Assembly (NCBI RefSeq): GCF_900141875.1
Contig: NZ_FQZE01000019.1
Coordinates: 1-64,000, forward strand
Direction of reading: 5' to 3'
Length of the DNA: 64,000 bases
Origin: Tangfeifania diversioriginum
GTDB taxonomy: Bacteria > Bacteroidota > Bacteroidia > Bacteroidales > Prolixibacteraceae
The notes beneath the pieces are model-generated. The model saw only the letters and a list, made by a program, of their open reading frames with translations, did no database searches and had not been told where the DNA came from. The translations under genes and the position numbers were made by a program. Below are positions 1 through 64,000 of this stretch, one piece after another. Position 1 is the first letter of the stretch. Every line of letters begins with the position of its first letter.

Positions 1-94
1 TGGAAATATCAATGCCCGCTGCATTGGGATTAATAATAGAGAACTCATTTAAGTTTTTTCCTTCGCTCTTTTTCTTTTTTGTACTTTTACTCAT
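1..94 (-). mobile_element. IS110-family transposase, 5' end only (runs off the window)
   Basis: Reading the minus strand from an ATG at 94-92 gives 31 codons that stay open to the window edge. A lysine-rich start (MSKSTKKKKSEGKN) is followed by INPNAAGIDIS. The phrase NPxAAGIDI is the hallmark N-terminus of IS110-family DEDD transposases, whose first catalytic Asp sits in GIDI. Only this N-terminal piece is visible, so completeness and the IS110/IS1111 subgroup cannot be judged. The element's left end should lie to the right of the ATG, within about 95-450. Confidence 0.75.
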
Positions 95-502
95 AGTTTT
101 AATTTTAAATTTGAAATTGCCGTGCCCGGTTGACTAATTACATATTAGGTGGTCTACCTTACGATTTCTAAATAATCAATTATCGGATCACCGTCAACCA
201 GAGCCAGACTGAACGAGGTTATAATATAACAGTGTTAAAAACGGCCTCAACTGCACGGCATCTCAAACTTAATGTATTTATATAAGAGGAAAAAGCCACT
301 TTTGGAGAGACTGAACTATTCATAAATTTTAAAAATATGAATAAAGTTCAGGTTAATCCCGACTTAGATGAAGTTGAACTTTTAAAAAAGTTTTACTGAA
401 TCTTAGTCGTCCCGATAGTCATCGGGAGAGATAGGGATTATTTGTGAATAATCCGGGTTAAAATTAATTTTAGAAATAGTTAACAAAACCTGAATTCAGC
501 TT
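95..502. other. Noncoding stretch between the IS110 transposase start and the CPBP protease gene
   Basis: No open frame of note lies here. The transposase-proximal part (about 120-200) is rich in short inverted repeats: CTAAT/ATTAG with a 5-nt loop at 134-148, and AGGT/ACCT with a 5-nt loop at 147-159. IS110-family elements are known to carry a structured noncoding (bridge) RNA in an end region next to the transposase gene, so part of this stretch may be such an RNA, but the element boundary cannot be fixed. A separate 7-bp hairpin (TCCCGAT/ATCGGGA, loop AGTC) lies at 410-427 without a T-tract. Confidence 0.35.
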
Positions 503-1447
503 ATGAAATTTTTAGAACGCGCTTTCGACAACGAAAACCAGATTTGGAAATACATTCTGGTGCTTTTTATTGGATTCTTTTTAGGGCAAATGGTTGGAAG
601 TATTCCGCTGATTGCGGTATTAATAGTTAAAATGATCCGGTTTGAAGGTGATTTCCAGATGCCTGAAAATTTTGCCGATTTTTCAGCGTACGGAATCGAT
701 CCGAATGTAGGGTTGGTTTTAATGGTGATTCCTTTTATTACAAGTTTGATTATTGGAATATTACTGGTTAAAGGCTTCCACCGAAGGAATTATAAAGAGG
801 TGATTAACGGAGGCCGTTCCATTCGCTGGAACCGGGTTTGGCTTGGTGTAATTGTTTGGGGAGTACTTATCGGTGGTTACATGCTGGTCGATTATTTGAT
901 AAGTCCTGACAATTTCATAGTGCAGTTTAATGCCTCCTCATTTATCCCGCTGGTATTTATTTCGGTGTTATTAATTCCGTTACAATCCGGGACCGAAGAG
1001 TTTTTCTTTCGTGGCTACCTGATGCAGGGAGTTGCCGCACGAACAAGGAGCCGGTGGCTGTCAGTTTTAATTCCTGCCGTTATTTTTGCACTCATTCACA
1101 GTTTCAATCCCGAAGTAGAAGAATATGGCTTCTGGACATCGATGCCCGGCTATTTAACATTTGGGGTGGTTTTTGGTATTACAAGTGTGTTGGACGATGG
1201 AATTGAAATTGCAATTGGCGCACATTCAATAAATAATGTTTTGTCTTCCATCTTTCTGACAAGCAAATCATCAGTTTTGCAAACACCGGCGCTGTTGTTT
1301 CAGAAGGAGGTGCATCCCCAAAAAGAAAATTGGGTTCTTTTGGTTCTTGCCGTATTATTTATTGTGATTCTGACTATTAGAAGCAACTGGAAATTTCGGA
1401 AATTATTTGAGCCGTTGCAAAAACCGGAAATCTCTCAAAAACAATAG
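503..1447 (+). CDS. CPBP family intramembrane metalloprotease (CAAX protease-like)
   Basis: A 314-residue polytopic inner-membrane protein. Hydrophobic segments lie at roughly 18-45, 70-92, 113-133, 147-163, 185-202, 213-230 and 280-296. All three ABI/CPBP active-site motifs are present: E165-E166xxxR170 (in TEEFFFRGYL), FALIH with H199, and GAHSINN with H241. The family consists of membrane-embedded metalloproteases related to Rce1; bacterial members act in peptide or bacteriocin processing and immunity, and the substrate here is unknown. The start is an ATG just after an AT-rich leader. The gene stands alone on the plus strand, converging with the mevalonate operon, so context gives no partner. 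Confidence 0.85.
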   Translation: MKFLERAFDNENQIWKYILVLFIGFFLGQMVGSIPLIAVLIVKMIRFEGDFQMPENFADFSAYGIDPNVGLVLMVIPFITSLIIGILLVKGFHRRNYKEVINGGRSIRWNRVWLGVIVWGVLIGGYMLVDYLISPDNFIVQFNASSFIPLVFISVLLIPLQSGTEEFFFRGYLMQGVAARTRSRWLSVLIPAVIFALIHSFNPEVEEYGFWTSMPGYLTFGVVFGITSVLDDGIEIAIGAHSINNVLSSIFLTSKSSVLQTPALLFQKEVHPQKENWVLLVLAVLFIVILTIRSNWKFRKLFEPLQKPEISQKQ

Positions 1448-1473
1448 TGTATGTTTTTTTTGTAGTAGCTAAC

Positions 1474-1547
1474 CTTTAGTGAAATTTTGTGTCTTTGAGT
1501 TTTAGTGGCCAAAAGAAAAATACGCCACGAAGACACGAAAGCACTAA
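1474..1547. repeat. Intergenic imperfect inverted repeat (GTGTCTT/AAGACAC type)
   Basis: Between the convergent protease and mevalonate kinase genes. The left arm, about 1474-1509, contains TTTAGTG...GTGTCTTTGAG...AGTGGC. The right arm at 1523-1547 is GCCACGAAGACACGAAAGCACTAAA. The arms are imperfectly complementary and would fold in RNA from either strand. A related, more degenerate copy lies at 46591-46676. Confidence 0.5.
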
Positions 1548-1633
1548 AAATTTACGAGATCCTTAATGTCCCTATGTTTCAGGTTTCTGATAATCAAATA
1601 ATTGTTTTCTTTTTTAGTGAAAAATGATAAACG

Positions 1634-2542
1634 TTATATTACCTTGATTTTTGAGAGACTTTCCGGTAAATCGTTTTCATTTTTTGCAAAGGCCAGTAAA
1701 AATCCACCGCCACCTGAGCCAAGTAACTTAACGGGCGTGTTATTATGCGCACTGTTTTTGAAAAAATCTTTGAATGATTCCGGAATCATTTCCGAAAATT
1801 GTTCCGATTGAAAAGCGGAAATTTGTTTTAGTTGAAGAAAAAGTTCCTGTTTACTCCCTTTCAAAAATGCCTGAATGGCTGCGTTATTGGCTGGCAGGAA
1901 ATCGTTTTCAAAACGTTTTTTGAATTGTGGATTCTCCATTTTTTGGTTGAAAAGTGAGACAAGTGGGGCAGTAGAACTTTTTATTTTAGTATCGATAAGA
2001 AAAACTGAAAAATCATTTTCACGAATTTTTATTTCCGGAAGCTCAATTTTTTCGGGCGTAAACAAAACCGGCCGGTTTAAAAAGGAAACCAGTGGGTCGA
2101 TTCCGGAACTGCGGCCGTGAAAACTGCTTTCGAGCAACGAAAAATCTTGCTTTAATTGTTGAAGGAGTTCGCTGTCGTTTAATTCATCTTCATTTTTGTG
2201 AAAAATACTGTATCGCTCAAAAATGGCAGCGCAGAGCGCTCCTGAACTTCCTAATCCATATTGAACCGGAATATTCGAATAGAAAAATAATCCTTTTTGC
2301 AAATCACTTTTCAGTTCTTTTAGTTGAAGCGGAAAATGCATTTCCTTGTTGAGATTGGCTGCATCAAACGTTGAAAAGAATTGTTGAGTCTCTGACTGGC
2401 TTTCCTGAATGGTTTTGTCGTTTGAGTCCACTGTAAATTTCAGCGCACCGCCGAATTTTGGAAACGGAACTGCCAGCGCATCGGCTCCGTAAAGCAATCC
2501 GTATTCACCGAACAATAGTAATTTTGAAGAAAATTTTTTCAT
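1634..2542 (-). CDS. Mevalonate kinase (GHMP family)
   Basis: A 302-residue GHMP kinase. An N-terminal KLLLFGEYGLLYG motif (7-19) is followed by the ATP-loop GLGSSGAL (96-103), then FHGRSSGIDPLV (141-152), which matches the HGxxSGxD substrate/Mg site of mevalonate kinases, and a C-terminal GSGGGGFLLAF loop. Expected reaction: mevalonate + ATP to 5-phosphomevalonate, in the cytosol. It is the last gene of the nine-gene minus-strand run; its ATG overlaps the TGA of the decarboxylase gene by 4 nt (ATGA), implying translational coupling. The GYDIA kinase nearby is the other GHMP kinase; assignment of mevalonate versus phosphomevalonate kinase rests on these motifs. Confidence 0.8.
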   Translation of the reverse strand: MKKFSSKLLLFGEYGLLYGADALAVPFPKFGGALKFTVDSNDKTIQESQSETQQFFSTFDAANLNKEMHFPLQLKELKSDLQKGLFFYSNIPVQYGLGSSGALCAAIFERYSIFHKNEDELNDSELLQQLKQDFSLLESSFHGRSSGIDPLVSFLNRPVLFTPEKIELPEIKIRENDFSVFLIDTKIKSSTAPLVSLFNQKMENPQFKKRFENDFLPANNAAIQAFLKGSKQELFLQLKQISAFQSEQFSEMIPESFKDFFKNSAHNNTPVKLLGSGGGGFLLAFAKNENDLPESLSKIKVI

Positions 2543-3582
2543 GCTTTCAGTTTTTTTGGACCGTTTCCAATTTGATCATCCAGCCAGCTTCCGTTTTCGG
2601 TAAATTTCAACAACTCATTTTTAATGAATCGGTGTACTTCATTTTTGTCTTTTTCAAAATAGAGAAAATGGATGTTTGGCCCGGCATCGATAGTAAAGCC
2701 AACTTGCAGGTTGGTTTGCCGGCGGATATCCTGAATTTTTCGGATAATCGCCAAGCTGTTGGGATGAAGTAGTAAATAAGGTGGTTCCGAGGTCATCATC
2801 ATCGAATGTAAACTGAGCGCTTCTTTTTCTACTATTTTGAAGAAATGTTCATGGTGGCCGGTTTTCATCACTTTCAGAATTTCACGCGTGTGATTATTGG
2901 CCTGTTTTATCCGTGCTTCCCTAAACGGATGGTCGTTCATCAGTTGGTGGCCGGCCGAACTGGAGACTTTTTTTTTCGTGGAATCGACCAGCAAAATGGC
3001 ATCGTGCAATGTAAAATAATCAGGGTGGATGTTTTCGGAAACCGGAATGGCGAATTCGTTTGATGAATCTGGCATTTCATCAAATTTGCCCCAAACGGCA
3101 AATTGCGGATAAACCGACCGGCACGCGCTGCCGCTGCCAAGTCGCGCCCACGCCGAGGCTTGCCTGAAGAAGTTTTGTGTTTCTGCTTTCTTTCCGGTTA
3201 CCTGTTTTTTCAGGTCTGCCAAACAAAGCGCCAGTGCGCCAAAAGCCGAAGCCGACGAAGCAATACCGGCAGAGTGGGGGAACGTGTTGCTGCTTTCAAT
3301 GCGAAACGAAAAATCGTTCATCCATTTTTCATCGTTCGCCAGTTCGTCAATGTATTTCTGAATCCGTTCTCCAAATTGTGACAATTTCCCTTCAAAAAGA
3401 AACTCTGTTTGCCATTTGCTGCTGCCTGTGATTTCAACAGTTGTTTTGGTTTTTGCATTTTTCAAACTAAAACTCACTGAGGGATTTAATGGCAGTTGTG
3501 GCGCTTTCTTTCCCCAGTATTTTACCAGCGCAATGTTCGACGGGCATTCCCATTCGCTTCGATATTTATTCTTTTGCTTCAC
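2539..3582 (-). CDS. mvaD: Diphosphomevalonate decarboxylase
   Basis: A 347-residue GHMP-fold enzyme for ATP-dependent decarboxylation of mevalonate diphosphate to isopentenyl diphosphate. Family signatures are clear: NIALVKYWGK (16-25), the phosphate loop HSAGIASSASAFGAL (103-117), RLGSGSACRSVYPQF (147-161), and the catalytic Asp in FTIDAGPN (D299). The start codon is GTG at 3582-3580: an in-frame TAA lies directly upstream and no ATG precedes the conserved N-terminus, so a GTG start is forced. The gene is separated by 146 nt, containing an inverted repeat, from the upstream GHMP kinase; this is the only sizeable gap in the operon. Confidence 0.9.
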   Translation of the reverse strand: MKQKNKYRSEWECPSNIALVKYWGKKAPQLPLNPSVSFSLKNAKTKTTVEITGSSKWQTEFLFEGKLSQFGERIQKYIDELANDEKWMNDFSFRIESSNTFPHSAGIASSASAFGALALCLADLKKQVTGKKAETQNFFRQASAWARLGSGSACRSVYPQFAVWGKFDEMPDSSNEFAIPVSENIHPDYFTLHDAILLVDSTKKKVSSSAGHQLMNDHPFREARIKQANNHTREILKVMKTGHHEHFFKIVEKEALSLHSMMMTSEPPYLLLHPNSLAIIRKIQDIRRQTNLQVGFTIDAGPNIHFLYFEKDKNEVHRFIKNELLKFTENGSWLDDQIGNGPKKLKA

Positions 3583-3637
3583 TTACTTTCTTCCAATCAT
3601 TTAAAAATAAACACTTTTATAAATACGAGAAAAGTTA

Positions 3638-3693
3638 ATTTCCCGCAGATGACGCTGATTTTCGCAGAAATGTTAAAAAAATCTGCGGGAAAT
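3638..3693. repeat. Intergenic inverted repeat inside the mevalonate operon
   Basis: The arms ATTTCCCGCAGAT (3638-3650) and ATCTGCGGGAAAT (3681-3693) are perfectly complementary over 13 bp, with a 30-nt loop containing a further TTCGCAGAAA. It sits in the 146-nt gap between the GYDIA kinase and mvaD. There is no T-tract on the operon strand, so it looks more like a dispersed intergenic repeat or mRNA stabilising/processing hairpin than a terminator. Confidence 0.6.
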
Positions 3694-3728
3694 CAATAAA
3701 TCATTCATTAGTTAGAATTTTTATATGA

Positions 3729-4649
3729 TTAGTCATTTAAAATTAACTCGTTCCACGTAAATATTGTTTGCAATCCTTTCCTTTTGAAATAGTTTTTAGT
3801 TGCTGCTTCGTTCATCGAAGAAGCTGCGAGGAAAAAATCACCTCCCCATGCTCCGAGTGATTTTACAACCCCGTTAAAATCACTGAAATATTTATCCTGA
3901 ATACTTTGCTCATCAATAATACCGGAAATGATTTTTTCGTGCTCGTTAATTACCAGTTGAAACTCATCAAGTTTTTTTATCCGGGATATATTTTCAGAAA
4001 TCTCAATGATTTGACGGATTCCTTCGGAAATATCACCTTTCGTTTTCAGAAAATGCTCAATGCCATGACGGGTATTTTTTTTGGTGCCGGAATAGATAAA
4101 AAAGAGGTGATCTTCGAATGGAAAACTAAGATTCACCGGTACCGGTTTTTCTCGAGAACGGTAAAATATTGGGCCGTCAGCGTTTGCACAGGCGATGTCG
4201 TAACCTGAGCCTTTAAATATCAACTTGTTTAATTGGTAGGCATCAACATTCGTCCAGCTTGCGATGTTGGCAATTAATGTGCTGCTGCTGCCCAGTCCCC
4301 ATTGCGGATTGAAATCCAGTTTTGTTTGAATGTGGAAATCTCTTTCAAAAGGAAACTCAGGATTTAACTTTCCGATGGTTTCAAAGATTTTTTTCAGCAA
4401 TTCTGCTTTTTTCGAATCATTACTTTCGATGATTTTGAATCCGGGAAATTGGATTTCACAGGAAAACCACTGACTGTTGGGTGTAAAGGCTTCCCACTTT
4501 ATTCTGTTTTGTTGCTTTCCTGAAGTGACGTTCATCGACTGGCCCAATTTCAGCGGCAATGCCAGCGCTTTCGCGCCTTTTAAAACGAGGTATTCTCCTG
4601 TGAGCAGCAATTTTCCGTGTGCATAATATTTCAAGGCAGTTTCAGTCAT
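3729..4649 (-). CDS. GYDIA family GHMP kinase, probable phosphomevalonate kinase
   Basis: A GHMP kinase of 306 residues from the preferred ATG at 4649. Motifs are HGKLLLTGEYLVLKGAKALA (11-30), the ATP loop GLGSSSTL (118-125) and the diagnostic GSGYDIACANADGP (147-160) that gives the GYDIA group its name. A longer frame starts at 4688, but the 13 extra residues lie inside the HMG-CoA reductase gene and precede the conserved start. The 4649 ATG overlaps the reductase stop by 8 nt (ATGACTGA). The cluster has a mevalonate kinase and a decarboxylase, so by elimination this enzyme should phosphorylate phosphomevalonate; the GSGYD motif resembles the GSGFD of known phosphomevalonate kinases. The substrate is inferred from context. 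Confidence 0.7.
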   Translation of the reverse strand: MTETALKYYAHGKLLLTGEYLVLKGAKALALPLKLGQSMNVTSGKQQNRIKWEAFTPNSQWFSCEIQFPGFKIIESNDSKKAELLKKIFETIGKLNPEFPFERDFHIQTKLDFNPQWGLGSSSTLIANIASWTNVDAYQLNKLIFKGSGYDIACANADGPIFYRSREKPVPVNLSFPFEDHLFFIYSGTKKNTRHGIEHFLKTKGDISEGIRQIIEISENISRIKKLDEFQLVINEHEKIISGIIDEQSIQDKYFSDFNGVVKSLGAWGGDFFLAASSMNEAATKNYFKRKGLQTIFTWNELILND

Positions 4650-5955
4650 GATTTTCCAAATACTTCTGAACTTGGGAATACGAAACATCTTTGTCGCTGA
4701 ACCAGGCTTTGGCTGCAGCTTTTTGTTCTTCCGAAAGATTGAACTGGCTTAAAATATTTGGCAATTGCATTTTCATGTGTCCTTTTTGGATTCCGCTGGT
4801 TATCAGTGCGTTTACAGCGGCCCAGTTGGAAGCCAGTCCGGCAGTGGCAATGTAACCCATTAATTCCGAGGCTGAAGGATTTTTCAGGATTTTCATCGCC
4901 AGTTTTGCCAGCGGATGCAACGCGGTCACTCCGCCTACAACACCAACTGCCAGTGGAATTTCCAATTCAAAACGAAATATTCCATTATTTACGGTTGCGT
5001 TGCTCAGTCCGTGGTACTGTCCGTCTTTTGAAGCATAAGCATGTGCGCCGGCTTCAATGGCTCGGTAATCGTTTCCGGTAGCTACTGCCAGTGCGTCCAT
5101 TCCGTTGAAAATACCTTTGTTGTGTGTCACAGCGCGCGAAACATCGTTCCGGGCAATGTGAACTGCCAATGCAAATTTTTCAGCATAACTGTGTGCCTGT
5201 TGCGAATTTTCAATCAGCTCTTCCACCGGGCATTTCACCCAAACTTTTACGCGGCTATCCGGTACATAGTTCGACAAAATGGCCATTACTATTTCCACTT
5301 CTTTTTTATTTGCTGAAAACTGGTTGCTGTTTTCGATAAATTTTGTGAGGCTTTTCCCTATCTGTTCCAAACACGAATTAATGAAGTTGGCACCCATTGC
5401 ATCGCGGGTTTCAAACGAAACGTCGATTTGATAATAGTCAGGTTTTATTTCTGGTAAATATATTAATTTAATTTCGCGAATTCCACCACCTCTTTTCTCC
5501 ATGTTTTCAGTTATCGGAGCCGTTTCTTTTAAGAGTTGGCTTTTTATTTCAGGAAATATTTTTTTGAGCTTTTCTGGATTTCCATTCCATTGAAAATGAA
5601 CCTGGCCTTTTTTTTTGGTGCCAATAATTTGAGTATGAAATCCGCCTCTTTTGGCCCAGTACCCGGCAGCTTTGGCCAGTGCGGCAACTACCGAACTCTC
5701 TTCGGTTACGAGCGGAAAGGTGAGTATTTTTCCATCTACCAAAAAATTAGGTGCCACAGAAAAGGGTAAATGATAATTGGAGAGTTGATTCTCGCTTAAA
5801 TCAGCAATAACTGATTGCTTTTCACTGTTTGTGAGTTCAAAAGAATTCAGAAATGAGGCAGTGGATTCATCCAGGTTCAAATCCTGTATTAACCATCTGA
5901 TTTTTTCTTCACGCGTCAGTTTTGAAAATCCGGAAATGATTTTATTCTCCGTCAT
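4642..5955 (-). CDS. Hydroxymethylglutaryl-CoA reductase, class II type
   Basis: A 437-residue soluble enzyme interconverting HMG-CoA and mevalonate + CoA with NAD(P)H. It has no membrane domain and its length fits bacterial class II reductases (about 430). Landmarks: the EESSVVAA catalytic-Glu motif (85-92), DAMGAN (185-190), HNKGIFNGMD with the catalytic Lys (278-287), GND (294-296) and a C-terminal GIQKGHMKM His region. Class II enzymes can be degradative or biosynthetic; the surrounding mevalonate genes imply mevalonate formation here. The start overlaps the end of the isomerase gene by 14 nt and the stop overlaps the GYDIA kinase start by 8 nt, so the three are translationally linked. 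Confidence 0.9.
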   Translation of the reverse strand: MTENKIISGFSKLTREEKIRWLIQDLNLDESTASFLNSFELTNSEKQSVIADLSENQLSNYHLPFSVAPNFLVDGKILTFPLVTEESSVVAALAKAAGYWAKRGGFHTQIIGTKKKGQVHFQWNGNPEKLKKIFPEIKSQLLKETAPITENMEKRGGGIREIKLIYLPEIKPDYYQIDVSFETRDAMGANFINSCLEQIGKSLTKFIENSNQFSANKKEVEIVMAILSNYVPDSRVKVWVKCPVEELIENSQQAHSYAEKFALAVHIARNDVSRAVTHNKGIFNGMDALAVATGNDYRAIEAGAHAYASKDGQYHGLSNATVNNGIFRFELEIPLAVGVVGGVTALHPLAKLAMKILKNPSASELMGYIATAGLASNWAAVNALITSGIQKGHMKMQLPNILSQFNLSEEQKAAAKAWFSDKDVSYSQVQKYLENHD

Positions 5956-6955
5956 ATTCAGGATCGATTTTTAGAAAATTTTGTGCAAAACGGTAGGCCG
6001 TAATCTGGTTTTCGATGAACGTTTTCAGATCTTGGTAGTCGCCGGTGGCATGTTTTAACACCTGAGAAGCCATACCGAAGATTGCGGGTAACTCGCTTTT
6101 TGAAACTAAATAATAGCCGTCTAAGTAATTTTTAATTCCGCCCGAAATAATCAACTGTTTGCATGTTGAAGTTCCGGTGGTTTGCAGCAACTGGTTAACT
6201 GTATTTACCATTTGGTTGGCAGTTTGCCCCACAAAAGTAAACGGTTGGTACATTTCCATTTTTTCGGGTTCATCGCGCATCAGCTCAAGTTTCGAAAAAT
6301 TAGTGCCCCCATAAGCTGCAAACTCAATGGCTTCGAGGTTTAAATGGATAAGTCGGTTCAGGCTTTCTCTGCCCATTCCCAGCCCAACTTCTTTTACAAT
6401 TAAAGGTACATTAATCCGGCTGAGCAATTCTTCAATGGTTTCAACTGGAGGGTTTTCAATGTGTTCGCCCTCTGGCTGAAACCACTCCTGCATGGGATTA
6501 ACATGGATAATCAGTCCGTCAGCACGGAGTTCTCCAACCATATTGGTTATGGCATTTTCGTTTTTATCTTTCAGCAGTTGTTCAATTTGTGCTATTCCCA
6601 GGTTCGCCCAAAAAGGCTGGTCAGGACCAATAATATCTCTCATGTTGAAATCGTCCCAGTAGGTTTTGCTAAACAGGATTTTTCGGCAGGACCCCAGGCC
6701 CATTCCCAGTCCAAATTCGCGACAGGCCCGGGCAATGTTTTTGTTGATGTGGTTGGCTTTTTCAGTGCCGCCGGTCATGCTCGATACCCACATTGGTGCT
6801 TTCATGGTTTTTCCCAAAAATGCAAAAGATCGGTCTTCTCCGTTGGGGTGGCCTGCCAGCATGGGTTCATAAATAAATCGGCGGTCCTGCTCAAACTTGC
6901 TTGTTTGCGAGTCGAATGCCAGTTGTATATGATCATGCTTTCTGTCTCTGTTCAT
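5942..6955 (-). CDS. fni: Type 2 isopentenyl-diphosphate delta-isomerase
   Basis: A 337-residue FMN-dependent isomerase converting IPP to DMAPP. Seen: the N-terminal RKHDHIQLA, WVSSMTGGTEKAN (56-68) that binds flavin phosphate, GMGLGSCRKIL, VNPMQEWFQPEGE, the barrel strand KEVGLGMGR, and FAAYGGTNFSKLE. These match the type 2 (Idi-2/Fni) family and not the Nudix type 1. It lies 11 nt downstream of the acyl-CoA dehydrogenase and overlaps the HMG-CoA reductase start. It is thus the hinge between the acyl-CoA genes and the mevalonate genes. Confidence 0.9.
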   Translation of the reverse strand: MNRDRKHDHIQLAFDSQTSKFEQDRRFIYEPMLAGHPNGEDRSFAFLGKTMKAPMWVSSMTGGTEKANHINKNIARACREFGLGMGLGSCRKILFSKTYWDDFNMRDIIGPDQPFWANLGIAQIEQLLKDKNENAITNMVGELRADGLIIHVNPMQEWFQPEGEHIENPPVETIEELLSRINVPLIVKEVGLGMGRESLNRLIHLNLEAIEFAAYGGTNFSKLELMRDEPEKMEMYQPFTFVGQTANQMVNTVNQLLQTTGTSTCKQLIISGGIKNYLDGYYLVSKSELPAIFGMASQVLKHATGDYQDLKTFIENQITAYRFAQNFLKIDPEYDGE

Positions 6956-6966
6956 TTTGTTTTCTG

Positions 6967-8124
6967 TTAATCATTTAAAACCGAACGCGAAATTACCATT
7001 CGCAACACTTCGGAGGTTCCTTCGCCAATTGATAATAAACGCTGATCGCGGAAAAAGCGCTCAATGGGATATTCGTCGTTTCTGAAAAAACCTGCCCCTC
7101 CAAAAATCTGGAGTGCCTCGCTGGCCACATCGCTGGCTACCTGTGATGCATAAAGTTTGGCCATTGCTGATTGTTTTCCGAATGAGTGTCCGTTATCTTT
7201 TAACCAGCAGGCATTATAGAGGGTGTTTCTGGCGTTTTCAATTTTCATGGCCATGTCGGCAAGTTTAAACGAAATGACCTGGAAATTGGAAATAGGTTTC
7301 CCAAACTGTTTGCGTTTTTTTGTGAAATCAACTGCCATTTCAAAAGCTCCCTGCGCCAGCCCCAGTCCCATTGCAGCAATCGATAACCGACCTGAATCGA
7401 TAGTTTTCAACATAATTTTAATACCTTGTCCTCTTTCACCCAGTTGGTTTTCCTCAGGGATTAAACAATCGTTGAGGTAAACCATTCCGTTGTCGGCAGC
7501 CCGCCAGAGCAGTTTGTTTTTCATATATCTGGCAGAGTACCCGGGGGTGTCACGGGAAACCAGAAAAGCTGTAAACTCTTTTTTGCCGTCGCTTCTTATG
7601 CCTGTTTTTGCTACCAGGCTCATGCCACCTGCCAGTTCTGAGGCCGCGTTGGTTATATATTTTTTATGACCGTTAATCAACCAGCCGTTTTTCTTCTTTT
7701 TTGCCATCGTTTCTACTCCTTGTGCGTCAGAACCTGCATTTTCTTCGGTAAGGCCAAAAGCCCACAGTTTTTCTCCGCTGCAAAGTTGCGGCAAGTATTT
7801 TTCTTTCTGTTTTTCTGTGCCAAATTCCAGAACAGGACCCACTCCAAGCGAGTTATGCGCTGCCAGCGTTGCCGCAACAGAACTGTCAATGCGTGCCAGT
7901 TCTTCAACGGCAATAATAAATGAGAGGTAGTCGCTGTTTTGTCCCCCGTATTTTTCAGGGGTTTGCATGCCGAAAAGATTCAGCTCATTTATCGATTGGA
8001 TTAAATCTACCGGGAATTCCTCCCTGGCTTCAAAGTCGCCAATAGCTGGTTTTATTTTGTTTTCCGCAAAATTTCTTACTTTTTCACGTAGTGCATTATG
8101 CGTCCCATTTAAAAATGCATTCAT
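6967..8124 (-). CDS. Acyl-CoA dehydrogenase (context: isovaleryl-CoA; catalytic Glu in SCAD position)
   Basis: A 385-residue FAD flavoenzyme of the acyl-CoA dehydrogenase family, with FGLTEENAGSDAQG, KKYITNAA, an Arg/Gly-rich FAD stretch around RKQFGKPI, and the C-terminal IGEGTSEVLRM. Context (methylcrotonyl-CoA carboxylase and methylglutaconyl-CoA hydratase in the same operon) predicts isovaleryl-CoA to 3-methylcrotonyl-CoA. However, known isovaleryl-CoA dehydrogenases use a Glu in the GLDLERLV segment and have Ala in IGAGTSE. Here the first segment is TIDSGRLS (Gly at 245) and the second carries Glu (E368), the layout of short/branched-chain dehydrogenases. The substrate is therefore open: isovaleryl-, 2-methylbutyryl- or another short acyl-CoA. 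The gap to the carboxylase gene is 10 nt. Confidence 0.8.
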   Translation of the reverse strand: MNAFLNGTHNALREKVRNFAENKIKPAIGDFEAREEFPVDLIQSINELNLFGMQTPEKYGGQNSDYLSFIIAVEELARIDSSVAATLAAHNSLGVGPVLEFGTEKQKEKYLPQLCSGEKLWAFGLTEENAGSDAQGVETMAKKKKNGWLINGHKKYITNAASELAGGMSLVAKTGIRSDGKKEFTAFLVSRDTPGYSARYMKNKLLWRAADNGMVYLNDCLIPEENQLGERGQGIKIMLKTIDSGRLSIAAMGLGLAQGAFEMAVDFTKKRKQFGKPISNFQVISFKLADMAMKIENARNTLYNACWLKDNGHSFGKQSAMAKLYASQVASDVASEALQIFGGAGFFRNDEYPIERFFRDQRLLSIGEGTSEVLRMVISRSVLND

Positions 8125-8134
8125 AAATAATTAT

Positions 8135-10099
8135 TTAGAATTCAAATTCGACTAAGGTCTTTTTGTCTTGTACGGTTTCTCCTTTCGAAACCTGAATGTT
8201 TTTTACCCGTGCTGATGCCGGGCTTTTTATGGTTATTTCTGATTTCATCGATTCAATAATAATTACATCCTCTCCTTTCTTTAAGATTTGACCGGGCTTA
8301 ACCAATATGTCAATTACTTTTCCGAATAGCCCTGCAATCACTTTGTCGGTTACTATCTCCGTCCCTTCATTTCGGTATTTATTTAACTGCACCTCTTCTA
8401 AAACATGGTTACTTCTTACACTGTAATATCTGCCATCATATTGGATAATAGATTTTTTATTATTCTGAAAAATAAAGATAGTAATATCTTTTTTATTTAA
8501 GGAAAAATCAATTTTCGAACCAGAAAATTTAATGTTGGATATTGTTTTTATCGTTCCATTGAGCTGAATTTCAATGTTTGGGTTTGCTCTTAATGTGTTG
8601 ATTTTGTGTTGTTTATTGTCGATGAAAATTTCAAAGCTTTGAAAAATGCGGAGATAGCCTGATTCATTCCAAATTGAAATGGGGTGAACGGGACGCTGAA
8701 AATGATGCAATAAATAAGCAGCTGCCAGCGGAACGGAAGAAGTTTCGTCCTTGCGAAGAAAGCTTTTGTTTTTCAGGTTTTTTTCCAGCCACCTCGTGTT
8801 AATCGAATTGGATTTAAAATCGGGGTGATTGACGGCAATCGCAAGGAGTTCTTGTGTTGTGACAATTCCCAGTAAAAATAAACTGGAAAGTGCCTTTTGT
8901 GCCTTTTTAATAGCTTCATCTCTGGTTTTTTCATGAACAATGAGTTTACCTGTTAGCGAATCGTAAGCCGCTGAAAGCTCTGTTCCGGGCTGAAGGAAAC
9001 TGTCCCATCGGACTTCTTCCGGTATTTGTATTTTAGCTATTTTTCCGGTTGAAGGCAAAAAGCCAGATGCAGGATCTTCTGCGCAAATTCGCATCTCAAT
9101 TGAATGACCATGTACTTTGAGATTTTTTTGACTGACAGGGATTTTTTCACCTGCTGCAATTTTCAGTTGCATTTCAACCAAATCAACACCTGTAATCATC
9201 TCGGTAACCGGATGCTCAACCTGCAGGCGGGTATTCATTTCCAGGAAATAAAAATTTTCATTTTCATCCACTAAGAATTCCACCGTACCCGCTCCACGGT
9301 AATTAATTGAACGGGCAATTTTGAGGGCAGCATTGTACAGTTTTTCCTTTAACTTTTTGGAGATGGAGTTGGCAGGAGCTTCTTCTATTAATTTCTGATA
9401 TTGACGCTGGATACTGCATTCACGTTCAAAACAGTGAATTGCATTTCCTTTTCCGTCGCCAACAACCTGAACTTCGATGTGGCGTGTTTGGGGCAGGTAT
9501 TTTTCAATCAGCAGGTCACTGTTGGCAAAATATTTAAGGGCTTTATTTTTTGCCCTTTTTAATGCTGACGGAAGATTTTCGGCTTTGTAAACGATTTCCA
9601 TTCCTTTTCCACCACCGCCGCCAGAGGCTTTAACCAAAACCGGGTATTCAAAATTTTTGGCAGAATTTAAAATATCATTTTCTGATCCGGTAGCAGACGA
9701 AATGACAGGAATTTGGAGCTTCTTTACAAATTGATTGGCTTGGATTTTTTCACCCATTAGCCTGATCTGTTGAGGTGTGGCTCCGATGAAAATCAACCCG
9801 GCCTGTTCAACTTTTTCTGCAAAATCAGCCTTTTCTGATAAGAATCCATACCCGGGATGTATGAATTTGGCACCTGTGTGCTTTGCAATTTTAATTATTT
9901 TTTGCTGGTTCAGATAAGTTTCCTGCAACGTTTCACCTTTCAGGTTAATAGCTTCGTCCGCCCGGGCAACATGCAACGACTCGCGGTCGTCATCAGCAAA
10001 AATAGCTACGGTTTTGAGCCCCAGCTTTTGGGCTGTCCTGATTATGCGGACTGCAATTTCTCCACGATTGGCTATTAAAATTTTTCCGATTGTTTCCAT
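8135..10099 (-). CDS. mccA: Methylcrotonyl-CoA carboxylase alpha subunit (biotin carboxylase + biotin carrier)
   Basis: A 654-residue two-function subunit. Residues about 5-450 form the biotin carboxylase: ILIANRGEIAVRI at the start, an ATP-grasp Gly-rich loop KASGGGGGKGM, ERECSIQRQYQKLIEEAPA, and EMNTRLQVEHPVTE. A linker follows, and then a C-terminal biotinyl domain with ESMKSE, K619 being the biotinylated Lys 35 residues from the end. It carboxylates biotin for the carboxyltransferase encoded two genes upstream. The subunit alone could serve acetyl-, propionyl- or methylcrotonyl-CoA carboxylases; the neighbours and the beta subunit point to methylcrotonyl-CoA. The start overlaps the stop of the hydratase gene by one base (TAATG). 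Confidence 0.82.
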   Translation of the reverse strand: METIGKILIANRGEIAVRIIRTAQKLGLKTVAIFADDDRESLHVARADEAINLKGETLQETYLNQQKIIKIAKHTGAKFIHPGYGFLSEKADFAEKVEQAGLIFIGATPQQIRLMGEKIQANQFVKKLQIPVISSATGSENDILNSAKNFEYPVLVKASGGGGGKGMEIVYKAENLPSALKRAKNKALKYFANSDLLIEKYLPQTRHIEVQVVGDGKGNAIHCFERECSIQRQYQKLIEEAPANSISKKLKEKLYNAALKIARSINYRGAGTVEFLVDENENFYFLEMNTRLQVEHPVTEMITGVDLVEMQLKIAAGEKIPVSQKNLKVHGHSIEMRICAEDPASGFLPSTGKIAKIQIPEEVRWDSFLQPGTELSAAYDSLTGKLIVHEKTRDEAIKKAQKALSSLFLLGIVTTQELLAIAVNHPDFKSNSINTRWLEKNLKNKSFLRKDETSSVPLAAAYLLHHFQRPVHPISIWNESGYLRIFQSFEIFIDNKQHKINTLRANPNIEIQLNGTIKTISNIKFSGSKIDFSLNKKDITIFIFQNNKKSIIQYDGRYYSVRSNHVLEEVQLNKYRNEGTEIVTDKVIAGLFGKVIDILVKPGQILKKGEDVIIIESMKSEITIKSPASARVKNIQVSKGETVQDKKTLVEFEF

Positions 10100-10905
10100 T
10101 AATCCTGATTGGTTATTTGATTGTTCCAGCTGGGTTTTCTTTTTTCGAGAAATGCCTGTAGTCCCTCCCTTCCTTCCTCTGAATGAGTCAGCTGGGCCAG
10201 TAGTTGAGTCGTTTTTTCGGCTGAGGTGGTTGTGATTTTTCCTGTTTCAATTTCATGGAGTAAGTTTTTGCAAGCCCGCAATGCATTTGGCGAAGATGAT
10301 GACAGTTTTTTTATGAGGAGATCGGTTTCACTGAAACGTTCTCCATCGGATGAAATAAAATCGACCAGGCCTGAAATTTTTGCTTCCGGTGCCAAAAATT
10401 TTGAGCCGGAGTACATTAATTTTTTCATGTGTTGAACCGAAAGCCGTTGAGCTACAAAAGGCATTATGGTGGCAGGAATAATTCCCAGTTTGATTTCTCC
10501 GAAAGCAAATACGGTGGATTTTTCAGCAATTACAAAATCACATGCCGAAAGTATTCCGTTGGCGCCCCCCAATACATTGCCGTGAACCGCAGCAATGGTA
10601 ATTTGGGGTGCATCGCGTAATTCTTTGAGAAGGCCAGGGATTTGCAGGTATTCTTCCCGGTTTTTCTGTATCGACTTTTCTGCGGCGGAGGCCAGCCAAC
10701 TGATGTCGGCTCCGGCACAAAAGGATTTTCCCTTGCCCGATATGACCAGGAAATGAATTTCATTTTTTCGGGAAATCGATTTTAATGCGTCCCGGAACTC
10801 CCCTATTAGTTCAGGATTCAATGCATTATGCTTGTCGGGGCGGTTTAAAATTAAATCGGCCCTGTTCCTGTCAATTTTAACTGTTATGTACTTCAGGTTT
10901 TTCAT
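10099..10905 (-). CDS. 3-Methylglutaconyl-CoA hydratase (enoyl-CoA hydratase family)
   Basis: A 268-residue crotonase-fold enzyme, expected to hydrate 3-methylglutaconyl-CoA to HMG-CoA. Oxyanion-hole motifs SFCAGADISWL and GNVLGGANGILSACDF are present. The second catalytic Glu lies in FGEIKLGIIPATIMPFV, a phrase typical of the LiuC-type methylglutaconyl-CoA hydratases. The first crotonase Glu position (GGANG) is not Glu, as in LiuC proteins. The gene sits between the two carboxylase subunit genes, 4 nt after the beta gene and overlapping alpha by one base, which supports this role over a general beta-oxidation hydratase. Confidence 0.78.
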   Translation of the reverse strand: MKNLKYITVKIDRNRADLILNRPDKHNALNPELIGEFRDALKSISRKNEIHFLVISGKGKSFCAGADISWLASAAEKSIQKNREEYLQIPGLLKELRDAPQITIAAVHGNVLGGANGILSACDFVIAEKSTVFAFGEIKLGIIPATIMPFVAQRLSVQHMKKLMYSGSKFLAPEAKISGLVDFISSDGERFSETDLLIKKLSSSSPNALRACKNLLHEIETGKITTTSAEKTTQLLAQLTHSEEGREGLQAFLEKRKPSWNNQITNQD

Positions 10906-10909
10906 CTTG

Positions 10910-12475
10910 TTACATTCTGAAAACCCCGTATCGGGGCGTCCGTTCGGGTTGATTAAGGGTGATGTGAAAAGCCAGGCCTAAGATGTCGCGTGTTTCTGCG
11001 GGGTTGATAATTCCATCATCCCAAACTCGCGAAGAGCTGTAATAAGCGGAGCTTTCTTTTTTGAACTGTTCAATAAGCTGGTTGCCGCTGCCGTTTTGTC
11101 CAATTGTATTCAGGATGCCCGAAGCCTGCTCGCCTCCCATAACCGAAATGCGTGAGTGCGGCCACATGAATAGGAAATCGGGTTCGTAGGCGCGGCCTGC
11201 CATGGCATAATTGCCTGCACCAAACGACCCGCCAATTACTACTGTTATTTTGGGCACTGTTGTATTGGCCACAGCCTGAATTAATTTTGCACCGTCGCGT
11301 GCAATTCCTTCGTGTTCATATTTTTTCCCCACAATAAATCCCGTAATATTTTGCAGGAACAGCAACGGTGTTTTTCGCTGGTTGCATAGCTGAATAAAAT
11401 GCGCTCCTTTTCGGGCGCTTTCAGCAGTAAGAAAACTTTGGTTGCCTAAAATGCCAACTGTTATTCCTTTTATTCGGGCAAAGCCTGTAATCAGCGTATT
11501 GCCGTAGTTTTCCTTGAATTCATGAAAATCACTTTCGTCAACCAACCGTTCAATTATTGCATGAATGTCAATCGGTTTTTTCAGATCAACAGAAAGGTAA
11601 TTGTAGATACTTTCTGGTTCAAAATGGGGTTTTTTTACTTTCTCAATTTCAATTTCTTTTTTCCTGCCAACAGGAAAGCCGGAAACTATTTTCCGGCAGA
11701 TTTTAAGGGCATCCACATCGTCCTCGGCCAGGTGATCGGCCACTCCCGAAATGGAGGTGTGAACATCTCCGCCGCCCAGCTCTTCGGCCGAAACTTCTTC
11801 ACCGGTAGCCGCTTTAACGAGTGGTGGCCCGCCAATAAAAATTGTTCCCTGGTTTTTTACAATAACAGTTTCGTCGCACATGGCCGGCACGTAGGCGCCG
11901 CCGGCAGTGCAGGAGCCCATTACTACCGCAATTTGCGGAATGCCTTTTGCCGAGAGCCGGGCCTGGTTATAAAAAATGCGGCCAAAATCGAACCGGTCGG
12001 GGAAAACATTGGCTTGTTCCGGCAGATAGATTCCTCCTGAGTCAACCAGATAGATACAAGGCAGGTTATTATTCAGGGCGATTTCCTGTGCGCGGATGTG
12101 TTTTTTTATGGTTTCTTTTACATACGTCCCTCCCTTAACTGTGGCATCGTTGGCAACAATCATGCACTCGCGGCCATGCACAATCCCAATTCCGGTTACG
12201 ATCCCGGCCGAGGGAAAAGCATTGTTGTATTGATCGTAAGCCGCAAAGGATGAAAGCTCCAGAAAATAGGTTTTGGGATCAACCAAAAGATCAATTCGCT
12301 CGCGGGCCAGTAATTTACCTCGCTCACGATGTTTTTGTTTTGATTTTTCCGGGCCGTGTGAGCAAACATGCTGCAACCGTTCATGGTAATTAGTCTTTAC
12401 CAATTCATAGCCAGTACTTTGTTTGGCTTTGGTGACCGTATTTTCCAGTGTTGTATTTTGTTTAACTTTACCCAT
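10910..12475 (-). CDS. mccB: Methylcrotonyl-CoA carboxylase beta subunit (carboxyltransferase)
   Basis: About 521 residues from the preferred ATG at 12475; the open frame extends to a TTG at 12502, only a few bases from a candidate promoter. It carries the paired crotonase-like carboxyltransferase domains and the phrases [55 protein letters not shown] and [18 protein letters not shown]. These match methylcrotonyl-CoA carboxylase beta chains more closely than propionyl- or acetyl-CoA ones; geranyl-CoA carboxylase is the nearest alternative. It converts 3-methylcrotonyl-CoA to 3-methylglutaconyl-CoA. It is the first gene of the nine-gene run leading to mevalonate and IPP. Confidence 0.88.
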
Positions 12476-12518
12476 TAAGGTGTTAAAAATTTTAATATTC
12501 AAAAATCTTCTAATATGA

Positions 12519-12526
12519 CAAAATTA
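12519..12526 (-). promoter_or_regulatory. Candidate -7 box for the mcc/mevalonate operon
   Basis: On the minus strand the sequence is TAATTTTG, an exact match to the Bacteroidota -7 consensus TAnnTTTG, about 45 nt upstream of the carboxylase beta ATG at 12475. No convincing -33 TTG is found at the usual spacing. Transcription would start near 12510, almost on top of the alternative TTG codon, which favours the downstream ATG as the true start. Confidence 0.4.
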
Positions 12527-12590
12527 TAGACTTTAAGTTCATTTCATCTATTCATATTTTTATTTCATTAAAATTGTTCGTTACATACAA

Positions 12591-12622
12591 AAAAGAACCG
12601 TTAAAAAATTAACGGTTCTTTT
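12591..12622 (-). terminator. Rho-independent terminator of the leu operon
   Basis: A perfect 14-bp stem AAAAGAACCGTTAA / TTAACGGTTCTTTT with a 4-nt loop, followed on the minus strand by further Ts. It lies 43 nt beyond the leuB stop and before the promoter region of the carboxylase operon, so it separates leucine synthesis from leucine degradation/mevalonate transcription. The A-rich 5' side could also act on plus-strand transcripts. Confidence 0.85.
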
Positions 12623-12665
12623 GGGGTAGAAAATTTTGCCGGCTAATTAAAAGCCAGTAAGCTTA

Positions 12666-13730
12666 TTAAATTTTTTCAATGTAGTGTGCAATCCAATCGC
12701 CCACCTGCGAAGTTTTATATGCAGGTCCCTGGGCAATGTCTTCAGTTACAAATCCTTCATCCATTGAGGCGGCCACTGCATCGCGAATGGCTTTTCCTTC
12801 ATCCGGGAGGTTGAAAGCTGTTTCAAACATCATGGCTGCGGAGAGGATGGTGGCAATTGGGTTGGCAATATCTTTTCCGGCAGCCTGCGGATAAGAACCG
12901 TGAATGGGTTCGAAAACCGAAGTGTGGATTCCGATTGATGCTGAAGGCAGCAAGCCGAGTGAGCCGGTAATCACACTGGCTTCGTCGGTTAAAATATCGC
13001 CAAACATATTTTCGGTAACCATTACATCGAAGTTTTTGGGCCACTGGATAATTTGCATGGCGGCATTGTCCACAAACATATATTCGGTTTGAATATCGGG
13101 ATATCTGGGCGCCATTTTCTGGGCCACTTCGCGCCACAATCGCGAACTTTCCAACACGTTGGCTTTGTCCACCACTGTTAATTTTTTACGTCGCTGCGCG
13201 GCAAATTCGTAGCCCAGTTTCAGGATGCGTTCAATTTCTTCGCGGGTGTAAGTGTTGGTATCGAAAGCGGTATTTCCGTTATCCTTCCGGCCTTTTTCGC
13301 CAAAGTAAATGCCGCCGGTCAGTTCGCGGATGCAAACAAAATCGGCACCTTCCACCAATTCGCGGCGGAGCGGAGATTTGTGCAGTAACTGTTCAAATGT
13401 CTCCACCGGCCTGATGTTGGCATACAAGCCCAGTTTTTTGCGCATGGCCAGCAATCCCTGCTCGGGGCGCACGGTGGCTTTTGGGTTGTTGTCGAACCGT
13501 GGGTCGCCAATCGCACCGAATAAAACAGCATCTGAATTCATGCACAATTCATGCGTTTCGTCGGGATAAGGATTTCCCACTTTATCGATGGCAATTGCGC
13601 CGGTCAGCGCGTATTCATATTCCAACTCGTGATTAAATTTTTTGGCGAGTGCTTTAACCGTTTTCATCGCCTGTTCGGTAATTTCGGGTCCGATTCCGTC
13701 GCCGGGAAGAATTGCAATTTTTAGTTTCAT
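12666..13730 (-). CDS. leuB: 3-Isopropylmalate dehydrogenase
   Basis: A 354-residue NAD-dependent decarboxylating dehydrogenase that oxidises 3-isopropylmalate to 2-oxoisocaproate (and, for isoleucine, methylmalate to 2-oxobutyrate). It starts [12 protein letters not shown] and has the substrate loop [44 protein letters not shown], the metal-binding [16 protein letters not shown], and the NAD loop [18 protein letters not shown]. Its length is normal. It is the last gene of the leu operon, split from the second LeuA-type gene by the DUF433/DUF5615 pair, and is followed by a strong terminator. Confidence 0.95.
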
Positions 13731-13742
13731 ATATTTTTTGCT

Positions 13743-14108
13743 TTAATCTTTTTGAATATTGAATGATACCGAATTCAAATTTATTTCCACAATAAACGAG
13801 GAGTTTTTATTTAGCTTTTGAATCTGCGGTAAATTGTCCGTAATTATTTGAACCAGCTCAGAGTTAGAAATATTACCCAAATTAATTTTGATCAGTTTTG
13901 AAGGAGTTCTTTTTACGTAAAAACTATTTCGAAAATCTGAATCTTTGGAAATAACAATGAAATCTTTTTGGTCAGCATACTCACATATTTGTTTATCTGA
14001 AGTAAGCCATTTGTCGAGAATGTCATTTACATGAATTGTTTCGTAACCCCGTGAAGTCAAGTGCCTGACTAATTTATAAGAGATATGAACATCACATAGA
14101 AATTTCAT
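13743..14108 (-). CDS. DUF5615 family PIN-like protein (putative toxin of a DUF433/DUF5615 pair)
   Basis: A 121-residue Mut7-C/PIN-like protein: FLCDVHISYKLVRHL at the start, then SDKQICEYADQKDFIVISKDSDF. Conserved acidic residues D6, D38, D56 and D58 could form the metal-binding nuclease centre expected of the family. The ATG overlaps the TGA of the upstream DUF433 gene by one base (TGATG). DUF433-DUF5615 pairs are predicted toxin-antitoxin-like modules; activity has not been shown for this one. It sits inside the leu operon, 12 nt before leuB, so it would be co-transcribed with the attenuated operon. Confidence 0.75.
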   Translation of the reverse strand: MKFLCDVHISYKLVRHLTSRGYETIHVNDILDKWLTSDKQICEYADQKDFIVISKDSDFRNSFYVKRTPSKLIKINLGNISNSELVQIITDNLPQIQKLNKNSSFIVEINLNSVSFNIQKD

Positions 14109-14335
14109 CAGGCTACATCTTTTATCGGCTTACCTGACAGGTTAAGTTTTGCAAAATGTAAACTTGCCAGAATATCTTCCTTTTCAAGTTCCGGGTGATC
14201 GTCGAGAATTTCCTCGGTGGTCATTCCCGAACCAAGCATATCAATAATTACTTCAACCGGCCACCTCATTCCACGAATGCATGGTTTTCCATGGCAGATT
14301 TCGGGGTTTGTGGTAATTCTTTCCAAATAGTTCAT
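14108..14335 (-). CDS. DUF433 domain protein (putative antitoxin)
   Basis: A 75-residue small protein with the DUF433 signature: ITTNPEICHGKPCIRGMR, then VEVIIDMLGSGMTTEEIL, HPELEKEDILASLHFA. The domain contains a helix-turn-helix-like fold and is typically encoded directly before a PIN-like DUF5615 protein, as here with a one-base overlap. It lies 75 nt after the second LeuA-type gene. DNA binding and antitoxin function are inferred from family context only. Confidence 0.75.
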   Translation of the reverse strand: MNYLERITTNPEICHGKPCIRGMRWPVEVIIDMLGSGMTTEEILDDHPELEKEDILASLHFAKLNLSGKPIKDVA

Positions 14336-14410
14336 ATAAATATGTTTTAAGCAAATTTACTGTAAAAACAGTGTATTTCAAATAATTAAATTTTAGAAAT
14401 TGGTATTTAC

Positions 14411-15994
14411 TTACGGAATACTGTCCATTATTTTATCCAGCAAACCCGGCTTAAACTCGTTTTCGATGATATTTAGCATGCGAATTGTTGCTTTGATTGC
14501 GGCTGCATTCTGATCCGGATCTAACCCTTTGGTTTTAAATTCGCGACTGTTTTTCCAGGTAATTACCGTTTCTACCAGTGCATTGGTTTTTCCGCCAGGC
14601 GGGATGGTTACCGTGTAATCAATGAGTTTCGGGAATGATTTGCCGAGACGCTTGTATATTTTCCGGAGTGCTTTTACAAATGCATCATACTGGCCGTCGC
14701 CATCGCTGAATTCCTCAAAAATTTCTCCTTCAATTTCAAGGCTAACATTGGCAACCGGCCGCAATCCCATAGTATGGGTAACCGAAAAGTTTATCACCCT
14801 GATTTTTTGTTCCATCAGATCGTTCTCCAGGGCATCGGCAACAATGTAGGGCAGTTCGTCGGAGGTAACCGTTTCTTTTTGGTCGCCCAGTTCAATAATC
14901 CGCTGCGTTACTTTTTTCAGTGATTCTGCATCGAGTTCAATGCCCAGGTTTTCCAGGTTCTTTTTGATGTTGGCTTTACCCGATGTTTTTCCCAGCGCAT
15001 ACTGACGGATTCTTCCAAAACGCTCCGGTAGCAAGTCGTTGAAATAGAGATTGTTTTTGTTGTCACCATCGGCATGTATGCCGCTGCACTGGGTGAATAC
15101 AAATTCGCCGATTAGCGGCTTATTTGTAGGAATCCGAATTCCGGAAAACGATTCTACCAGCTTTGAAACTTTGTTCAACTGGCTTTCATTCACCCGGGTT
15201 TTCATTTTCAGGTGATCTTTAATGGTGGCAATCACGCTCGACAGTGGTGCATTCCCCGCACGCTCGCCCAACCCGTTAACAGTGGTGTGTACGCAGCGCA
15301 TTCCGGCTTTTATGGCATGGAAAACATTGGCAATGGCCAAATCGTAATCGTTGTGGGCATGGTAATCGAAGTTGACATCGGGGTAGGTTTCAATCATTTC
15401 CCGGCAGAAATCGTAGGTTTCGTCGGGGTCTAAAATACCGAGCGTATCGGGAAGCATTATCCGGTCAACTTTTTCCTCTTTCAGTTTTGAAACCATGAAA
15501 TGCACGTAGTCTTTTGAACTTCGCATTCCGTTCGACCAGTCTTCGAGATAAACATTTACCCGGATTCCCATTTCCCTGGCATTATGAATTACTTTTTTAA
15601 TGTCGGCTAAATGTTCCTCCGGGGTTTTTCGTAACTGCCCTTTTACATGGTTCAGCGAACCTTTGCAAAGCAGATTAATTACTTTTCCACCGGCGTCGGC
15701 AATCCATTTCAGCGAAATGTTGTTATCAACAAATCCGAGAACTTCAATTTTATCGAGATGTCCTTTTTCGGCTGCCCATTTCATTACACGCTGCGATCCC
15801 CTGAATTCACCATCTGAAACTCTTGCCGAAGCGATTTCAATTCGGTCAACCCTTACATCTTCCAACAACACCTTTGCCACACTTAGTTTTTCCCCTTCGC
15901 TGAAAGAGACGCCTGTGGTCTGTTCTCCATCGCGAAGGGTAGTATCCATTATGGTGAGCTGTTTGCCCTCTATTTCAACTGTTTTGCCTGTCAT
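14411..15994 (-). CDS. 2-Isopropylmalate/citramalate synthase family protein (second LeuA-type enzyme)
   Basis: A 527-residue DRE-TIM metallolyase: [20 protein letters not shown] (15-34), a barrel with PDTLGILDPDE and YHAHNDYDLA metal ligands, VNGLGERAGN, SGIHADGD, and a C-terminal LeuA-dimer regulatory domain (about 385-500). It differs clearly from the leuA in the same operon. Such second copies in Bacteroidota leu clusters are annotated as LeuA2 or as CimA-like; citramalate synthesis (pyruvate + acetyl-CoA) feeding isoleucine through LeuBCD is a reasonable role, and homocitrate-type activity is an alternative. It starts 16 nt after the leuD stop. Confidence 0.75.
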   Translation of the reverse strand: MTGKTVEIEGKQLTIMDTTLRDGEQTTGVSFSEGEKLSVAKVLLEDVRVDRIEIASARVSDGEFRGSQRVMKWAAEKGHLDKIEVLGFVDNNISLKWIADAGGKVINLLCKGSLNHVKGQLRKTPEEHLADIKKVIHNAREMGIRVNVYLEDWSNGMRSSKDYVHFMVSKLKEEKVDRIMLPDTLGILDPDETYDFCREMIETYPDVNFDYHAHNDYDLAIANVFHAIKAGMRCVHTTVNGLGERAGNAPLSSVIATIKDHLKMKTRVNESQLNKVSKLVESFSGIRIPTNKPLIGEFVFTQCSGIHADGDNKNNLYFNDLLPERFGRIRQYALGKTSGKANIKKNLENLGIELDAESLKKVTQRIIELGDQKETVTSDELPYIVADALENDLMEQKIRVINFSVTHTMGLRPVANVSLEIEGEIFEEFSDGDGQYDAFVKALRKIYKRLGKSFPKLIDYTVTIPPGGKTNALVETVITWKNSREFKTKGLDPDQNAAAIKATIRMLNIIENEFKPGLLDKIMDSIP

Positions 15995-16009
15995 TCTTTT
16001 ATGTGAGTT

Positions 16010-16603
16010 TTAGCTGTTAGCTTCTTCAAAAGCAGTAATTTCATCTTTCATCCGAACCAGGTAATCGATATCGTCGAGTCCATTTTTGAGGCAATGCTTT
16101 TTGTAGGCATTAATTTCGAACTCTTCGGTTTCACCTGTTGTGAGGTTCGTTAATGTTTGCTCCTTTAGATTAGTTTTGAATTCGGCTTCCGGGTTTTTTT
16201 CGATGGTTTCAAAAATTCGTTCAAGGAATTCGGGGGTTACAACAACTGGCAGCAAGCCATTGTTAATTGCATTGTTTTTAAAAATGTCGGCAAAAAAGCT
16301 GGACACTACAACTCTGAACCCGTAATCGTAAATTGCCCAGGCAGCGTGTTCACGGCTCGATCCGCTGCCAAAATTTTTACCGGCAACCAAAATTTTACCG
16401 GAATACTTCGCATTATTCAGCGGAAAATCGCTTTTGGGTGATCCATCTTTGTTGTAGCGCCAGTCGCGAAAAAGATTTTCGCCAAAACCTTTGCGTTCTA
16501 CTGCTTTTAAAAAGCGTGCAGGAATAATCTGGTCGGTATCTACATTTTCAACCGGCAGCGGAACTGCCGGTGATTTTATTACTGAGAATTTATCGTATGC
16601 CAT
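16010..16603 (-). CDS. leuD: 3-Isopropylmalate dehydratase small subunit
   Basis: A 197-residue swivelling-domain subunit: [54 protein letters not shown]. It pairs with LeuC to isomerise 2-isopropylmalate to 3-isopropylmalate. The gene follows leuC by 33 nt in the same direction and has the length expected for the family. Confidence 0.95.
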
Positions 16604-16636
16604 TTTATTTATGATTTTAGCTTTCCTTAAAAAATT

Positions 16637-18079
16637 TTAAACGGGTTCCAGTGTTTTGTCTGTTTCTAAGAATTCATTGTCCATCAATTCTCTCGGATCA
16701 GTAACTTTCCCGGTTATTGCTGCGGCCGCTGCTGTAAGCGGGCTGGCCAACAACGTTCTTGCCCCGGGCCCCTGTCGGCCTTCAAAGTTTCTGTTAGTAG
16801 TTGAAACGGCGTATTTTCCTTCCGGTATTTTATCGTCGTTCATGGCAAGGCAGGCCGAGCAACCGGGCTGGCGGAGTTTGAATCCTGCTTCTTCCAAAAT
16901 TTCGAGCAGGCCTTCTTCTTTAATTTGTTGTTCAACATGCTTTGAACCCGGTACCAGCCAGGCATTCACATTCGGTGCTTTTTTCTTCCCTTTAACAAAA
17001 GCGGTAAAAGCTCTGAAATCTTCAATCCTTCCGTTGGTGCAACTGCCTAAAAATACGTAGTCTATTGTTTTGCCAAGCATTTTGTCACCAGGCGAAAATT
17101 CCATGTATTTCAATGCTTTCTCCAGCGTTTTTTTATCGCTTTCCCCCATACCATTGTAAATGGGAATATTTTTGGTGATGCCGATTCCCATTCCCGGATT
17201 TGTTCCATATGTAATCATAGGTTCAATGTCAGCGGCATCGTACGAATATTCAGTATCGAACACGGCATCTTCGTCTGATTTTAAATTTTTCCATTTTTCA
17301 ACAGCCTGCTCCCAGTCCTTTCCTTTTGGAACAAATTCACGTCCTTTCATGTAGTTGAATGTGGTTTCGTCGGGTGCAATCATTCCACCGCGGGCACCAC
17401 TTTCAATACTGAGGTTGCAAAGGGTCATGCGGCCTTCCATACTCAGGCTTTTAATTGCTGACCCGGCGTATTCAATAAAATGGCCGGTTCCCCCGCTGGT
17501 TGAAATTTTCGAAATGATAAACAGCGCAATGTCTTTTGCCGTAACCCCTTGTTTGAGTTCGCCGTTTATGGTAATCCGCATTTTTTTGGGTTTGGGCTGC
17601 ATGATGCTCTGGCTGGCCAAAACCATTTCCACTTCGCTGGTGCCAATTCCAAAAGCAATGGCCCCAAAAGCCCCGTGGGTTGATGTGTGGCTGTCGCCGC
17701 AAACAATTGTCATTCCCGGCTGGGTGAGTCCTTTTTCCGGCCCGATAATGTGCACAATGCCATGTCCTTCGCTTTGAAGATCGTGATATTTGATGCCATG
17801 CTCGGCACAATTTCTCTTCAACATTTCTACCTGATTGCGCGATAATTCGTCAACAATGGAAAGGTGCTGATTTTCGGTAGGAACGTTGTGGTCGGGAGTG
17901 GCAGTGGTTTGCTCTGGTCGAAATACTTTCAGGCCGCGGTTTTTCAGGCCTAAAAATGCAACTGGACTGGTTACTTCGTGAATTAAATGCCGGTCGATGT
18001 ACAACACATTGGGGCCGCCTTCAACTTTTTTCACTACGTGGCTGTCCCAAATTTTATCGAATAATGTTTTTGCTTCCAT
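16637..18079 (-). CDS. leuC: 3-Isopropylmalate dehydratase large subunit
   Basis: A 480-residue aconitase-family protein with a [4Fe-4S] cluster. Typical phrases are [48 protein letters not shown], and the cluster Cys motifs [11 protein letters not shown] and [11 protein letters not shown]. It is slightly longer than common LeuC (about 466) because of a short C-terminal tail after GKVTDPREL. It lies 22 nt after leuA. With LeuD it catalyses the second step of leucine synthesis and probably the citramalate branch. Confidence 0.95.
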
Positions 18080-18101
18080 TTTTTTATTGAATTTTTTTTG
18101 A

Positions 18102-19607
18102 TTAAACCTGAACCGGTAATTTATTCACTGCATCGAGGTAGGCCTCAACTGATGCCGTTACAATATCGGTATGCGCGCCAAAGCCATGGAAAATGGAGTC
18201 GTTGTACTCAATTTGCATGTGTACTTTTCCAATATCATCGCTGCCGCGTGTAATGGCCTGCACAAGGAATTCTTCAATAGTAACCTGGCGGTGAATAATT
18301 TGTTTAACCGCTTTAATTGCTGCATCCACCGGGCCGTTTCCGGAAGAAGTTGCATCAAATTTCTCTCCTGCAATATCGAGCCGAACGATGGCAACAGGTT
18401 CAAGTTTTTTTCCTGTGAGTACCTGAAGGAAGTCGAGTTTTATACGGCGCTCCTGTTGTGTGGCATCGCCAACCAGCAGGGCAATATCGTCATCGCGAAT
18501 ATCTTTTTTATTGTCGGCCAGCTTCAGGAATTTCTCATAAACTTCATCCAGTTTTTCTTTGCTTAGTTCAAAACCCATCAGTTCGAGCCTGTGTTTCAGT
18601 GCCGCACGGCCGCTGCGAGCTGTAAGCAGGATTGCCGATTCGTTGATTCCCACTTCTGTAGGATCCATAATTTCGTAGTTTTCGCGGTTTTTCAGCACGC
18701 CATCCTGATGAATTCCGGAGGAGTGCGCAAAAGCATTTCTGCCAACAATTGCTTTGTTGGGCTGAACCGGCATATTCATTAAGGTGGAAACCAAACGGCT
18801 GGTCTGATAGATATTTTTTGTGTTCACGCCGGTTTCAATCCCGAGAACCTGATATCGACTTTTCATTATCATGACCACTTCTTCGAGCGATGTATTTCCG
18901 GCACGTTCACCAATTCCGTTAATGGTAACTTCGGCCTGGCGGGCGCCGTTCATAATTCCGGCCACTGTGTTGGCAGTTGCCATTCCGAGGTCGTTATGGC
19001 AATGGGTGGAAATCACTGCTTTGTGAATGCCGTTTACATTTTCCATCAGGAATTTAATTTTTTCGCCAAATTCGGTTGGAAGGCAATAACCTGTTGTGTC
19101 AGGGATATTTACTGTTGTAGCACCTGCTTTAATTACTGCTTCAACCACTTTGGCCAGGAATTCATTATCGGTACGGCCGGCATCTTCGGCATAAAATTCC
19201 ACATCTTCTACATATTGTTTTGCATATTTTACTGCTTCAACAGCCCGTTCCATAATAACTTCAGGTGTGGAGTTGAGTTTATGGTGGATGTGATAATACG
19301 AAGTGCCAATGCCCGTGTGAATTCGTCCCTTTTTTGCATATTTTAGCGATTCGGCAGCCACGTCAATATCTTTTTTCACTGCGCGGGTAAGGGCACAAAT
19401 GGTGGGCCATGTAACCGCTTTTGATATTTCTACCACCGACTCAAAATCGCCGGGGCTCGACACCGGAAATCCGGCTTCGATAATGTCAACTCCCAAATCC
19501 TGCAAGGCTTTGGCAACTTCAATTTTTTCAACCGTGTTTAACTGGCACCCCGGGACCTGCTCGCCGTCGCGCAGGGTGGTGTCAAAAATGAACAGTCTGT
19601 CACTCAT
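18102..19607 (-). CDS. leuA: 2-Isopropylmalate synthase
   Basis: A 501-residue enzyme condensing 2-oxoisovalerate with acetyl-CoA. The DRE motif [11 protein letters not shown] opens the barrel; [17 protein letters not shown] holds metal-binding His residues; [10 protein letters not shown] and [10 protein letters not shown] follow, then the C-terminal regulatory domain (about 380-495) that mediates leucine feedback in this family. It is the first structural gene after the attenuator, with 84 nt between the terminator arm and its ATG. Confidence 0.95.
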
Positions 19608-19691
19608 ATTTATTTGTTTTTCAGTTATTACTAATCAACTTTTTGCTTCAAATCAACTTACCGTACAATTATTATTTTGCATTTAATAAAA

Positions 19692-19720
19692 AAGCCATCC
19701 TCTTTTTATGAGAATGGCTT
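19692..19720 (-). terminator. Attenuator terminator in the leu leader
   Basis: An 11-bp stem on the minus strand, AAGCCATTCTC (19720-19710) with GAGGATGGCTT (19702-19692), containing one T-G wobble and a 7-nt A-rich loop, then six Ts and TTAAAT. It ends 84 nt before leuA, i.e. it is upstream of the operon's structural genes, as expected of an attenuator. Confidence 0.85.
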
Positions 19721-19761
19721 ATTCCGTTTCTTGCTTTATAGTAAACAACACACCATTCTCA
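19709..19761 (-). promoter_or_regulatory. Antiterminator pairing in the leu leader
   Basis: TGAGAATGG (19761-19753) is perfectly complementary over 9 bp to CCATTCTCA (19717-19709), extendable with a wobble to 11 bp. The second arm overlaps the 5' arm of the terminator, so the two structures exclude each other. The first arm begins with the TGA stop codon of the leader peptide. A ribosome finishing the peptide would cover this arm and let the terminator form; one stalled at Ile/Leu codons would leave it free. Confidence 0.8.
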
Positions 19762-19827
19762 CATCCTGAATAGAAGGATAATGCCAATAATTAGGCTGAG
19801 AATTGATATGCTATTAAGTAAAATCAT
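19759..19827 (-). CDS. Leader peptide of the leu operon (Ile/Leu-rich, attenuation)
   Basis: A 22-codon open frame from ATG at 19827 to TGA at 19759. Composition: seven Ile and six Leu among 22 residues, no Val, with runs such as ILSLIIGIILL. Such a peptide senses charged tRNA-Leu and tRNA-Ile; starvation stalls the ribosome and favours antitermination. Position, composition and the flanking competing hairpins agree, so this is called a regulatory peptide and not a functional protein. It is too short for most gene callers. Confidence 0.85.
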   Translation of the reverse strand: MILLNSISILSLIIGIILLFRM

Positions 19828-19939
19828 TCGTTTGCTTTCGATTTGCTGCAAATATTACAATATTTTTTTAAAATGAAAACAAAACAGGTGTTTTTTATGA
19901 TGAAAATTAATAAAAAGACTGTTTTGTATGTAATTTCAG

Positions 19940-19947
19940 CAAAATTA
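19940..19947 (-). promoter_or_regulatory. Candidate -7 box for the leu operon
   Basis: The minus strand reads TAATTTTG, an exact TAnnTTTG match, about 113 nt upstream of the leader-peptide ATG. No -33 TTG is seen at 19-21 nt. A second, imperfect candidate (AATATTTG) lies closer to the leader ATG, about 25 nt upstream, so the start of transcription is uncertain. Confidence 0.35.
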
Positions 19948-20002
19948 ATTTGAAACATTTCAGGGATGAAAGGATTGCGAAGGAGAAAAAATGAATGTGA
20001 AT

Positions 20003-21595
20003 TTAATCTTCGTTTTCTTGCAATACTGCTTCGTTTGGCAAGGCAGGGGTGGCTTTGGGTTGAAAAACATCATTTTTGGTGAGGGGCCTGAGATGAACTT
20101 TCCAGTCGAAACCACTAAGTCTTTTTTCCTCTTCGGTTAATTCGAAAAGAGGTTTAAGCTGACCTTCGGGGGCAGTTAAAAATTTAATTTTGAAAACGCG
20201 GCCTTCTTTAAAGCGAATAGAGATTTTACTGCTTTCAGCCCGGTTCAGTCCGATAATTGTGCTGTCTTCGCGGGCGTAGTAGAGGGTTTGCCCGTTTCCG
20301 TTTACATCAATTTTCGACAGTTCATTATCGACCACATACCCCACCATTTCTTTTCCTTTAATTTGGTCGAACCGGCCGGAGTCGAGTTTTGAGATAATGA
20401 AACTGTTATTTTGGAGGTGCATTTCGTCGGGGGCATCCGTTTTTTGTTTCATGTTGATATAGTCGGCGCTCAACTGATGAATATCGGACCAAACCACAGG
20501 ATTGGTATGCAGCTGAACCACAGAATCATTGGTGAAATAGACCAGCGAATCGCAAACCCCCTGTAAATCGGAGCGGTAAAAGCGGGCATTGTAATATGCT
20601 TTCACAATATTTTCATCCGGAATTGTATCGGGGATGGTCCGGAGAGTATCGGCGTGGAGGTACAGCGTATCGTTATCGGAATACATCATGAAAAGAGCCG
20701 AATCGGTTACGGTTGCAATTTCCTTTTGTTCGTTGTAGTTCACTGTATTTCCGGTAACAATGCTACTGTTTTCCATGTCGTGAATCCTTACATTTCCAAG
20801 CGCTCGTCCGTTTCCATCTGTTTCGTTGTACTTAATGTAATTGGCACTTAATTCTTGCGAATCGTTAAAAACCCGCGGATTTCTCAGTAGCTCTGCTTCT
20901 CCTGTTTTTGAATCGTACCATCCGTCTTCAGCATAAAGTGTGTTGGATGAATCGCGAATTATTGTAGGCCCTGTAATAAAAATCCGGCCTGTTTCTGTAT
21001 TGTAAATCAATGTGTCGCCCGAAAGTGTATAATCATCGCTGTAAGCTTCCACATCGTTGTAAAAGTGTATCAGATCTTCATTAATAAAATATCTGCCAAT
21101 TAGGCTTGTCAACACATTTGTGCTGTCCACAATTTTCCCGTAATCGTCGTAATAACCGGTGTTTGTATCGAGGTTGTAATCGAGTGTATCGGAGTAAAGG
21201 GTGGTCGATTTATTTTTCAGAATAACATCACCGATGGCCTGCGCAAAACTAATATCCCCGTTGTAAAAAATTTTATTGGCATAAAGATCGAGTGTATCGT
21301 TTTGGTTGATATGCACATTTCCAAAAGCATCAACCCGGTTGGTGCCAGTATAGGTGTAGGCGCTGTCAGCCCACATAAGGACGTTCTTGTGCCTAATGCG
21401 CAACGGGCTTCCAATAAGCCGCTGTGCATTAGGGGCAATTGTTTCATCAGCTTCAAGAAGATCGGCTTCTTCAATTTCAATTTTCTTTTTTTCCTGTGCG
21501 GAAGAAAATAAAGATGCAATTACCAAAGCAAGAAGTATTGCAGCTTTTGCATTCAGTAATAATTTTGAAATAATATGAAACAGCCGTTTTGGCAT
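20003..21595 (-). CDS. OstA/LptA-like periplasmic protein
   Basis: A 530-residue secreted protein: hydrophobic signal peptide at about 12-33 (AKAAILLALVIASLFSSAQ), then repeated beta-rich OstA/LptA-type units (for example NVHINQNDTLDLYANKIFYNGD) to about residue 460 and a short C-terminal part. The family carries lipopolysaccharide or protects against solvents at the outer membrane; in Bacteroidota such long OstA-like proteins are the usual LptA-related candidates. The ATG follows the MoxR stop immediately (TAAATG). The role in LPS export is inferred from the family. Confidence 0.75.
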   Translation of the reverse strand: MPKRLFHIISKLLLNAKAAILLALVIASLFSSAQEKKKIEIEEADLLEADETIAPNAQRLIGSPLRIRHKNVLMWADSAYTYTGTNRVDAFGNVHINQNDTLDLYANKIFYNGDISFAQAIGDVILKNKSTTLYSDTLDYNLDTNTGYYDDYGKIVDSTNVLTSLIGRYFINEDLIHFYNDVEAYSDDYTLSGDTLIYNTETGRIFITGPTIIRDSSNTLYAEDGWYDSKTGEAELLRNPRVFNDSQELSANYIKYNETDGNGRALGNVRIHDMENSSIVTGNTVNYNEQKEIATVTDSALFMMYSDNDTLYLHADTLRTIPDTIPDENIVKAYYNARFYRSDLQGVCDSLVYFTNDSVVQLHTNPVVWSDIHQLSADYINMKQKTDAPDEMHLQNNSFIISKLDSGRFDQIKGKEMVGYVVDNELSKIDVNGNGQTLYYAREDSTIIGLNRAESSKISIRFKEGRVFKIKFLTAPEGQLKPLFELTEEEKRLSGFDWKVHLRPLTKNDVFQPKATPALPNEAVLQENED

Positions 21596-22558
21596 TTACA
21601 CTAACTTCTCAATAATTTGTTCCACCGAAATGTTTTCGGCTTCGGCCTTGTAGTTTTTAATTATCCGGTGGCGCAAAATTGAAGGGGCAACTGCCTGCAC
21701 ATCTTCAATGTCGGGTGAATATTTTCCCCGGAGGGCAGCATGGGTTTTGGCGCCCACCACCAGGTATTGCGAAGCCCTTGGGCCGGCACCCCATTTCAGG
21801 TACTGCTCCGAAACATCAGCTGCCATTCCGTTTCCCGGGCGGGTTTTGGCAGCCAGGGTAACGGCGTAGTTCAACACATTATCGTTTATCGGAATTTTCC
21901 GAATTAAATCCTGGTAATACAAGATTTCTTTGGCAGATATTACCGGTTTCAAGTCGAAAGTTAAATTGGAAGTGGTATTTTTTACGATGGTAATTTCATC
22001 GTCGTACTTCGGGTAATCGAGCCACACTGAAAACATGAACCGGTCGAGTTGTGCCTCAGGCAGGGGATAGGTTCCTTCCTGTTCGATTGGGTTTTGGGTG
22101 GCCAGTACAAAAAACGGGCTTTCCAGTTCAAAACGCTGGCCGGCTGCTGTAATGGCTCTTTCCTGCATGGCTTCGAGCAGTGCCGATTGGGTTTTGGGGG
22201 GTGTCCTGTTAATCTCGTCGGCTAAAATAATGTTGGCAAACAAAGGTCCCTTGATAAACTTAAACTGCCGTTCTTTATCCAGAATTTCGGTGCCGATGAT
22301 ATCGGAAGGCATTAAATCGGGCGTGAACTGGATACGGCTGTAGTTGAGCCCGAGAATTTTTGCAATGGTTGTTACCATGAGGGTTTTGGCCAGCCCGGGA
22401 ACTCCAATAAGCAGCACATGACCGCGGCTGAACAGTGAAACCATCACCTGTGTAATAATTTCATCCTGACCGTAAATAACCCGTGTAATTTCTTTTTTTA
22501 ATTCACTGAATTTATCGCGTAACCCATCGAGAGCTTCTACATCGTTTTTAAATTCCAT
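21596..22558 (-). CDS. MoxR family AAA+ ATPase
   Basis: A 320-residue AAA+ ATPase: Walker A in GVPGLAKTLM (about 57-66), Walker B LADEINRTPPKTQSALLEAM, sensor ATQNPIEQEGTYPLPEAQLDRF, and an arginine/lid region ending near 320. MoxR ATPases are chaperone-like factors that usually act with DUF58/von Willebrand proteins; none lies beside it here, where it is instead directly followed by the OstA-like gene. The target is unknown. The 47-nt gap to the SurA-like gene suggests shared transcription. Confidence 0.85.
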   Translation of the reverse strand: MEFKNDVEALDGLRDKFSELKKEITRVIYGQDEIITQVMVSLFSRGHVLLIGVPGLAKTLMVTTIAKILGLNYSRIQFTPDLMPSDIIGTEILDKERQFKFIKGPLFANIILADEINRTPPKTQSALLEAMQERAITAAGQRFELESPFFVLATQNPIEQEGTYPLPEAQLDRFMFSVWLDYPKYDDEITIVKNTTSNLTFDLKPVISAKEILYYQDLIRKIPINDNVLNYAVTLAAKTRPGNGMAADVSEQYLKWGAGPRASQYLVVGAKTHAALRGKYSPDIEDVQAVAPSILRHRIIKNYKAEAENISVEQIIEKLV

Positions 22559-22605
22559 CCGTTTGTTGTCCTTTTAATCCAATAATAAATTATTATTCCG
22601 CTATC

Positions 22606-23964
22606 CTACTTCATCCAATTGTTGAATTCGAAATTGCAGTTGGCATAAGTTTCATCGATGCGGATATAAGTATCAGCCTGTTTTTCAGTAATCCAGTTTT
22701 TTAAAACTTTTTCTTTTTTCTGTGCAAGAAACTGATTCGCCAGTTGTTGATAATCATCCTGCAGGTTGGCTTTATGCCCTTCTGTTTTGTCAACAAGTTT
22801 TACAATTTTGAAAACAGTTTGCCTGCTTTCCGGATCAATGGTTTCGAACGGATCAGAAATTTCGTTGATTTTTAAATTCGTGAGTATCTTACTTACATCG
22901 CCATCCAGTTCCTCTACAGTAAATTTTGATGACATGGTATTGGGATTAATTGCAATTCCTCCGTTGTTTCTGGTGTTTTTGTCAGAAGAAAACAGTCGTG
23001 CTGCCTCGCTAAAAGGAATTTCTTCTTTGCGAATCATATTGGCGAGGCTGTCGAGGCGGCTAAAAGCCTGCTCTTTCGCATCGTCCGATATTTTGGGTTT
23101 CATGAGAATATGCCGTGTGTTCACTTTTTCACCGCGCTTGTCGATGAGCTGGATAATGTGGTAGCCGAATTCACTTTCTACTACATTAGAAACCTGGTTG
23201 TCGCGGAGGTTAAATGCCGCTGCTGCATAATTGGGAGCAAGTTCTGCACGGCCCTGGTAGCCAATTTCTCCACCATCGTTTGCCGAAGGTCCTTCGGAAT
23301 ACATCACAGCCATTGCTGCAAAGCTCGAACCCTCTTCAATGCGTTGCTTAAGCTGGCGCAGCTCTGCTTTAACCCTGTTTTCTTCCTCCAGCGAGATTTC
23401 AGGCCGCATGGTAATTTGTGCGTACTCATACTGCGTGGGAATAACCGGTATTTCTTCTTCCGGCAGATTACGGTAGTAGGCTCGCACTTCTGAGGGAGTG
23501 GCTGTAACATCCTGCACAATTTTTTGCTGCATCTGCTGGCTCAGGATTTGGTTCCGGATTACTTCCTGCATCTCGGCCCGAATGGAGGCAAGCGGTTTTT
23601 TAAAGTAGTTCTCCACTGCCTGTTCAGAACCAAAATAGGCAAGGTAAGTCTGGATTTGAGCATCCATCTGTTGGTTAACCTGGTTCGGGGTTACCGTAAT
23701 CAAAGTATCCAGTTCGGCTTCGGCAACCAGCAGTTTATCTACCAGAAAATTTTCCAGTATTTCGCATTTCATGTCACCGTCAGATGTCATTCCCTGCGCC
23801 TGCTGGTCCATGTACATTTTTTCAATATCCGATTTCAGAATGATGTTGCCGCCCACAATCGCTACAATTTGATCGACTACTTTATCCTGTGCCGAAACAA
23901 TTCCGGTCATCAGAACCGCAAGTAGGAAAATACTCCCTGCTTTTATTATTTTTTTAGTTGTCAT
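22606..23964 (-). CDS. SurA-like periplasmic peptidyl-prolyl isomerase/chaperone
   Basis: From the preferred ATG at 23964 the protein is about 452 residues: signal peptide IIKAGSIFLLAVLMTGIVSAQ, an N-terminal SurA-type chaperone domain, a parvulin domain with GEIGYQGRAELAPNYAAAAF and SEFGYHIIQLIDKRG, and a second, degenerate parvulin-like region beginning NTRHILMKP. A longer frame from 24030 would run through the upstream lipoprotein gene; the 23964 start overlaps that gene by 11 nt and begins right at the signal peptide. It is expected to fold outer-membrane proteins. It is the third gene of a chaperone trio. Confidence 0.82.
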   Translation of the reverse strand: MTTKKIIKAGSIFLLAVLMTGIVSAQDKVVDQIVAIVGGNIILKSDIEKMYMDQQAQGMTSDGDMKCEILENFLVDKLLVAEAELDTLITVTPNQVNQQMDAQIQTYLAYFGSEQAVENYFKKPLASIRAEMQEVIRNQILSQQMQQKIVQDVTATPSEVRAYYRNLPEEEIPVIPTQYEYAQITMRPEISLEEENRVKAELRQLKQRIEEGSSFAAMAVMYSEGPSANDGGEIGYQGRAELAPNYAAAAFNLRDNQVSNVVESEFGYHIIQLIDKRGEKVNTRHILMKPKISDDAKEQAFSRLDSLANMIRKEEIPFSEAARLFSSDKNTRNNGGIAINPNTMSSKFTVEELDGDVSKILTNLKINEISDPFETIDPESRQTVFKIVKLVDKTEGHKANLQDDYQQLANQFLAQKKEKVLKNWITEKQADTYIRIDETYANCNFEFNNWMK

Positions 23965-24829
23965 CGCGTTCGCTTTTAAATATTTTAAATTTGTTGTTTT
24001 TAACTCCTTCGGAATATACATTGTTTTCAAGTTGCTTTAAAAAGTCGATTTTACGCCGGTTAATTATCAGGTTTTTTATGTTTTCTTTTACATACTCAAC
24101 GGGTGCCTGGTCGTTTTTGAGTTTGTAATCGTATATAGTAACAAGGTAATAATAATCGGAGTCGCTGCGTTCAATTGTTTGGTTTCGTTGCAAAAACTGC
24201 TCCGGGTTTTCAACGGGCTCGGGAATGCTTTTGGTTAACAGCTGAAAATCGACCCATTGATCGATGAAAATGTCGAATCCTTTGGCATATTGCAGGCAAT
24301 AATCACGCAATTCGATAATCCCTTCAGTGCTGTTGTTTTGGCTCATCTCTTTGAGCTGGTCGGGGTTGGCCAAATCGTTGGGGATTTTGATGTAAACAGC
24401 TTTAACAATATTATTATTGAGGACAAATTTTTCGGTATTTGCATCGTAATATTCCTGCACCTGCTGGTTGGTAACTGAGGTGTCCATCCGCTGGCTCATT
24501 ATTGCATTTTTGTATTTATATAACATGAGCGACTTCCGGTACTCTTCCAATTGTTCCGAAACATCTTTTTGAGCAGCTGTCAGGTTTTCCTCCGCTTTTT
24601 GGAGCAGCAGTTCACGCTTAACCCATTTGTTTATATAGTCATCAGCCATTAAAATACTGTCTTCGCGTTCAATTTCCGGAGGCACCACCGATGAAATTTC
24701 GGAGAGGTACAATTTATTGTCTCCCACTTCGGCAACAACTTTTTTCAGTTGCTCGTCACCAGGATTACACCCCACTGAGAGCAGGATGATAAAAACCGGG
24801 AAGCCATATTTCAACAGCATTTTAAACAT
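23954..24829 (-). CDS. Lipoprotein with SurA-like N-terminal features, no parvulin domain
   Basis: A 291-residue predicted lipoprotein: lipobox FIILLSVGC with Cys21. It has an acidic, helix-rich body with the pattern VGDNKLYLSEI, INKWVKRELLLQKAEENL and a long helical YYDANTEKFV stretch, reminiscent of SurA/PrsA chaperone segments. I see no parvulin catalytic motif, so isomerase activity is unlikely. It overlaps the upstream double-parvulin gene by 8 nt (ATGTTTAA) and the downstream SurA-like gene by 11 nt, suggesting the three proteins are made together and may act together in the periplasm. Confidence 0.65.
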   Translation of the reverse strand: MFKMLLKYGFPVFIILLSVGCNPGDEQLKKVVAEVGDNKLYLSEISSVVPPEIEREDSILMADDYINKWVKRELLLQKAEENLTAAQKDVSEQLEEYRKSLMLYKYKNAIMSQRMDTSVTNQQVQEYYDANTEKFVLNNNIVKAVYIKIPNDLANPDQLKEMSQNNSTEGIIELRDYCLQYAKGFDIFIDQWVDFQLLTKSIPEPVENPEQFLQRNQTIERSDSDYYYLVTIYDYKLKNDQAPVEYVKENIKNLIINRRKIDFLKQLENNVYSEGVKNNKFKIFKSERDDN

Positions 24830-26717
24830 GCGGAACAGATCTCAACACTTTTTTATTCACTTTTATTTTATATTTTTTTCGCAGCTTTTTTAGCCACTCT
24901 TTTTCCAGGTGATTTTGATAATCGGAAATATACAATCCGCGAGCTTCTTCAAGGGTTTTGGGCTCGGGAGGAATTTTGTCACCGCGAATAAAAGTAAGTT
25001 CCGGATTAAAGCTGGTGGTTTTTTTGCCGTTCCAAACGTAATAATCAACCACATCATTGGCTCCTTCTTCCCACGCTCCTTCCTCTATTTCCACCTTTTT
25101 CCCTGATTCATTTAGCAAATCTTCCACTTCGGCGGCAGTCATTCCGGCAGCAAAATATTTTTCGGCCTCCTGCCTTGTTTCCTGGCTTTTACATGTTATT
25201 ATGAGGCCTTTAAAACGCTCCCCCCATTGATGTATTCCTTTATTTTTTTTATAAAATTTTTGAAGCCCGGCAGTGTCCTTCGATGCAAAGCCCCAGATTT
25301 TCTCTTCCATAATATTGAAAAGCAAAATTCCGTCGTGATACTCTTTCATCAGGTACCGGAATTCAGGATGTTTCTCCTCCAGTTTCGAATCTTCCAGTTG
25401 TATAATTTCATGAGCAACCCAGTCGTTGTAATGGCCTAAAGAGTTGCTGTTTTCAATGCCGTTTTTTTTCAGAAAAGCATTAAAGTCGTTCAGGTGGAAG
25501 TCTTTATTGTCGATTGAAAAAAGCAGGAGTTCTTCACTGGGATTTTCGTTTGTTTTCAGCTTTTCCAGATTGGCACTGTTTGCCTCAAAATTGTACTCTT
25601 TTTTTAGTTTTTCAACAAAAGCTTTCTGGCTGGAATTGGACCGCTCAGGGTCTCTTCTAACCCTTTCTTCAATTTGCTCGCGTGCTTCTTCAAAAGATGG
25701 GACAGGCCGGTGATCCAACTTTTTTATGATATGAAAGCCAAAAGGGGTTTCAACAGGCGGTGTCATATCTCCGGTGTTTTCGAGAGCGAATGCCGGAGTT
25801 GAAAATTCGGGTATCATCCGTCCTGCAGAAAACCAGGGCATTTCGCCGCCCTGCATTGCCGATCGTTTGTCATCGGAGAGCTTGCGGGCCATGTCGGCAA
25901 AATCGGCACCGTTTTGCAATTCCGTATAAATTGAATCGATCTCTTTTTTTAGCTCATTTTTGTCGAAGTTCTCAACGCCCTGCGGGAACATTTTCATGAT
26001 GTGTGCCACTTTTATCTCGCCCTTGTTGGGACGTAAATCGTGCACTTTTATGAGGTGATAGCCAAATGATGAACGAACCGGTTCCGAAATTTCGCCAACA
26101 GGGGTGTTGAATGCTGCATTTTCGAATGGAGCCACCATTTGGAATGCCGTAAAGTAGCCCAGTTGTCCGCCGTTGTTTGCCGCATTCGGGTCTTCTGAAT
26201 ATTCAACTGCAGCTTCGCTAAAAGGTTTTCCTGCAAGGATCTCTGCCCTGATTTCATTTGCTTTTTTCAACACTTCCTGCTCCTTTTGGTAGGTTGCGTT
26301 TTCCGGTACCTGCAATAAAATATGGCTGGCATTTATCTCTTTGGTCATGCGGTTATACAACTCTTTTATCAGCTTCTCATCATATTTCATGTCGGTTAAA
26401 TAAGGCGCTGCAAGTTCTTTCCTGTAGCCGGCCAGTTCTGTTTTAAATGCAGTGCTGGTATCCATTTTCAGGTTTTGAGCCTCAATAACCTTTAGTTTAT
26501 AATCGATGAACATATCGAGGTATTCTTTAGGCGATTTTGCCTCGGTTTCATCGTACAGGTTCTGGTTGTTTTTCCTGTAAATCCGTTCGAATTCTGCTTT
26601 GCTGATTTCAATGTCGTCTATAGTAAGCAGAATCTCTTCGTTCTGACCCCAAACAAGGCCGGAAAACAAGATTAATCCTGCTATCAGGAAAACAGTGTGT
26701 TTCATTTTTGTATTCAT
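24822..26717 (-). CDS. Double-parvulin peptidyl-prolyl isomerase (periplasmic)
   Basis: A 631-residue secreted protein: signal peptide HTVFLIAGLILFSGLVWGQ, a SurA-N type chaperone region, then two parvulin domains. The first begins INASHILLQV and ends SSFGYHLIKVHDLRP. The second begins KVAHIMKMFP and ends TPFGFHIIKKLDHRP. A long C-terminal region (about 350-631) with charged helices follows. Start could be 26717 or the ATG four codons on (26705). Family members assist outer-membrane protein folding. It heads the trio and lies 78 nt after guaB on the same strand. Confidence 0.82.
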   Translation of the reverse strand: MNTKMKHTVFLIAGLILFSGLVWGQNEEILLTIDDIEISKAEFERIYRKNNQNLYDETEAKSPKEYLDMFIDYKLKVIEAQNLKMDTSTAFKTELAGYRKELAAPYLTDMKYDEKLIKELYNRMTKEINASHILLQVPENATYQKEQEVLKKANEIRAEILAGKPFSEAAVEYSEDPNAANNGGQLGYFTAFQMVAPFENAAFNTPVGEISEPVRSSFGYHLIKVHDLRPNKGEIKVAHIMKMFPQGVENFDKNELKKEIDSIYTELQNGADFADMARKLSDDKRSAMQGGEMPWFSAGRMIPEFSTPAFALENTGDMTPPVETPFGFHIIKKLDHRPVPSFEEAREQIEERVRRDPERSNSSQKAFVEKLKKEYNFEANSANLEKLKTNENPSEELLLFSIDNKDFHLNDFNAFLKKNGIENSNSLGHYNDWVAHEIIQLEDSKLEEKHPEFRYLMKEYHDGILLFNIMEEKIWGFASKDTAGLQKFYKKNKGIHQWGERFKGLIITCKSQETRQEAEKYFAAGMTAAEVEDLLNESGKKVEIEEGAWEEGANDVVDYYVWNGKKTTSFNPELTFIRGDKIPPEPKTLEEARGLYISDYQNHLEKEWLKKLRKKYKIKVNKKVLRSVPHV

Positions 26718-26795
26718 TTTAGAAACAACGCTTCAAACTCAATTTTTATATCCGGTTGATGTGAATTTAACAGAGAAAACCCGGTACTCATTATT

Positions 26796-28268
26796 TTATC
26801 GGCTACTGTAATTTGGCGCTTCACGCGTTATAGAAACATCGTGCGGATGACTTTCCTGAACGCCGGCATTTGTAATTTTTGTGAACCTGGCATTTTGCAG
26901 CAGTTCAATATTACCTGCCCCGCAGTAGCCCATTCCGGCCCGCAGCCCGCCAATTAGCTGGTACAGCACTTCGTACAGTGTGCCTTTGTAGGGAACGCGG
27001 GCAGCAATACCTTCAGGAACCAGTTTTTTAATGTCTTCTTCCATATCCTGGAAATAGCGGTCTTTGGAACCTTTTTGCATGGCTTCAATAGAACCCATTC
27101 CGCGGTACGATTTAAATTTTCGTCCCTGGTAAAGAATGGTTTCGCCCGGAGATTCTTCCACACCGGCAAAAAGGCCGCCCGCCATTACCGAGTTGGCACC
27201 TGCTGCAATGGCTTTCACAATATCGCCTGAATAACGAATTCCGCCATCGGCAATTACCGGAATGTTGCTTCCTTTTATGGCTTTTGCCACACTATAAATG
27301 GCCGAAAGCTGCGGGATTCCAACACCTGCAATTACACGTGTGGTACAAATGGAGCCGGGACCTATTCCTACTTTTACGGCATCGGCACCTGCTTTCATGA
27401 GTGCAATTGCGCCTTCTTCCGTGCCAATATTTCCGGCTATTATATCTTTTTCAGGATATTTAGCTTTTATCTTTTTCAAAAACTCAAGCACCCCTTTCGA
27501 ATGCCCGTGGGCAGTGTCGATAACAAGGGCATCTACCTGTGCTTTTACCAGTTCGTCAGCACGCTCCATTGTGTCCGAGGCCACTCCAATTCCTGCAGCT
27601 ACCCGCAATCGGCCTTTTTCATCTTTGCAGGCCAGCGGTTTGTCTTTTGCCTTGGTAATGTCTTTATAAGTAACCAGTCCAATCAGTTTGTTGTTTTTAT
27701 CCACCACCGGCAGTTTTTCAATTTTATACCGTTGCAGGATTTCCGCTGCTTTTTCCAGGTCGGTCGATTCGGTAGTTGAAATAAGCTTTTCCTTAGTCAT
27801 CACCTCCTCAATCGGACGGTTCATGTCCTTTTCAAACCTGAGGTCGCGGTTGGTGACAATGCCAACGAGGTGGCCTTTGGAATCAACAACCGGTATGCCG
27901 CCAATTTTAAATTTGGACATAATATCCAGCGCATCTGCCACCTTTTTCTCGCGGGTAATGGTAATGGGATCATAAATCATCCCGTTTTCTGCCCGTTTTA
28001 CTGTGGTTACCTGGTGCGCTTGATCTTCAATATCCATGTTTTTGTGAATGACCCCGATACCCCCTTCACGGGCAATGGCAATGGCCATTTTATGTTCGGT
28101 GACCGTATCCATGGCAGCCGTTACAATGGGGGCATTTATAATTATGTTTCGGGAGAAGTGAGAGGTGAGATCCACGTTGCGTGGCATAACTTCTGAGTAT
28201 GAGGGCAATAACAAAACGTCATCGAAAGTTAATCCTTCATATGCTACTTTTTCAGAAAAAAACGACAT
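26796..28268 (-). CDS. guaB: Inosine-5'-monophosphate dehydrogenase
   Basis: A 490-residue enzyme that oxidises IMP to XMP, the committed step to GMP. It has the N-terminal [15 protein letters not shown], two CBS domains (about 95-205, with [22 protein letters not shown] and [20 protein letters not shown]), the IMP-binding [15 protein letters not shown] catalytic-Cys loop, [15 protein letters not shown] and the flap [10 protein letters not shown]. Length and motifs are standard. Confidence 0.97.
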
Positions 28269-28299
28269 GTGCTACTCTTTTTATATTTTTATTAAAGCG

Positions 28300-28307
28300 C
28301 AAAACTA
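28300..28307 (-). promoter_or_regulatory. Candidate -7 box for guaB
   Basis: The minus strand reads TAGTTTTG, matching TAnnTTTG exactly, 31 nt upstream of the guaB ATG in the divergent guaB-recQ spacer. A matching -33 TTG at normal spacing is not evident. Confidence 0.4.
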
Positions 28308-28397
28308 CAAAAAATTAGGTTAGTACTATTGGTAAAAATTGTGATCGATTTCGATTTGATTGATAAAAATTGTTAAAGCCATATGTGCGAAAGCGTT

Positions 28398-28405
28398 TAT
28401 TTTTG
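28398..28405 (+). promoter_or_regulatory. Candidate -7 box for recQ
   Basis: TATTTTTG, an exact TAnnTTTG match, ends 46 nt before the recQ ATG. The nearest upstream TTG is about 25 nt away, a little farther than the usual 19-21 nt. Confidence 0.4.
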
Positions 28406-28451
28406 TTGAAGAAATGTAAAAGCTCGCAAATGATTTCTTATTTTGTAACTC

Positions 28452-30356
28452 ATGAATAAATTCAGGCAGATACTGGCACAATACTGGGGCTATTCTGAAT
28501 TCAGGCCTTTGCAGCTTGATATCATTGAATCGGTGGCCTCGGGAAAAGATACACTTGGGTTGATGCCAACAGGCGGTGGTAAATCAATTACTTTCCAGGT
28601 GTATTCGCTGTCGGAAGAAGGTATTTGTATTGTTATTACCCCGCTCATCGCCCTTATGAAGGACCAGGTCCAGAATCTTCAGAAAAAAGAGATTAAGGCA
28701 CTGAAAATACACAGCGGAATGTCGCCTTTTGAAATTAAAGTTACGCTTGACAATGCAGTTTGGGGCGATTACAAATTTCTTTATGTTTCGCCGGAACGAC
28801 TAAGTTCAGAGCTGTTCCGCGATCGGCTCCAAAAAATGAAGGTGAATCTGGTCACAATCGACGAAGCACATTGTATTTCGCAATGGGGGTACGATTTCAG
28901 ACCGAGTTACATGAACATTATCGGGCTGAGGGAAATTTTGCCCGGTGTAAAATTTCTGGCCCTCACAGCCACTGCCACACCAAAAGTAACCAAAGATATT
29001 CAGGAAAAGCTTGGTTTCAGCAAACCTAATGTGCTGAAGATGTCGTTCAGCCGCGAAAACCTGAGTTACCTGGTGCGGTTACGCGAAAACAAACCGGCCT
29101 ATTTACTCGAAACTTTAAAAAAGGTAAAAGGCTCGGGCATTGTGTATTCACGCAGCCGGAAGGGAACCCGCGAGTTGGCTGCTGAACTGAAAAAATATGG
29201 TATTTCGGCCGATTACTATCATGCAGGCTTGAGCAACGCCGTTCGCAGTGAAAAACAGGATGAATGGCTTTCGGGAAAAACCAGGGTAATTGTTTCTACC
29301 AATGCTTTTGGGATGGGCATCGACAAACCCGATGTGCGTTTTGTGGTACATTACGAGCCGCCCGATTCGCTGGAGGCCTACTTTCAGGAGGCAGGCAGGG
29401 CAGGGCGCGACGGGAAAAAAGCGGCTGCTGTGTTGTTGTTCAACAATGCGGATAAAACCAGGCTGAAAAAGCATGTAACAACTGCTTTCCCTGAGCCCGG
29501 CGCCATAAAGAAAATTTACAATGCGCTGTGTAATTATTTCCAGATTGCCGTTGGGTTTGGCAAAGGACAGGTTTACGAATTCAGCCTGCAGGGATTTGCG
29601 CAGGCTTATAAATTTCAGCAGGCACAGGTTTATAACAGCCTGAAAATTTTGCAGCGTGAAGGCTACCTCGAATTTACCGAGGAAATCGACAGTCCCTCAC
29701 GTTTGTATTTTACGGTGTCACGCGATGATTTGTATAAATTTCAGGTTGAAAACGCCTCGCTCGATGGCTTCATTAAATTAGTCCTGCGTTCTTATACCGG
29801 GCTTTTTAGCGGATATGTTGCTGTTGATGAAGATTTGCTGGCCCGGCGGGCAGGCTTAAGTCAGGAGAAAGTTTATATGTTTTTAAAACATCTGCGCAAA
29901 TCGAAAATCCTGGATTATGTGCCGCGCAGCCAAACGCCTTTTATCTATTTCAGCAAAGAGCGGATTTCGATTGACCGGCTAAAAATAACAAAGGAAAACT
30001 ACGATTACCGGAAGAAAGATTTTTTGAACCGCGTGGAAGCAGTTATTCATTACGCCACCTCTAACACCACCTGCCGTAGCCGGTTATTGCTCGAATATTT
30101 TGGCGAAACCGACTCCAGCGACTGTGGTACCTGCGATGTTTGCCGGTCGTTGACAAACATGGAGCTGAGTTCGTTCGAATTTTCTGAAATCAGCAACCAG
30201 GTGAGGAAATTGCTGGAAACGCCCTGTGCTTACGAAACACTTCTGCTGAAACTAAAAGGCAACCGTGATAAAATGATGGAAGTGGTAAAATGGCTTACCG
30301 ACAACGGGAAAATTGTTTTGCGGGTGGACAAAAAATTGGAATGGAAAGAAAAGTAG
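28452..30356 (+). CDS. recQ: RecQ family ATP-dependent DNA helicase
   Basis: A 634-residue superfamily 2 helicase. Walker A PTGGGKS (39-45), DEAH at 137-140 in DEAHCISQWGYDFRPSY, TATATPKV, and motif VI EAGRAGRDGKKA. The RecQ-C-terminal zinc module is present with Cys residues in TTCRSRLL and CGTCDVC. After it comes a short winged-helix region; no clear HRDC domain is visible at the end, so this is a RecQ of medium length. Role: 3'-5' unwinding in recombination and repair. Divergent from guaB. Confidence 0.9.
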   Translation: MNKFRQILAQYWGYSEFRPLQLDIIESVASGKDTLGLMPTGGGKSITFQVYSLSEEGICIVITPLIALMKDQVQNLQKKEIKALKIHSGMSPFEIKVTLDNAVWGDYKFLYVSPERLSSELFRDRLQKMKVNLVTIDEAHCISQWGYDFRPSYMNIIGLREILPGVKFLALTATATPKVTKDIQEKLGFSKPNVLKMSFSRENLSYLVRLRENKPAYLLETLKKVKGSGIVYSRSRKGTRELAAELKKYGISADYYHAGLSNAVRSEKQDEWLSGKTRVIVSTNAFGMGIDKPDVRFVVHYEPPDSLEAYFQEAGRAGRDGKKAAAVLLFNNADKTRLKKHVTTAFPEPGAIKKIYNALCNYFQIAVGFGKGQVYEFSLQGFAQAYKFQQAQVYNSLKILQREGYLEFTEEIDSPSRLYFTVSRDDLYKFQVENASLDGFIKLVLRSYTGLFSGYVAVDEDLLARRAGLSQEKVYMFLKHLRKSKILDYVPRSQTPFIYFSKERISIDRLKITKENYDYRKKDFLNRVEAVIHYATSNTTCRSRLLLEYFGETDSSDCGTCDVCRSLTNMELSSFEFSEISNQVRKLLETPCAYETLLLKLKGNRDKMMEVVKWLTDNGKIVLRVDKKLEWKEK

Positions 30357-30415
30357 GAAGTTATACTTCAGGTATGTCTGGTATGTAATTATCATTTACT
30401 CTTAAAAATCTTTGT

Positions 30416-30423
30416 TACTTTTG
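30416..30423 (+). promoter_or_regulatory. Candidate -7 box for the DUF5063 gene
   Basis: TACTTTTG, an exact TAnnTTTG match, ends 25 nt before the ATG at 30449. This would give the short leader typical of the phylum. Confidence 0.4.
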
Positions 30424-30448
30424 CAGCGTTTTTTCATTGGCATTTATT

Positions 30449-31080
30449 ATGAGTGATAAAGGAGAATTAAATCCGGTAGTTTATTCGAAAAACGTGGTGG
30501 AGTTTGTTACTGTGGCAAATGAATATTGCGGAACAGTTGAAAAAGTAAATGAACTGCCGGTGGAGGAAGGCCTGCAAAAATTGCAAAAGATGTTGCCGTT
30601 ACTTTATTTAAAGGGACCATGCTCCCCCAGACCGAAAAAATGCTGGAGGACGAGCTGGAAAAATATGTAACCGAACTCGATTACAATTTGTTGCATCAGA
30701 AGTGGTTGCAGGCGCTGGGCGAATACGACAGCTTTTACGAAGTGTTCGATCCGAATATTCAGTTTGGCGACGAAACAGTAACAGCCAGTATTTCTGAAAG
30801 CTTGCTCGATATTTACCAGGATTTGAAAGATTTTTTAACGGCATACAGTCTTGGCGATGAAATGATTATGAACGATGCCCTGGCCGATTGTGTTTATCAT
30901 TTCGAAGATTCCTGGGGCCAGCGGCTGGTTAATGTATTACGTGCTGTTCACATGCTGGTTTACAGCAATGTGGATTTTGCAAAAGCACACAATGATGATG
31001 AGGTACAACCCGGAACCGGCAGCCCCGAGTGGCTCGACAAGTTTTGGGGTAACAATACTGAGGAAGATAACAATGTTTAA
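30449..31080 (+). pseudogene. DUF5063 domain protein, apparently frameshifted
   Basis: Two overlapping frames together make one DUF5063 protein of about 210 residues. The first part (from ATG 30449) reads VVEFVTVANEYCGTVEKV...LPLLYLKG and then degenerates. The second (open from about 30613) picks up with TMLPQTEKMLEDELEKYVTE and continues through TISESLLDIYQDLKDF-like and DALADCVYHFEDSWGQRLVN segments to the stop at 31080. Adding one A in the AAAGGG run near 30608-30613 would join them. Either the gene is mutated or one base is missing in the assembly. The stop overlaps the exonuclease start by 8 nt, as in an intact operon. Function unknown. Confidence 0.75.
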
Positions 31081-31645
31081 AGAAAGTATAACAAAAGAAG
31101 AGCTGACCGATTTGCCACTGCGTTGGTTCGAAGGAAAAATTGTAGTGGTTGACAAGCCTGAACAGGTAAAAGGAATTGCCCGTTTGCTGGCTTCGTATCC
31201 GGTAATTGGATTCGACACCGAAACCCGGCCGTCGTTTAAAAAAGGCAAAACAAATAAAGTGGCACTGTTGCAGCTTTCCACGCCCGATCAGGCATTCTTG
31301 TTCAGGGTAAATAAAATAGGCCTGCCCAAAGAAATACGAAAAATTCTGGCCAATCCGGAAATCATTAAACCCGGCGTTGCAATCCGCGATGATATTAAGG
31401 GATTGAAAGAAATTAACCCCTTTGAACCCGGTGGTTTTATTGAATTGCAAGACTTTGCTAAAGAGCTGGGAATTCAGAATTTCAGCCTGAAAAAGCTGGC
31501 GGCCATAACCTGCAATTTTCGCATTTCAAAATCGCAGCAACTTTCTAACTGGGAAGCAGATTCGCTTACCGATGCACAGCAGGTTTATGCCGCTACCGAT
31601 GCATGGGTTTCGCTGAGAATTTACGAGAACTTTGCAAATAATTAA
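31073..31645 (+). CDS. 3'-5' exonuclease (DEDD, RNase D-like)
   Basis: From ATG 31073, 190 residues. A DEDD exonuclease core: Exo I GFDTETRPSF (D48, E50), Exo II around GVAIRDDIKGL, Exo III YAATDAWVSLRIYE with a Tyr-type ending. It lacks the HRDC domains of RNase D, so it is a minimal exonuclease of the kind found paired with DUF5063 in Bacteroidota. The open frame extends further upstream (to 30875), but the ATG at 31073 overlaps the DUF5063 stop and begins the conserved protein. Confidence 0.85.
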   Translation: MFKESITKEELTDLPLRWFEGKIVVVDKPEQVKGIARLLASYPVIGFDTETRPSFKKGKTNKVALLQLSTPDQAFLFRVNKIGLPKEIRKILANPEIIKPGVAIRDDIKGLKEINPFEPGGFIELQDFAKELGIQNFSLKKLAAITCNFRISKSQQLSNWEADSLTDAQQVYAATDAWVSLRIYENFANN

Positions 31646-31649
31646 TTTC

Positions 31650-32840
31650 ATGGCTGAAGGATTTACCAAAATTGTGCTGAAATCCGGCAAGGATCAATCG
31701 CTGAAACGTTTCCACCCATGGGTGTTTTCGGGGGCTATTAAGAAAACATACGGTCCGCTCAACGAAGGCGATTTGGTGGAGGTTTTTTCCAATAAAGATG
31801 AATTTCTTGGACTGGGCCACTACCAGATTGGTTCCATCACTGTGCGGATTGTTTCCTTTGAAAAAACTGAACCCGACTTCGATTTCTGGAAAACTAAAAT
31901 TCAAAAGGCCTGGGATTACCGGAAAACACTTGGGTTTGACCAAAATGAAAAAACAAATGTTTTCCGGCTCATTCATGCTGAAGGTGACGGACTTCCCGGA
32001 TTAATTGTAGATTTTTACAACGGAACTGCCGTAATGCAAATGCACTCGGTGGGAATGTTTTTGATTCGCGAAGAACTGGCAAAAGCCCTGAAAGAAGTTT
32101 TGGGCGACCGGTTAAAAGCAGTTTACGATAAAAGCGCCAAAACACTCCCCAACAAAGCTGCCATCGAACCGGAAGACGGTTATTTAGTTGGTGAAAAAGC
32201 TGAAAACGAAGTGTTGGAGTATGGGCTCAAATTTAATATCGATTGGGTAACCGGACAGAAAACCGGATTTTTTATTGACCAGCGCGAGAACAGATGGCTG
32301 GTTCAGAAATATGCCGAAAACCGCGATGTACTGAATATGTTTGGTTACACCGGCGGGTTTTCCATTTATGCGATGCAGGGCGAGGCAAAAACAGTGCATT
32401 CGGTTGATGCATCGGCAAAAGCCATTGATTTAACCAACGGAAATGTGGCACTCAATTTCCCCGATGATCCGCGCCATGAAGCTTTTACAGCCGACGCATT
32501 TGAATATTTGAAAGATATTCAGGACAAATACGATTTAATCATTCTCGATCCACCTGCATTTGCCAAGCACCGCAGCTCAATGCACCAAGCCTTGCAGGGC
32601 TACAAACGGATAAATACAAGGGCGTTTGAGCAGATTCGCAGCGGGGGTATTTTGTTTACTTTTTCATGCTCACAAGTGATCTCGAAAGACCGTTTTCGTG
32701 AGGCCGTTTTTTCAGCCGCAGCCATTTCAGGCCGCACCGTTCGAATTCTTCATCAGTTAACACAGCCATCCGATCATCCGGTGAATATTTACCATCCTGA
32801 AGGCGAGTATTTAAAAGGGCTGGTTTTGTATGTGGAGTAA
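31650..32840 (+). CDS. Class I SAM-dependent rRNA methyltransferase (RlmI-like)
   Basis: 396 residues from ATG 31650 (the frame opens earlier at a TTG inside the exonuclease gene). The N-terminal PUA-like domain has KSGKDQSLKRFHPWVFSGAI. The Rossmann methyltransferase has DQRENRWLV, NMFGYTGGFSIYAM, DASAKAIDLTNGN and the motif IV phrase LDPPAFAK, with SCSQ near the end. This matches the RlmI/YccW family that makes m5C in 23S rRNA; the exact target base is inferred from family membership. Starts 4 nt after the exonuclease stop. Confidence 0.87.
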   Translation: MAEGFTKIVLKSGKDQSLKRFHPWVFSGAIKKTYGPLNEGDLVEVFSNKDEFLGLGHYQIGSITVRIVSFEKTEPDFDFWKTKIQKAWDYRKTLGFDQNEKTNVFRLIHAEGDGLPGLIVDFYNGTAVMQMHSVGMFLIREELAKALKEVLGDRLKAVYDKSAKTLPNKAAIEPEDGYLVGEKAENEVLEYGLKFNIDWVTGQKTGFFIDQRENRWLVQKYAENRDVLNMFGYTGGFSIYAMQGEAKTVHSVDASAKAIDLTNGNVALNFPDDPRHEAFTADAFEYLKDIQDKYDLIILDPPAFAKHRSSMHQALQGYKRINTRAFEQIRSGGILFTFSCSQVISKDRFREAVFSAAAISGRTVRILHQLTQPSDHPVNIYHPEGEYLKGLVLYVE

Positions 32841-32883
32841 GAGTTGTAATTGTTTTTTCCTTTTACTTCAAGTACACATTTCC

Positions 32884-32891
32884 TATATTTG
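32884..32891 (+). promoter_or_regulatory. Candidate -7 box for the MNT/HEPN pair
   Basis: TATATTTG, an exact TAnnTTTG match, ends 14 nt before the ATG at 32906. No TTG at canonical distance. Confidence 0.35.
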
Positions 32892-32905
32892 TATAAAAAT
32901 AATTG

Positions 32906-33226
32906 ATGATATCTCAAGATAAAATAGAAGAAATTAAGCAAAAGATTGTAAATAATTTCAATCCAAAACAAATTTTGCTGATTGGTTCGTATGCCTCCGG
33001 TACTCAGAATAATGACAGTGATTTAGACCTCTTAATTGTGAAAGATTCGGATTTACCTCGTCAACGCAGGGCATTCAATATCCGTAAATCTTTAATTGGA
33101 AATAGAATTCCAATGGATATTTTAGTTTATACTCCCGATGAGTTTGAATCAGAAAAAAATGAAAAGTATTCATTTATTAATTCGGCATTAAAAAATTCAC
33201 GGCTTTTGTATGACCAGAGCAAATAA
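32906..33226 (+). CDS. MNT-type nucleotidyltransferase (partner of HEPN protein)
   Basis: 106 residues from ATG 32906. A minimal nucleotidyltransferase: GS(x10)DxD motif at G27-S28 ... D39-D41 (GSYASGTQNNDSDLDL) and a third Asp in PMDILVY (D71), so the metal centre looks complete. In characterised MNT/HEPN modules the MNT protein adenylylates and silences the HEPN ribonuclease. The gene overlaps the HEPN gene by 17 nt, as usual for such pairs. Antitoxin activity is inferred. Confidence 0.82.
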   Translation: MISQDKIEEIKQKIVNNFNPKQILLIGSYASGTQNNDSDLDLLIVKDSDLPRQRRAFNIRKSLIGNRIPMDILVYTPDEFESEKNEKYSFINSALKNSRLLYDQSK

Positions 33227-33608
33227 CCAAATTGTAGCAGCCTGGATTGAAAAGGGAGATCATGATTTGGGATCTGCCAAAGTAATTTTTCAATACATTC
33301 CTGAGTATTTTGATACTGTTGCTTTTCATTGTCAGCAAGCAGTTGAAAAATACCTGAAGGCTTTATTGATTTTTCATGAAATTGAATTTCCAAGAACCCA
33401 CGATTTACCTTTTTTGCTTGAGTTGCTGTCCCGAAAAATGGATGTTGATTCGAATCAGTTTGATAAAGCAATAGTCCTGAATGGATTTGCAGTTGAAATT
33501 CGTTATCCAAATTTAACGATTAAACTTTCAAAGGAGGAATTACATGAGGCCATTGAAATAGCTGAGTATTTCAGAATTTTCACTGAACAACAAATAAAAA
33601 CGCAGTAG
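33210..33608 (+). CDS. HEPN domain protein (putative toxin or nucleotide-binding partner)
   Basis: A 132-residue all-helical protein of the HEPN family (PF05168-like): FHCQQAVEKYLKALL and FPRTHDLPFLLELL are the typical core phrases, with a C-terminal IRYPNLTIKLSKEEL helix. I do not see a clear R(x4-6)H ribonuclease motif, only the short PRTH, so toxicity is uncertain. It overlaps the MNT gene by 17 nt. Confidence 0.78.
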   Translation: MTRANNQIVAAWIEKGDHDLGSAKVIFQYIPEYFDTVAFHCQQAVEKYLKALLIFHEIEFPRTHDLPFLLELLSRKMDVDSNQFDKAIVLNGFAVEIRYPNLTIKLSKEELHEAIEIAEYFRIFTEQQIKTQ

Positions 33609-33631
33609 TTCTCTTTTTCCAATCAAAAAAC

Positions 33632-33639
33632 TATTTTTG
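33632..33639 (+). promoter_or_regulatory. Candidate -7 box for the CysH-type gene
   Basis: TATTTTTG, an exact TAnnTTTG match, ends 22 nt before the ATG at 33662. The -33 region is AT-rich without a well-spaced TTG. Confidence 0.35.
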
Positions 33640-33661
33640 AAGTGTATTAAAAATTGTGATA

Positions 33662-34372
33662 ATGACAACGGACCAGAGACTTGCTGATAAATATAATTCC
33701 GAATTTACTGACCAGAATATTATTCAAAAAATAAAACAACTCACTGTAAATCACCCGGGTAAAGTGATTTTTACCACCAGTTTTGGGTATGAAGATCAGG
33801 TGATTACCGACATGATTTTCAAAAATGATTTACCGGTAAAAGTCATCACCCTCGATACAGGTCGCATGTTTGAAGAAACCTACAAGGTTTTTCGGAGTAC
33901 ACTTGAGCGTTACGAAAAACCCATAGAAGTTTACTTCCCGCCAGCCGAAAAAGTAGAAAAATTGTTGAATGAAAAAGGCCCCTTCAGTTTTTATGAATCC
34001 ATTGAAAACCGAAAGGAATGTTGCTACATTCGCAAAGTCATTCCGCTAAAACGAGCGCTGAAAGGAAACGAAATCTGGATTACCGGGCTCCGTGCATCAC
34101 AATCGGAAAACCGCAGCAATTTGCATGAATTTGAATGGGACGAAGGCAACCAAAAAGTAAAGTTCAACCCGTTGATTAACTGGAGCCTCGATGAGGTGAA
34201 AGATTACGTGAATAAGAATAATGTTCCTTACAATGTGCTTCACGACAAAGGTTTTGTAAGCATTGGTTGCGAGCCCTGCACCCGCGCCATTAAACCCGGC
34301 GAGGATTTCCGTGCCGGCCGCTGGTGGTGGGAGCAAAGTTCGGGAAAAGAATGTGGTTTGCACGAGAGCTGA
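33662..34372 (+). CDS. cysH: Phosphoadenylyl/adenylyl-sulfate reductase (CysH family)
   Basis: 236 residues from ATG 33662 (a GTG two codons upstream is possible). PP-loop reductase with TTSFGYEDQVITDM, LDTGRMFEET, and WSLDEVKDYV. The Cys pairs in RKECCYIRK and GCEPCTR would bind a [4Fe-4S] cluster, and the C-terminal ECGLH carries the catalytic Cys. The four cluster Cys suggest APS rather than PAPS reduction. Role: assimilatory sulfate reduction to sulfite with thioredoxin. It stands apart from other cys genes and converges with the DUF3795 gene, 3 nt between stops. Confidence 0.88.
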   Translation: MTTDQRLADKYNSEFTDQNIIQKIKQLTVNHPGKVIFTTSFGYEDQVITDMIFKNDLPVKVITLDTGRMFEETYKVFRSTLERYEKPIEVYFPPAEKVEKLLNEKGPFSFYESIENRKECCYIRKVIPLKRALKGNEIWITGLRASQSENRSNLHEFEWDEGNQKVKFNPLINWSLDEVKDYVNKNNVPYNVLHDKGFVSIGCEPCTRAIKPGEDFRAGRWWWEQSSGKECGLHES

Positions 34373-34375
34373 ATT

Positions 34376-34735
34376 TTACAAAACAGAGCGGATAAAATCG
34401 AGCCGCCTTTTCGAATCGTTGCTCTCCTTAAATAGCACCTGAAGATATTCACAAGGATAATTGTCGCAATAAGCACAATTTGAAAACTGTTTTTTGATGC
34501 AGCAATTTCTGATTTTACAATTCAGGCAACCTTCAAATATTTTGGCATCCTCAGCTTTACACCCTTCGCAACCGGTAATGTCATTTGCAGTTAAGTTGGT
34601 TGCATAAATTTCATTGCTTAAATGGGCAATTTCATCCTTCATTTTTTTCTTTTGCAATTCATCTGTTTCGTGGGTAGCCCAAAAAATGGGACATCCCTCG
34701 CAAAGCAATCCGCAATATGAAATTGGTATATTCAT
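34376..34735 (-). CDS. DUF3795 domain protein, Cys-rich
   Basis: A 119-residue protein with eleven or more Cys residues arranged in short pairs: YCGLLCEGCPIF at the start, GCEGCKAED, GCLNCKIRNCC, and CAYCDNYPCEYL near the end. The pattern is that of DUF3795, likely a metal- or Fe-S-binding fold; function is unknown. It is monocistronic on the minus strand, tail to tail with the CysH gene. Confidence 0.8.
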   Translation of the reverse strand: MNIPISYCGLLCEGCPIFWATHETDELQKKKMKDEIAHLSNEIYATNLTANDITGCEGCKAEDAKIFEGCLNCKIRNCCIKKQFSNCAYCDNYPCEYLQVLFKESNDSKRRLDFIRSVL

Positions 34736-34978
34736 ATTCGTAATTTTTTGTTAGCAGTTTTAAAAGTACTGCAAATTACAAAAAAGAGCTTAAACAAAAC
34801 AGATTAGTGTTTTTGTAATGTATTTCAATTTTATGATTAATCATATTTGAGAATCTGTACAATATTCTGTATTTTCAGGTTTTTGGTACCACCATGTTTT
34901 GAAATTGAAAAACGGAAAGCAATTTTAAGTGAATTGCAAAACGGTGCTGCCATTTGTGAATAATTAAAAAACCATGAG

Positions 34979-37369
34979 ATGAAAGCCTGGAAAGTAATTT
35001 ATAACGATTGGATACCCGAAAAACAACCAACAAGAGAAGCATTAACGACTTTAGGCAACGGCTATTTTGCCGCACGCGGTGCTGCTGAAGAATCCGATGC
35101 CGGAGGGCCTCATTACCCGGGTACTTACCTGGCTTGTGGTTACAACCGGATGACATCAAAAGTTTCGGGACGCGAAGTTGAAAATGAGGATTTGGTAAAT
35201 TGGGCCAACTGGTTGAGTTTGAAATTCAGGATTGAAGATGGCGACTGGTTTGATTTGGAAAAGGTTGAGATTATAAAATACCGGAATGAACTGGATTTGA
35301 AAAGCGGTATTTTGAAGCGCACCGTTGGTTTTGTCGATCAGGAAGGACGTGAATCATTGCTGATTAGCAGGAGATTGGTGCACATGAAATTTTCGCACCT
35401 TGCTGCTATTGAATGGAAAATTACCCCACAAAACTGGTCGGGTAAAATTGAAGTTCAGTCAGCCATCGACGGCACTGTTACTAATTCGGGAGTCGATCGT
35501 TACAGCGATTTGCGTGGTGATCACCTCAAACCACTGTTCACCAAACAAGTGGACGATAAATGCATCATGCTTGTAGTGAAAACAAAGCAATCGAAGATTC
35601 GGATGGCACAATCGGCCCGTACAACCGTCTTCTCTGATGATGAACCCATTTCTGCAGATTCTGAAATAACTGAAAAAGAAGGATACATTGCCCAGTATTT
35701 AACTTTTAATGCAGAGCAAAATAAAACAGTCAGGGTTGAAAAAATAGTCGGACTGCATACATCGCGTGATAATGCAATTAGCGAACCGGCACTTGAAGCC
35801 TGTAACGCTGTGCAGCGCGCAGGTAATTTCGAAGATTTGCTGACTTCTCACACACGTGAATGGAAACAGCTTTGGTACCGGTGCGATCTGGAACTCGAAG
35901 AGGGAGAATACACGCAGATGATTCTCCGGTTACACATTTTTCACATTTTGCAAACGGCATCTGCCAATACCATCGATTTGGATGTGGGCATTCCCGCCCG
36001 CGGTTGGCACGGCGAAGCTTATCGCGGCCACATTTTCTGGGATGAACTTTTTGTTTTTCCTTTCCTCAATTTTCAGCTTCCTGAACTGGCCCGGTCGCTG
36101 CTGATGTATCGCTACCGCCGGTTACCCGAGGCACGGCGTGCGGCGCGAAATGCCGGTTTCAAAGGGGCAATGTTCCCGTGGCAAAGCGGAAGCAACGGGC
36201 GCGAAGAAAGCCAGGAATTGCACCTTAATCCGAAATCGGGCGAGTGGGACCGTGACGACACCTATTTGCAGCGGCATGTGGGGGCCGCCATTGCCTACAA
36301 CATTCACCAGTATTTTGAAGCCACACGCGACCTTGAGTTTATGTCGTTTTATGGGGCCGAGATGCTGCTTGAAATTGCCCGTTTTTGGTCGAGCATTGCT
36401 GAATGGAACCCCGACCGCGAGCGTTTTGAAATCAGGGGAGTGGTTGGCCCCGATGAATTCCATACACAATATCCCGATTCCGACAAGCCTGGCCTCAATA
36501 ACAACGCCTACACCAATGTGATGGCTGTATGGGTGCTTCAAAAAGCGCTGAATATGGTGGAGCAGCTTTCTGAAACCCGCAAGGTGGAACTTTTTGAAGA
36601 GTTGGATATTGATGAAAGCGAGCTCGAACGCTGGGAGAAAATTACCCGCAAAATGTACGTGCCCTTCATTAAAAAAGGTATTATCAGTCAGTTTGAGAGA
36701 TACGACGATTTGCAAGAAATGGACTGGGACAAGTACCGCAAAAAATACGACGATGTACAACGCATGGATCGCATTCTGAAAGCGGAAGGCGATACCCCAA
36801 ATCGTTATAAAGTTGGAAAACAGGCCGATGTGCTGATGTTGTTCTATCTTTTCTCGGTGGAGCAGCTGAAAGAAATTTTTAACCGGCTGGGCTACGAATT
36901 CGAACCATCTTCAATTCCTGAAAATGTGGATTATTATCTGAAAAGAAGTTCGCACGGATCAACACTCAGCCGGCTGGTTTATTCGTGGGTAATGTCGCGG
37001 TCTGATCGCGAACGCTCGTGGAAAGCTTTTCAAAAAGCACTATTAAGCGATTTTGAAGATGTTCAGGGCGGCACCACATCCGAAGGAATTCACCTGGGTG
37101 CCATGGCCGGTACGGTAGATATTGTACAGCGGTGTTACACCGGCCTCGAAATTCGCGACGGGGTGCTCTGGATCAACCCGCGGCTGCCGCGTGAGCTTCA
37201 GTCGCTGAAAATGCGCATTCGTTACCGGGGGCATTGGATTCATTTCCTTTTCAACCATAAAATAGTTGAGGTTACATTCGAAGCCGGCTGGTCGCCCAAG
37301 GTGGAAATCGGCTTCCGGGAAAAAGTGTACACCTTTGGCGAGGGCGATCGGAAAACTTTTTCGCTGTAA
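34979..37369 (+). CDS. Glycoside hydrolase family 65 protein (disaccharide phosphorylase-like)
   Basis: A 796-residue protein without a signal peptide, so cytosolic. Family 65 layout: an N-terminal beta-sandwich (about 1-270, LGNGYFAARGAAEE), a linker, the (alpha/alpha)6 barrel (about 320-690) with GRGHGEAYRGHIFWDELF-like phrase (RGWHGEAYRGHIFWDELF), catalytic Glu in VVGPDEFHTQ (E493), the phosphate-contact region KQADVLMLFYLF and SSHGSTLSRLVYSWV, and a C-terminal beta domain. GH65 enzymes phosphorolyse alpha-linked disaccharides such as maltose, trehalose or kojibiose; which one cannot be told here. No sugar transporter or mutase is adjacent. Confidence 0.85.
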   Translation: MKAWKVIYNDWIPEKQPTREALTTLGNGYFAARGAAEESDAGGPHYPGTYLACGYNRMTSKVSGREVENEDLVNWANWLSLKFRIEDGDWFDLEKVEIIKYRNELDLKSGILKRTVGFVDQEGRESLLISRRLVHMKFSHLAAIEWKITPQNWSGKIEVQSAIDGTVTNSGVDRYSDLRGDHLKPLFTKQVDDKCIMLVVKTKQSKIRMAQSARTTVFSDDEPISADSEITEKEGYIAQYLTFNAEQNKTVRVEKIVGLHTSRDNAISEPALEACNAVQRAGNFEDLLTSHTREWKQLWYRCDLELEEGEYTQMILRLHIFHILQTASANTIDLDVGIPARGWHGEAYRGHIFWDELFVFPFLNFQLPELARSLLMYRYRRLPEARRAARNAGFKGAMFPWQSGSNGREESQELHLNPKSGEWDRDDTYLQRHVGAAIAYNIHQYFEATRDLEFMSFYGAEMLLEIARFWSSIAEWNPDRERFEIRGVVGPDEFHTQYPDSDKPGLNNNAYTNVMAVWVLQKALNMVEQLSETRKVELFEELDIDESELERWEKITRKMYVPFIKKGIISQFERYDDLQEMDWDKYRKKYDDVQRMDRILKAEGDTPNRYKVGKQADVLMLFYLFSVEQLKEIFNRLGYEFEPSSIPENVDYYLKRSSHGSTLSRLVYSWVMSRSDRERSWKAFQKALLSDFEDVQGGTTSEGIHLGAMAGTVDIVQRCYTGLEIRDGVLWINPRLPRELQSLKMRIRYRGHWIHFLFNHKIVEVTFEAGWSPKVEIGFREKVYTFGEGDRKTFSL

Positions 37370-37461
37370 CTGATTTATTTATGCAATTCACCTAATCACC
37401 GCAGTAAAAAATTAAACTATTCCCGAATCTAAAAGGTTTGCAACAATGTAAATTTTTCTCA

Positions 37462-37494
37462 TTGAATAGAATGGCAAAACAATTGTTATTTTTG
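37462..37494 (+). promoter_or_regulatory. Candidate promoter of the first ECF sigma gene
   Basis: A TTG at 37462-37464 and an exact TAnnTTTG box (TATTTTTG, 37487-37494) 22 nt apart, close to the -33/-7 layout of Bacteroidota housekeeping promoters. The sigma gene ATG lies 80 nt downstream. Confidence 0.45.
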
Positions 37495-37574
37495 CGCGGG
37501 GAATTGAAAAAATTTAGTTGCAGTTTTGCAGGCTGATTTGGTTTTTATAAGCCTGCCGGTTTTGGGTTTTTACT

Positions 37575-38153
37575 ATGGTTTCTGATAAAAAAATTTGGGA
37601 TGATTTTAGGAAGGGCGAGAAATCCGCTCTTTCCCAAATTTATCATCAGCATATTCAAATGCTCTTTCGCTACGGAAAAAAATTTACCCAGGACGATGAT
37701 TTGATAAAAGATACGATTCAGGATTTGTTTATCGACCTTATTCGCACACGAAACAACCTTGGCGAAACCGATAATATTACTTTTTACCTGATGGTTTCAT
37801 TCCGCCGCAAACTGGTTAAAAACTTGAAAAAGGTGAAACTCAATTCCGATCCGGTGGAGGAAGATGAGTTGACCACAGAAATTGTATATTCAGTCGAAGA
37901 GGAGTTAATTAAAAAAGAAAGCCTCACCCAAAGAGAAGAAAAAGTACGAAAAGCTTTGGCCGGGATTACGCCTAAACAGCGTGAGATCCTATACTATAAA
38001 TTTTCCTGCGAGCTTGACTATGAGCAGATTTGCGAAATTATGGAATTGCAATACGACTCGGCCCGGAAACAGGTTTCACGTGCGCTCAAAGTAATGAAGA
38101 AAGCGTTGCTGGATTCCGGGGTATTTCTGTTCTTGTCAGCGTTATTTTTCTAA
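37575..38153 (+). CDS. ECF RNA polymerase sigma factor (PUL 1)
   Basis: A 192-residue extracytoplasmic-function sigma factor of the Bacteroidota-expanded type. Region 2 spans about 20-90 (YHQHIQMLFRYGKKF, LIKDTIQDLFIDLI) and region 4 about 120-175 (LAGITPKQREILYYKF, YEQICEIMELQYDSARKQVSRAL). The last 12 residues (DSGVFLFLSALFF) are strongly hydrophobic, as in the second sigma factor here. It should activate the downstream FecR-SusC-SusD genes when the SusC transducer signals. It is separated from fecR by 426 nt with terminator-like hairpins. Confidence 0.9.
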   Translation: MVSDKKIWDDFRKGEKSALSQIYHQHIQMLFRYGKKFTQDDDLIKDTIQDLFIDLIRTRNNLGETDNITFYLMVSFRRKLVKNLKKVKLNSDPVEEDELTTEIVYSVEEELIKKESLTQREEKVRKALAGITPKQREILYYKFSCELDYEQICEIMELQYDSARKQVSRALKVMKKALLDSGVFLFLSALFF

Positions 38154-38579
38154 CCTGTTTAATTCATGCGTTTAGTTTGATGTAGGTGCGAGGCGTCGGA
38201 ACCCGCAGGCATAATTATCTATTTCAAGGGTTTCGCAACGAAGCAGATGCATTAAAATAAACGCACTTGTGAAAAATATTTTTTTTCACCGGTTTTACAA
38301 ATCATTTATAAGCAGTATTTTACAAATTCAAAATATTTTTCATGAATTTAACAGGCTAAAAAGCACAAAATATTTGTCCACAATATCATTTATTTCGACT
38401 TATTAAAAATAACCGACGATAATCAACCGGTTTTTCATAGGATTAGTTTAGTTTGAAAAAAAGCGTTCCGTAAAGCGACTGGGGCGCTTTTTTAATTTTC
38501 TATTAAAAAATGTGAATTTATCTGTCCACATTTTTTAGTTGGGTGTCTTTTAAATAATAGTTAAGAACCGATAAACTAA
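38154..38579. other. Sigma-FecR spacer with two tandem terminator-like hairpins
   Basis: No gene is seen. The first hairpin pairs AAAAAAGCG (38457-38465) with CGCTTTTTT (38485-38493); a second AAAGCG (38472-38477) could compete for the same 3' arm. The second hairpin pairs AAAAAATGTG (38505-38514) with CACATTTTTT (38527-38536), 10 bp with a 12-nt loop. Just before the first is the motif TTTTTCATAGGATTAG...GTTTAGTTTG (38431-38455), echoed elsewhere in the window. Repeats of TGTCCACA occur near 38376 and 38523. The spacer probably uncouples sigma and anti-sigma expression. Confidence 0.6.
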
Positions 38580-39812
38580 ATGAAATCAAAATTTGCTGAA
38601 TACAGCACCGAACAACTCCTCGAAGAAAAATCCTTTATTGAATGGGTGTTGCTGGGCATGCACAACAGTGAATGGGAAAATTTTTTTGACGATCATCCCG
38701 AAATTCGCCCCCATGAAAAAGCCGCACGCGAAATCATACATTTACTTCAGGATAAATATGAAATTCTGGATGAAGTTTCTGTTCTGCAATTATGGAAAAG
38801 TATTGACAGTTTCGACAATATTCACAAACAAAAAATTAAAAAACTTACCATCAGGCGAAGGCTAAGCTGGGCTGCTTCAGTTTTGTTAATCGTTTCCCTC
38901 GGAACATTTGGTTTCCTGTATTTTAATGATTCCTGGCAAAATTACCGTTTTGCCTCGTCTGAAATTACCGAAAGTGATGAATCACGCATGGTACTTTCCA
39001 ACGGGGAAGAAATTTCCCTTAAAGAAGACAATTCTACCATTGCAATGGACGAGGTTGCAGAGCAGGTAATTGTAAACGACAGCATTATCGATTTATCCCA
39101 AAAAATGGATGCCGGTAAGTCTGAGGCCAAAATGAACGAAGTGGTTATTCCATACGGAAAAAAATCGGAATTGCTGCTGGCCGATGGCACTAAAGTATGG
39201 CTCAATGCCGGCAGTCGCCTGGCTTTCCCAACAAAATTCACAGGTAAAAAACGCGAAATATTTTTGGAAGGTGAAGCCTGTTTTCAGGTGGCACACAACA
39301 ACGAAAAGCCATTTATAGTTAATGCGGGCGGCCTCGATATTAAAGTGCTGGGTACAAATTTTAATGTGTCGGCTTACCCCACAGAAAAAACGGTTGAAAC
39401 AGTGCTTGTTGAAGGAAGTGTGGCAGTCAGCCGCTCGAAAGTTATTAAGCTGGGCAATAAGGAAACGATACTGAAACCGAACCAAAAAGCAAGTTTCCAC
39501 AAAGAAAACAATGAAATGACTTTAACCGATGAAACCGATGTGGATTTGTATATTGCCTGGACCTATGGCTGGCTCAGGTACGAAAGAGAAAGCCTGGAGT
39601 CGGTTTTGCGAAAAGTGGAACGATACTATAATGTGGAGATTGAATTACCGGCAGCTTACCCGAGCGACGATAAAATTTCAGGAAAACTCGATTTGGAAAA
39701 TTCGCTGCCAACAGTTATGGGATTTTTGTCTGATGCATCGGGATTTAATTATCGCATAACAGGCAATAAAGTATTAATTGATGAACGACTTGAAAAATTA
39801 CCAACACGATAG
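38580..39812 (+). CDS. FecR family anti-sigma factor (PUL 1)
   Basis: A 410-residue inner-membrane protein: cytoplasmic N-terminal sigma-binding part (1-90), one membrane helix (SWAASVLLIVSLGTFGFLYF, about 93-113), a periplasmic FecR domain (about 185-290, VVIPYGKKSELLLADGTKVWL, GEACFQVAHNNEKPFIV, IKVLGTNFNVSAYP) and a C-terminal DUF4974 region (about 320-405). It holds the cognate sigma factor until the SusC STN domain signals substrate binding. The ATG is preceded by tandem hairpins in a long spacer. Confidence 0.9.
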   Translation: MKSKFAEYSTEQLLEEKSFIEWVLLGMHNSEWENFFDDHPEIRPHEKAAREIIHLLQDKYEILDEVSVLQLWKSIDSFDNIHKQKIKKLTIRRRLSWAASVLLIVSLGTFGFLYFNDSWQNYRFASSEITESDESRMVLSNGEEISLKEDNSTIAMDEVAEQVIVNDSIIDLSQKMDAGKSEAKMNEVVIPYGKKSELLLADGTKVWLNAGSRLAFPTKFTGKKREIFLEGEACFQVAHNNEKPFIVNAGGLDIKVLGTNFNVSAYPTEKTVETVLVEGSVAVSRSKVIKLGNKETILKPNQKASFHKENNEMTLTDETDVDLYIAWTYGWLRYERESLESVLRKVERYYNVEIELPAAYPSDDKISGKLDLENSLPTVMGFLSDASGFNYRITGNKVLIDERLEKLPTR

Positions 39813-39831
39813 AATAGAATATAATAACATA

Positions 39832-39903
39832 GAAAACCGGAAGGTTCTGATTGCCCTGTAAGATTGATTGGCGTCGCCTTACAGGACCAACCTGCCGGTT
39901 TTC
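39832..39903 (+). promoter_or_regulatory. Long three-segment stem-loop between FecR and SusC (PUL 1)
   Basis: Three nested paired segments: GAAAACCGG (39832-39840) with CCGGTTTTC (39895-39903); AGGTT (39842-39846) with AACCT (39889-39893); CCTGTAAG (39855-39862) with CTTACAGG (39878-39885), around a 15-nt loop. It occupies most of the 136-nt FecR-SusC gap, 45 nt before the SusC ATG. It may act as a partial terminator, a processing site or a leader controlling SusC level. Confidence 0.6.
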
Positions 39904-39948
39904 ATTTAAATAAAAACAATAAATGTTTAATCTAAACTCTTTAAAAGT

Positions 39949-42900
39949 ATGAAGAAAAAGCGAAAATTGTGGTACTTCTCGAGGGGAAGTTTATCAAAAA
40001 TCTTACTGAAAATGAAACTAATGACTTTCCTGGTGTTGCTGGGATTGGTTGGATCTGCTGCCGACAGCTATTCGCAGGCGGCAAAATTCAACCTGAAAAT
40101 GCACAATGCGACTGTGCTGGAGGTATTTCAGCAAATTGAGGAAAACAGTGAATTTATTTTGTTGTATAACGAAAAGTGGGTGGATGTGAACCGCCGCGTT
40201 GATGTCCAGGTAAAAAACGAAACGGTTAAGGAAGTTTTAGACCAGACTTTTAAAGGAACCCAAAATGTCTATAAAATTTATGACAGGCAGATTGTTGTTT
40301 TAAAAGATGATAAAACTGAAGTACCGGTTGATGTTCGAAACCAAATTAATGAAAGCCGGAACTTAAATTCAGGAGCAGCGCAGCAGCAAAAAGCTGTGGC
40401 TGGTGTAATTACCGATGAATCGGGGCATCCGCTTCCGGGAGTGACCGTGCTTGAAAAAGGAACTACCAACGGAACAGTAACCAATACCGACGGTGAATAT
40501 TCATTGAATATTTCTGCAAGCTCAGATACACTGCAGTTCTCGTTTATTGGTATGCAAACCATGATTGTACCGGTAGATGACCGAACAGTTATCAATATTG
40601 TAATGCAGCAGGAAACCGAAGGGTTGGAAGAAGTTGTTGTAATTGGTTACGGTACACAGCGTAAAGGAAGTGTTATTGGTTCGGTTGACCGCATTGAAAC
40701 CCAGCAGTTGAAACAACCCACACGTACCATCAGTACTTCGCTGGCCGGACGTTTGGCAGGTGTTGTTTCGGTACAGGGCTCAGGCGAGCCGGGTTACGAT
40801 GGTGCCGATTTCTGGATTAGGGGGGTGAACACTTTTACCGGAAATACCAGCCCGCTGATTTTGGTTGACGGTGTGGAACGTGACCTCGATAACGTGGACC
40901 CGGAAGAAATTACCGACTTTACCATTTTGAAAGATGCAACCGCTACTGCTGTTTACGGTGTGCGCGGTGCAAACGGTGTGGTACTTATTACCACCAAAAA
41001 AGGATCGATTGGCGAACCGGATATTAACCTGCGTATGGAAAACAGCTTTTCCGACCCGTTGGAATTACCCGATTTTGTTGACGGCACCACATACATGACC
41101 ATGCAAAATGAAGCCCTTGGAAATAACGGGAAAAACCCGCTTTATTCCCAGGAAACAATTCAACGTACCGAGAGTGGGTTCGACCCCAATTACTACCCCG
41201 ATGTAAACTGGCTCGACGAGTTAATCGACCACTGGACACCAACCCAGCGCGTTACACTTAACGTGTCGGGCGGTAGCGAAAAAGTACGTTACTTTGTTTC
41301 AGGGGCGTTCTTAAACCAGAGTGGTATGTGGAAAAGTTTTGGAGGAACCAGCTATAACAACAATGTGAATGTGAAGCGTTATAACTTCCGCGCAAACGTG
41401 GATATGAACATCACCTCAACTACCATCCTGGGAGTTAATCTTGCAGCTATTCTCGAAGACCGTAATTATCCCGGGGAATCATCAGGTACAATTTTTAGCT
41501 GGGTGCTTCAAACCCCGCCAACCTGGTTTCCGATGACTTATCCTGACGAATCAAAAGTTCCGGGATACCCCTACGGAATGGCACGCAACCCATACCAGTT
41601 GCTGGCACGTTCAGGATTTTCAACCGAAAATCACTCAACTGTTCAGTCCAATTTTAATATTTCACAGGAGCTCGATTTTATTACCGAAGGCTTGTCGGCA
41701 AGAGGATTATTTGCTTTTGACTCCTATACTAGGGCCAATATTACCCGCTCGATGCAGCCAAGGCCATATCTGATTATTCCTTATGGCTTTGACGAGGAAG
41801 GGAATCCTATTTTGCAAAACGAAGAAGGGGAATATAATTACCAGGATCAGGAGCCAAACAGTACCAGCTATCACAATTATCTTACCCGTGACGTTGAAGC
41901 ACCATACACCGACCGTTCGTTGTACATTGAGGCTACACTCAACTATAACCGCCGGTTTGGCCAGCACGATGTTGGAGGGCTGCTGCTTTATAACCAAAGC
42001 GACAAGACCTTCCCCTCACTGGGTGGAATCTACGAATCGGTTCCACAACGCCACCAGGGGTTAACCGGAAGGGTGAACTATGCATTTAACCAAAAATATT
42101 TTGGTGAATTCAACTTCGGATACAACGGTTCCGAAAACTTCGCCCCAGGGAAACGTTACGGTTTCTTTCCTTCAGCTGCTGTGGGATGGGTTCCAACCGA
42201 AGAATCATTTACCGACTTCATGAAACCGGTAATCGACTACATGAAAATCAGGCTCTCGCATGGTTATGTGGGTAACGACGGGCTGAATTCGCGTTTTGTT
42301 TACCTTACAAGAGTTGAAGGAACCAGCACCAATGTTGGCTTTGGTACCAACAACGGTTACGGTTACGGAGCAGGTTCGGGTATCAATATTACCTATTATG
42401 GTAACCCCGATGCTACCTGGGAGCGGGCTGCAAAAACCGACCTCGGCCTCGAGGTTCATTTCCTCGATAACTTTGTGCTTCAGGCAGATGGTTTTTACGA
42501 AAAAAGAGACAACATTTGGGTTCAGCTTTCACGTGTCCCCGATATCTTTGGATTTAGCACAAAACCTTATGCCAATGCCGGTGAAATGGAAAATATGGGG
42601 GTAGATGCCTTCCTGGAATATTCTAAACCTATAAACGACGATTTAAGTATAAACTTTAAAGGAACGTTTACCTTCTCGCAGAATAATATTCTGGCCAACG
42701 GCGAAGAAAAGAAAAAATACGAATACCAGTCGGCAATTGGCCAGCCGTTTGGACGCGAGATGGGTTACATTGCCGAAGGCCTTTTTGTGGACCAGGCTGA
42801 AATTAACAACAGTCCGAGCCAGGTGAGTATAGGTGGCGAAAGTAAACCCGGCGACATCAAATATAAAGATGTGAACGACGATGGCATTGTTGACCAGTTT

Positions 42901-43407
42901 GACCGTGTTTACATGGGGCATCCTACCATCCCGGAAATGACCTACGGTTTTGGTTCAAATATTTTCTTTAAAGATTTCGACTTCTCTTTACTGTTCCAGG
43001 GAGCAGCAAGGGTTTCGTTTTTTGCCAACCCGAAAGCATTTCCTGAAGAGGACCGTGGTAATGTGCTTACGGTTATTGCCGACAGCTACTGGAGCGAAGA
43101 AACGCAGGATTTGGATGCTGAATTCCCACGCTTGGGAATCGGTCAGCAAACAAAAAACTATACCAATTCCAGCTGGTGGCTGCGTAACGGAAGTTACCTG
43201 CGCCTGAAACAAATCGAATTAGGTTACTCCCTGCCAAAACTGGCGCTGGGAAAATACAATATCGACAATGCACGTATTTATGTGAATGGGTTAAATCTGT
43301 TTACCTATTCACCTTTTAAATGGTGGGATCCCGAATCAAAAAGTTCAACCGGAATGTATTACCCCATCCAAAAAGTTATTAATGCAGGTGTTGAAATTAA
43401 ATTTTAA
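39949..43407 (+). CDS. SusC/RagA TonB-linked outer-membrane transducer with STN domain (PUL 1)
   Basis: 1152 residues. After a basic extension, a signal peptide (MTFLVLLGLVGSAADSYSQ, about 25-43) leads to an STN domain (about 45-125, FNLKMHNATVLEVFQQIEEN), a carboxypeptidase-like domain (about 142-225, VTDESGHPLPGVTVLEKG), the TonB plug (about 235-350, EEVVVIGYGTQRKGSVIGS; ILVDGVERDLDNV; LKDATATAVYGVRGANGVV) and a 22-strand-type barrel to the end. The STN domain marks it as a transducer that contacts the FecR protein. It imports an oligosaccharide together with SusD, 5 nt downstream. Confidence 0.93.
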   Translation: MKKKRKLWYFSRGSLSKILLKMKLMTFLVLLGLVGSAADSYSQAAKFNLKMHNATVLEVFQQIEENSEFILLYNEKWVDVNRRVDVQVKNETVKEVLDQTFKGTQNVYKIYDRQIVVLKDDKTEVPVDVRNQINESRNLNSGAAQQQKAVAGVITDESGHPLPGVTVLEKGTTNGTVTNTDGEYSLNISASSDTLQFSFIGMQTMIVPVDDRTVINIVMQQETEGLEEVVVIGYGTQRKGSVIGSVDRIETQQLKQPTRTISTSLAGRLAGVVSVQGSGEPGYDGADFWIRGVNTFTGNTSPLILVDGVERDLDNVDPEEITDFTILKDATATAVYGVRGANGVVLITTKKGSIGEPDINLRMENSFSDPLELPDFVDGTTYMTMQNEALGNNGKNPLYSQETIQRTESGFDPNYYPDVNWLDELIDHWTPTQRVTLNVSGGSEKVRYFVSGAFLNQSGMWKSFGGTSYNNNVNVKRYNFRANVDMNITSTTILGVNLAAILEDRNYPGESSGTIFSWVLQTPPTWFPMTYPDESKVPGYPYGMARNPYQLLARSGFSTENHSTVQSNFNISQELDFITEGLSARGLFAFDSYTRANITRSMQPRPYLIIPYGFDEEGNPILQNEEGEYNYQDQEPNSTSYHNYLTRDVEAPYTDRSLYIEATLNYNRRFGQHDVGGLLLYNQSDKTFPSLGGIYESVPQRHQGLTGRVNYAFNQKYFGEFNFGYNGSENFAPGKRYGFFPSAAVGWVPTEESFTDFMKPVIDYMKIRLSHGYVGNDGLNSRFVYLTRVEGTSTNVGFGTNNGYGYGAGSGINITYYGNPDATWERAAKTDLGLEVHFLDNFVLQADGFYEKRDNIWVQLSRVPDIFGFSTKPYANAGEMENMGVDAFLEYSKPINDDLSINFKGTFTFSQNNILANGEEKKKYEYQSAIGQPFGREMGYIAEGLFVDQAEINNSPSQVSIGGESKPGDIKYKDVNDDGIVDQFDRVYMGHPTIPEMTYGFGSNIFFKDFDFSLLFQGAARVSFFANPKAFPEEDRGNVLTVIADSYWSEETQDLDAEFPRLGIGQQTKNYTNSSWWLRNGSYLRLKQIELGYSLPKLALGKYNIDNARIYVNGLNLFTYSPFKWWDPESKSSTGMYYPIQKVINAGVEIKF

Positions 43408-43412
43408 GGACT

Positions 43413-45338
43413 ATGAAGTTATTTAGAAAGAATATCACAAAAATTACCGCTCTGTTTACCCTGCTATTTGTTTGGGGAAGCTGTTCCGACTATTTGGATC
43501 AGGTACCGGAAGAAAAACTGAGCGAGGCCAACCTGTTTGAGTCGAAAGACGATGTGATTAAAGTACTCACGCAGGCCTATTCATATCATTATTCAACAAT
43601 TGAATTTAGAGATAACCCGGGTTTGGCTGCCGACGAAGCCGATTTTAACTGGAGTAACTATGCCCCTCACGATAAAGACAACGGGCAGTACAGCCAGTCT
43701 GATCCAATTTATAACCACTGGGGAAATTTTTACAAACAAATTCGTACCATCCAGTACTTTTTGGCCAGGCTCGACGAATGCCAGGATGAAAAACTGACCG
43801 ACGATGAACGCAGCTGGTGGAGAGGAGAGGCTTATTTCCTGGAAGCGTATTACTATTTTTTACTTCTGCAGGAATATGGCCCGGTGCCAATTATAGATCA
43901 GGTTTACGACGGTAATGCCCTGACCGAACTTATGGATGAAGGTGTTCCGCGCTCAAGTTTCGATGAAAATGTGGAATATATTGATAGCTTACTTGTAAAA
44001 GCTATTGAGCATCTCGACCTCTTTTACACCACTTCATCAACCGAACGTGCCGCACGCGCAAGCAAGGCTTCGGCATGGTTTCTGCGCTCAAGGCTGTGGC
44101 TTTATGCTGCCAGTCCGCTCTATAACGGAATGACTGCTCCCGATGGCCAAAGCTACCAGCACCTTATGCCTCAGGATGACGAAGGAAACAACCTGATAAG
44201 TACCACTTTCAGTAATGAAAAGTGGAAAAAAGCGATGGAAATTACCGCAGAGGCTATTCAGGTGAATAACTCAGCTGATCGGGGACTTTACAAACCCGGC
44301 GTTACAAGCAGTGTGGAAAATGGTTACGAAGCCTACTGGAATGTATTTAACTATGCACGTGGCGGGCATCCAAGTACTGAAAATGTGTTTTACAAACAAA
44401 ACTTTTCAACTGGTGATATCAGAATGCACTCACTGCCCATTTCATGGAGCGGATACACCGGCGTTTGTCCTACAATTGAGCACGTGAACGAATATTTCAT
44501 GGCCAATGGGTTAATGCCCGAAGATGATGAAGGATACCAGGAAGCCGAAGGTTTTGAAACGTATGAGAAAAGCGGTAACACCATCCGCCTGTACAAAAAG
44601 TATATGAAACGTGATCCGCGGTTTTATACCAATATCCTGTTCCCGGGACAATACTCCTACGCCGTACTGGGTAATGAAGTGGAGAGTTTTGATACCCGCT
44701 GGGCATTCAATACTACTTCAAACTGGACCGATTATATCTGGTTCCGTCCCTTCTTTGAGGGCCCCGATGGGTATGCAAGCAAAACCGGCCGCGACTTTTC
44801 AACCACCGGAATGCTGGCTATTAAATTTGTTGGTAAAACCGATAATAAAACCAGTAAAGGCGATTATGCGGTGAATATTTTCAGGTACGCTGAGTTGCTC
44901 TTGAATTATACTGAAGCTGCATTTGAGTATTATGCCAATTCAGGCTCGAATCCATTAAACCAGGAAGAAGTGTTTACTTACTGGGATGAACTGCGCGAAC
45001 GCGTTCAGGTTCCTGATGTACGTTCAGCTTATGCTGAAGCCGGAATTCCGCTCACTACTGAAAAACTCAGGGAATTGATTCACCGCGAACGCTATGTGGA
45101 ACTTGCTTTCGAAGGACACCGTTATTTCGATAACCGCAGGTGGCTCGTTGCTGAAAAGGAAGGCGGCGACAAGCACGGTTTCGATATTTATAAAAACGAA
45201 GGTGAAGGATTCTGGAATGAAGACTACGTTTTTGAAACCCGCGTGTGGGACGATAAAATGTACTTTATGCCAATTCCGCAAGCTGAAATTGACAAAAACC
45301 CAAGGTTAACCCAGAATGCTTTATGGGGGGCTGAATAA
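43413..45338 (+). CDS. SusD/RagB family outer-membrane lipoprotein (PUL 1)
   Basis: A 641-residue surface lipoprotein: lipobox LLFVWGSC with Cys24, then SDYLDQVPEEKLSEANLFES, the TPR-containing alpha-helical SusD fold (RGEAYFLEAYYYFLLLQEYGPVP), and a C-terminal RagB region with LRELIHRERYVELAFEGHRYFDNRRW and IPQAEIDKNPRLTQN. It caps the SusC barrel and binds the glycan. Length is at the upper end for the family. Confidence 0.93.
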   Translation: MKLFRKNITKITALFTLLFVWGSCSDYLDQVPEEKLSEANLFESKDDVIKVLTQAYSYHYSTIEFRDNPGLAADEADFNWSNYAPHDKDNGQYSQSDPIYNHWGNFYKQIRTIQYFLARLDECQDEKLTDDERSWWRGEAYFLEAYYYFLLLQEYGPVPIIDQVYDGNALTELMDEGVPRSSFDENVEYIDSLLVKAIEHLDLFYTTSSTERAARASKASAWFLRSRLWLYAASPLYNGMTAPDGQSYQHLMPQDDEGNNLISTTFSNEKWKKAMEITAEAIQVNNSADRGLYKPGVTSSVENGYEAYWNVFNYARGGHPSTENVFYKQNFSTGDIRMHSLPISWSGYTGVCPTIEHVNEYFMANGLMPEDDEGYQEAEGFETYEKSGNTIRLYKKYMKRDPRFYTNILFPGQYSYAVLGNEVESFDTRWAFNTTSNWTDYIWFRPFFEGPDGYASKTGRDFSTTGMLAIKFVGKTDNKTSKGDYAVNIFRYAELLLNYTEAAFEYYANSGSNPLNQEEVFTYWDELRERVQVPDVRSAYAEAGIPLTTEKLRELIHRERYVELAFEGHRYFDNRRWLVAEKEGGDKHGFDIYKNEGEGFWNEDYVFETRVWDDKMYFMPIPQAEIDKNPRLTQNALWGAE

Positions 45339-45368
45339 TTATTTTTTTGAATTTAAAGATTTTATACA

Positions 45369-46445
45369 ATGAATAGACTAGTATATTTTACAGGAATTGT
45401 ACTAATATTATTTTTAGCTGCCTGCGAAAAAGATGACAGTACCGGCATTCCGCCCGATCCGGTTTCTGATGTGGAAGTTAACGCGGGCTACGGCGAGGTA
45501 ATGCTAACTTGGACCAATCCTTCAACCGAAGGGTTCTACTACGTGGATATTAATTTCACCGACTCAAAAGGGACGGAACGCAGCGAAAAGGTAAGTCATT
45601 ATGCAAGTGGCGATACCATTCCCGGGTTTGCGAATACTGATACCTATGATTTTACCTTAACTGCTTACAATTATTCCGGTCAGCCTTCTGATCCGGTAAG
45701 TGTTTCGGTAAATCCGCTCCAGCCTCCGTTTTCAATTGTAAGCAGTACCATCGACATGGTTCCCGATTTTGGCGGTGCCATTGTTTCATGGGAAAACGAA
45801 ACCGGAAAACCTGTATCGGTAAACGTAACTTATAAAGGAAACGAGGGAGAAAAGGTTTCTTCCACATTTTCGTCTGACGAAGACGCGCAGGGATACATTT
45901 CCGGACTCAATGCAAACGAACGTACTTTTGAAGTGGTGGTAACCGATGAGGCAGACAACAGTTCGGAACCGCAAAGTTTTGTTATTACTCCTTTGGCTGA
46001 ACAGATGATCGATAAATCCCAATGGTCGGTTGTTGATTTCAGTACCGAAGAGCCCAACGAAGGCGGAAATCCAAACGGACTGGTCAGGGCCGCTTTCGAT
46101 GGTGACTATTCCACTTTCTGGCATACCCAGTGGGCAGGCGGCTCGCCGGGTTACCCGCACTATTTCGTGATTGACATGGGGCAGGAAGTTACTATCAGTC
46201 GTTTTGAAACAGTCCGCCGACAGGGTGACGACAGGGGACAAACGCAAATCCAGTTCCTTACCAGCCTCGATGGCGAAACCTGGGAAGACTTTGGATTACT
46301 TGAAGTTGACAGCTCAACTGACGATCCGCAAAGTTACCGGTTGACCTCGAATCCAAAAGCCAGGTATTTCAAATACGTGGCCACCGAAGGTCCCAATTTC
46401 TTTGCATTCCTGGGGGAAATAACCGTTTACGGTTCACTCGAATAG
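45369..46445 (+). CDS. Surface lipoprotein with DUF4959-like and F5/8 type C (discoidin) domains
   Basis: A 358-residue lipoprotein: lipobox LILFLAAC with Cys19. Two fibronectin-like modules follow (DUF4959-type at about 28-120, PDPVSDVEVNAGYGEVMLTW; DUF5126-like at about 120-215), then a C-terminal discoidin/F5/8C domain (about 220-358, AFDGDYSTFWHTQW, YFVIDMGQEVTISRFE, ARYFKYVA). Such proteins are the surface glycan-binding partners of SusCD. It is the last gene of PUL 1, 30 nt after SusD and before a strong terminator. The ligand is unknown. Confidence 0.85.
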   Translation: MNRLVYFTGIVLILFLAACEKDDSTGIPPDPVSDVEVNAGYGEVMLTWTNPSTEGFYYVDINFTDSKGTERSEKVSHYASGDTIPGFANTDTYDFTLTAYNYSGQPSDPVSVSVNPLQPPFSIVSSTIDMVPDFGGAIVSWENETGKPVSVNVTYKGNEGEKVSSTFSSDEDAQGYISGLNANERTFEVVVTDEADNSSEPQSFVITPLAEQMIDKSQWSVVDFSTEEPNEGGNPNGLVRAAFDGDYSTFWHTQWAGGSPGYPHYFVIDMGQEVTISRFETVRRQGDDRGQTQIQFLTSLDGETWEDFGLLEVDSSTDDPQSYRLTSNPKARYFKYVATEGPNFFAFLGEITVYGSLE

Positions 46446-46505
46446 CTATGAGTTTAGTTTAGTTAGTTAAATAATAGAGTTGTTAATTGACAACTTATTA
46501 TCTTG

Positions 46506-46547
46506 AAAGCCGGTTTCATTTTTTTTAAATGCAAACCGGCTTTTTTT
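46506..46547 (+). terminator. Rho-independent terminator of PUL 1
   Basis: An 11-bp stem AAAGCCGGTTT (46506-46516) / AAACCGGCTTT (46533-46543), continued inside by CATTT/AAATG pairing with one bulged base, followed by a T7 run. It lies 61 nt after the lipoprotein stop. Confidence 0.85.
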
Positions 46548-46590
46548 ATTAACATGGTTGAGTACGTTTTGCGGAGTTGCCTTTTTCTCT

Positions 46591-46676
46591 TTTTGTGAAC
46601 TTTCGTGTTTTTGCCATTGGCATTGCGCTCCGTGGGTGGCTAAAAAATATTGCCACTAAAACACAAAAGCACAAAA
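46591..46676. repeat. Degenerate intergenic inverted repeat, related to the copy at 1474-1547
   Basis: Left arm TTTTGTGAACTTTCGTGTTT (46591-46610) and right arm GCCACTAAAACACAAAAGCA with its continuation CAAAA (46652-46676) are imperfectly complementary. The core (GTG-CTTT-GTG / CAC-AAAG-CAC) is shared with the repeat near 1500. Confidence 0.45.
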
Positions 46677-46799
46677 TATGAATGATTTAAAAGGAGGAAT
46701 AAAAATAAATAATTTCTGTAACTATATATAATATAACTTATCTAAGATTGATTTTGTAGTTATCTTTTTGTTCGTCTTCTTTTATATCTCATAAATTTA

Positions 46800-46807
46800 T
46801 ACTTTTG
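46800..46807 (+). promoter_or_regulatory. Candidate -7 box for the second ECF sigma gene
   Basis: TACTTTTG, an exact TAnnTTTG match, ends 37 nt before the TTG start codon at 46845. No well-spaced -33 TTG. Confidence 0.4.
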
Positions 46808-46844
46808 AGCATGATAAAATTGGACTAAACAATAATTTATTTCT

Positions 46845-47432
46845 TTGAAAGTAACGAAATCAGACAAAGAACTGCTCCTACTATTGCAAAAAGACGACAG
46901 AGTTGCTTTTTATAATATTTATGAGCGGTACAGCAAAAGGTTGTATTGGTTTGTTTTACAATATGTGAAACTTGATGCGGATGCAGAGGAAATTGTTCAG
47001 GAGGTCTTCCTTAAAATATGGGAAAAGAGGAAAACAATTGATGTATTTTCATCCTTTAAATCATTCCTCTTTACTGTTGCCTACAATGCAACAATTAGTC
47101 TTTTACGAAAAAGAGTCACCGAAAATAAATACCTGGATCATCTTCAATCTATCCAGAAGGCCACCCAAACTACCGATTCTACTGATGAGCTTTATTTCAA
47201 TGAATTAAATGATAAACTGAAATCATTGCTAAATGAATTAAGCCCCCGGCAAAAAGAAATATATTTACTGAGCAGGGAAGAAGGGCTCACGCATGAACAA
47301 ATTTCAAAAAAGTTGAATGTTTCAGTCAATACGGTAAAAAAGCACATGTCAAATACAGTTTCTTTCTTAAAATTGCACCTGAATAACGGTTTGTTTATCA
47401 GTGTGTTATTCATTTATCTTTTCGTTTTATAA
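46845..47432 (+). CDS. ECF RNA polymerase sigma factor (PUL 2)
   Basis: A 195-residue ECF sigma factor: region 2 with FYNIYERYSKRLYWFVLQYV and EEIVQEVFLKIWEKR, region 4 with LNELSPRQKEIYLLSREEGLTHEQISKKLNVSVNTVKKHM. The start is TTG: the frame has no ATG before the conserved region 2, and the nearest upstream ATG (46811) is out of frame and soon stops. The C-terminal 12 residues (LFISVLFIYLFVL) are hydrophobic, as in the first sigma factor. It is expected to drive PUL 2. Confidence 0.88.
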   Translation: MKVTKSDKELLLLLQKDDRVAFYNIYERYSKRLYWFVLQYVKLDADAEEIVQEVFLKIWEKRKTIDVFSSFKSFLFTVAYNATISLLRKRVTENKYLDHLQSIQKATQTTDSTDELYFNELNDKLKSLLNELSPRQKEIYLLSREEGLTHEQISKKLNVSVNTVKKHMSNTVSFLKLHLNNGLFISVLFIYLFVL

Positions 47433-47555
47433 AAAGTATTTGTTTTTTTTATACTCCCTGGAAATAGTTTACGCGTATAACTTATGTAAAAGAATAGAAC
47501 ACTTATCTAATTTCATAGATTAGATAGTTTTGGTTTAGTTAGGTTAATTAGTAAT

Positions 47556-47583
47556 TATGCCTCCCGGATTTTCGGGAGGCATA
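47556..47583 (+). promoter_or_regulatory. GC-rich hairpin just upstream of the second fecR
   Basis: A perfect 11-bp stem TATGCCTCCCG / CGGGAGGCATA with loop GATTTT, ending 12 nt before the fecR ATG (47596). It contains an in-frame ATG (47557) that would give a 13-residue N-terminal extension; the conserved protein starts at the second ATG. An AT-rich 8-bp hairpin (47504-47526) precedes it. Without a T-tract it is more likely a translational or mRNA-stability element than a terminator. Confidence 0.6.
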
Positions 47584-47595
47584 TTGAATTTGAAA

Positions 47596-48660
47596 ATGAC
47601 AGAAGATTTATATATAAAATTTTTAAATAATGAGTGCACAACGGAAGAGTTGAAACTTATTATTCAATGGATTAAATCCGAGGCTTTAGGTGAAGAAAGC
47701 AAAAAATGGGGATTTGAAAACTGGAAATCTTTCGATGAAGGAAACATTCCCGGCAACGACAAAAAGTTCATAGAACTGTTTGATAAAATTCAAAATAAAA
47801 TTGACAAAGAATCTGACAAAGAAAGAAAATTTCAAAACAGAAAATCAGGTTGGTTTACCTGGATGACGCGGGCAGCAGCCATCCTGTTTGTCCCGTTGTT
47901 ATCATTTTTTTTATACACGGTGTCCCAAAAAGATTTTTTATCAACTGAATATACACAGCTTTCGGTCGATTCCATGGAGGTAATTTCTCCTGTGGGGTCC
48001 AGAACTGTTTTACAATTATCAGATGGTACTGAAGTGCATTTGAATTATGGTAGTAAACTGAAATATCCTCAAACTTTTACAGGAGATACAAGGGAAGTTA
48101 CATTGGTAGGCGAAGGTTATTTTGATGTAGCCCATAACCCGGATAAACCTTTTATTGTAAAAACCAAAAAATTAAATATTAAGGTATTGGGTACAGAATT
48201 CAATGTGCTGGGTTACACCGATGTTGATGTTGTTCAAACCACACTCGTTAAGGGCAAAGTAGTGTTGGAAAAAAAATTACCGGAGGGGCAGAATAAAACC
48301 TTAGGCACACTGGTTCCCGGCCAACATGTTAGTTACAATACACAAACCGGTAATATTAAAAGTACCAAAGGAAATGTTGAAAAATATATTGCCTGGAAAG
48401 AGGGTAAAATGGTATTTGATGAGACACCCATTACCGAAGTTGCACAGCAGTTAAAAAGAAAATACAACGTTGACATACAGGTAAAGGATGATATTAAAGA
48501 CTATACTTATACAGTAACATTCTTGGATGAACCGCTCATGCAAATCCTTGATTTAATGACCATAGCTACACCGGTGAATTACAAAGTACTGCCCCGCAAA
48601 AAACTACCGGACGGAACTTTTTCAAAGCAAAAAATAATTATCAAAAGAAAAGATGAATAA
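47596..48660 (+). CDS. FecR family anti-sigma factor (PUL 2)
   Basis: 354 residues from ATG 47596. N-terminal cytosolic part (MTEDLYIKFLNNECTTEELK), one membrane helix (TRAAAILFVPLLSFFLYTV, about 93-112), periplasmic FecR domain (about 140-245, GSRTVLQLSDGTEVHLNYGSKL, GEGYFDVAHNPDKPFIV, IKVLGTEFNVLGY) and a C-terminal DUF4974 module ending IIIKRKDE. Lies 163 nt after the sigma gene. A longer frame from 47557 begins inside a hairpin and is not preferred. Confidence 0.9.
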   Translation: MTEDLYIKFLNNECTTEELKLIIQWIKSEALGEESKKWGFENWKSFDEGNIPGNDKKFIELFDKIQNKIDKESDKERKFQNRKSGWFTWMTRAAAILFVPLLSFFLYTVSQKDFLSTEYTQLSVDSMEVISPVGSRTVLQLSDGTEVHLNYGSKLKYPQTFTGDTREVTLVGEGYFDVAHNPDKPFIVKTKKLNIKVLGTEFNVLGYTDVDVVQTTLVKGKVVLEKKLPEGQNKTLGTLVPGQHVSYNTQTGNIKSTKGNVEKYIAWKEGKMVFDETPITEVAQQLKRKYNVDIQVKDDIKDYTYTVTFLDEPLMQILDLMTIATPVNYKVLPRKKLPDGTFSKQKIIIKRKDE

Positions 48661-48716
48661 AGGATAATTTAATTAAAAAAACTTTGCCTATGTAAGATAA
48701 ACGAGAATTAAAACAA

Positions 48717-48782
48717 CAGGGAAATGCGCCAACATCTCCCTGACTGATTTGAATTATTCATCCTGTAGTTTATGGTACAGGA
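48717..48782 (+). promoter_or_regulatory. Two leader hairpins between FecR and SusC (PUL 2)
   Basis: The first pairs CAGGGA (48717-48722) with TCCCTG (48737-48742), with an inner ATG/CAT; the second pairs TCCTGTA (48761-48767) with TACAGGA (48776-48782) across an 8-nt loop. The CCTGTA/TACAGG pairing recurs in the matching gap of PUL 1. The SusC ATG is 27 nt downstream. Confidence 0.5.
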
Positions 48783-48809
48783 CAATGTTAAACTAATCAA
48801 TACAAAAGT

Positions 48810-51800
48810 ATGAAAAAAGTTACTGAATTGGATGGGTATTTAAAAATACCCGGAAGTAAAAAAATTATTCGAGTTATGAAAATCACTGGCCTTTTACTTA
48901 TGCTATCTGTGGTTAGTGTTTTTGCCAGTAAAAGCTACTCACAGACAAAATTACTTAACCTTAGAGCCGATAATGCCACGGTGAAAGATGTCCTTGCAAA
49001 AATTGAGGACCAAAGCGAATTTTATTTTATGTACAGCAGTAAAGTAATTAATGCTGACAGAGAAGTATCCGTCGATATCGAAGACCAGAAAATCGATGTT
49101 GCGCTGAAGCAATTGTTTGCCGGAACTGATGTGGATTATACCATCCGCGACCGCATTATTGTATTAACCACCCCCGAAGTCTTCCATCCGGAAACGCGTG
49201 CAGCCTTTCAGCAAAAAGCTGTTTCCGGAACCGTTACAGACGATACAGGACAACCGTTACCAGGGGTAACTGTGATTGTAAAAGGAACTACGCAGGGAAC
49301 TGTGACCAATGCCGATGGGAACTATTCACTGTCCGATATCCCCGACGATGTTACCTTGCAATTTTCGTTTGTAGGAATGCGAACACAGGAAATTGAAGTT
49401 GGAGATAGGAGTATAATTAATGTAACAATGAGTTACGAAGCAATTGGTATTGAAGAGGTGGTGGCCGTTGCCTATGGTACAATGAAAAAGAAAGACCTGA
49501 CAGGATCTATTTCTACCATTAGCAACGACCTTATTGAAACTCAGGCCAATTCTACTGTAACAAGAGCCCTGGAGGGAGCTGTTCCCGGTATCCAGGTGTC
49601 TGCAATTGACGGACAACCCGGTTTGGATATGGGCATCCGTGTTCGTGGTTTAGGATCAACCACACAGAATAATTCAAATGCTTTGATTGTAATTGATGGG
49701 GTTCCGGCCCAAGGCGATAATCCTTTGTCAACCATTAACCCGAAGGATATTGCCAGTGTTACTGTATTAAAAGATGCTGCCTCAACTGCATTGTATGGTT
49801 CTCGGGGATCTAACGGTGTTGTTTTGGTTACTACCAAAAGTGGTAAAAAAGGAAAAACAAATATTTCTTTCCAGGGACGTTGGGGTGTCAACCAGATTGG
49901 CCCATATAAGTATGACAAAATGGATAATCCTGCCGATATTTATGAATATGCATGGATGGGTATTTATAATGATGTCCGGTATGGGGTGGATGAATCAAAT
50001 CATACAACAGGTTTTCAGAATCCCAGCACAACACATGATGAAGCTGCTACTTTTGCCAGTCAACACCTGTTTGACTATATTGGTTCAACCTCTGAATTTG
50101 AACGTAACCAATTAGGTAATTGGCTACTATACGACGTGCCGGGAGCAATTTATACAAGTTCAGGAACTGGCTCCTCTTCCAGTGCTACCATGTCGGGGGC
50201 ATACCTGATAAATCCTGATGGCAAGCTTAATCCTGATGCAAGATTGCTGTACAACGATAATTATGACAAATATTTATTGCAAAATGCTCTTCGTCAAGAG
50301 TATAACTTGTCGGCCAGCGGAGGTTCTGACAAAATGGATTATTACCTTTCGTTAGGTTATTTGGAAGACCCGTCTTATATCCGTGGTTCTCAATTCCACC
50401 GTTACAACGGACGCGCCAAAGTTGATGCCCAATTGTTCGACTGGTTAAAGGCCGGAACCAATGTGGCTTATTCATGGCGTGAAACACAGTCACCAGCAAC
50501 CCGTTATGGCCGTAATCCCGGATCAGCGGTAGCCAATCCTTTTCGGTTTATAAACGGGCAGAACCAGTTGAAGCAGTTGTATGCTCGTGATGAAAGCGGT
50601 AATTACATTTATGAAGACGGTGAAAAAGTCAGGCATGTAAATGCAGGTGATTCATATTCTCCCCTGGGGAATACAGCAGCTGCACTTGCTACAACCGATC
50701 TTATTTATATGTTGGATAACGATAAAGATATTACCGAATCAAGCGACATCATTACCCGTTCGTATTTCGACGTTCAATTAACAAAAGATCTGACCTTTAC
50801 CTCTAATTTAGGATTAGAAAAATATCACAGCGTGCGTTCACGTTACTGGAATGGTATTTCAGGTCAGGCAACTGGTACGAATGGCGCTTTAGGCAAATAT
50901 TTTACGAATACCTCTGTTATTAATACTCAGCAGTTGGTGAAGTACAATCATGATTGGGGAAAAAATCATGTTGATGCCTTATTGGGGCATGAATTTAATA
51001 AATATAATTATGAACAGCTGAGGTACAAAACAGCTTATGGTTTAATAGGTGATGATGATTCGTATGCAAACTTTGTTGGACGTTACGTGGGGGGAACCTT
51101 TTCAAATCCCGGTGGAACGGAATATGCAAATGCGATGCAAAGTTTCCTGGCACGTGCAAACTATGAGTATGATAACAAATATTATCTCCAGGCATCACTT
51201 CGTCACGATGGCTCTTCAAAATTTAAAAATGTTGAAGATCGCTGGGGAACCTTTGGTTCTTTGGGTGTAGGTTGGAGAATCTCCCGCGAAGGTTTTATGG
51301 AATCAACACAATCGTGGTTAGATAATTTAAAACTTCGTGCAAGTGCAGGTGTTATTGGTAACCAAAATGGGGTATCCAATTATGCGAATTACCGGACATG
51401 GTCTTATGGCGCTACTTATACAGAATCAACAAGCGGAACAGGGGTTCCTGCCAGTTACAGATTAACACAGGGAGGTGTAAAACCAAACATAACCTGGGAA
51501 AAATCAAGAGTAATTGACATTGGTCTTGAATATGGATTGTTGAATTTTATTCATGGTACATTCGATTATTTTGATAAATATACCTACGATGGACTTTGGG
51601 CTAAACCAATTGCTACTTCTTTAGGCCAGTCTTCAATACAAACCAATGATGCTGAATTGAGCAATAAAGGGTTTGAGATGGAATTGACATTGGATTTAAT
51701 TAAAAACAGAGACTGGTTCTGGTCAGTAACTTTAAACGGCACCCATTATACTACTATTTTAAAAGATATTCCTGACGGTGTGGCTTCAGATGAGTTGGAT

Positions 51801-52592
51801 GGAAACTTTATTCAAAGTGCTGATGCATGGAGTATGGCAGGAGCTGGTGGTTCTTCCGGCGGCGAGTTTCTGAGAGGTGTAGATAAACCCTATTACAATA
51901 TTTACATTTACGAGTATGCGGGTGTTGATAAAAACACAGGACTTCCTTTGTTTAACCATAGGGTTAGCAGCGATGATCATGCGGATGGTTTATATTCAAA
52001 TTATAACGTAGGCGATAGAGTGGCAACAACTGATTATTCTCAAGCCGATAAGTTCGAAAAAGGTTCTGCTATTCCTGACTGGATTGGCGGTTTCAGTACT
52101 ACTCTCAAATACAAAAACTTTGATTTTTCAGGTGTGATTGCCTATCAGTTAGGTGGGAAATTTTTTAGCAACGAATATGCCTATAACTTATATCACCATA
52201 GTGTGATGGGTAGTGCTATTTCTGGAGATGTAATTGATAATACCTTTACTGAAGATAATCCGGATGCCAAATTCCCAATGGTATTCTATGGTGCAAGTAA
52301 ATACACCAGTGGATCAGAAATCGGAAGTTGGGCTTATACTGACATGGCATTATTTAGTGCTTCGTATATGAACCTGAAAAATATAACCTTAGGATATAAT
52401 TTGCCCGAATCATTTTTAAGAAAGTACAGGTTGAGTAATATGAGAATTTATGTTTCGGCTGATAACTTAATGATGCTAAGTGCTCAATCAGGTATTGATC
52501 CACGCATGTCGTTAGTTGGTGGGTTTGGAGTAGGGGCTTATTCTTATCCATCTATGCGTACGATCTCGTTTGGAGTTAACCTTGATTTATAA
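48810..52592 (+). CDS. SusC/RagA TonB-linked outer-membrane transducer with STN domain (PUL 2)
   Basis: 1260 residues. Signal peptide (ITGLLLMLSVVSVFASKSYSQ, about 25-45), STN domain (about 47-120, LLNLRADNATVKDVLAKIED), carboxypeptidase-like domain (about 138-220, VTDDTGQPLPGVTVIVKG), plug (about 225-345, YGTMKKKDLTGSISTISND; VIDGVPAQGDNPLSTI; ASTALYGSRGSNGVVLVTT) and barrel. The STN domain predicts signalling through the adjacent FecR. Pairs with the SusD 9 nt downstream; presumed importer of the oligosaccharides released by the GH106/GH28/GH29 enzymes. Confidence 0.93.
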   Translation: MKKVTELDGYLKIPGSKKIIRVMKITGLLLMLSVVSVFASKSYSQTKLLNLRADNATVKDVLAKIEDQSEFYFMYSSKVINADREVSVDIEDQKIDVALKQLFAGTDVDYTIRDRIIVLTTPEVFHPETRAAFQQKAVSGTVTDDTGQPLPGVTVIVKGTTQGTVTNADGNYSLSDIPDDVTLQFSFVGMRTQEIEVGDRSIINVTMSYEAIGIEEVVAVAYGTMKKKDLTGSISTISNDLIETQANSTVTRALEGAVPGIQVSAIDGQPGLDMGIRVRGLGSTTQNNSNALIVIDGVPAQGDNPLSTINPKDIASVTVLKDAASTALYGSRGSNGVVLVTTKSGKKGKTNISFQGRWGVNQIGPYKYDKMDNPADIYEYAWMGIYNDVRYGVDESNHTTGFQNPSTTHDEAATFASQHLFDYIGSTSEFERNQLGNWLLYDVPGAIYTSSGTGSSSSATMSGAYLINPDGKLNPDARLLYNDNYDKYLLQNALRQEYNLSASGGSDKMDYYLSLGYLEDPSYIRGSQFHRYNGRAKVDAQLFDWLKAGTNVAYSWRETQSPATRYGRNPGSAVANPFRFINGQNQLKQLYARDESGNYIYEDGEKVRHVNAGDSYSPLGNTAAALATTDLIYMLDNDKDITESSDIITRSYFDVQLTKDLTFTSNLGLEKYHSVRSRYWNGISGQATGTNGALGKYFTNTSVINTQQLVKYNHDWGKNHVDALLGHEFNKYNYEQLRYKTAYGLIGDDDSYANFVGRYVGGTFSNPGGTEYANAMQSFLARANYEYDNKYYLQASLRHDGSSKFKNVEDRWGTFGSLGVGWRISREGFMESTQSWLDNLKLRASAGVIGNQNGVSNYANYRTWSYGATYTESTSGTGVPASYRLTQGGVKPNITWEKSRVIDIGLEYGLLNFIHGTFDYFDKYTYDGLWAKPIATSLGQSSIQTNDAELSNKGFEMELTLDLIKNRDWFWSVTLNGTHYTTILKDIPDGVASDELDGNFIQSADAWSMAGAGGSSGGEFLRGVDKPYYNIYIYEYAGVDKNTGLPLFNHRVSSDDHADGLYSNYNVGDRVATTDYSQADKFEKGSAIPDWIGGFSTTLKYKNFDFSGVIAYQLGGKFFSNEYAYNLYHHSVMGSAISGDVIDNTFTEDNPDAKFPMVFYGASKYTSGSEIGSWAYTDMALFSASYMNLKNITLGYNLPESFLRKYRLSNMRIYVSADNLMMLSAQSGIDPRMSLVGGFGVGAYSYPSMRTISFGVNLDL

Positions 52593-52601
52593 ATCGTAAA
52601 A

Positions 52602-54221
52602 ATGAATAATATTATGAAAAAATATATAATTGGAATTCTATTCTTGACAGGGACGCTATTTATGTGGTCTTGTGATTTAGGCTATGAACCTTTGAGTGCT
52701 ACAACAGATGAAGAGGTTCAGGAATTGCTTGCATCCGGTGATGATGAGACGATAGATTTGATATTGGGGAGCATGGCAAATGCAATGCCTAACTATTTTA
52801 ATGCCAGTGGTTTAACGGGGGCTGGTGGAGCGGACGGACGTTATCGTAGCTGCCAGGGATTGGATTATATGCGTTGTTTGGAAGCAAATGATATTGTTTT
52901 TGGAGATATCGCATCTATTTCAATTTTTGGTGCCGATGAGTATAAATTTGCAGATTTTATCTCGCAGTCGGTTGACAAAAATGAGTATTATTGGATACAC
53001 ATGTGGCAACTGGTTACCAATGCAAACAAAATGTTGTATTACCTGGATGACGAAACCATCGAAAGTAATCTGACCCTGAAAAAGTACAAAGCATATGGCT
53101 TGGTAGTACGTGCATACGCATACAACTATCTGATGGAAAATTACCAGGAATCTTACCTGCAAGGGGGAAAAGATAAATTAGGTTTGATGATTTATGATAC
53201 TTATGATCCCACCCAGGACTATAAAGCACGTTCCTCATCAACTGAAACATATGAATTTATAGTTTCTGATTTAGAAGATGCCATTAATTTATTAAATGAA
53301 TATTATAACAATTCCGGAGAATCTGGATACACTGCAGACATTACGGACATCGATCTGGGAGTTGCCCAGTTTATTTTGGCCAGGGTGAAATTAGTTATTG
53401 GAGAATGGGATGATGTCGTTGGTCTTTGTGATGCTATTTTAGCTAATTATTCTGATTTTATCGCTGAGGAATATTACGGTGGAGCCAATAAAGGATTTGA
53501 AATACGCCCGGAAGAGAATGCTTTCTTGTATAATGAAGTAAATCCTGAAGTTATCCTTGGTTTCCCGAATGGAACAGCACTTACAACCCATACTTCATGG
53601 ACCAACCCGTTTGGTGAAAGCTCTGGTGGAGAAAGCGGAGGCTATGCCCGTATCGACAACCGGTTGTTTGAAAAAATTGCTGCTGCTGATTATCGCCAGG
53701 ATTGTTTTTTGGATACCATGATTGTTGATTATACCTATCCAACCAATGGTACGCAGGATAACATCCCTACCTATACCAATCTTAAATTTGCTGCAACCTA
53801 TGGTATTGGTTCTGATGATAAGACACAAGTTGGAAGTTCCGAATGTAATTATATGCGTTCGTCGGAGGTATTACTCATGAAAGCTGAAGCACATGCCCGG
53901 AATGGAAATGCTACCGATGCTAAAAATACATTAGATGTACTTTTGGCTGCCCGCACAAGAGCAGGTGCAACTCCATTAACATGCGATAATTATCCGAGTA
54001 TGACCGGAATGTCAGCATTGGAAATGGTTCAATTACAGACACGCATTGAAATGTGGGGAGAAAAAGGTCTTGAATATTATAACAACAAACGTTGGAATGT
54101 TTCAGTTGATCGTAGTGGTTCTGACATTCACACAGTTAAAGCTGCATATGACGTTTCTGAGATGACTTGTGATATTCCTGATGTGGAAATGCTGTATAAT
54201 CCTTTGTGCGAACAAAATTAG
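52602..54221 (+). CDS. SusD/RagB family outer-membrane lipoprotein (PUL 2)
   Basis: 539 residues from ATG 52602, or 535 from the ATG at 52614 that directly begins the signal sequence. Lipobox LTGTLFMWSC (Cys20 counting from the second Met). SusD fold: MWQLVTNANKMLYYLDDE, KAYGLVVRAYAYNYLMENYQ, MRSSEVLLMKAEAHARNG, and a RagB-type C-terminus with IEMWGEKGLEYYNNKRWN. Ends 32 nt before a GC-rich terminator that separates SusCD from the enzyme genes. Confidence 0.9.
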   Translation: MNNIMKKYIIGILFLTGTLFMWSCDLGYEPLSATTDEEVQELLASGDDETIDLILGSMANAMPNYFNASGLTGAGGADGRYRSCQGLDYMRCLEANDIVFGDIASISIFGADEYKFADFISQSVDKNEYYWIHMWQLVTNANKMLYYLDDETIESNLTLKKYKAYGLVVRAYAYNYLMENYQESYLQGGKDKLGLMIYDTYDPTQDYKARSSSTETYEFIVSDLEDAINLLNEYYNNSGESGYTADITDIDLGVAQFILARVKLVIGEWDDVVGLCDAILANYSDFIAEEYYGGANKGFEIRPEENAFLYNEVNPEVILGFPNGTALTTHTSWTNPFGESSGGESGGYARIDNRLFEKIAAADYRQDCFLDTMIVDYTYPTNGTQDNIPTYTNLKFAATYGIGSDDKTQVGSSECNYMRSSEVLLMKAEAHARNGNATDAKNTLDVLLAARTRAGATPLTCDNYPSMTGMSALEMVQLQTRIEMWGEKGLEYYNNKRWNVSVDRSGSDIHTVKAAYDVSEMTCDIPDVEMLYNPLCEQN

Positions 54222-54252
54222 CCTGATTTTTCATAGGTCGTAGATCAAGTAA

Positions 54253-54283
54253 GGGCGGAGCCTTGTGCCCCGCCCGCTTTTTG
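54253..54283 (+). terminator. Terminator-like hairpin between SusD and the enzyme genes (PUL 2)
   Basis: GGGCGGAGC (54253-54261) pairs with GCCCCGCCC (54267-54275) with one A-C mismatch around a 5-nt loop, followed by GCTTTTTG. It lies 31 nt after the SusD stop and would reduce read-through into GH106. The motif TTTTTCATAGGTCGTAGATC just upstream resembles those near the other PUL hairpins. Confidence 0.65.
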
Positions 54284-54403
54284 AAATTGCTGAAAAGTTT
54301 GTTATTGATAAATGAGAGAAACGTAGCTTCTCTTATAAAATAATAGCAGCGAAACATCCTCATTTTAAATAAAGACGATCAATAAAATAGAAGAACTTTT
54401 TTT

Positions 54404-57262
54404 ATGAAGCGAAGAACTTTTCTGATTCAAACAACCGTTTTTTCAGCAGGTTTGTTTGCTGTTAATTCTGTTCCTGCACTTGGAATGACAACAGGTAGCA
54501 AAAAGGGAAAAATAAATTTGTTTCAATCGTTTAAAGAGCCCGATTCAAAATATCACCCGTTTGTTCGCTGGTGGTGGAATGGCGATAAAATTGAAAAAGA
54601 TGAATTAATCCGGGAGTTACGATTATTGAAGGAGGCCGGCATTGGCGGTGTTGAAATTAATCCCATCGAATTTCCATCTACAGGTGACGATTTGGGCAAA
54701 AAGTCGCTGACGTGGCTGAGCGACGAATGGCTGGATATGTTGCAGGTTACCTTTGCCGAAGCCAAAAAACTCGACATGACCTGCGATTTAATCGTAGGCT
54801 CGGGCTGGCCCTTTGGAGCCGAAACCCTGCCACGTGATGAACGGGCACAGGTGGCTATTATTTATGCCGAAACACTGGAGGGACCTACCGTTTTTGAAAC
54901 ATCACAATTCAATATTTTTGATACGGTAGATCCCGGTGTTAGCGTGCCGTCTCCAAGCCGTACACTTGAAATTCTTTCGCTGAAACTGGTTCCCGATCCG
55001 ATGTCGGGACTGGAGCAGGTAATTGACCTTTCTGAAAAGCGAAACGATGAAATTATCAGGGTCAAAATTCCTGAAGGGAAACATGTTTTTTATGCACTTG
55101 TAAAAGTCGATTCGTTTGCCAGTGTAATCAATGGTGCCCCGGGCGCTGCCGGTCCTATTCTCGATCACATGGATAAAAAGGCTGTTCGGAAATACCTCGA
55201 CCACATGTCGGATACCATTGAAAAAAGAACAGGGCCCTTATCAAATCACCTTAGGGCATTTTTTACTGATTCAATGGAGCTGGAAGGTTGCAACTGGTCG
55301 AAAGACATCATCGAAGAATTTGAAAAACGCCGGGGCTACAATATGATGCCCTACCTTCCGTTTACCATGTTCAAGGTTGGGCGTTTGGGCGGTGTTATCG
55401 ACGATAAATATGGTGCAGAAAAAACGTCGGAGTTTAACGAGATTATAAAGCGGGTACGGTTCGATTTTGAACTTACGAAAGCCGAGTTGTTATACGAACG
55501 TTTCACCCAAACCTATTTACAGTGGTGTAAAGACCAGAACGTAAAATCAAGGGCGCAGGCTTATGGTCGTGGTTTCTTTCCATTAGAAACAAGCTTAGGT
55601 TACGATATCCCCGAAGGAGAATCGTGGACAACCAACTGGCTTAAACACCGGCCGGGCGAAGAAATGTCGGACGATGATTACCGCCGCGGCCGCGGATACA
55701 CGATGATTAACAAATATGTTTCTTCCGCTGCCCACTTAACCGGTAAGCGCATGGTAAGCTGCGAGGAAATGACCAACACGTATAATGTGTTCAACATTAC
55801 TCTGGAGCAACTTAAAATAGGCTCCGACATGAGTATTATGTCGGGTATCACTCACTCCATCTGGCACGGATTTAACTATTCACCACCCGATGCTCCGTTC
55901 CCCGGATGGGTGCAGTACGGTTCGTATTACAGCGAAAAAAACAACTGGTGGCCCTATTTTAAATATCTGAATGAATACAAAGCACGTCTTTCAGCCTTGT
56001 TGCAAAATGTGGATATGTACACCGACATGGCCATTTTGCCACCCAATTACGACATGTGGGGCGAAATGGGCGTTCAAACCGACCCTTTTCCCGAAAAATT
56101 AAATGTGCCTTATACGTCCATTATTTGGGAATCGATTAATAAAACCGGTGGCGCTGCCGATTATGTTACTGAAATAATAATTAACGACGCAGAAATAAAA
56201 AAAGGAAAGCTTTGTTACGGGGAAAAAGAGTACGGAACGCTTTTCTTGCCTGAAGTGAGCAGTATGTTCCCTTCTACATTGAAAAAACTGCTTGAATTTG
56301 TTTCTACTGGCGGACGTATTTTTTGTATCGAAAAATATCCTGAAAAATCGCTTGGATTAAGTAACTGGAAACAAAACGATAGAGAGGTTCGCGAATGGGT
56401 AGAAAAACTCAAAAGCTATCCCGACAGGTTCATTCTTATTAAAAAGCCGGAAGACAACCGTTTTCTGGAATGGTATGCTGAACTGATTCCAAAATACGAT
56501 TTACCAAAATACCTTTCCATCGAAAAGCCCAACCGGTTTTTTATGCAAACCCGTTTTCAGGACGATGAAAAAAATGAAATTTTCTTTTTCCAGAATGTGC
56601 ATAAACACAACAGTTATAAAACGACTGTTTCATTCTCAAAAGAAATTACCAAAGGGCGTTATCCCTGGATTTGGAATCCTGAAACCGGAGAAAGTTTCCG
56701 CATTGAGTTAGCGGGAGACAGTTTTGAGATAGATCTTGGTCCGGCCGAAACACGTATTCTTGTTTTTAATAAAGAAAAAAGAGGCCCCAAATGGAACCCA
56801 GTTCCTGTAACCGGGGAAAATGCTGAAACATTGAACAAGCATTGGGATGTTGAACTTCATCACAGCCGCGAGAAGTGGGTAAAAACATTCCGGATGAACG
56901 AACTTACCGATTTAAAAGATACCGATTATGTGAATTTTACGGGTACTGCTATTTATAAAAAAAGCCTGAATGTGAATATCAGAAACAGCACTTACTTAAA
57001 TCTTGGAAAAGTTTGGGGTGTGGCTGAGCTTTTTGTGAATGGACAATCGCTTGGTGTAAAATGGTATGGCAACCGAATCTATAATTTAAATGATATTTTG
57101 AAAGAAGGGGTGAATGAAATAGAGCTGCATGTAACCACTTCAATGGGGAATTACATGAAAAACCTTACCGACAATGAAACTGCGCAAAAATTTACAGTAA
57201 AAGGAAGTAAGGATCAACCCATCCAATCAATGGGATTAATTGGTCCTGTAACATTGTATTAA
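54404..57262 (+). CDS. Glycoside hydrolase family 106-like protein (alpha-L-rhamnosidase candidate)
   Basis: 952 residues. N-terminal twin-Arg-like signal (KRRTFLIQTTVFSAGLFAVN), then the GH106-type beginning FVRWWWNGDKIEKDELIREL, EAGIGGVEINPIEF, LIVGSGWPFGAETLP, a barrel with FFTDSMELEGCNWSKDI and GITHSIWHGFNYSPPDAPFPGW, and a C-terminal beta-sandwich (about 810-945, LGKVWGVAELFVNGQSLGVKW). Known GH106 members cleave alpha-L-rhamnose from rhamnogalacturonans. It heads the enzyme section of PUL 2, 182 nt after SusD across a terminator, so it may have its own promoter, though none is obvious. Confidence 0.82.
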   Translation: MKRRTFLIQTTVFSAGLFAVNSVPALGMTTGSKKGKINLFQSFKEPDSKYHPFVRWWWNGDKIEKDELIRELRLLKEAGIGGVEINPIEFPSTGDDLGKKSLTWLSDEWLDMLQVTFAEAKKLDMTCDLIVGSGWPFGAETLPRDERAQVAIIYAETLEGPTVFETSQFNIFDTVDPGVSVPSPSRTLEILSLKLVPDPMSGLEQVIDLSEKRNDEIIRVKIPEGKHVFYALVKVDSFASVINGAPGAAGPILDHMDKKAVRKYLDHMSDTIEKRTGPLSNHLRAFFTDSMELEGCNWSKDIIEEFEKRRGYNMMPYLPFTMFKVGRLGGVIDDKYGAEKTSEFNEIIKRVRFDFELTKAELLYERFTQTYLQWCKDQNVKSRAQAYGRGFFPLETSLGYDIPEGESWTTNWLKHRPGEEMSDDDYRRGRGYTMINKYVSSAAHLTGKRMVSCEEMTNTYNVFNITLEQLKIGSDMSIMSGITHSIWHGFNYSPPDAPFPGWVQYGSYYSEKNNWWPYFKYLNEYKARLSALLQNVDMYTDMAILPPNYDMWGEMGVQTDPFPEKLNVPYTSIIWESINKTGGAADYVTEIIINDAEIKKGKLCYGEKEYGTLFLPEVSSMFPSTLKKLLEFVSTGGRIFCIEKYPEKSLGLSNWKQNDREVREWVEKLKSYPDRFILIKKPEDNRFLEWYAELIPKYDLPKYLSIEKPNRFFMQTRFQDDEKNEIFFFQNVHKHNSYKTTVSFSKEITKGRYPWIWNPETGESFRIELAGDSFEIDLGPAETRILVFNKEKRGPKWNPVPVTGENAETLNKHWDVELHHSREKWVKTFRMNELTDLKDTDYVNFTGTAIYKKSLNVNIRNSTYLNLGKVWGVAELFVNGQSLGVKWYGNRIYNLNDILKEGVNEIELHVTTSMGNYMKNLTDNETAQKFTVKGSKDQPIQSMGLIGPVTLY

Positions 57263-57282
57263 ACTATTAAAAATCGAACAAT

Positions 57283-58752
57283 ATGAAATTAAAATCCATT
57301 ATTTTATCGCTGGCCCTGCTTTGTTTCACCGGGGTTTTTGCCAAAGACTACAATGCCTCCATATTTGGAATAAAGTCAAACGGAACAACGCTTAATACAA
57401 CTTCTATTCAAAAAGCTATCGACCTTATTCACGAAGAAGGTGGCGGACATCTCAATTTTTATGTGGGACGATACCTGACCGGAACCATTGAACTAAAATC
57501 GGATGTGCATATTATTCTGCATGAAGGCGCCATCCTGGTGGGTTCAACCAATATTTACGACTATAATATTGAAACTCCGAATACGGCCCTGGTGTATGCA
57601 AAAAATGCTGATAATATCTCCATTACCGGTCTTGGGGTTATCGACGGGCAGGGACGCGATGTAGCATACAGTTTACTCGACCAGGTACACAAAGGTATTA
57701 TTAATGACCAACTGAAATACGACCGCCCTGCAAACCGGCGTCCGAAAGGAATTTATTTTCGTGAATGTAGAAATGTGGAAATAAGTGGAATTACCATTAA
57801 AAATACGGCAGAATGGGTTCAGGTGTATGATCAGTGTGAGAACCTGAAAATCGATAAAATTACGGTTGACAGCAAAGCATTCTGGAATAACGACGGACTG
57901 GATATTGTGGATTGCAAAGATGTATTGCTTACCAACTCGTTCATCGATTCATCCGATGACGCCATTTGTTTTAAATCGCACGATGCCACCAAAATGTGCG
58001 AAAACGTTGAAGTAAGAAACTGCGTGGCAAGGTCGAGCGCCAGCGGAATAAAATTTGGAACAGTAACGCGTGGCGGTTATAAAAATTTCAAAATCATTAA
58101 CAACAAAGTTTACGACACTTATCGTTCGGCAATTGCTATTCAAACCCCCGACGGCGGTGTTATCGAAAATATTCTGATTGACAGCCTGAATGTTTACAAT
58201 ACCGGAAATGCTATCTTTTTGCGCATCGGGGAGCGCTGGGCTAAAAATGGTGTTGGTTCAATGAATAACATCACTATTCAGAATGTGTATGCCGAAATTC
58301 CGGCCACCAAACCCGATGCCGGTTATCCGTATGAAGGCCCCATTGAAGATTTACCAAGAAATATTTCTCCGGCCAGTATCGTTGGACTTCCCGGCCATGA
58401 TATCACAAATGTAACGTTACGAAATATCGAAATTGTTTATCCGGGTGGCAGCAATAAAACCTATGCCTACCGCGGAATTAAACCTGCTGATTTGGACGGA
58501 ATACCTGAAATGCCCGACAGATACCCCGAGTACTCGCAATGGAAAGAATTACCCGCCTGGGGATTTTATGTGCGGCATGCCAAAAATCTTACATTCGAAA
58601 ATGTAACGCTTACCGCTAAAGAAAAAGAGTACCGTCCGGCCATTGTTTTCGACGATGTAAAAGGAGCTACTTTAAAGGATATGGAATATAACTTTCCGGG
58701 AAGCGGCAAAAAACTTTTCAAATATAAATCAACGGAAATTATTCAAAAATAA
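57283..58752 (+). CDS. Glycoside hydrolase family 28 protein, copy 1
   Basis: A 489-residue secreted parallel beta-helix enzyme: signal peptide IILSLALLCFTGVFAKD, the N-terminal IFGIKSNGTTLNTTSIQKAI typical of GH28 polygalacturonase-like proteins, then helix coils with FWNNDGLDIVD (D204) and SSDDAICFKS (D225, D226). The classical GHG and RIK motifs of polygalacturonases are not present; the corresponding segment reads SSASGIKFGT. Catalytic Asp residues are kept, so it is probably active on a galacturonate-containing chain, perhaps a rhamnogalacturonan. 20 nt after GH106. Confidence 0.82.
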   Translation: MKLKSIILSLALLCFTGVFAKDYNASIFGIKSNGTTLNTTSIQKAIDLIHEEGGGHLNFYVGRYLTGTIELKSDVHIILHEGAILVGSTNIYDYNIETPNTALVYAKNADNISITGLGVIDGQGRDVAYSLLDQVHKGIINDQLKYDRPANRRPKGIYFRECRNVEISGITIKNTAEWVQVYDQCENLKIDKITVDSKAFWNNDGLDIVDCKDVLLTNSFIDSSDDAICFKSHDATKMCENVEVRNCVARSSASGIKFGTVTRGGYKNFKIINNKVYDTYRSAIAIQTPDGGVIENILIDSLNVYNTGNAIFLRIGERWAKNGVGSMNNITIQNVYAEIPATKPDAGYPYEGPIEDLPRNISPASIVGLPGHDITNVTLRNIEIVYPGGSNKTYAYRGIKPADLDGIPEMPDRYPEYSQWKELPAWGFYVRHAKNLTFENVTLTAKEKEYRPAIVFDDVKGATLKDMEYNFPGSGKKLFKYKSTEIIQK

Positions 58753-58793
58753 TGAAACGTTTGGGTTTTAATCAAAAAGAAAAAACAAGAACC

Positions 58794-60281
58794 ATGAATA
58801 AAATAAAATTATTGTTTACAGCCATCGTAATGCTTTTGGTGATTCATGTATCGGCTAAAGATTATTATGTCTCTGATTTCGGAGCAAAAGCCGACGGTAT
58901 AACCGTTAACACGCGAACCATACAAGGAGCAATCGATTATATTAGCGAACATGGGGGAGGCCGTTTGGTATTTGGCCCCGGAAATTATGTTACCGGAAGT
59001 ATTTATGTGAAATCGGATGTTACCCTTCATTTGGAGTACGGGGCAACCATTTTGGGCTCCACCAATCCATTTGATTATGTGAAAGATCCAAAAGTTAAAT
59101 GGATGTCGATGATTTTTGCCATTAACCAGGAAAATATAGGGATAACAGGAAAAGGTACCATTAACGGACGCGGTTTTATTACAGCAAATAATATGATGAA
59201 CTACATCCACCGTGGAGTTTATAAAGATCCGTTAAAACTCGACCGTCCTAACGAAACCAACCGCCCGGAGAATATTTATTTTCGCGAATGTACGAATGTG
59301 AGAATTACAGATATCACACTTCGCGACCCGGCCAGTTGGAACCAGACCTACGACCAGTGTAAAAACCTATACGTAGATGGTATTTACGTGGATAGCAAAT
59401 CATACTGGAATAACGATGGTATAGACATTGTGGACTGCGACGGAGTTATCCTGAAAAATTCGTATTTCGATGCAGCTGACGACGTGCTTTGTTTTAAATC
59501 GCATGATGCCAACAGCATTTGCCAGAATGTGGTGGTTGAAAATTGTGTGGGCCGCTCCAGCGCCAACGGACTGAAATTCGGTACGGTTTCGCGTGGCGGA
59601 TTTCGCAATTTCAAAATAAAAAACATTACCATTTTCGATACTTTCCGCTCGGCCATTACATTTGCTGCGGTTGACGGTGGTATAATTGAAAACATAGAAG
59701 TTGACAGTGTCCGCTCTATAAATACCGGAAACGTAATTTTTCTGCGTATTGGCGATCGCTGGAGCAAAGGCAAAAAACCAAGCATGAAAAATATTACCAT
59801 TTCGAATGTGTATGCCGAAGTTCCGATAGGAAAACCTGATGTAGGATATAATTACGAAGGACCAATTGAAGATAATCCGCGTAATATTTCACCTGCCAGT
59901 ATTGTGGGATTGCCCGAATACCGTATTCAGGATGTAAAACTGAAAAATATTGAAATTGTATATCCCGGAGCCGGAAATCCGTTGTATGCATATCGTGGAA
60001 CCAGTCCTGCTGAATTAGACAGCATTCCTGAAATGCGGGAAAAATACCCCGAATTTTCGCAGTGGAAAGAACTGCCTGCCTGGGGATTTTATGTGCGCCA
60101 TGCCGATGGTGTGGAATTTGAAAACGTAAAGCTGGTTGCTGAGAAAAAAGATTACCGGCCTTCTATCGTAATCGACGACGTGAAGGGCGCCACTTTTGAC
60201 AATGTGGAATTTGTTGAGCCCGAAAGTAAAGGGAAAGAACAAATAATTCAAAACAAATCTACAAACGTGGTTATCAAGTAA
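58794..60281 (+). CDS. Glycoside hydrolase family 28 protein, copy 2
   Basis: 495 residues from the ATG at 58794 that begins the signal peptide (IKLLFTAIVMLLVIHVSAKD); an alternative ATG at 58752 overlaps the preceding stop (TAATG) and adds 14 residues. Same architecture as copy 1 and clearly a tandem duplicate: YWNNDGIDIVDC, AADDVLCFKSHDA, SSANGLKFGTVSRGGF, and shared blocks such as EGPIEDNPRNISPASIVG and QWKELPAWGFYVRHA. Catalytic Asp triad kept. Divergence between copies suggests different positions on the same polymer. Confidence 0.82.
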   Translation: MNKIKLLFTAIVMLLVIHVSAKDYYVSDFGAKADGITVNTRTIQGAIDYISEHGGGRLVFGPGNYVTGSIYVKSDVTLHLEYGATILGSTNPFDYVKDPKVKWMSMIFAINQENIGITGKGTINGRGFITANNMMNYIHRGVYKDPLKLDRPNETNRPENIYFRECTNVRITDITLRDPASWNQTYDQCKNLYVDGIYVDSKSYWNNDGIDIVDCDGVILKNSYFDAADDVLCFKSHDANSICQNVVVENCVGRSSANGLKFGTVSRGGFRNFKIKNITIFDTFRSAITFAAVDGGIIENIEVDSVRSINTGNVIFLRIGDRWSKGKKPSMKNITISNVYAEVPIGKPDVGYNYEGPIEDNPRNISPASIVGLPEYRIQDVKLKNIEIVYPGAGNPLYAYRGTSPAELDSIPEMREKYPEFSQWKELPAWGFYVRHADGVEFENVKLVAEKKDYRPSIVIDDVKGATFDNVEFVEPESKGKEQIIQNKSTNVVIK

Positions 60282-60315
60282 TTTTCAAAATTCATTCAAT
60301 TAAAAGAAGAAAGCA

Positions 60316-61068
60316 ATGAAAAAATATAAAATATTCATTTTTAGTTTACTCATTATATTTTCGCTGAACCTTTCAGCAAAAGACTACAAAGCTTCGTTAT
60401 TTGGCGTAAAATCAGACGGTACCACATTAAATACCGGTTCTATTCAATACGCCATCGACTATATCAGTGAAAATGGTGGCGGACGCCTGGTGTTTTATGT
60501 TGGCCGCTATCTTACCGGAAGTTTTTACTTAAAACCCAATGTAACCGTCCAGCTTGAAGAAGGAGCCGTTTTGGTAGGTTTTCATTCTGTTTACGATTAT
60601 TTTGAAGTGAATGGAACCAAAGCGCTGATTCTGGCCGATACTGTTGAAAACATAGGCATCACCGGAAAAGGGGTGATTGAAGGAAACGGACATGCCGTAT
60701 TAAAAAGTATTGAAGAGCAAATTGGAAAAGGCTATCTCGATGCCGGCCAATTGCCGGCAAAACCGGCTTTAATCAATTTTAACGCATGTAGCAATGTAAC
60801 ATTGGATGAAATTATTTTACGCGATGCCTGTGGCGATGTGCAGGTTTATTCAAGATGTAAAAAGGTAAAAATAAATAACATAACTGTTGAAAGCACATCG
60901 CTTCCGGATAGTAAGGGAATTGTAATTTCCGGTTGCAATGGGTTTACGTTGAGCGATTCGTATTTCGAAACTTCGGGAACGGAATTGAGTTCAAACAACA
61001 CATCAAAGGATGTTTCTGTAAGTGGCGCAGTTAATTCAAAAGGGAAAAAAATAAAAGCAGCAAAATAG
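60316..61068 (+). CDS. Half-length GH28-like secreted protein lacking catalytic Asp residues
   Basis: A 250-residue protein with a signal peptide (IFIFSLLIIFSLNLSAKD) and the N-terminal GH28 block (LFGVKSDGTTLNTGSIQYAID, GGGRLVFYVGRYLTGSFYLK) closely matching copies 1 and 2. Where those have NNDG and DD, this reads PDSKG and SGT, so all three catalytic Asp are gone. It then ends in a short Lys-rich tail (GKKIKAAK). The GH29 gene starts 2 nt after its stop, and no C-terminal GH28 half is found in any frame, so it is a shortened gene and not a local frameshift. A carbohydrate-binding or scaffold role is possible; function unknown. Confidence 0.75.
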   Translation: MKKYKIFIFSLLIIFSLNLSAKDYKASLFGVKSDGTTLNTGSIQYAIDYISENGGGRLVFYVGRYLTGSFYLKPNVTVQLEEGAVLVGFHSVYDYFEVNGTKALILADTVENIGITGKGVIEGNGHAVLKSIEEQIGKGYLDAGQLPAKPALINFNACSNVTLDEIILRDACGDVQVYSRCKKVKINNITVESTSLPDSKGIVISGCNGFTLSDSYFETSGTELSSNNTSKDVSVSGAVNSKGKKIKAAK

Positions 61069-61069
61069 A

Positions 61070-62506
61070 ATGAACCGAAAAATAGTTTCCATTTTTTTTC
61101 TGTTTGTTTTTATTCAGTCAATTTCAGCCCAGAAACGACCACCTGCTGAAGAACGCCTGGAATGGTGGCACGATGCCAAATTCGGGATGTTTATCCACTG
61201 GGGTGTTTATTCGATGTATGGTGGGGTTTATAAAGGACACCAACAGGCCTACGGCGATGCAGCCTGGATAGAAAACCGCTGTAAAATACCGGTAGCGGAA
61301 TACCGCGAACATGCCAGAGACTTCAACCCGGTGAATTACGATCCGGATGCCTGGGTGAAACAGGCAAAAGAGGCGGGAATGAAATACCTGATTATTACGG
61401 CTAAACACCACGACGGTTTTGCACTTTTCGACAGCAAAGCCAGCGACTGGGATGTTGTGGATGCCACCAAATACGGGAAAGACTTGATAGAACCACTGGT
61501 GGAAGCCTGTAAAAAATATGGCATCCGTTTGGGGTTCTACTATTCACAGGCCAACGACTGGACCAATCCGGGAGGAACCGTTGCCCGGCGCCCCATGTGG
61601 CAGGGGTGGCCCAATCCCGATTCTGCGCGAATCGATCAATATACCAAAGAACATAACGGAAGCTGGGATCCGGTGCAGGAAACCAGAACTTTTGATGAGT
61701 ATGTGGATCAGGTTGCTGTTCCGCAGGCAAAAGAACTGCTCACCAATTACGGCGATGTTTCTGTGCTTTGGTGGGATTATGCCACCCAAATGAAAAGTTA
61801 CCAGGGAGCGGTAAAACTGGAAAAGTTGTTGAACATTCAGCCCGATATTATTACCAACGACCGGTTGCACCCCGATTTTCCGGGAGATACAAAAACACCG
61901 GAACAGGGAATTCCAAAATGGGATCAAATTGAAGCTGGTGAAAACTGGGAAACCTGCATGACCATGAACAATTCATGGGGATATAAAAGTTTCGATAACA
62001 AATGGAAACCTTCAGAACAATTAATCCGGAACCTGGTAAAAATTGCAGCACGAGGCGGAAATTACCTGCTGAATGTGGGGCCAAAACCCGATGGCACTTT
62101 TCCTGATGAAAGTATTGACCGGTTAAAAGAAATTGGCCGATGGATGGACACTAACGGGGAAGCCATTTACAACACGCAGGCAAGCCCGTTTGGAGAGCTT
62201 CCCTGGGGAGAATGTACCAGTAAAAAAGAAGCTGGAAATACGGTGCTTTACTTTTCCGTTTTTGACTGGCCGACAGATGGGAAGCTTAAAATTCCGGGGC
62301 TGAAAAACAAAGTGGTTTCTGCAAAATTATTAGCTAACGGGGAGAACGTGAAGACATCGGCAACACATACAGGTTTGGAAATATTTGTTCCTCAAAGGAT
62401 GCCCGACTCCATAGTTACCGTAATTCAAGTTGAAGTTAAAGGTGAGGTTAAGCAGCATGGTTTGTCAAAAAAGAAAGAAAAAATGCAAAGTGGTGCGTTG
62501 GATTAA
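61070..62506 (+). CDS. Alpha-L-fucosidase, glycoside hydrolase family 29
   Basis: 478 residues with a signal peptide (IVSIFFLFVFIQSISAQ). GH29 features: LEWWHDAKFGMFIHWGVYSMYGG, WVKQAKEAGMKYLIITAKHHDGFALFDSKASDWDVVD, RLGFYYSQANDWTNP, the nucleophile Asp in VLWWDYAT (D236), and LVKIAARGGNYLLNVGPKPDG. A C-terminal beta domain follows (about 385-460). It cleaves terminal alpha-L-fucose; the linkage is not predictable from this. It follows the short GH28-like gene by one base. Confidence 0.9.
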   Translation: MNRKIVSIFFLFVFIQSISAQKRPPAEERLEWWHDAKFGMFIHWGVYSMYGGVYKGHQQAYGDAAWIENRCKIPVAEYREHARDFNPVNYDPDAWVKQAKEAGMKYLIITAKHHDGFALFDSKASDWDVVDATKYGKDLIEPLVEACKKYGIRLGFYYSQANDWTNPGGTVARRPMWQGWPNPDSARIDQYTKEHNGSWDPVQETRTFDEYVDQVAVPQAKELLTNYGDVSVLWWDYATQMKSYQGAVKLEKLLNIQPDIITNDRLHPDFPGDTKTPEQGIPKWDQIEAGENWETCMTMNNSWGYKSFDNKWKPSEQLIRNLVKIAARGGNYLLNVGPKPDGTFPDESIDRLKEIGRWMDTNGEAIYNTQASPFGELPWGECTSKKEAGNTVLYFSVFDWPTDGKLKIPGLKNKVVSAKLLANGENVKTSATHTGLEIFVPQRMPDSIVTVIQVEVKGEVKQHGLSKKKEKMQSGALD

Positions 62507-62531
62507 CTGTTTGAAATACAGAAATATTGCA

Positions 62532-64000
62532 ATGAGAATTGATAGGATAAGATTGATAAAGTTGCTTTTTTTAATGACATGCATCATTTTGATTTCATGT
62601 TCCAGTAAAACAATTGTTTTTGTTTCTGTTCAAGGCAATGACTCAGGCGACGGTTCCTTTAAAAAACCATTTAAAACATTAGAAAAAGCATTAGATTTTA
62701 TTCGCGAAGAACGATTGAAGGGGGGTAGCAAACCTTTTTCGGTTCTGATGCGCGGTGGAGACTATCCCATTACCCGGACTGTTAGATTTACTGAGGAAGA
62801 CAGTTGTATAACCATTGCATCTTATAACAATGAAAAGGTTCGTTTTACAGGTGGTGTATCAATTGATCCTTCCAATGCAATACCTGTTTCCGGCACTGAA
62901 AAGGAAAAATTATTTTCAAAAGAAAGCCGCGCAAACATTTTAATGGTTCATCTGAAAAAATTGGGGATAACCGACTATGGAGATCTTCATCCGGTTGGAT
63001 TTAAGCGTCCTGAAAAACCTACATGGATGGAATTATTTATTAATGGAAAACCTGGTTATTTGTCGAAATGGCCCAATGACTCGACTGTTCAGATTGGAAA
63101 GATTATTAACAAAGGTCTTTTTGTTGCCGACGAAGACAGTAGTAACATTGGTTGTATTTTTACTTATGCAGTAGAGCAGCCAGCAAAATGGGAAAAATCA
63201 GATGATATCTGGATATTCGGGTATTTTCGATACGGCTGGGCCGACGATGCCGTAAAACTGGCTTCGATTGACACCCAAAACAAAACATTTACCACGCTCC
63301 AGCCACATCGGTATGGATTTGGAACAGGTAAACCATGGAATAAATGGTATGCCTATAATATAATTGAAGAAACAGACAGGCCCGGTGAATACTGTATCGA
63401 CAGAAACGATGGCATTCTTTACTTTTATAATTCGGGGAAAATAGAATCAATTGAAGTTTCGGTTTTAAAAGACCCGTTTATTACGATGAATGGTTCATCA
63501 AACATAACGGTGAAGGGAATTTCTTTTGATTGCGCAAGAGGGAGCGCCGTGGAAATGCTGGGAACAAACGATTGTTTATTTACGGATTGTTCTTTTAAAA
63601 ATTTAGGATGTTATGCCGTAAATATCGATGATAAAATAGCTGATGCAAATGAAAGCAATTCGGTTGCCGGCAAAAAAAACGGGTTGGCAAATTGTTCTGT
63701 TTATCAGACAGGTATGGGAGGCATCAAATTGTGTGGCGGCGACCGGCAAACGCTGGAACCGGCTGAAAATTTTGTACGTAATTGTACCATCCATGATTTT
63801 AACCGGATTGCAAAAACCTATTGTGCAGGCATAAAAATATCGGGTGTTGGAAACCGGATTTCAAACAATGAAATTTTTAATTCTCCACATGTGGCCATTT
63901 TATTATCGGGAAATGATCACCTGATTGAATACAATGAAATTCACGATGTATGCCGGGAAACCGATGACGTTGGGGCTTTGTATTACGGACGAAATCCATC
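62532..64000 (+). CDS. Right-handed beta-helix lipoprotein, partial at window end
   Basis: Open from ATG 62532 to the edge (489 codons, no stop). Lipobox CIILISC with Cys23. The body starts VFVSVQGNDSGDGSFKKPFKTLEKAL, the usual opening of secreted parallel beta-helix proteins, then has coils such as ITVKGISFDC, CLFTDCSFKNLGCYAV, GIKISGVGNRISNNEIFNS and HLIEYNEIHDVCRETDDVGALY. This layout is shared by pectate-lyase-like and GH141-type fucosidases; context (GH106, GH28, GH29) makes a GH141-like enzyme possible. The C-terminus is missing, so family and active site are undecided. 25 nt after GH29, same operon. Confidence 0.7.
   Translation, partial: MRIDRIRLIKLLFLMTCIILISCSSKTIVFVSVQGNDSGDGSFKKPFKTLEKALDFIREERLKGGSKPFSVLMRGGDYPITRTVRFTEEDSCITIASYNNEKVRFTGGVSIDPSNAIPVSGTEKEKLFSKESRANILMVHLKKLGITDYGDLHPVGFKRPEKPTWMELFINGKPGYLSKWPNDSTVQIGKIINKGLFVADEDSSNIGCIFTYAVEQPAKWEKSDDIWIFGYFRYGWADDAVKLASIDTQNKTFTTLQPHRYGFGTGKPWNKWYAYNIIEETDRPGEYCIDRNDGILYFYNSGKIESIEVSVLKDPFITMNGSSNITVKGISFDCARGSAVEMLGTNDCLFTDCSFKNLGCYAVNIDDKIADANESNSVAGKKNGLANCSVYQTGMGGIKLCGGDRQTLEPAENFVRNCTIHDFNRIAKTYCAGIKISGVGNRISNNEIFNSPHVAILLSGNDHLIEYNEIHDVCRETDDVGALYYGRNP

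Follow-up and report, generated by a model that had tools for sequence, protein, structure and literature searches.

A conserved nine-gene block of Tangfeifania diversioriginum as a candidate operon-encoded leucine shunt to the mevalonate pathway

Gene content of the block

Nine genes, all on the minus strand, fill positions 1634-12502 of the window, by which we mean the whole stretch of 64,000 nucleotides analysed from contig NZ_FQZE01000019.1 of Tangfeifania diversioriginum (Table 1; families assigned with Pfam and NCBIfam). An earlier reading of the letters, hereafter the sequence-only reading, had placed nine codirectional genes here, and each of them was found at its position, which confirms the block as an observation. 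Its description of tight packing was borne out as well: calculated from the coordinates, neighbouring genes overlap or lie at most 11 nt apart at seven of the eight junctions, the exception being a gap of 146 nt (3583-3728) between the GYDIA-family kinase and mvaD, where an inverted repeat lies, a 21-base half of which is found nowhere else in the window.

Table 1. Features in and beside the nine-gene block, in window coordinates
Feature	Position	Strand	Basis or remark
mccB, methylcrotonyl-CoA carboxylase (MCC) beta (carboxyltransferase)	10910..12502	-	PF01039, 492 bits
mgch, proposed 3-methylglutaconyl-CoA hydratase, hydratase-type crotonase	10099..10905	-	PF00378, 157 bits
mccA, methylcrotonyl-CoA carboxylase alpha	8135..10099	-	CPSase_L_D2, Biotin_carb_N, Biotin_carb_C, Biotin_lipoyl
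acd, short-chain acyl-CoA dehydrogenase (ACD), proposed isovaleryl-CoA dehydrogenase	6967..8124	-	Acyl-CoA_dh domains
idi2, type-2 isopentenyl-diphosphate isomerase	5942..6955	-	TIGR02151, 205 bits, residues 5-321; equivalog cut-off 281 not reached
hmgr, class II HMG-CoA reductase (HMGR)	4642..5955	-	PF00368, 270 bits; TIGR00532, 264 bits, cut-off 260 passed
GYDIA-family GHMP kinase, proposed phosphomevalonate kinase	3729..4649	-	NF040656, 348 bits, cut-off 225
Inverted repeat	3639..3692	-	in the only long gap
mvaD, diphosphomevalonate decarboxylase	2539..3582	-	TIGR01240, 180 bits, cut-off 171 passed
GHMP kinase, proposed mevalonate kinase	1634..2542	-	TIGR00549, 86 bits, cut-off 163 not reached
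Terminator-like hairpin	12591..12622	-	14 pairs, T-rich end; between leuB and mccB; consensus match

The lower mevalonate half, with two kinases and the decarboxylase, is present. The reductase matches PDB 7n7s with 448 bits, and its Glu, Lys, Asp and His motifs, which we take to be catalytic, are conserved at 16 of 16 loci, as is the DAGPN motif of MvaD (133 bits to a diphosphomevalonate decarboxylase in PDB). The step of each kinase is assigned more cautiously. The terminal kinase finds the mevalonate kinase 2x7i in PDB (E 2.7e-12), and mevalonate kinases are also the closest structures to its model (pLDDT 89.4). The GYDIA kinase, whose open frame extends to 4688 beyond the proposed start at 4649, is proposed as phosphomevalonate kinase by elimination; its AlphaFold model (pLDDT 91.4) is likewise most similar to mevalonate kinases, followed by other GHMP enzymes, phosphomevalonate kinase among them, so that the fold comparison puts both kinases nearest to mevalonate kinases and does not separate their two steps.

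On the other side of idi2 lie the carboxylase, crotonase and dehydrogenase genes. MccB, which starts with TTG at 12502 or alternatively with ATG at 12475, scores against PDB entries 650 bits for human MCC beta, 419 for geranyl-CoA carboxylase and 283 for propionyl-CoA carboxylase (PCC), and by these scores it is nearer to MCC than to the other two. MccA unites a biotin carboxylase with a biotin carrier domain, and the biotin-site motif E(S/A)MK is found at all 16 loci. The crotonase is presumably of the LiuC/AtuE kind; its best NCBIfam model is the gamma-carboxygeranoyl-CoA hydratase NF004227, under the cut-off of that model, its PDB matches are 3i47 and 4kpk, and the Glu of its FGEIKLG motif occurs in at least 13 of the 16 loci (in all among the loci listed).

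The dehydrogenase is not a classical isovaleryl-CoA dehydrogenase, since it has neither its closest similarity to the known ones nor their type of catalytic Glu. Its nearest PDB entry is an acyl-CoA dehydrogenase (334 bits), with short-chain and butyryl types near and isovaleryl-CoA dehydrogenase at 249 bits, and its best NCBIfam model, under the cut-off, is acryloyl-CoA reductase. It carries Gly where, on our assumption, the isovaleryl type has its catalytic Glu, and the Glu of GEGT, presumably the common catalytic position of the family, is found in 16 of 16 loci. This gene is the only short-chain acyl-CoA dehydrogenase found in the genome, two others being longer and far less similar, and ETF-alpha is present. 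The gene set for oxidation, carboxylation and hydration of isovaleryl-CoA and for reduction of HMG-CoA is therefore there, with the substrate of the dehydrogenase uncertain.

Conservation of the block and its surroundings

All nine genes recur in 15 relatives, including Thermophagus xiamenensis, with order and strand unchanged and protein identities of 31-80%; the block spans 10.5-11.4 kb in the window and these relatives, and pairwise correlations of protein distances range from 0.78 to 0.95. The sequence-only reading had held that a linkage not kept in relatives would speak against it, and the order proved to be conserved across the 16 loci. A chance neighbourhood is ruled out because order and strand recur in 15 relatives, with no flanking gene present throughout. 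Indeed, among 17 related loci and the window, antisense frames inside the nine genes being left out, no gene family besides the nine turns up at every locus, and the most frequent one reaches 8 of 18 loci at scattered positions; a regulator or special-product gene common to all flanks was thus discarded. Upstream of the block, two loci (L056, L061) encode an FAD/NAD oxidoreductase together with two proteins of the radical-SAM/UPF0004 kind, and a third (L066) encodes two radical-SAM proteins, one of them of the UPF0004 kind.

Genes for leucine biosynthesis (leuA, leuC, leuD, a citramalate/isopropylmalate synthase and leuB) lie directly upstream, at 12666-19607. It seems unlikely that they belong to the same unit, since among the mapped loci, searched over flanks of a few kilobases, they adjoin the block only here, and since the terminator-like hairpin intervenes. 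The transcription unit may be bounded upstream by this hairpin, terminator-like sites being only slightly commoner in the region than in shuffles (24 versus 18.4). A consensus promoter pattern of the Bacteroidota type matched three times in the window against 3.8 expected, and none of the matches lies at mccB.

Of 61 genomes, made up of the own genome and 60 relatives, 25 have HMG-CoA reductase, and every one of these also carries the carboxylase. An MCC-beta orthologue (at least 59% identity, the next match among those listed reaching at most 36%) was found in 26, namely these 25 and G048 (Fisher p 3e-16 for the co-occurrence, in genomes that are related to each other). HMGR-like matches also occur in nine records of a phage collection, five of them among the matches listed and unannotated.

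Origin of HMG-CoA and the leucine-shunt reading

The mevalonate pathway had been called complete in the sequence-only reading; this holds only from HMG-CoA downward, since the operon has no gene for HMG-CoA synthase and none was found elsewhere in the genome. Family PF01154 occurs in one of the 61 genomes, the reductase-less G048 (archaeal-type, 526 bits), and a recognisable synthase in none of the 25 genomes with HMGR. An additional profile built from 14 sequences matched nothing in the own genome and did not exceed 28 bits in the other genomes of the operon clade, and it did find the archaeal-type synthase of G374 (72 bits), which together with that of G048 served as positive control. Hidden synthases were sought among 13 weak candidates, including all six of the operon clade, the weak matches of genomes outside the clade being mostly left out: two are true archaeal-type synthases (G048, G374), nine are FabH, above the cut-offs for beta-ketoacyl-ACP synthase III (KAS III), and two (G056, G052) are KAS III-like under every cut-off. 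The six matches of the clade (G022, G031, G041, G052 twice, G056) are thus FabH or KAS III-like. The synthase of a canonical pathway from acetyl-CoA was therefore recognised in the own genome by neither PF01154 nor the 14-sequence profile. The lyase that the Liu pathway needs to degrade leucine fully to acetoacetate was likewise not recognised: no protein of the HMG-CoA lyase family exceeded the cut-off in the 61 genomes, whereas 3 of 14 control genomes have one above it. Matches above 62 bits are confined to G041 and G053, which leaves 24 of the 25 HMGR genomes with no such lyase-like protein; the best match of the own genome (61.6 bits) falls within an isopropylmalate/citramalate-synthase-like gene at 14411-15994.

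Accordingly, we propose that the block is an operon-encoded leucine shunt leading from isovaleryl-CoA through HMG-CoA and mevalonate to IPP, a reading to which we give a probability of roughly 0.82; substrates, direction, co-transcription and flux are what we infer from the genes. Leucine breakdown yields isovaleryl-CoA as its first CoA ester, which the dehydrogenase would oxidize to 3-methylcrotonyl-CoA, with electrons passing to ETF; MccBA would use bicarbonate and ATP to form 3-methylglutaconyl-CoA, which the hydratase would convert into HMG-CoA. After reduction to mevalonate and two phosphorylations by the kinases, decarboxylation by MvaD would yield IPP, and Idi2 would produce DMAPP. The chemistry of the pathway implies that MvaD would remove the very carbon that the carboxylase had added, so that the five carbons of isovaleryl-CoA would reach IPP intact and, the added bicarbonate being lost again, neither acetoacetyl-CoA nor HMG-CoA synthase would be needed. 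The idea of the sequence-only reading that leucine carbon feeds isoprenoid synthesis is supported in this way, and a direct flow of leucine carbon into IPP may be supposed.

Several observations count against the leucine-shunt reading. The dehydrogenase resembles butyryl and short-chain enzymes, its action on isovaleryl-CoA being presumed, and the hydratase, isomerase and terminal kinase all lie under equivalog cut-offs. G048, the sole genome with carboxylase and no reductase, shows that MCC is possible without HMGR; in G046 and G052, HMGR-positive and of the same order, the reductase is unlinked and has scores typical of class I; and in G041 the mcc genes have HMG-CoA lyase-like neighbours. 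Finally, the MEP enzymes Dxr and IspH are both found in the own genome, which leaves the need for a shunt in doubt and would make the block a second route to IPP in this clade, probably an extra supply fed by amino acids. The block's own enzymes are not iron-sulphur enzymes.

The alternative that survives best, although we consider it improbable, is that an unrecognised, non-homologous HMG-CoA synthase feeds the mevalonate half from acetyl-CoA while the mcc half serves ordinary leucine catabolism within the same operon. Among 30 synthase-negative genomes of the same class, 26 have HMGR and no IspH, and in two of these (G148, G372) MCC-beta was not found at E 1e-120 and FabH proteins are the only matches to the synthase profile; these two must obtain HMG-CoA otherwise, and an unknown synthase may therefore exist in the phylum. 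However, ordinary catabolism requires an HMG-CoA lyase, for which 24 of the 25 HMGR genomes show no candidate above 62 bits, and among the 61 genomes MCC occurs apart from HMGR only in G048, which has a recognisable synthase. We regard as very unlikely that the dehydrogenase and carboxylase handle another branched acyl-CoA with an entry other than leucine: the non-classical dehydrogenase and the geranyl-type model of the hydratase would fit, but the carboxylase scores far higher against MCC, and only a C5 substrate gives HMG-CoA for the linked reductase. Equally remote is a reverse course as in the alternative route of myxobacteria, from HMG-CoA or mevalonate to isovaleryl-CoA for iso-fatty acids, or a degradation of mevalonate, which the degradative label of the reductase class (TIGR00532) and the acryloyl-CoA reductase model would suit but which would have no recognisable synthase as feed and no lyase for mevalonate catabolism, would leave the conserved kinases, decarboxylase and Idi2 without sense except towards IPP, and would run against ATP-driven biotin carboxylases that favour carboxylation.

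Returning to the leucine shunt, it is tempting, if rather speculative, to extend it: in much of Bacteroidota, the HMG-CoA that enters the mevalonate pathway might normally, and often exclusively, derive from leucine carbon instead of acetyl-CoA, by an operon-encoded second route in the order of the window and by what would be the sole isoprenoid route in many other members of the class without recognisable HMG-CoA synthase and IspH (probably Flavobacteria). Were it the only route to these essential compounds there, leucine would be an obligate isoprenoid precursor.

Comparison with known systems

As a reaction sequence, the leucine shunt is already known from Halobacterium, trypanosomatids and myxobacteria, the last of which also have HMG-CoA synthase. 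Canonical bacterial mevalonate loci, as in enterococci and staphylococci, combine a class II reductase, kinases, decarboxylase and Idi2 as does the present block. In four enterococcal loci (L038, L039, L041, L045) HMG-CoA synthase lies near the reductase, whereas here MCC, hydratase and dehydrogenase stand in its place. Closer by, in Bizionia, Dokdonia and Mesonia, the reductase is 48-52% identical to that of the window and adjoins a GYDIA kinase as here; neither an mcc gene nor mvaD was found near these pairs in the three 21-kb loci.

Two papers describe how Leishmania, Trypanosoma and Halobacterium salinarum turn leucine into HMG-CoA in five steps and then, through the mevalonate pathway, into sterols or lipids (PMC8791446, PMC5993337), in agreement with the trypanosomatid precedent of leucine-derived HMG-CoA feeding sterols that the sequence-only reading had invoked; T. 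brucei also has an acetyl-CoA branch with a candidate HMG-CoA synthase gene (PMC5993337). The route would be the same here, with the difference from T. brucei that all steps from isovaleryl-CoA would lie in one operon and that the synthase was not found. As to bacteria, deuterated dimethylacrylate labels a myxobacterial terpenoid by +5, +10 and +14, and leucine-pathway carbon thus probably reaches IPP in a bacterium (PMC7321100). In contrast to the liu genes and alternative isovaleryl-CoA synthesis of myxobacteria, which include a reverse branch, mcc and mevalonate genes here form one block and no synthase was found. The open-access literature searched, of partial coverage, yielded no paper on such a bacterial operon. 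What appears new is one conserved bacterial operon for the leucine shunt, in genomes with no recognisable enzyme otherwise making or cleaving HMG-CoA. If true, mevalonate would be made here without recourse to acetoacetyl-CoA or HMG-CoA synthase, by a pathway that undoes its initial carboxylation in the final decarboxylation and is encoded in a single bacterial operon; this would account for the many Bacteroidota that carry mevalonate genes but no recognisable synthase, lead to a clear prediction for labelling and provide a compact cassette for producing terpenes from leucine or isovalerate.

Layout and conservation of the nine-gene block

The sequence-only reading had described nine codirectional, tightly packed genes, and this description holds in the genome of T. 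diversioriginum (4.78 Mb, 99.98% complete; the window is contig 24): all nine lie on the minus strand and 7/8 junctions overlap or measure at most 11 nt. Transcription would run through mccB (beta subunit of methylcrotonyl-CoA carboxylase, MCC), a hydratase, mccA (alpha subunit), an acyl-CoA dehydrogenase (ACD), type-2 IPP isomerase, HMG-CoA reductase (HMGR), a GHMP kinase of the GYDIA family, mvaD (diphosphomevalonate decarboxylase), and a mevalonate-kinase-like GHMP kinase. The exceptional junction, GYDIA-mvaD, is a 146-nt gap containing an inverted repeat that looks like an inserted intergenic repeat; the corresponding gap is short in several relatives. The leu genes immediately upstream of the block were not seen adjoining it in the few kb of flank covered at the other mapped loci.

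Coordinates of the features discussed (window positions unless a locus is named)
Feature	Position	Strand	Content
Nine-gene block	12502 down to 1634	minus	nine genes
Inverted repeat inside the operon	3639-3692		
leu genes immediately upstream	12666-19607	minus	leuB, citramalate/isopropylmalate synthase, leuD, leuC, leuA
Gene row of the relative G048	L072:65-4480		hydratase-type crotonase, 735-aa protein, archaeal-type HMG-CoA synthase

Loci were mapped by tblastn against 33 stretches from relatives (20 + 13) and five other loci. All nine genes, in order and on one contig, occur in 15 of the 25 HMGR-positive genomes among the 61 of the relatives set (own genome included), several of which are congeneric, so that the 15 are not fully independent; Thermophagus xiamenensis (Marinilabiliaceae) supplies one further complete locus. 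The gene-order linkage, whose conservation in relatives had been proposed as a check on the operon, is thus kept in 16 complete loci including the window. Eight genes were found in G011, where the isomerase is absent at the locus, and in G034, where the terminal kinase was not seen. The contig of G032 and that of G050 stop within mccA, and in both genomes a second contig carries the remaining mcc genes at its end. G033 shows hmgr followed by acd-mccA-mgch-mccB (mgch being the hydratase); its contig ends beyond hmgr, and no isomerase was detected. G015 and G049 have hmgr and the mcc genes on separate contigs; in G041 hmgr stands at a contig end and the mcc genes elsewhere, next to two HMG-CoA lyase-like genes; and in G046 and G052 a higher-scoring HMGR, probably of class I, lies apart from the mcc genes.

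In the complete loci, 16 in all, the block spans 10.5-11.4 kb. By median identity to the window, the hydratase is the least conserved of the nine (36%) and mccB the most (66%). When the nine proteins are compared by their pairwise distances, correlations are 0.78-0.95, which fits inheritance of the block as a unit, though vertical descent alone would give high values too. No gene family outside the nine was common to all 18 compared loci (antisense frames within the nine genes excluded); the commonest reached 8/18, at scattered positions, and two others 6/18. Four loci (L056, L061, L064, L066) have ORFs in common on the mccB side of the operon, about 0.6-3.3 kb upstream of it. In L056 and L061 the scanned ones encode two radical-SAM/UPF0004 proteins and a FAD/NAD oxidoreductase; L066 has radical-SAM proteins upstream.

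Enzyme identities and the proposed carbon route

Of the three carboxylases compared, MccB is closest to the methylcrotonyl-CoA enzyme (650 bits; geranyl-CoA 419, propionyl-CoA 283). HMGR exceeds its equivalog cut-off, and its four motifs, the DAGPN motif of MvaD and the biotin-lysine motif of MccA are each kept in 16/16 loci. Against solved structures the ACD reaches 334 bits at best; short-chain and butyryl-CoA dehydrogenases score little less, and isovaleryl-CoA dehydrogenases 249 or below. A search of the own genome gave just two other, dissimilar genes of this family, one of 569 residues that adjoins ETF-alpha and matches the operon ACD over two stretches (33% and 43% identity), the other of 512 residues (23% identity), which leaves the operon ACD as the sole good candidate for isovaleryl-CoA. 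The predicted structures of the two GHMP kinases (pLDDT 91.4 for GYDIA, 89.4 for the terminal one) both have mevalonate kinases as top matches, with phosphomevalonate kinase and galactokinases further down the list; the fold comparison does not tell which kinase takes which step. The mevalonate kinase model favours the terminal kinase (86 bits vs 40 for GYDIA, both below the cut-off of 163), and we propose, by elimination, that GYDIA is the phosphomevalonate kinase.

Reduction turns the thioester carbon of HMG-CoA into the alcohol of mevalonate. The free carboxyl of HMG-CoA, derived from bicarbonate, would be the carbon released by MvaD, and thus the five carbons of isovaleryl-CoA would reach IPP intact. 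The route would consume four ATP and two reduced nicotinamides and would reduce one ETF. We infer this carbon-intact conversion from established pathway chemistry, and it yields a sharp labelling prediction.

Recognisable source and outlet of HMG-CoA

Within the relatives set, HMGR is present in 25/61 genomes and an MCC-beta orthologue (at least 59% identity) in 26/61, namely the same 25 and G048. The latter is also the only genome of the 61 with a PF01154 match for HMG-CoA synthase (HMGS), its synthase being of the archaeal type (526 bits). Because PF01154 is weak on this type, 80 HMGR-positive genomes were searched with a profile built from 14 HMGS sequences. The own genome had no match, and the other operon-clade genomes none above 28 bits; the six weak matches of the clade, all scanned, were rejected as FabH or KAS III-like. 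HMG-CoA lyase (NF004283) is above cut-off in 0/61 genomes vs 3/14 control genomes; the outliers are G041 (194 and 177 bits) and G053 (174 bits), and the top score of the own genome (61.6 bits) falls within an isopropylmalate/citramalate-synthase-like gene. With no recognisable HMGS and the lyase below cut-off, HMG-CoA in the operon clade has a single recognisable origin, by way of the carboxylase, and a single recognisable fate, reduction by HMGR. G048 has MCC without HMGR, and the 735-aa protein in its gene row resembles pyruvate carboxylase subunit B/oxaloacetate decarboxylase; this gene set is possibly a route linking HMG-CoA and isovaleryl-CoA.

The MEP pathway, judged by Dxr and IspH, accompanies the block: Dxr is found in 60/61 genomes, own included, and IspH is above cut-off in 24/25 HMGR-positive ones, the exception, G049, having a fragment in a genome 79% complete. 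The leucine shunt (isovaleryl-CoA to IPP via HMG-CoA) would therefore add to the MEP pathway in this clade, not replace it. By their families, the enzymes of the block are not of the iron-sulphur kind, and herein may lie its value. Within the MEP pathway, IspG and IspH are iron-sulphur enzymes and sensitive to oxygen, according to a recent review (PMC13001223).

Across 395 genomes of the phylum, own included, HMGR occurs in 89, PF01154 above cut-off in 28 (27 of them with HMGR) and MCC-beta at E 1e-120 in 251. MCC is found in 52 of the 62 HMGR-positive genomes not scored HMGS-positive; since one of the 62, G374, has a true archaeal-type HMGS (502 bits; 72 bits by the profile), the PF01154 count misses some synthases. 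Thirty genomes of the same class have HMGR and no PF01154 match above cut-off; 26 of these lack IspH, and MCC is present in 24 of the 26. Such genomes include G089, G113 and G163, and from named examples we guess that the IspH-lacking ones are Flavobacteria. Bizionia argentinensis, a Dokdonia and a Mesonia have no IspH, and their HMGS-profile matches are all below 30 bits, the best, in Bizionia, being rejected as FabH. Such bacteria either use leucine as their HMG-CoA source or possess an unrecognised synthase. G148 and G372 have HMGR and no IspH, recognisable HMGS or MCC-beta at E 1e-120, their weak HMGS matches being rejected as FabH, and this argues for a possible unrecognised synthase in at least some. 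An HMGR relative is also encoded in each of nine "phage" records from Listeria, Staphylococcus and Enterococcus (e.g., OR847082.1, OR849891.1, OR844999.1); among them, the five listed are unannotated and show 34-36% identity. These genes may be host DNA.

Relation to known leucine routes

Among the matches listed in the open-access literature, whose coverage is incomplete, no report of a bacterial operon of this kind was found. In the 2026 review of bacterial isoprenoid pathways (PMC13001223), "leucine" and words starting with "Bacteroid" never occur, and Legionella species are given as lacking HmgS although called mevalonate-pathway users. A Black Sea study reports both MEP and mevalonate genes in a Lentimicrobiaceae member and a Lutibacter, and its relevant text does not take up the HMG-CoA source (PMC11129491). 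In other work, deuterated dimethylacrylate labelled a myxobacterial sesquiterpene by +5, +10 and +14 (PMC7321100), isovaleryl-CoA dehydrogenase was required for leucine entry into sterols in T. brucei (PMC5993337), and the leucine shunt is described in Halobacterium salinarum and Leishmania mexicana (review, PMC8791446). Accordingly, we rate the reaction sequence as already known, and an operon of this kind in bacteria as what is new.
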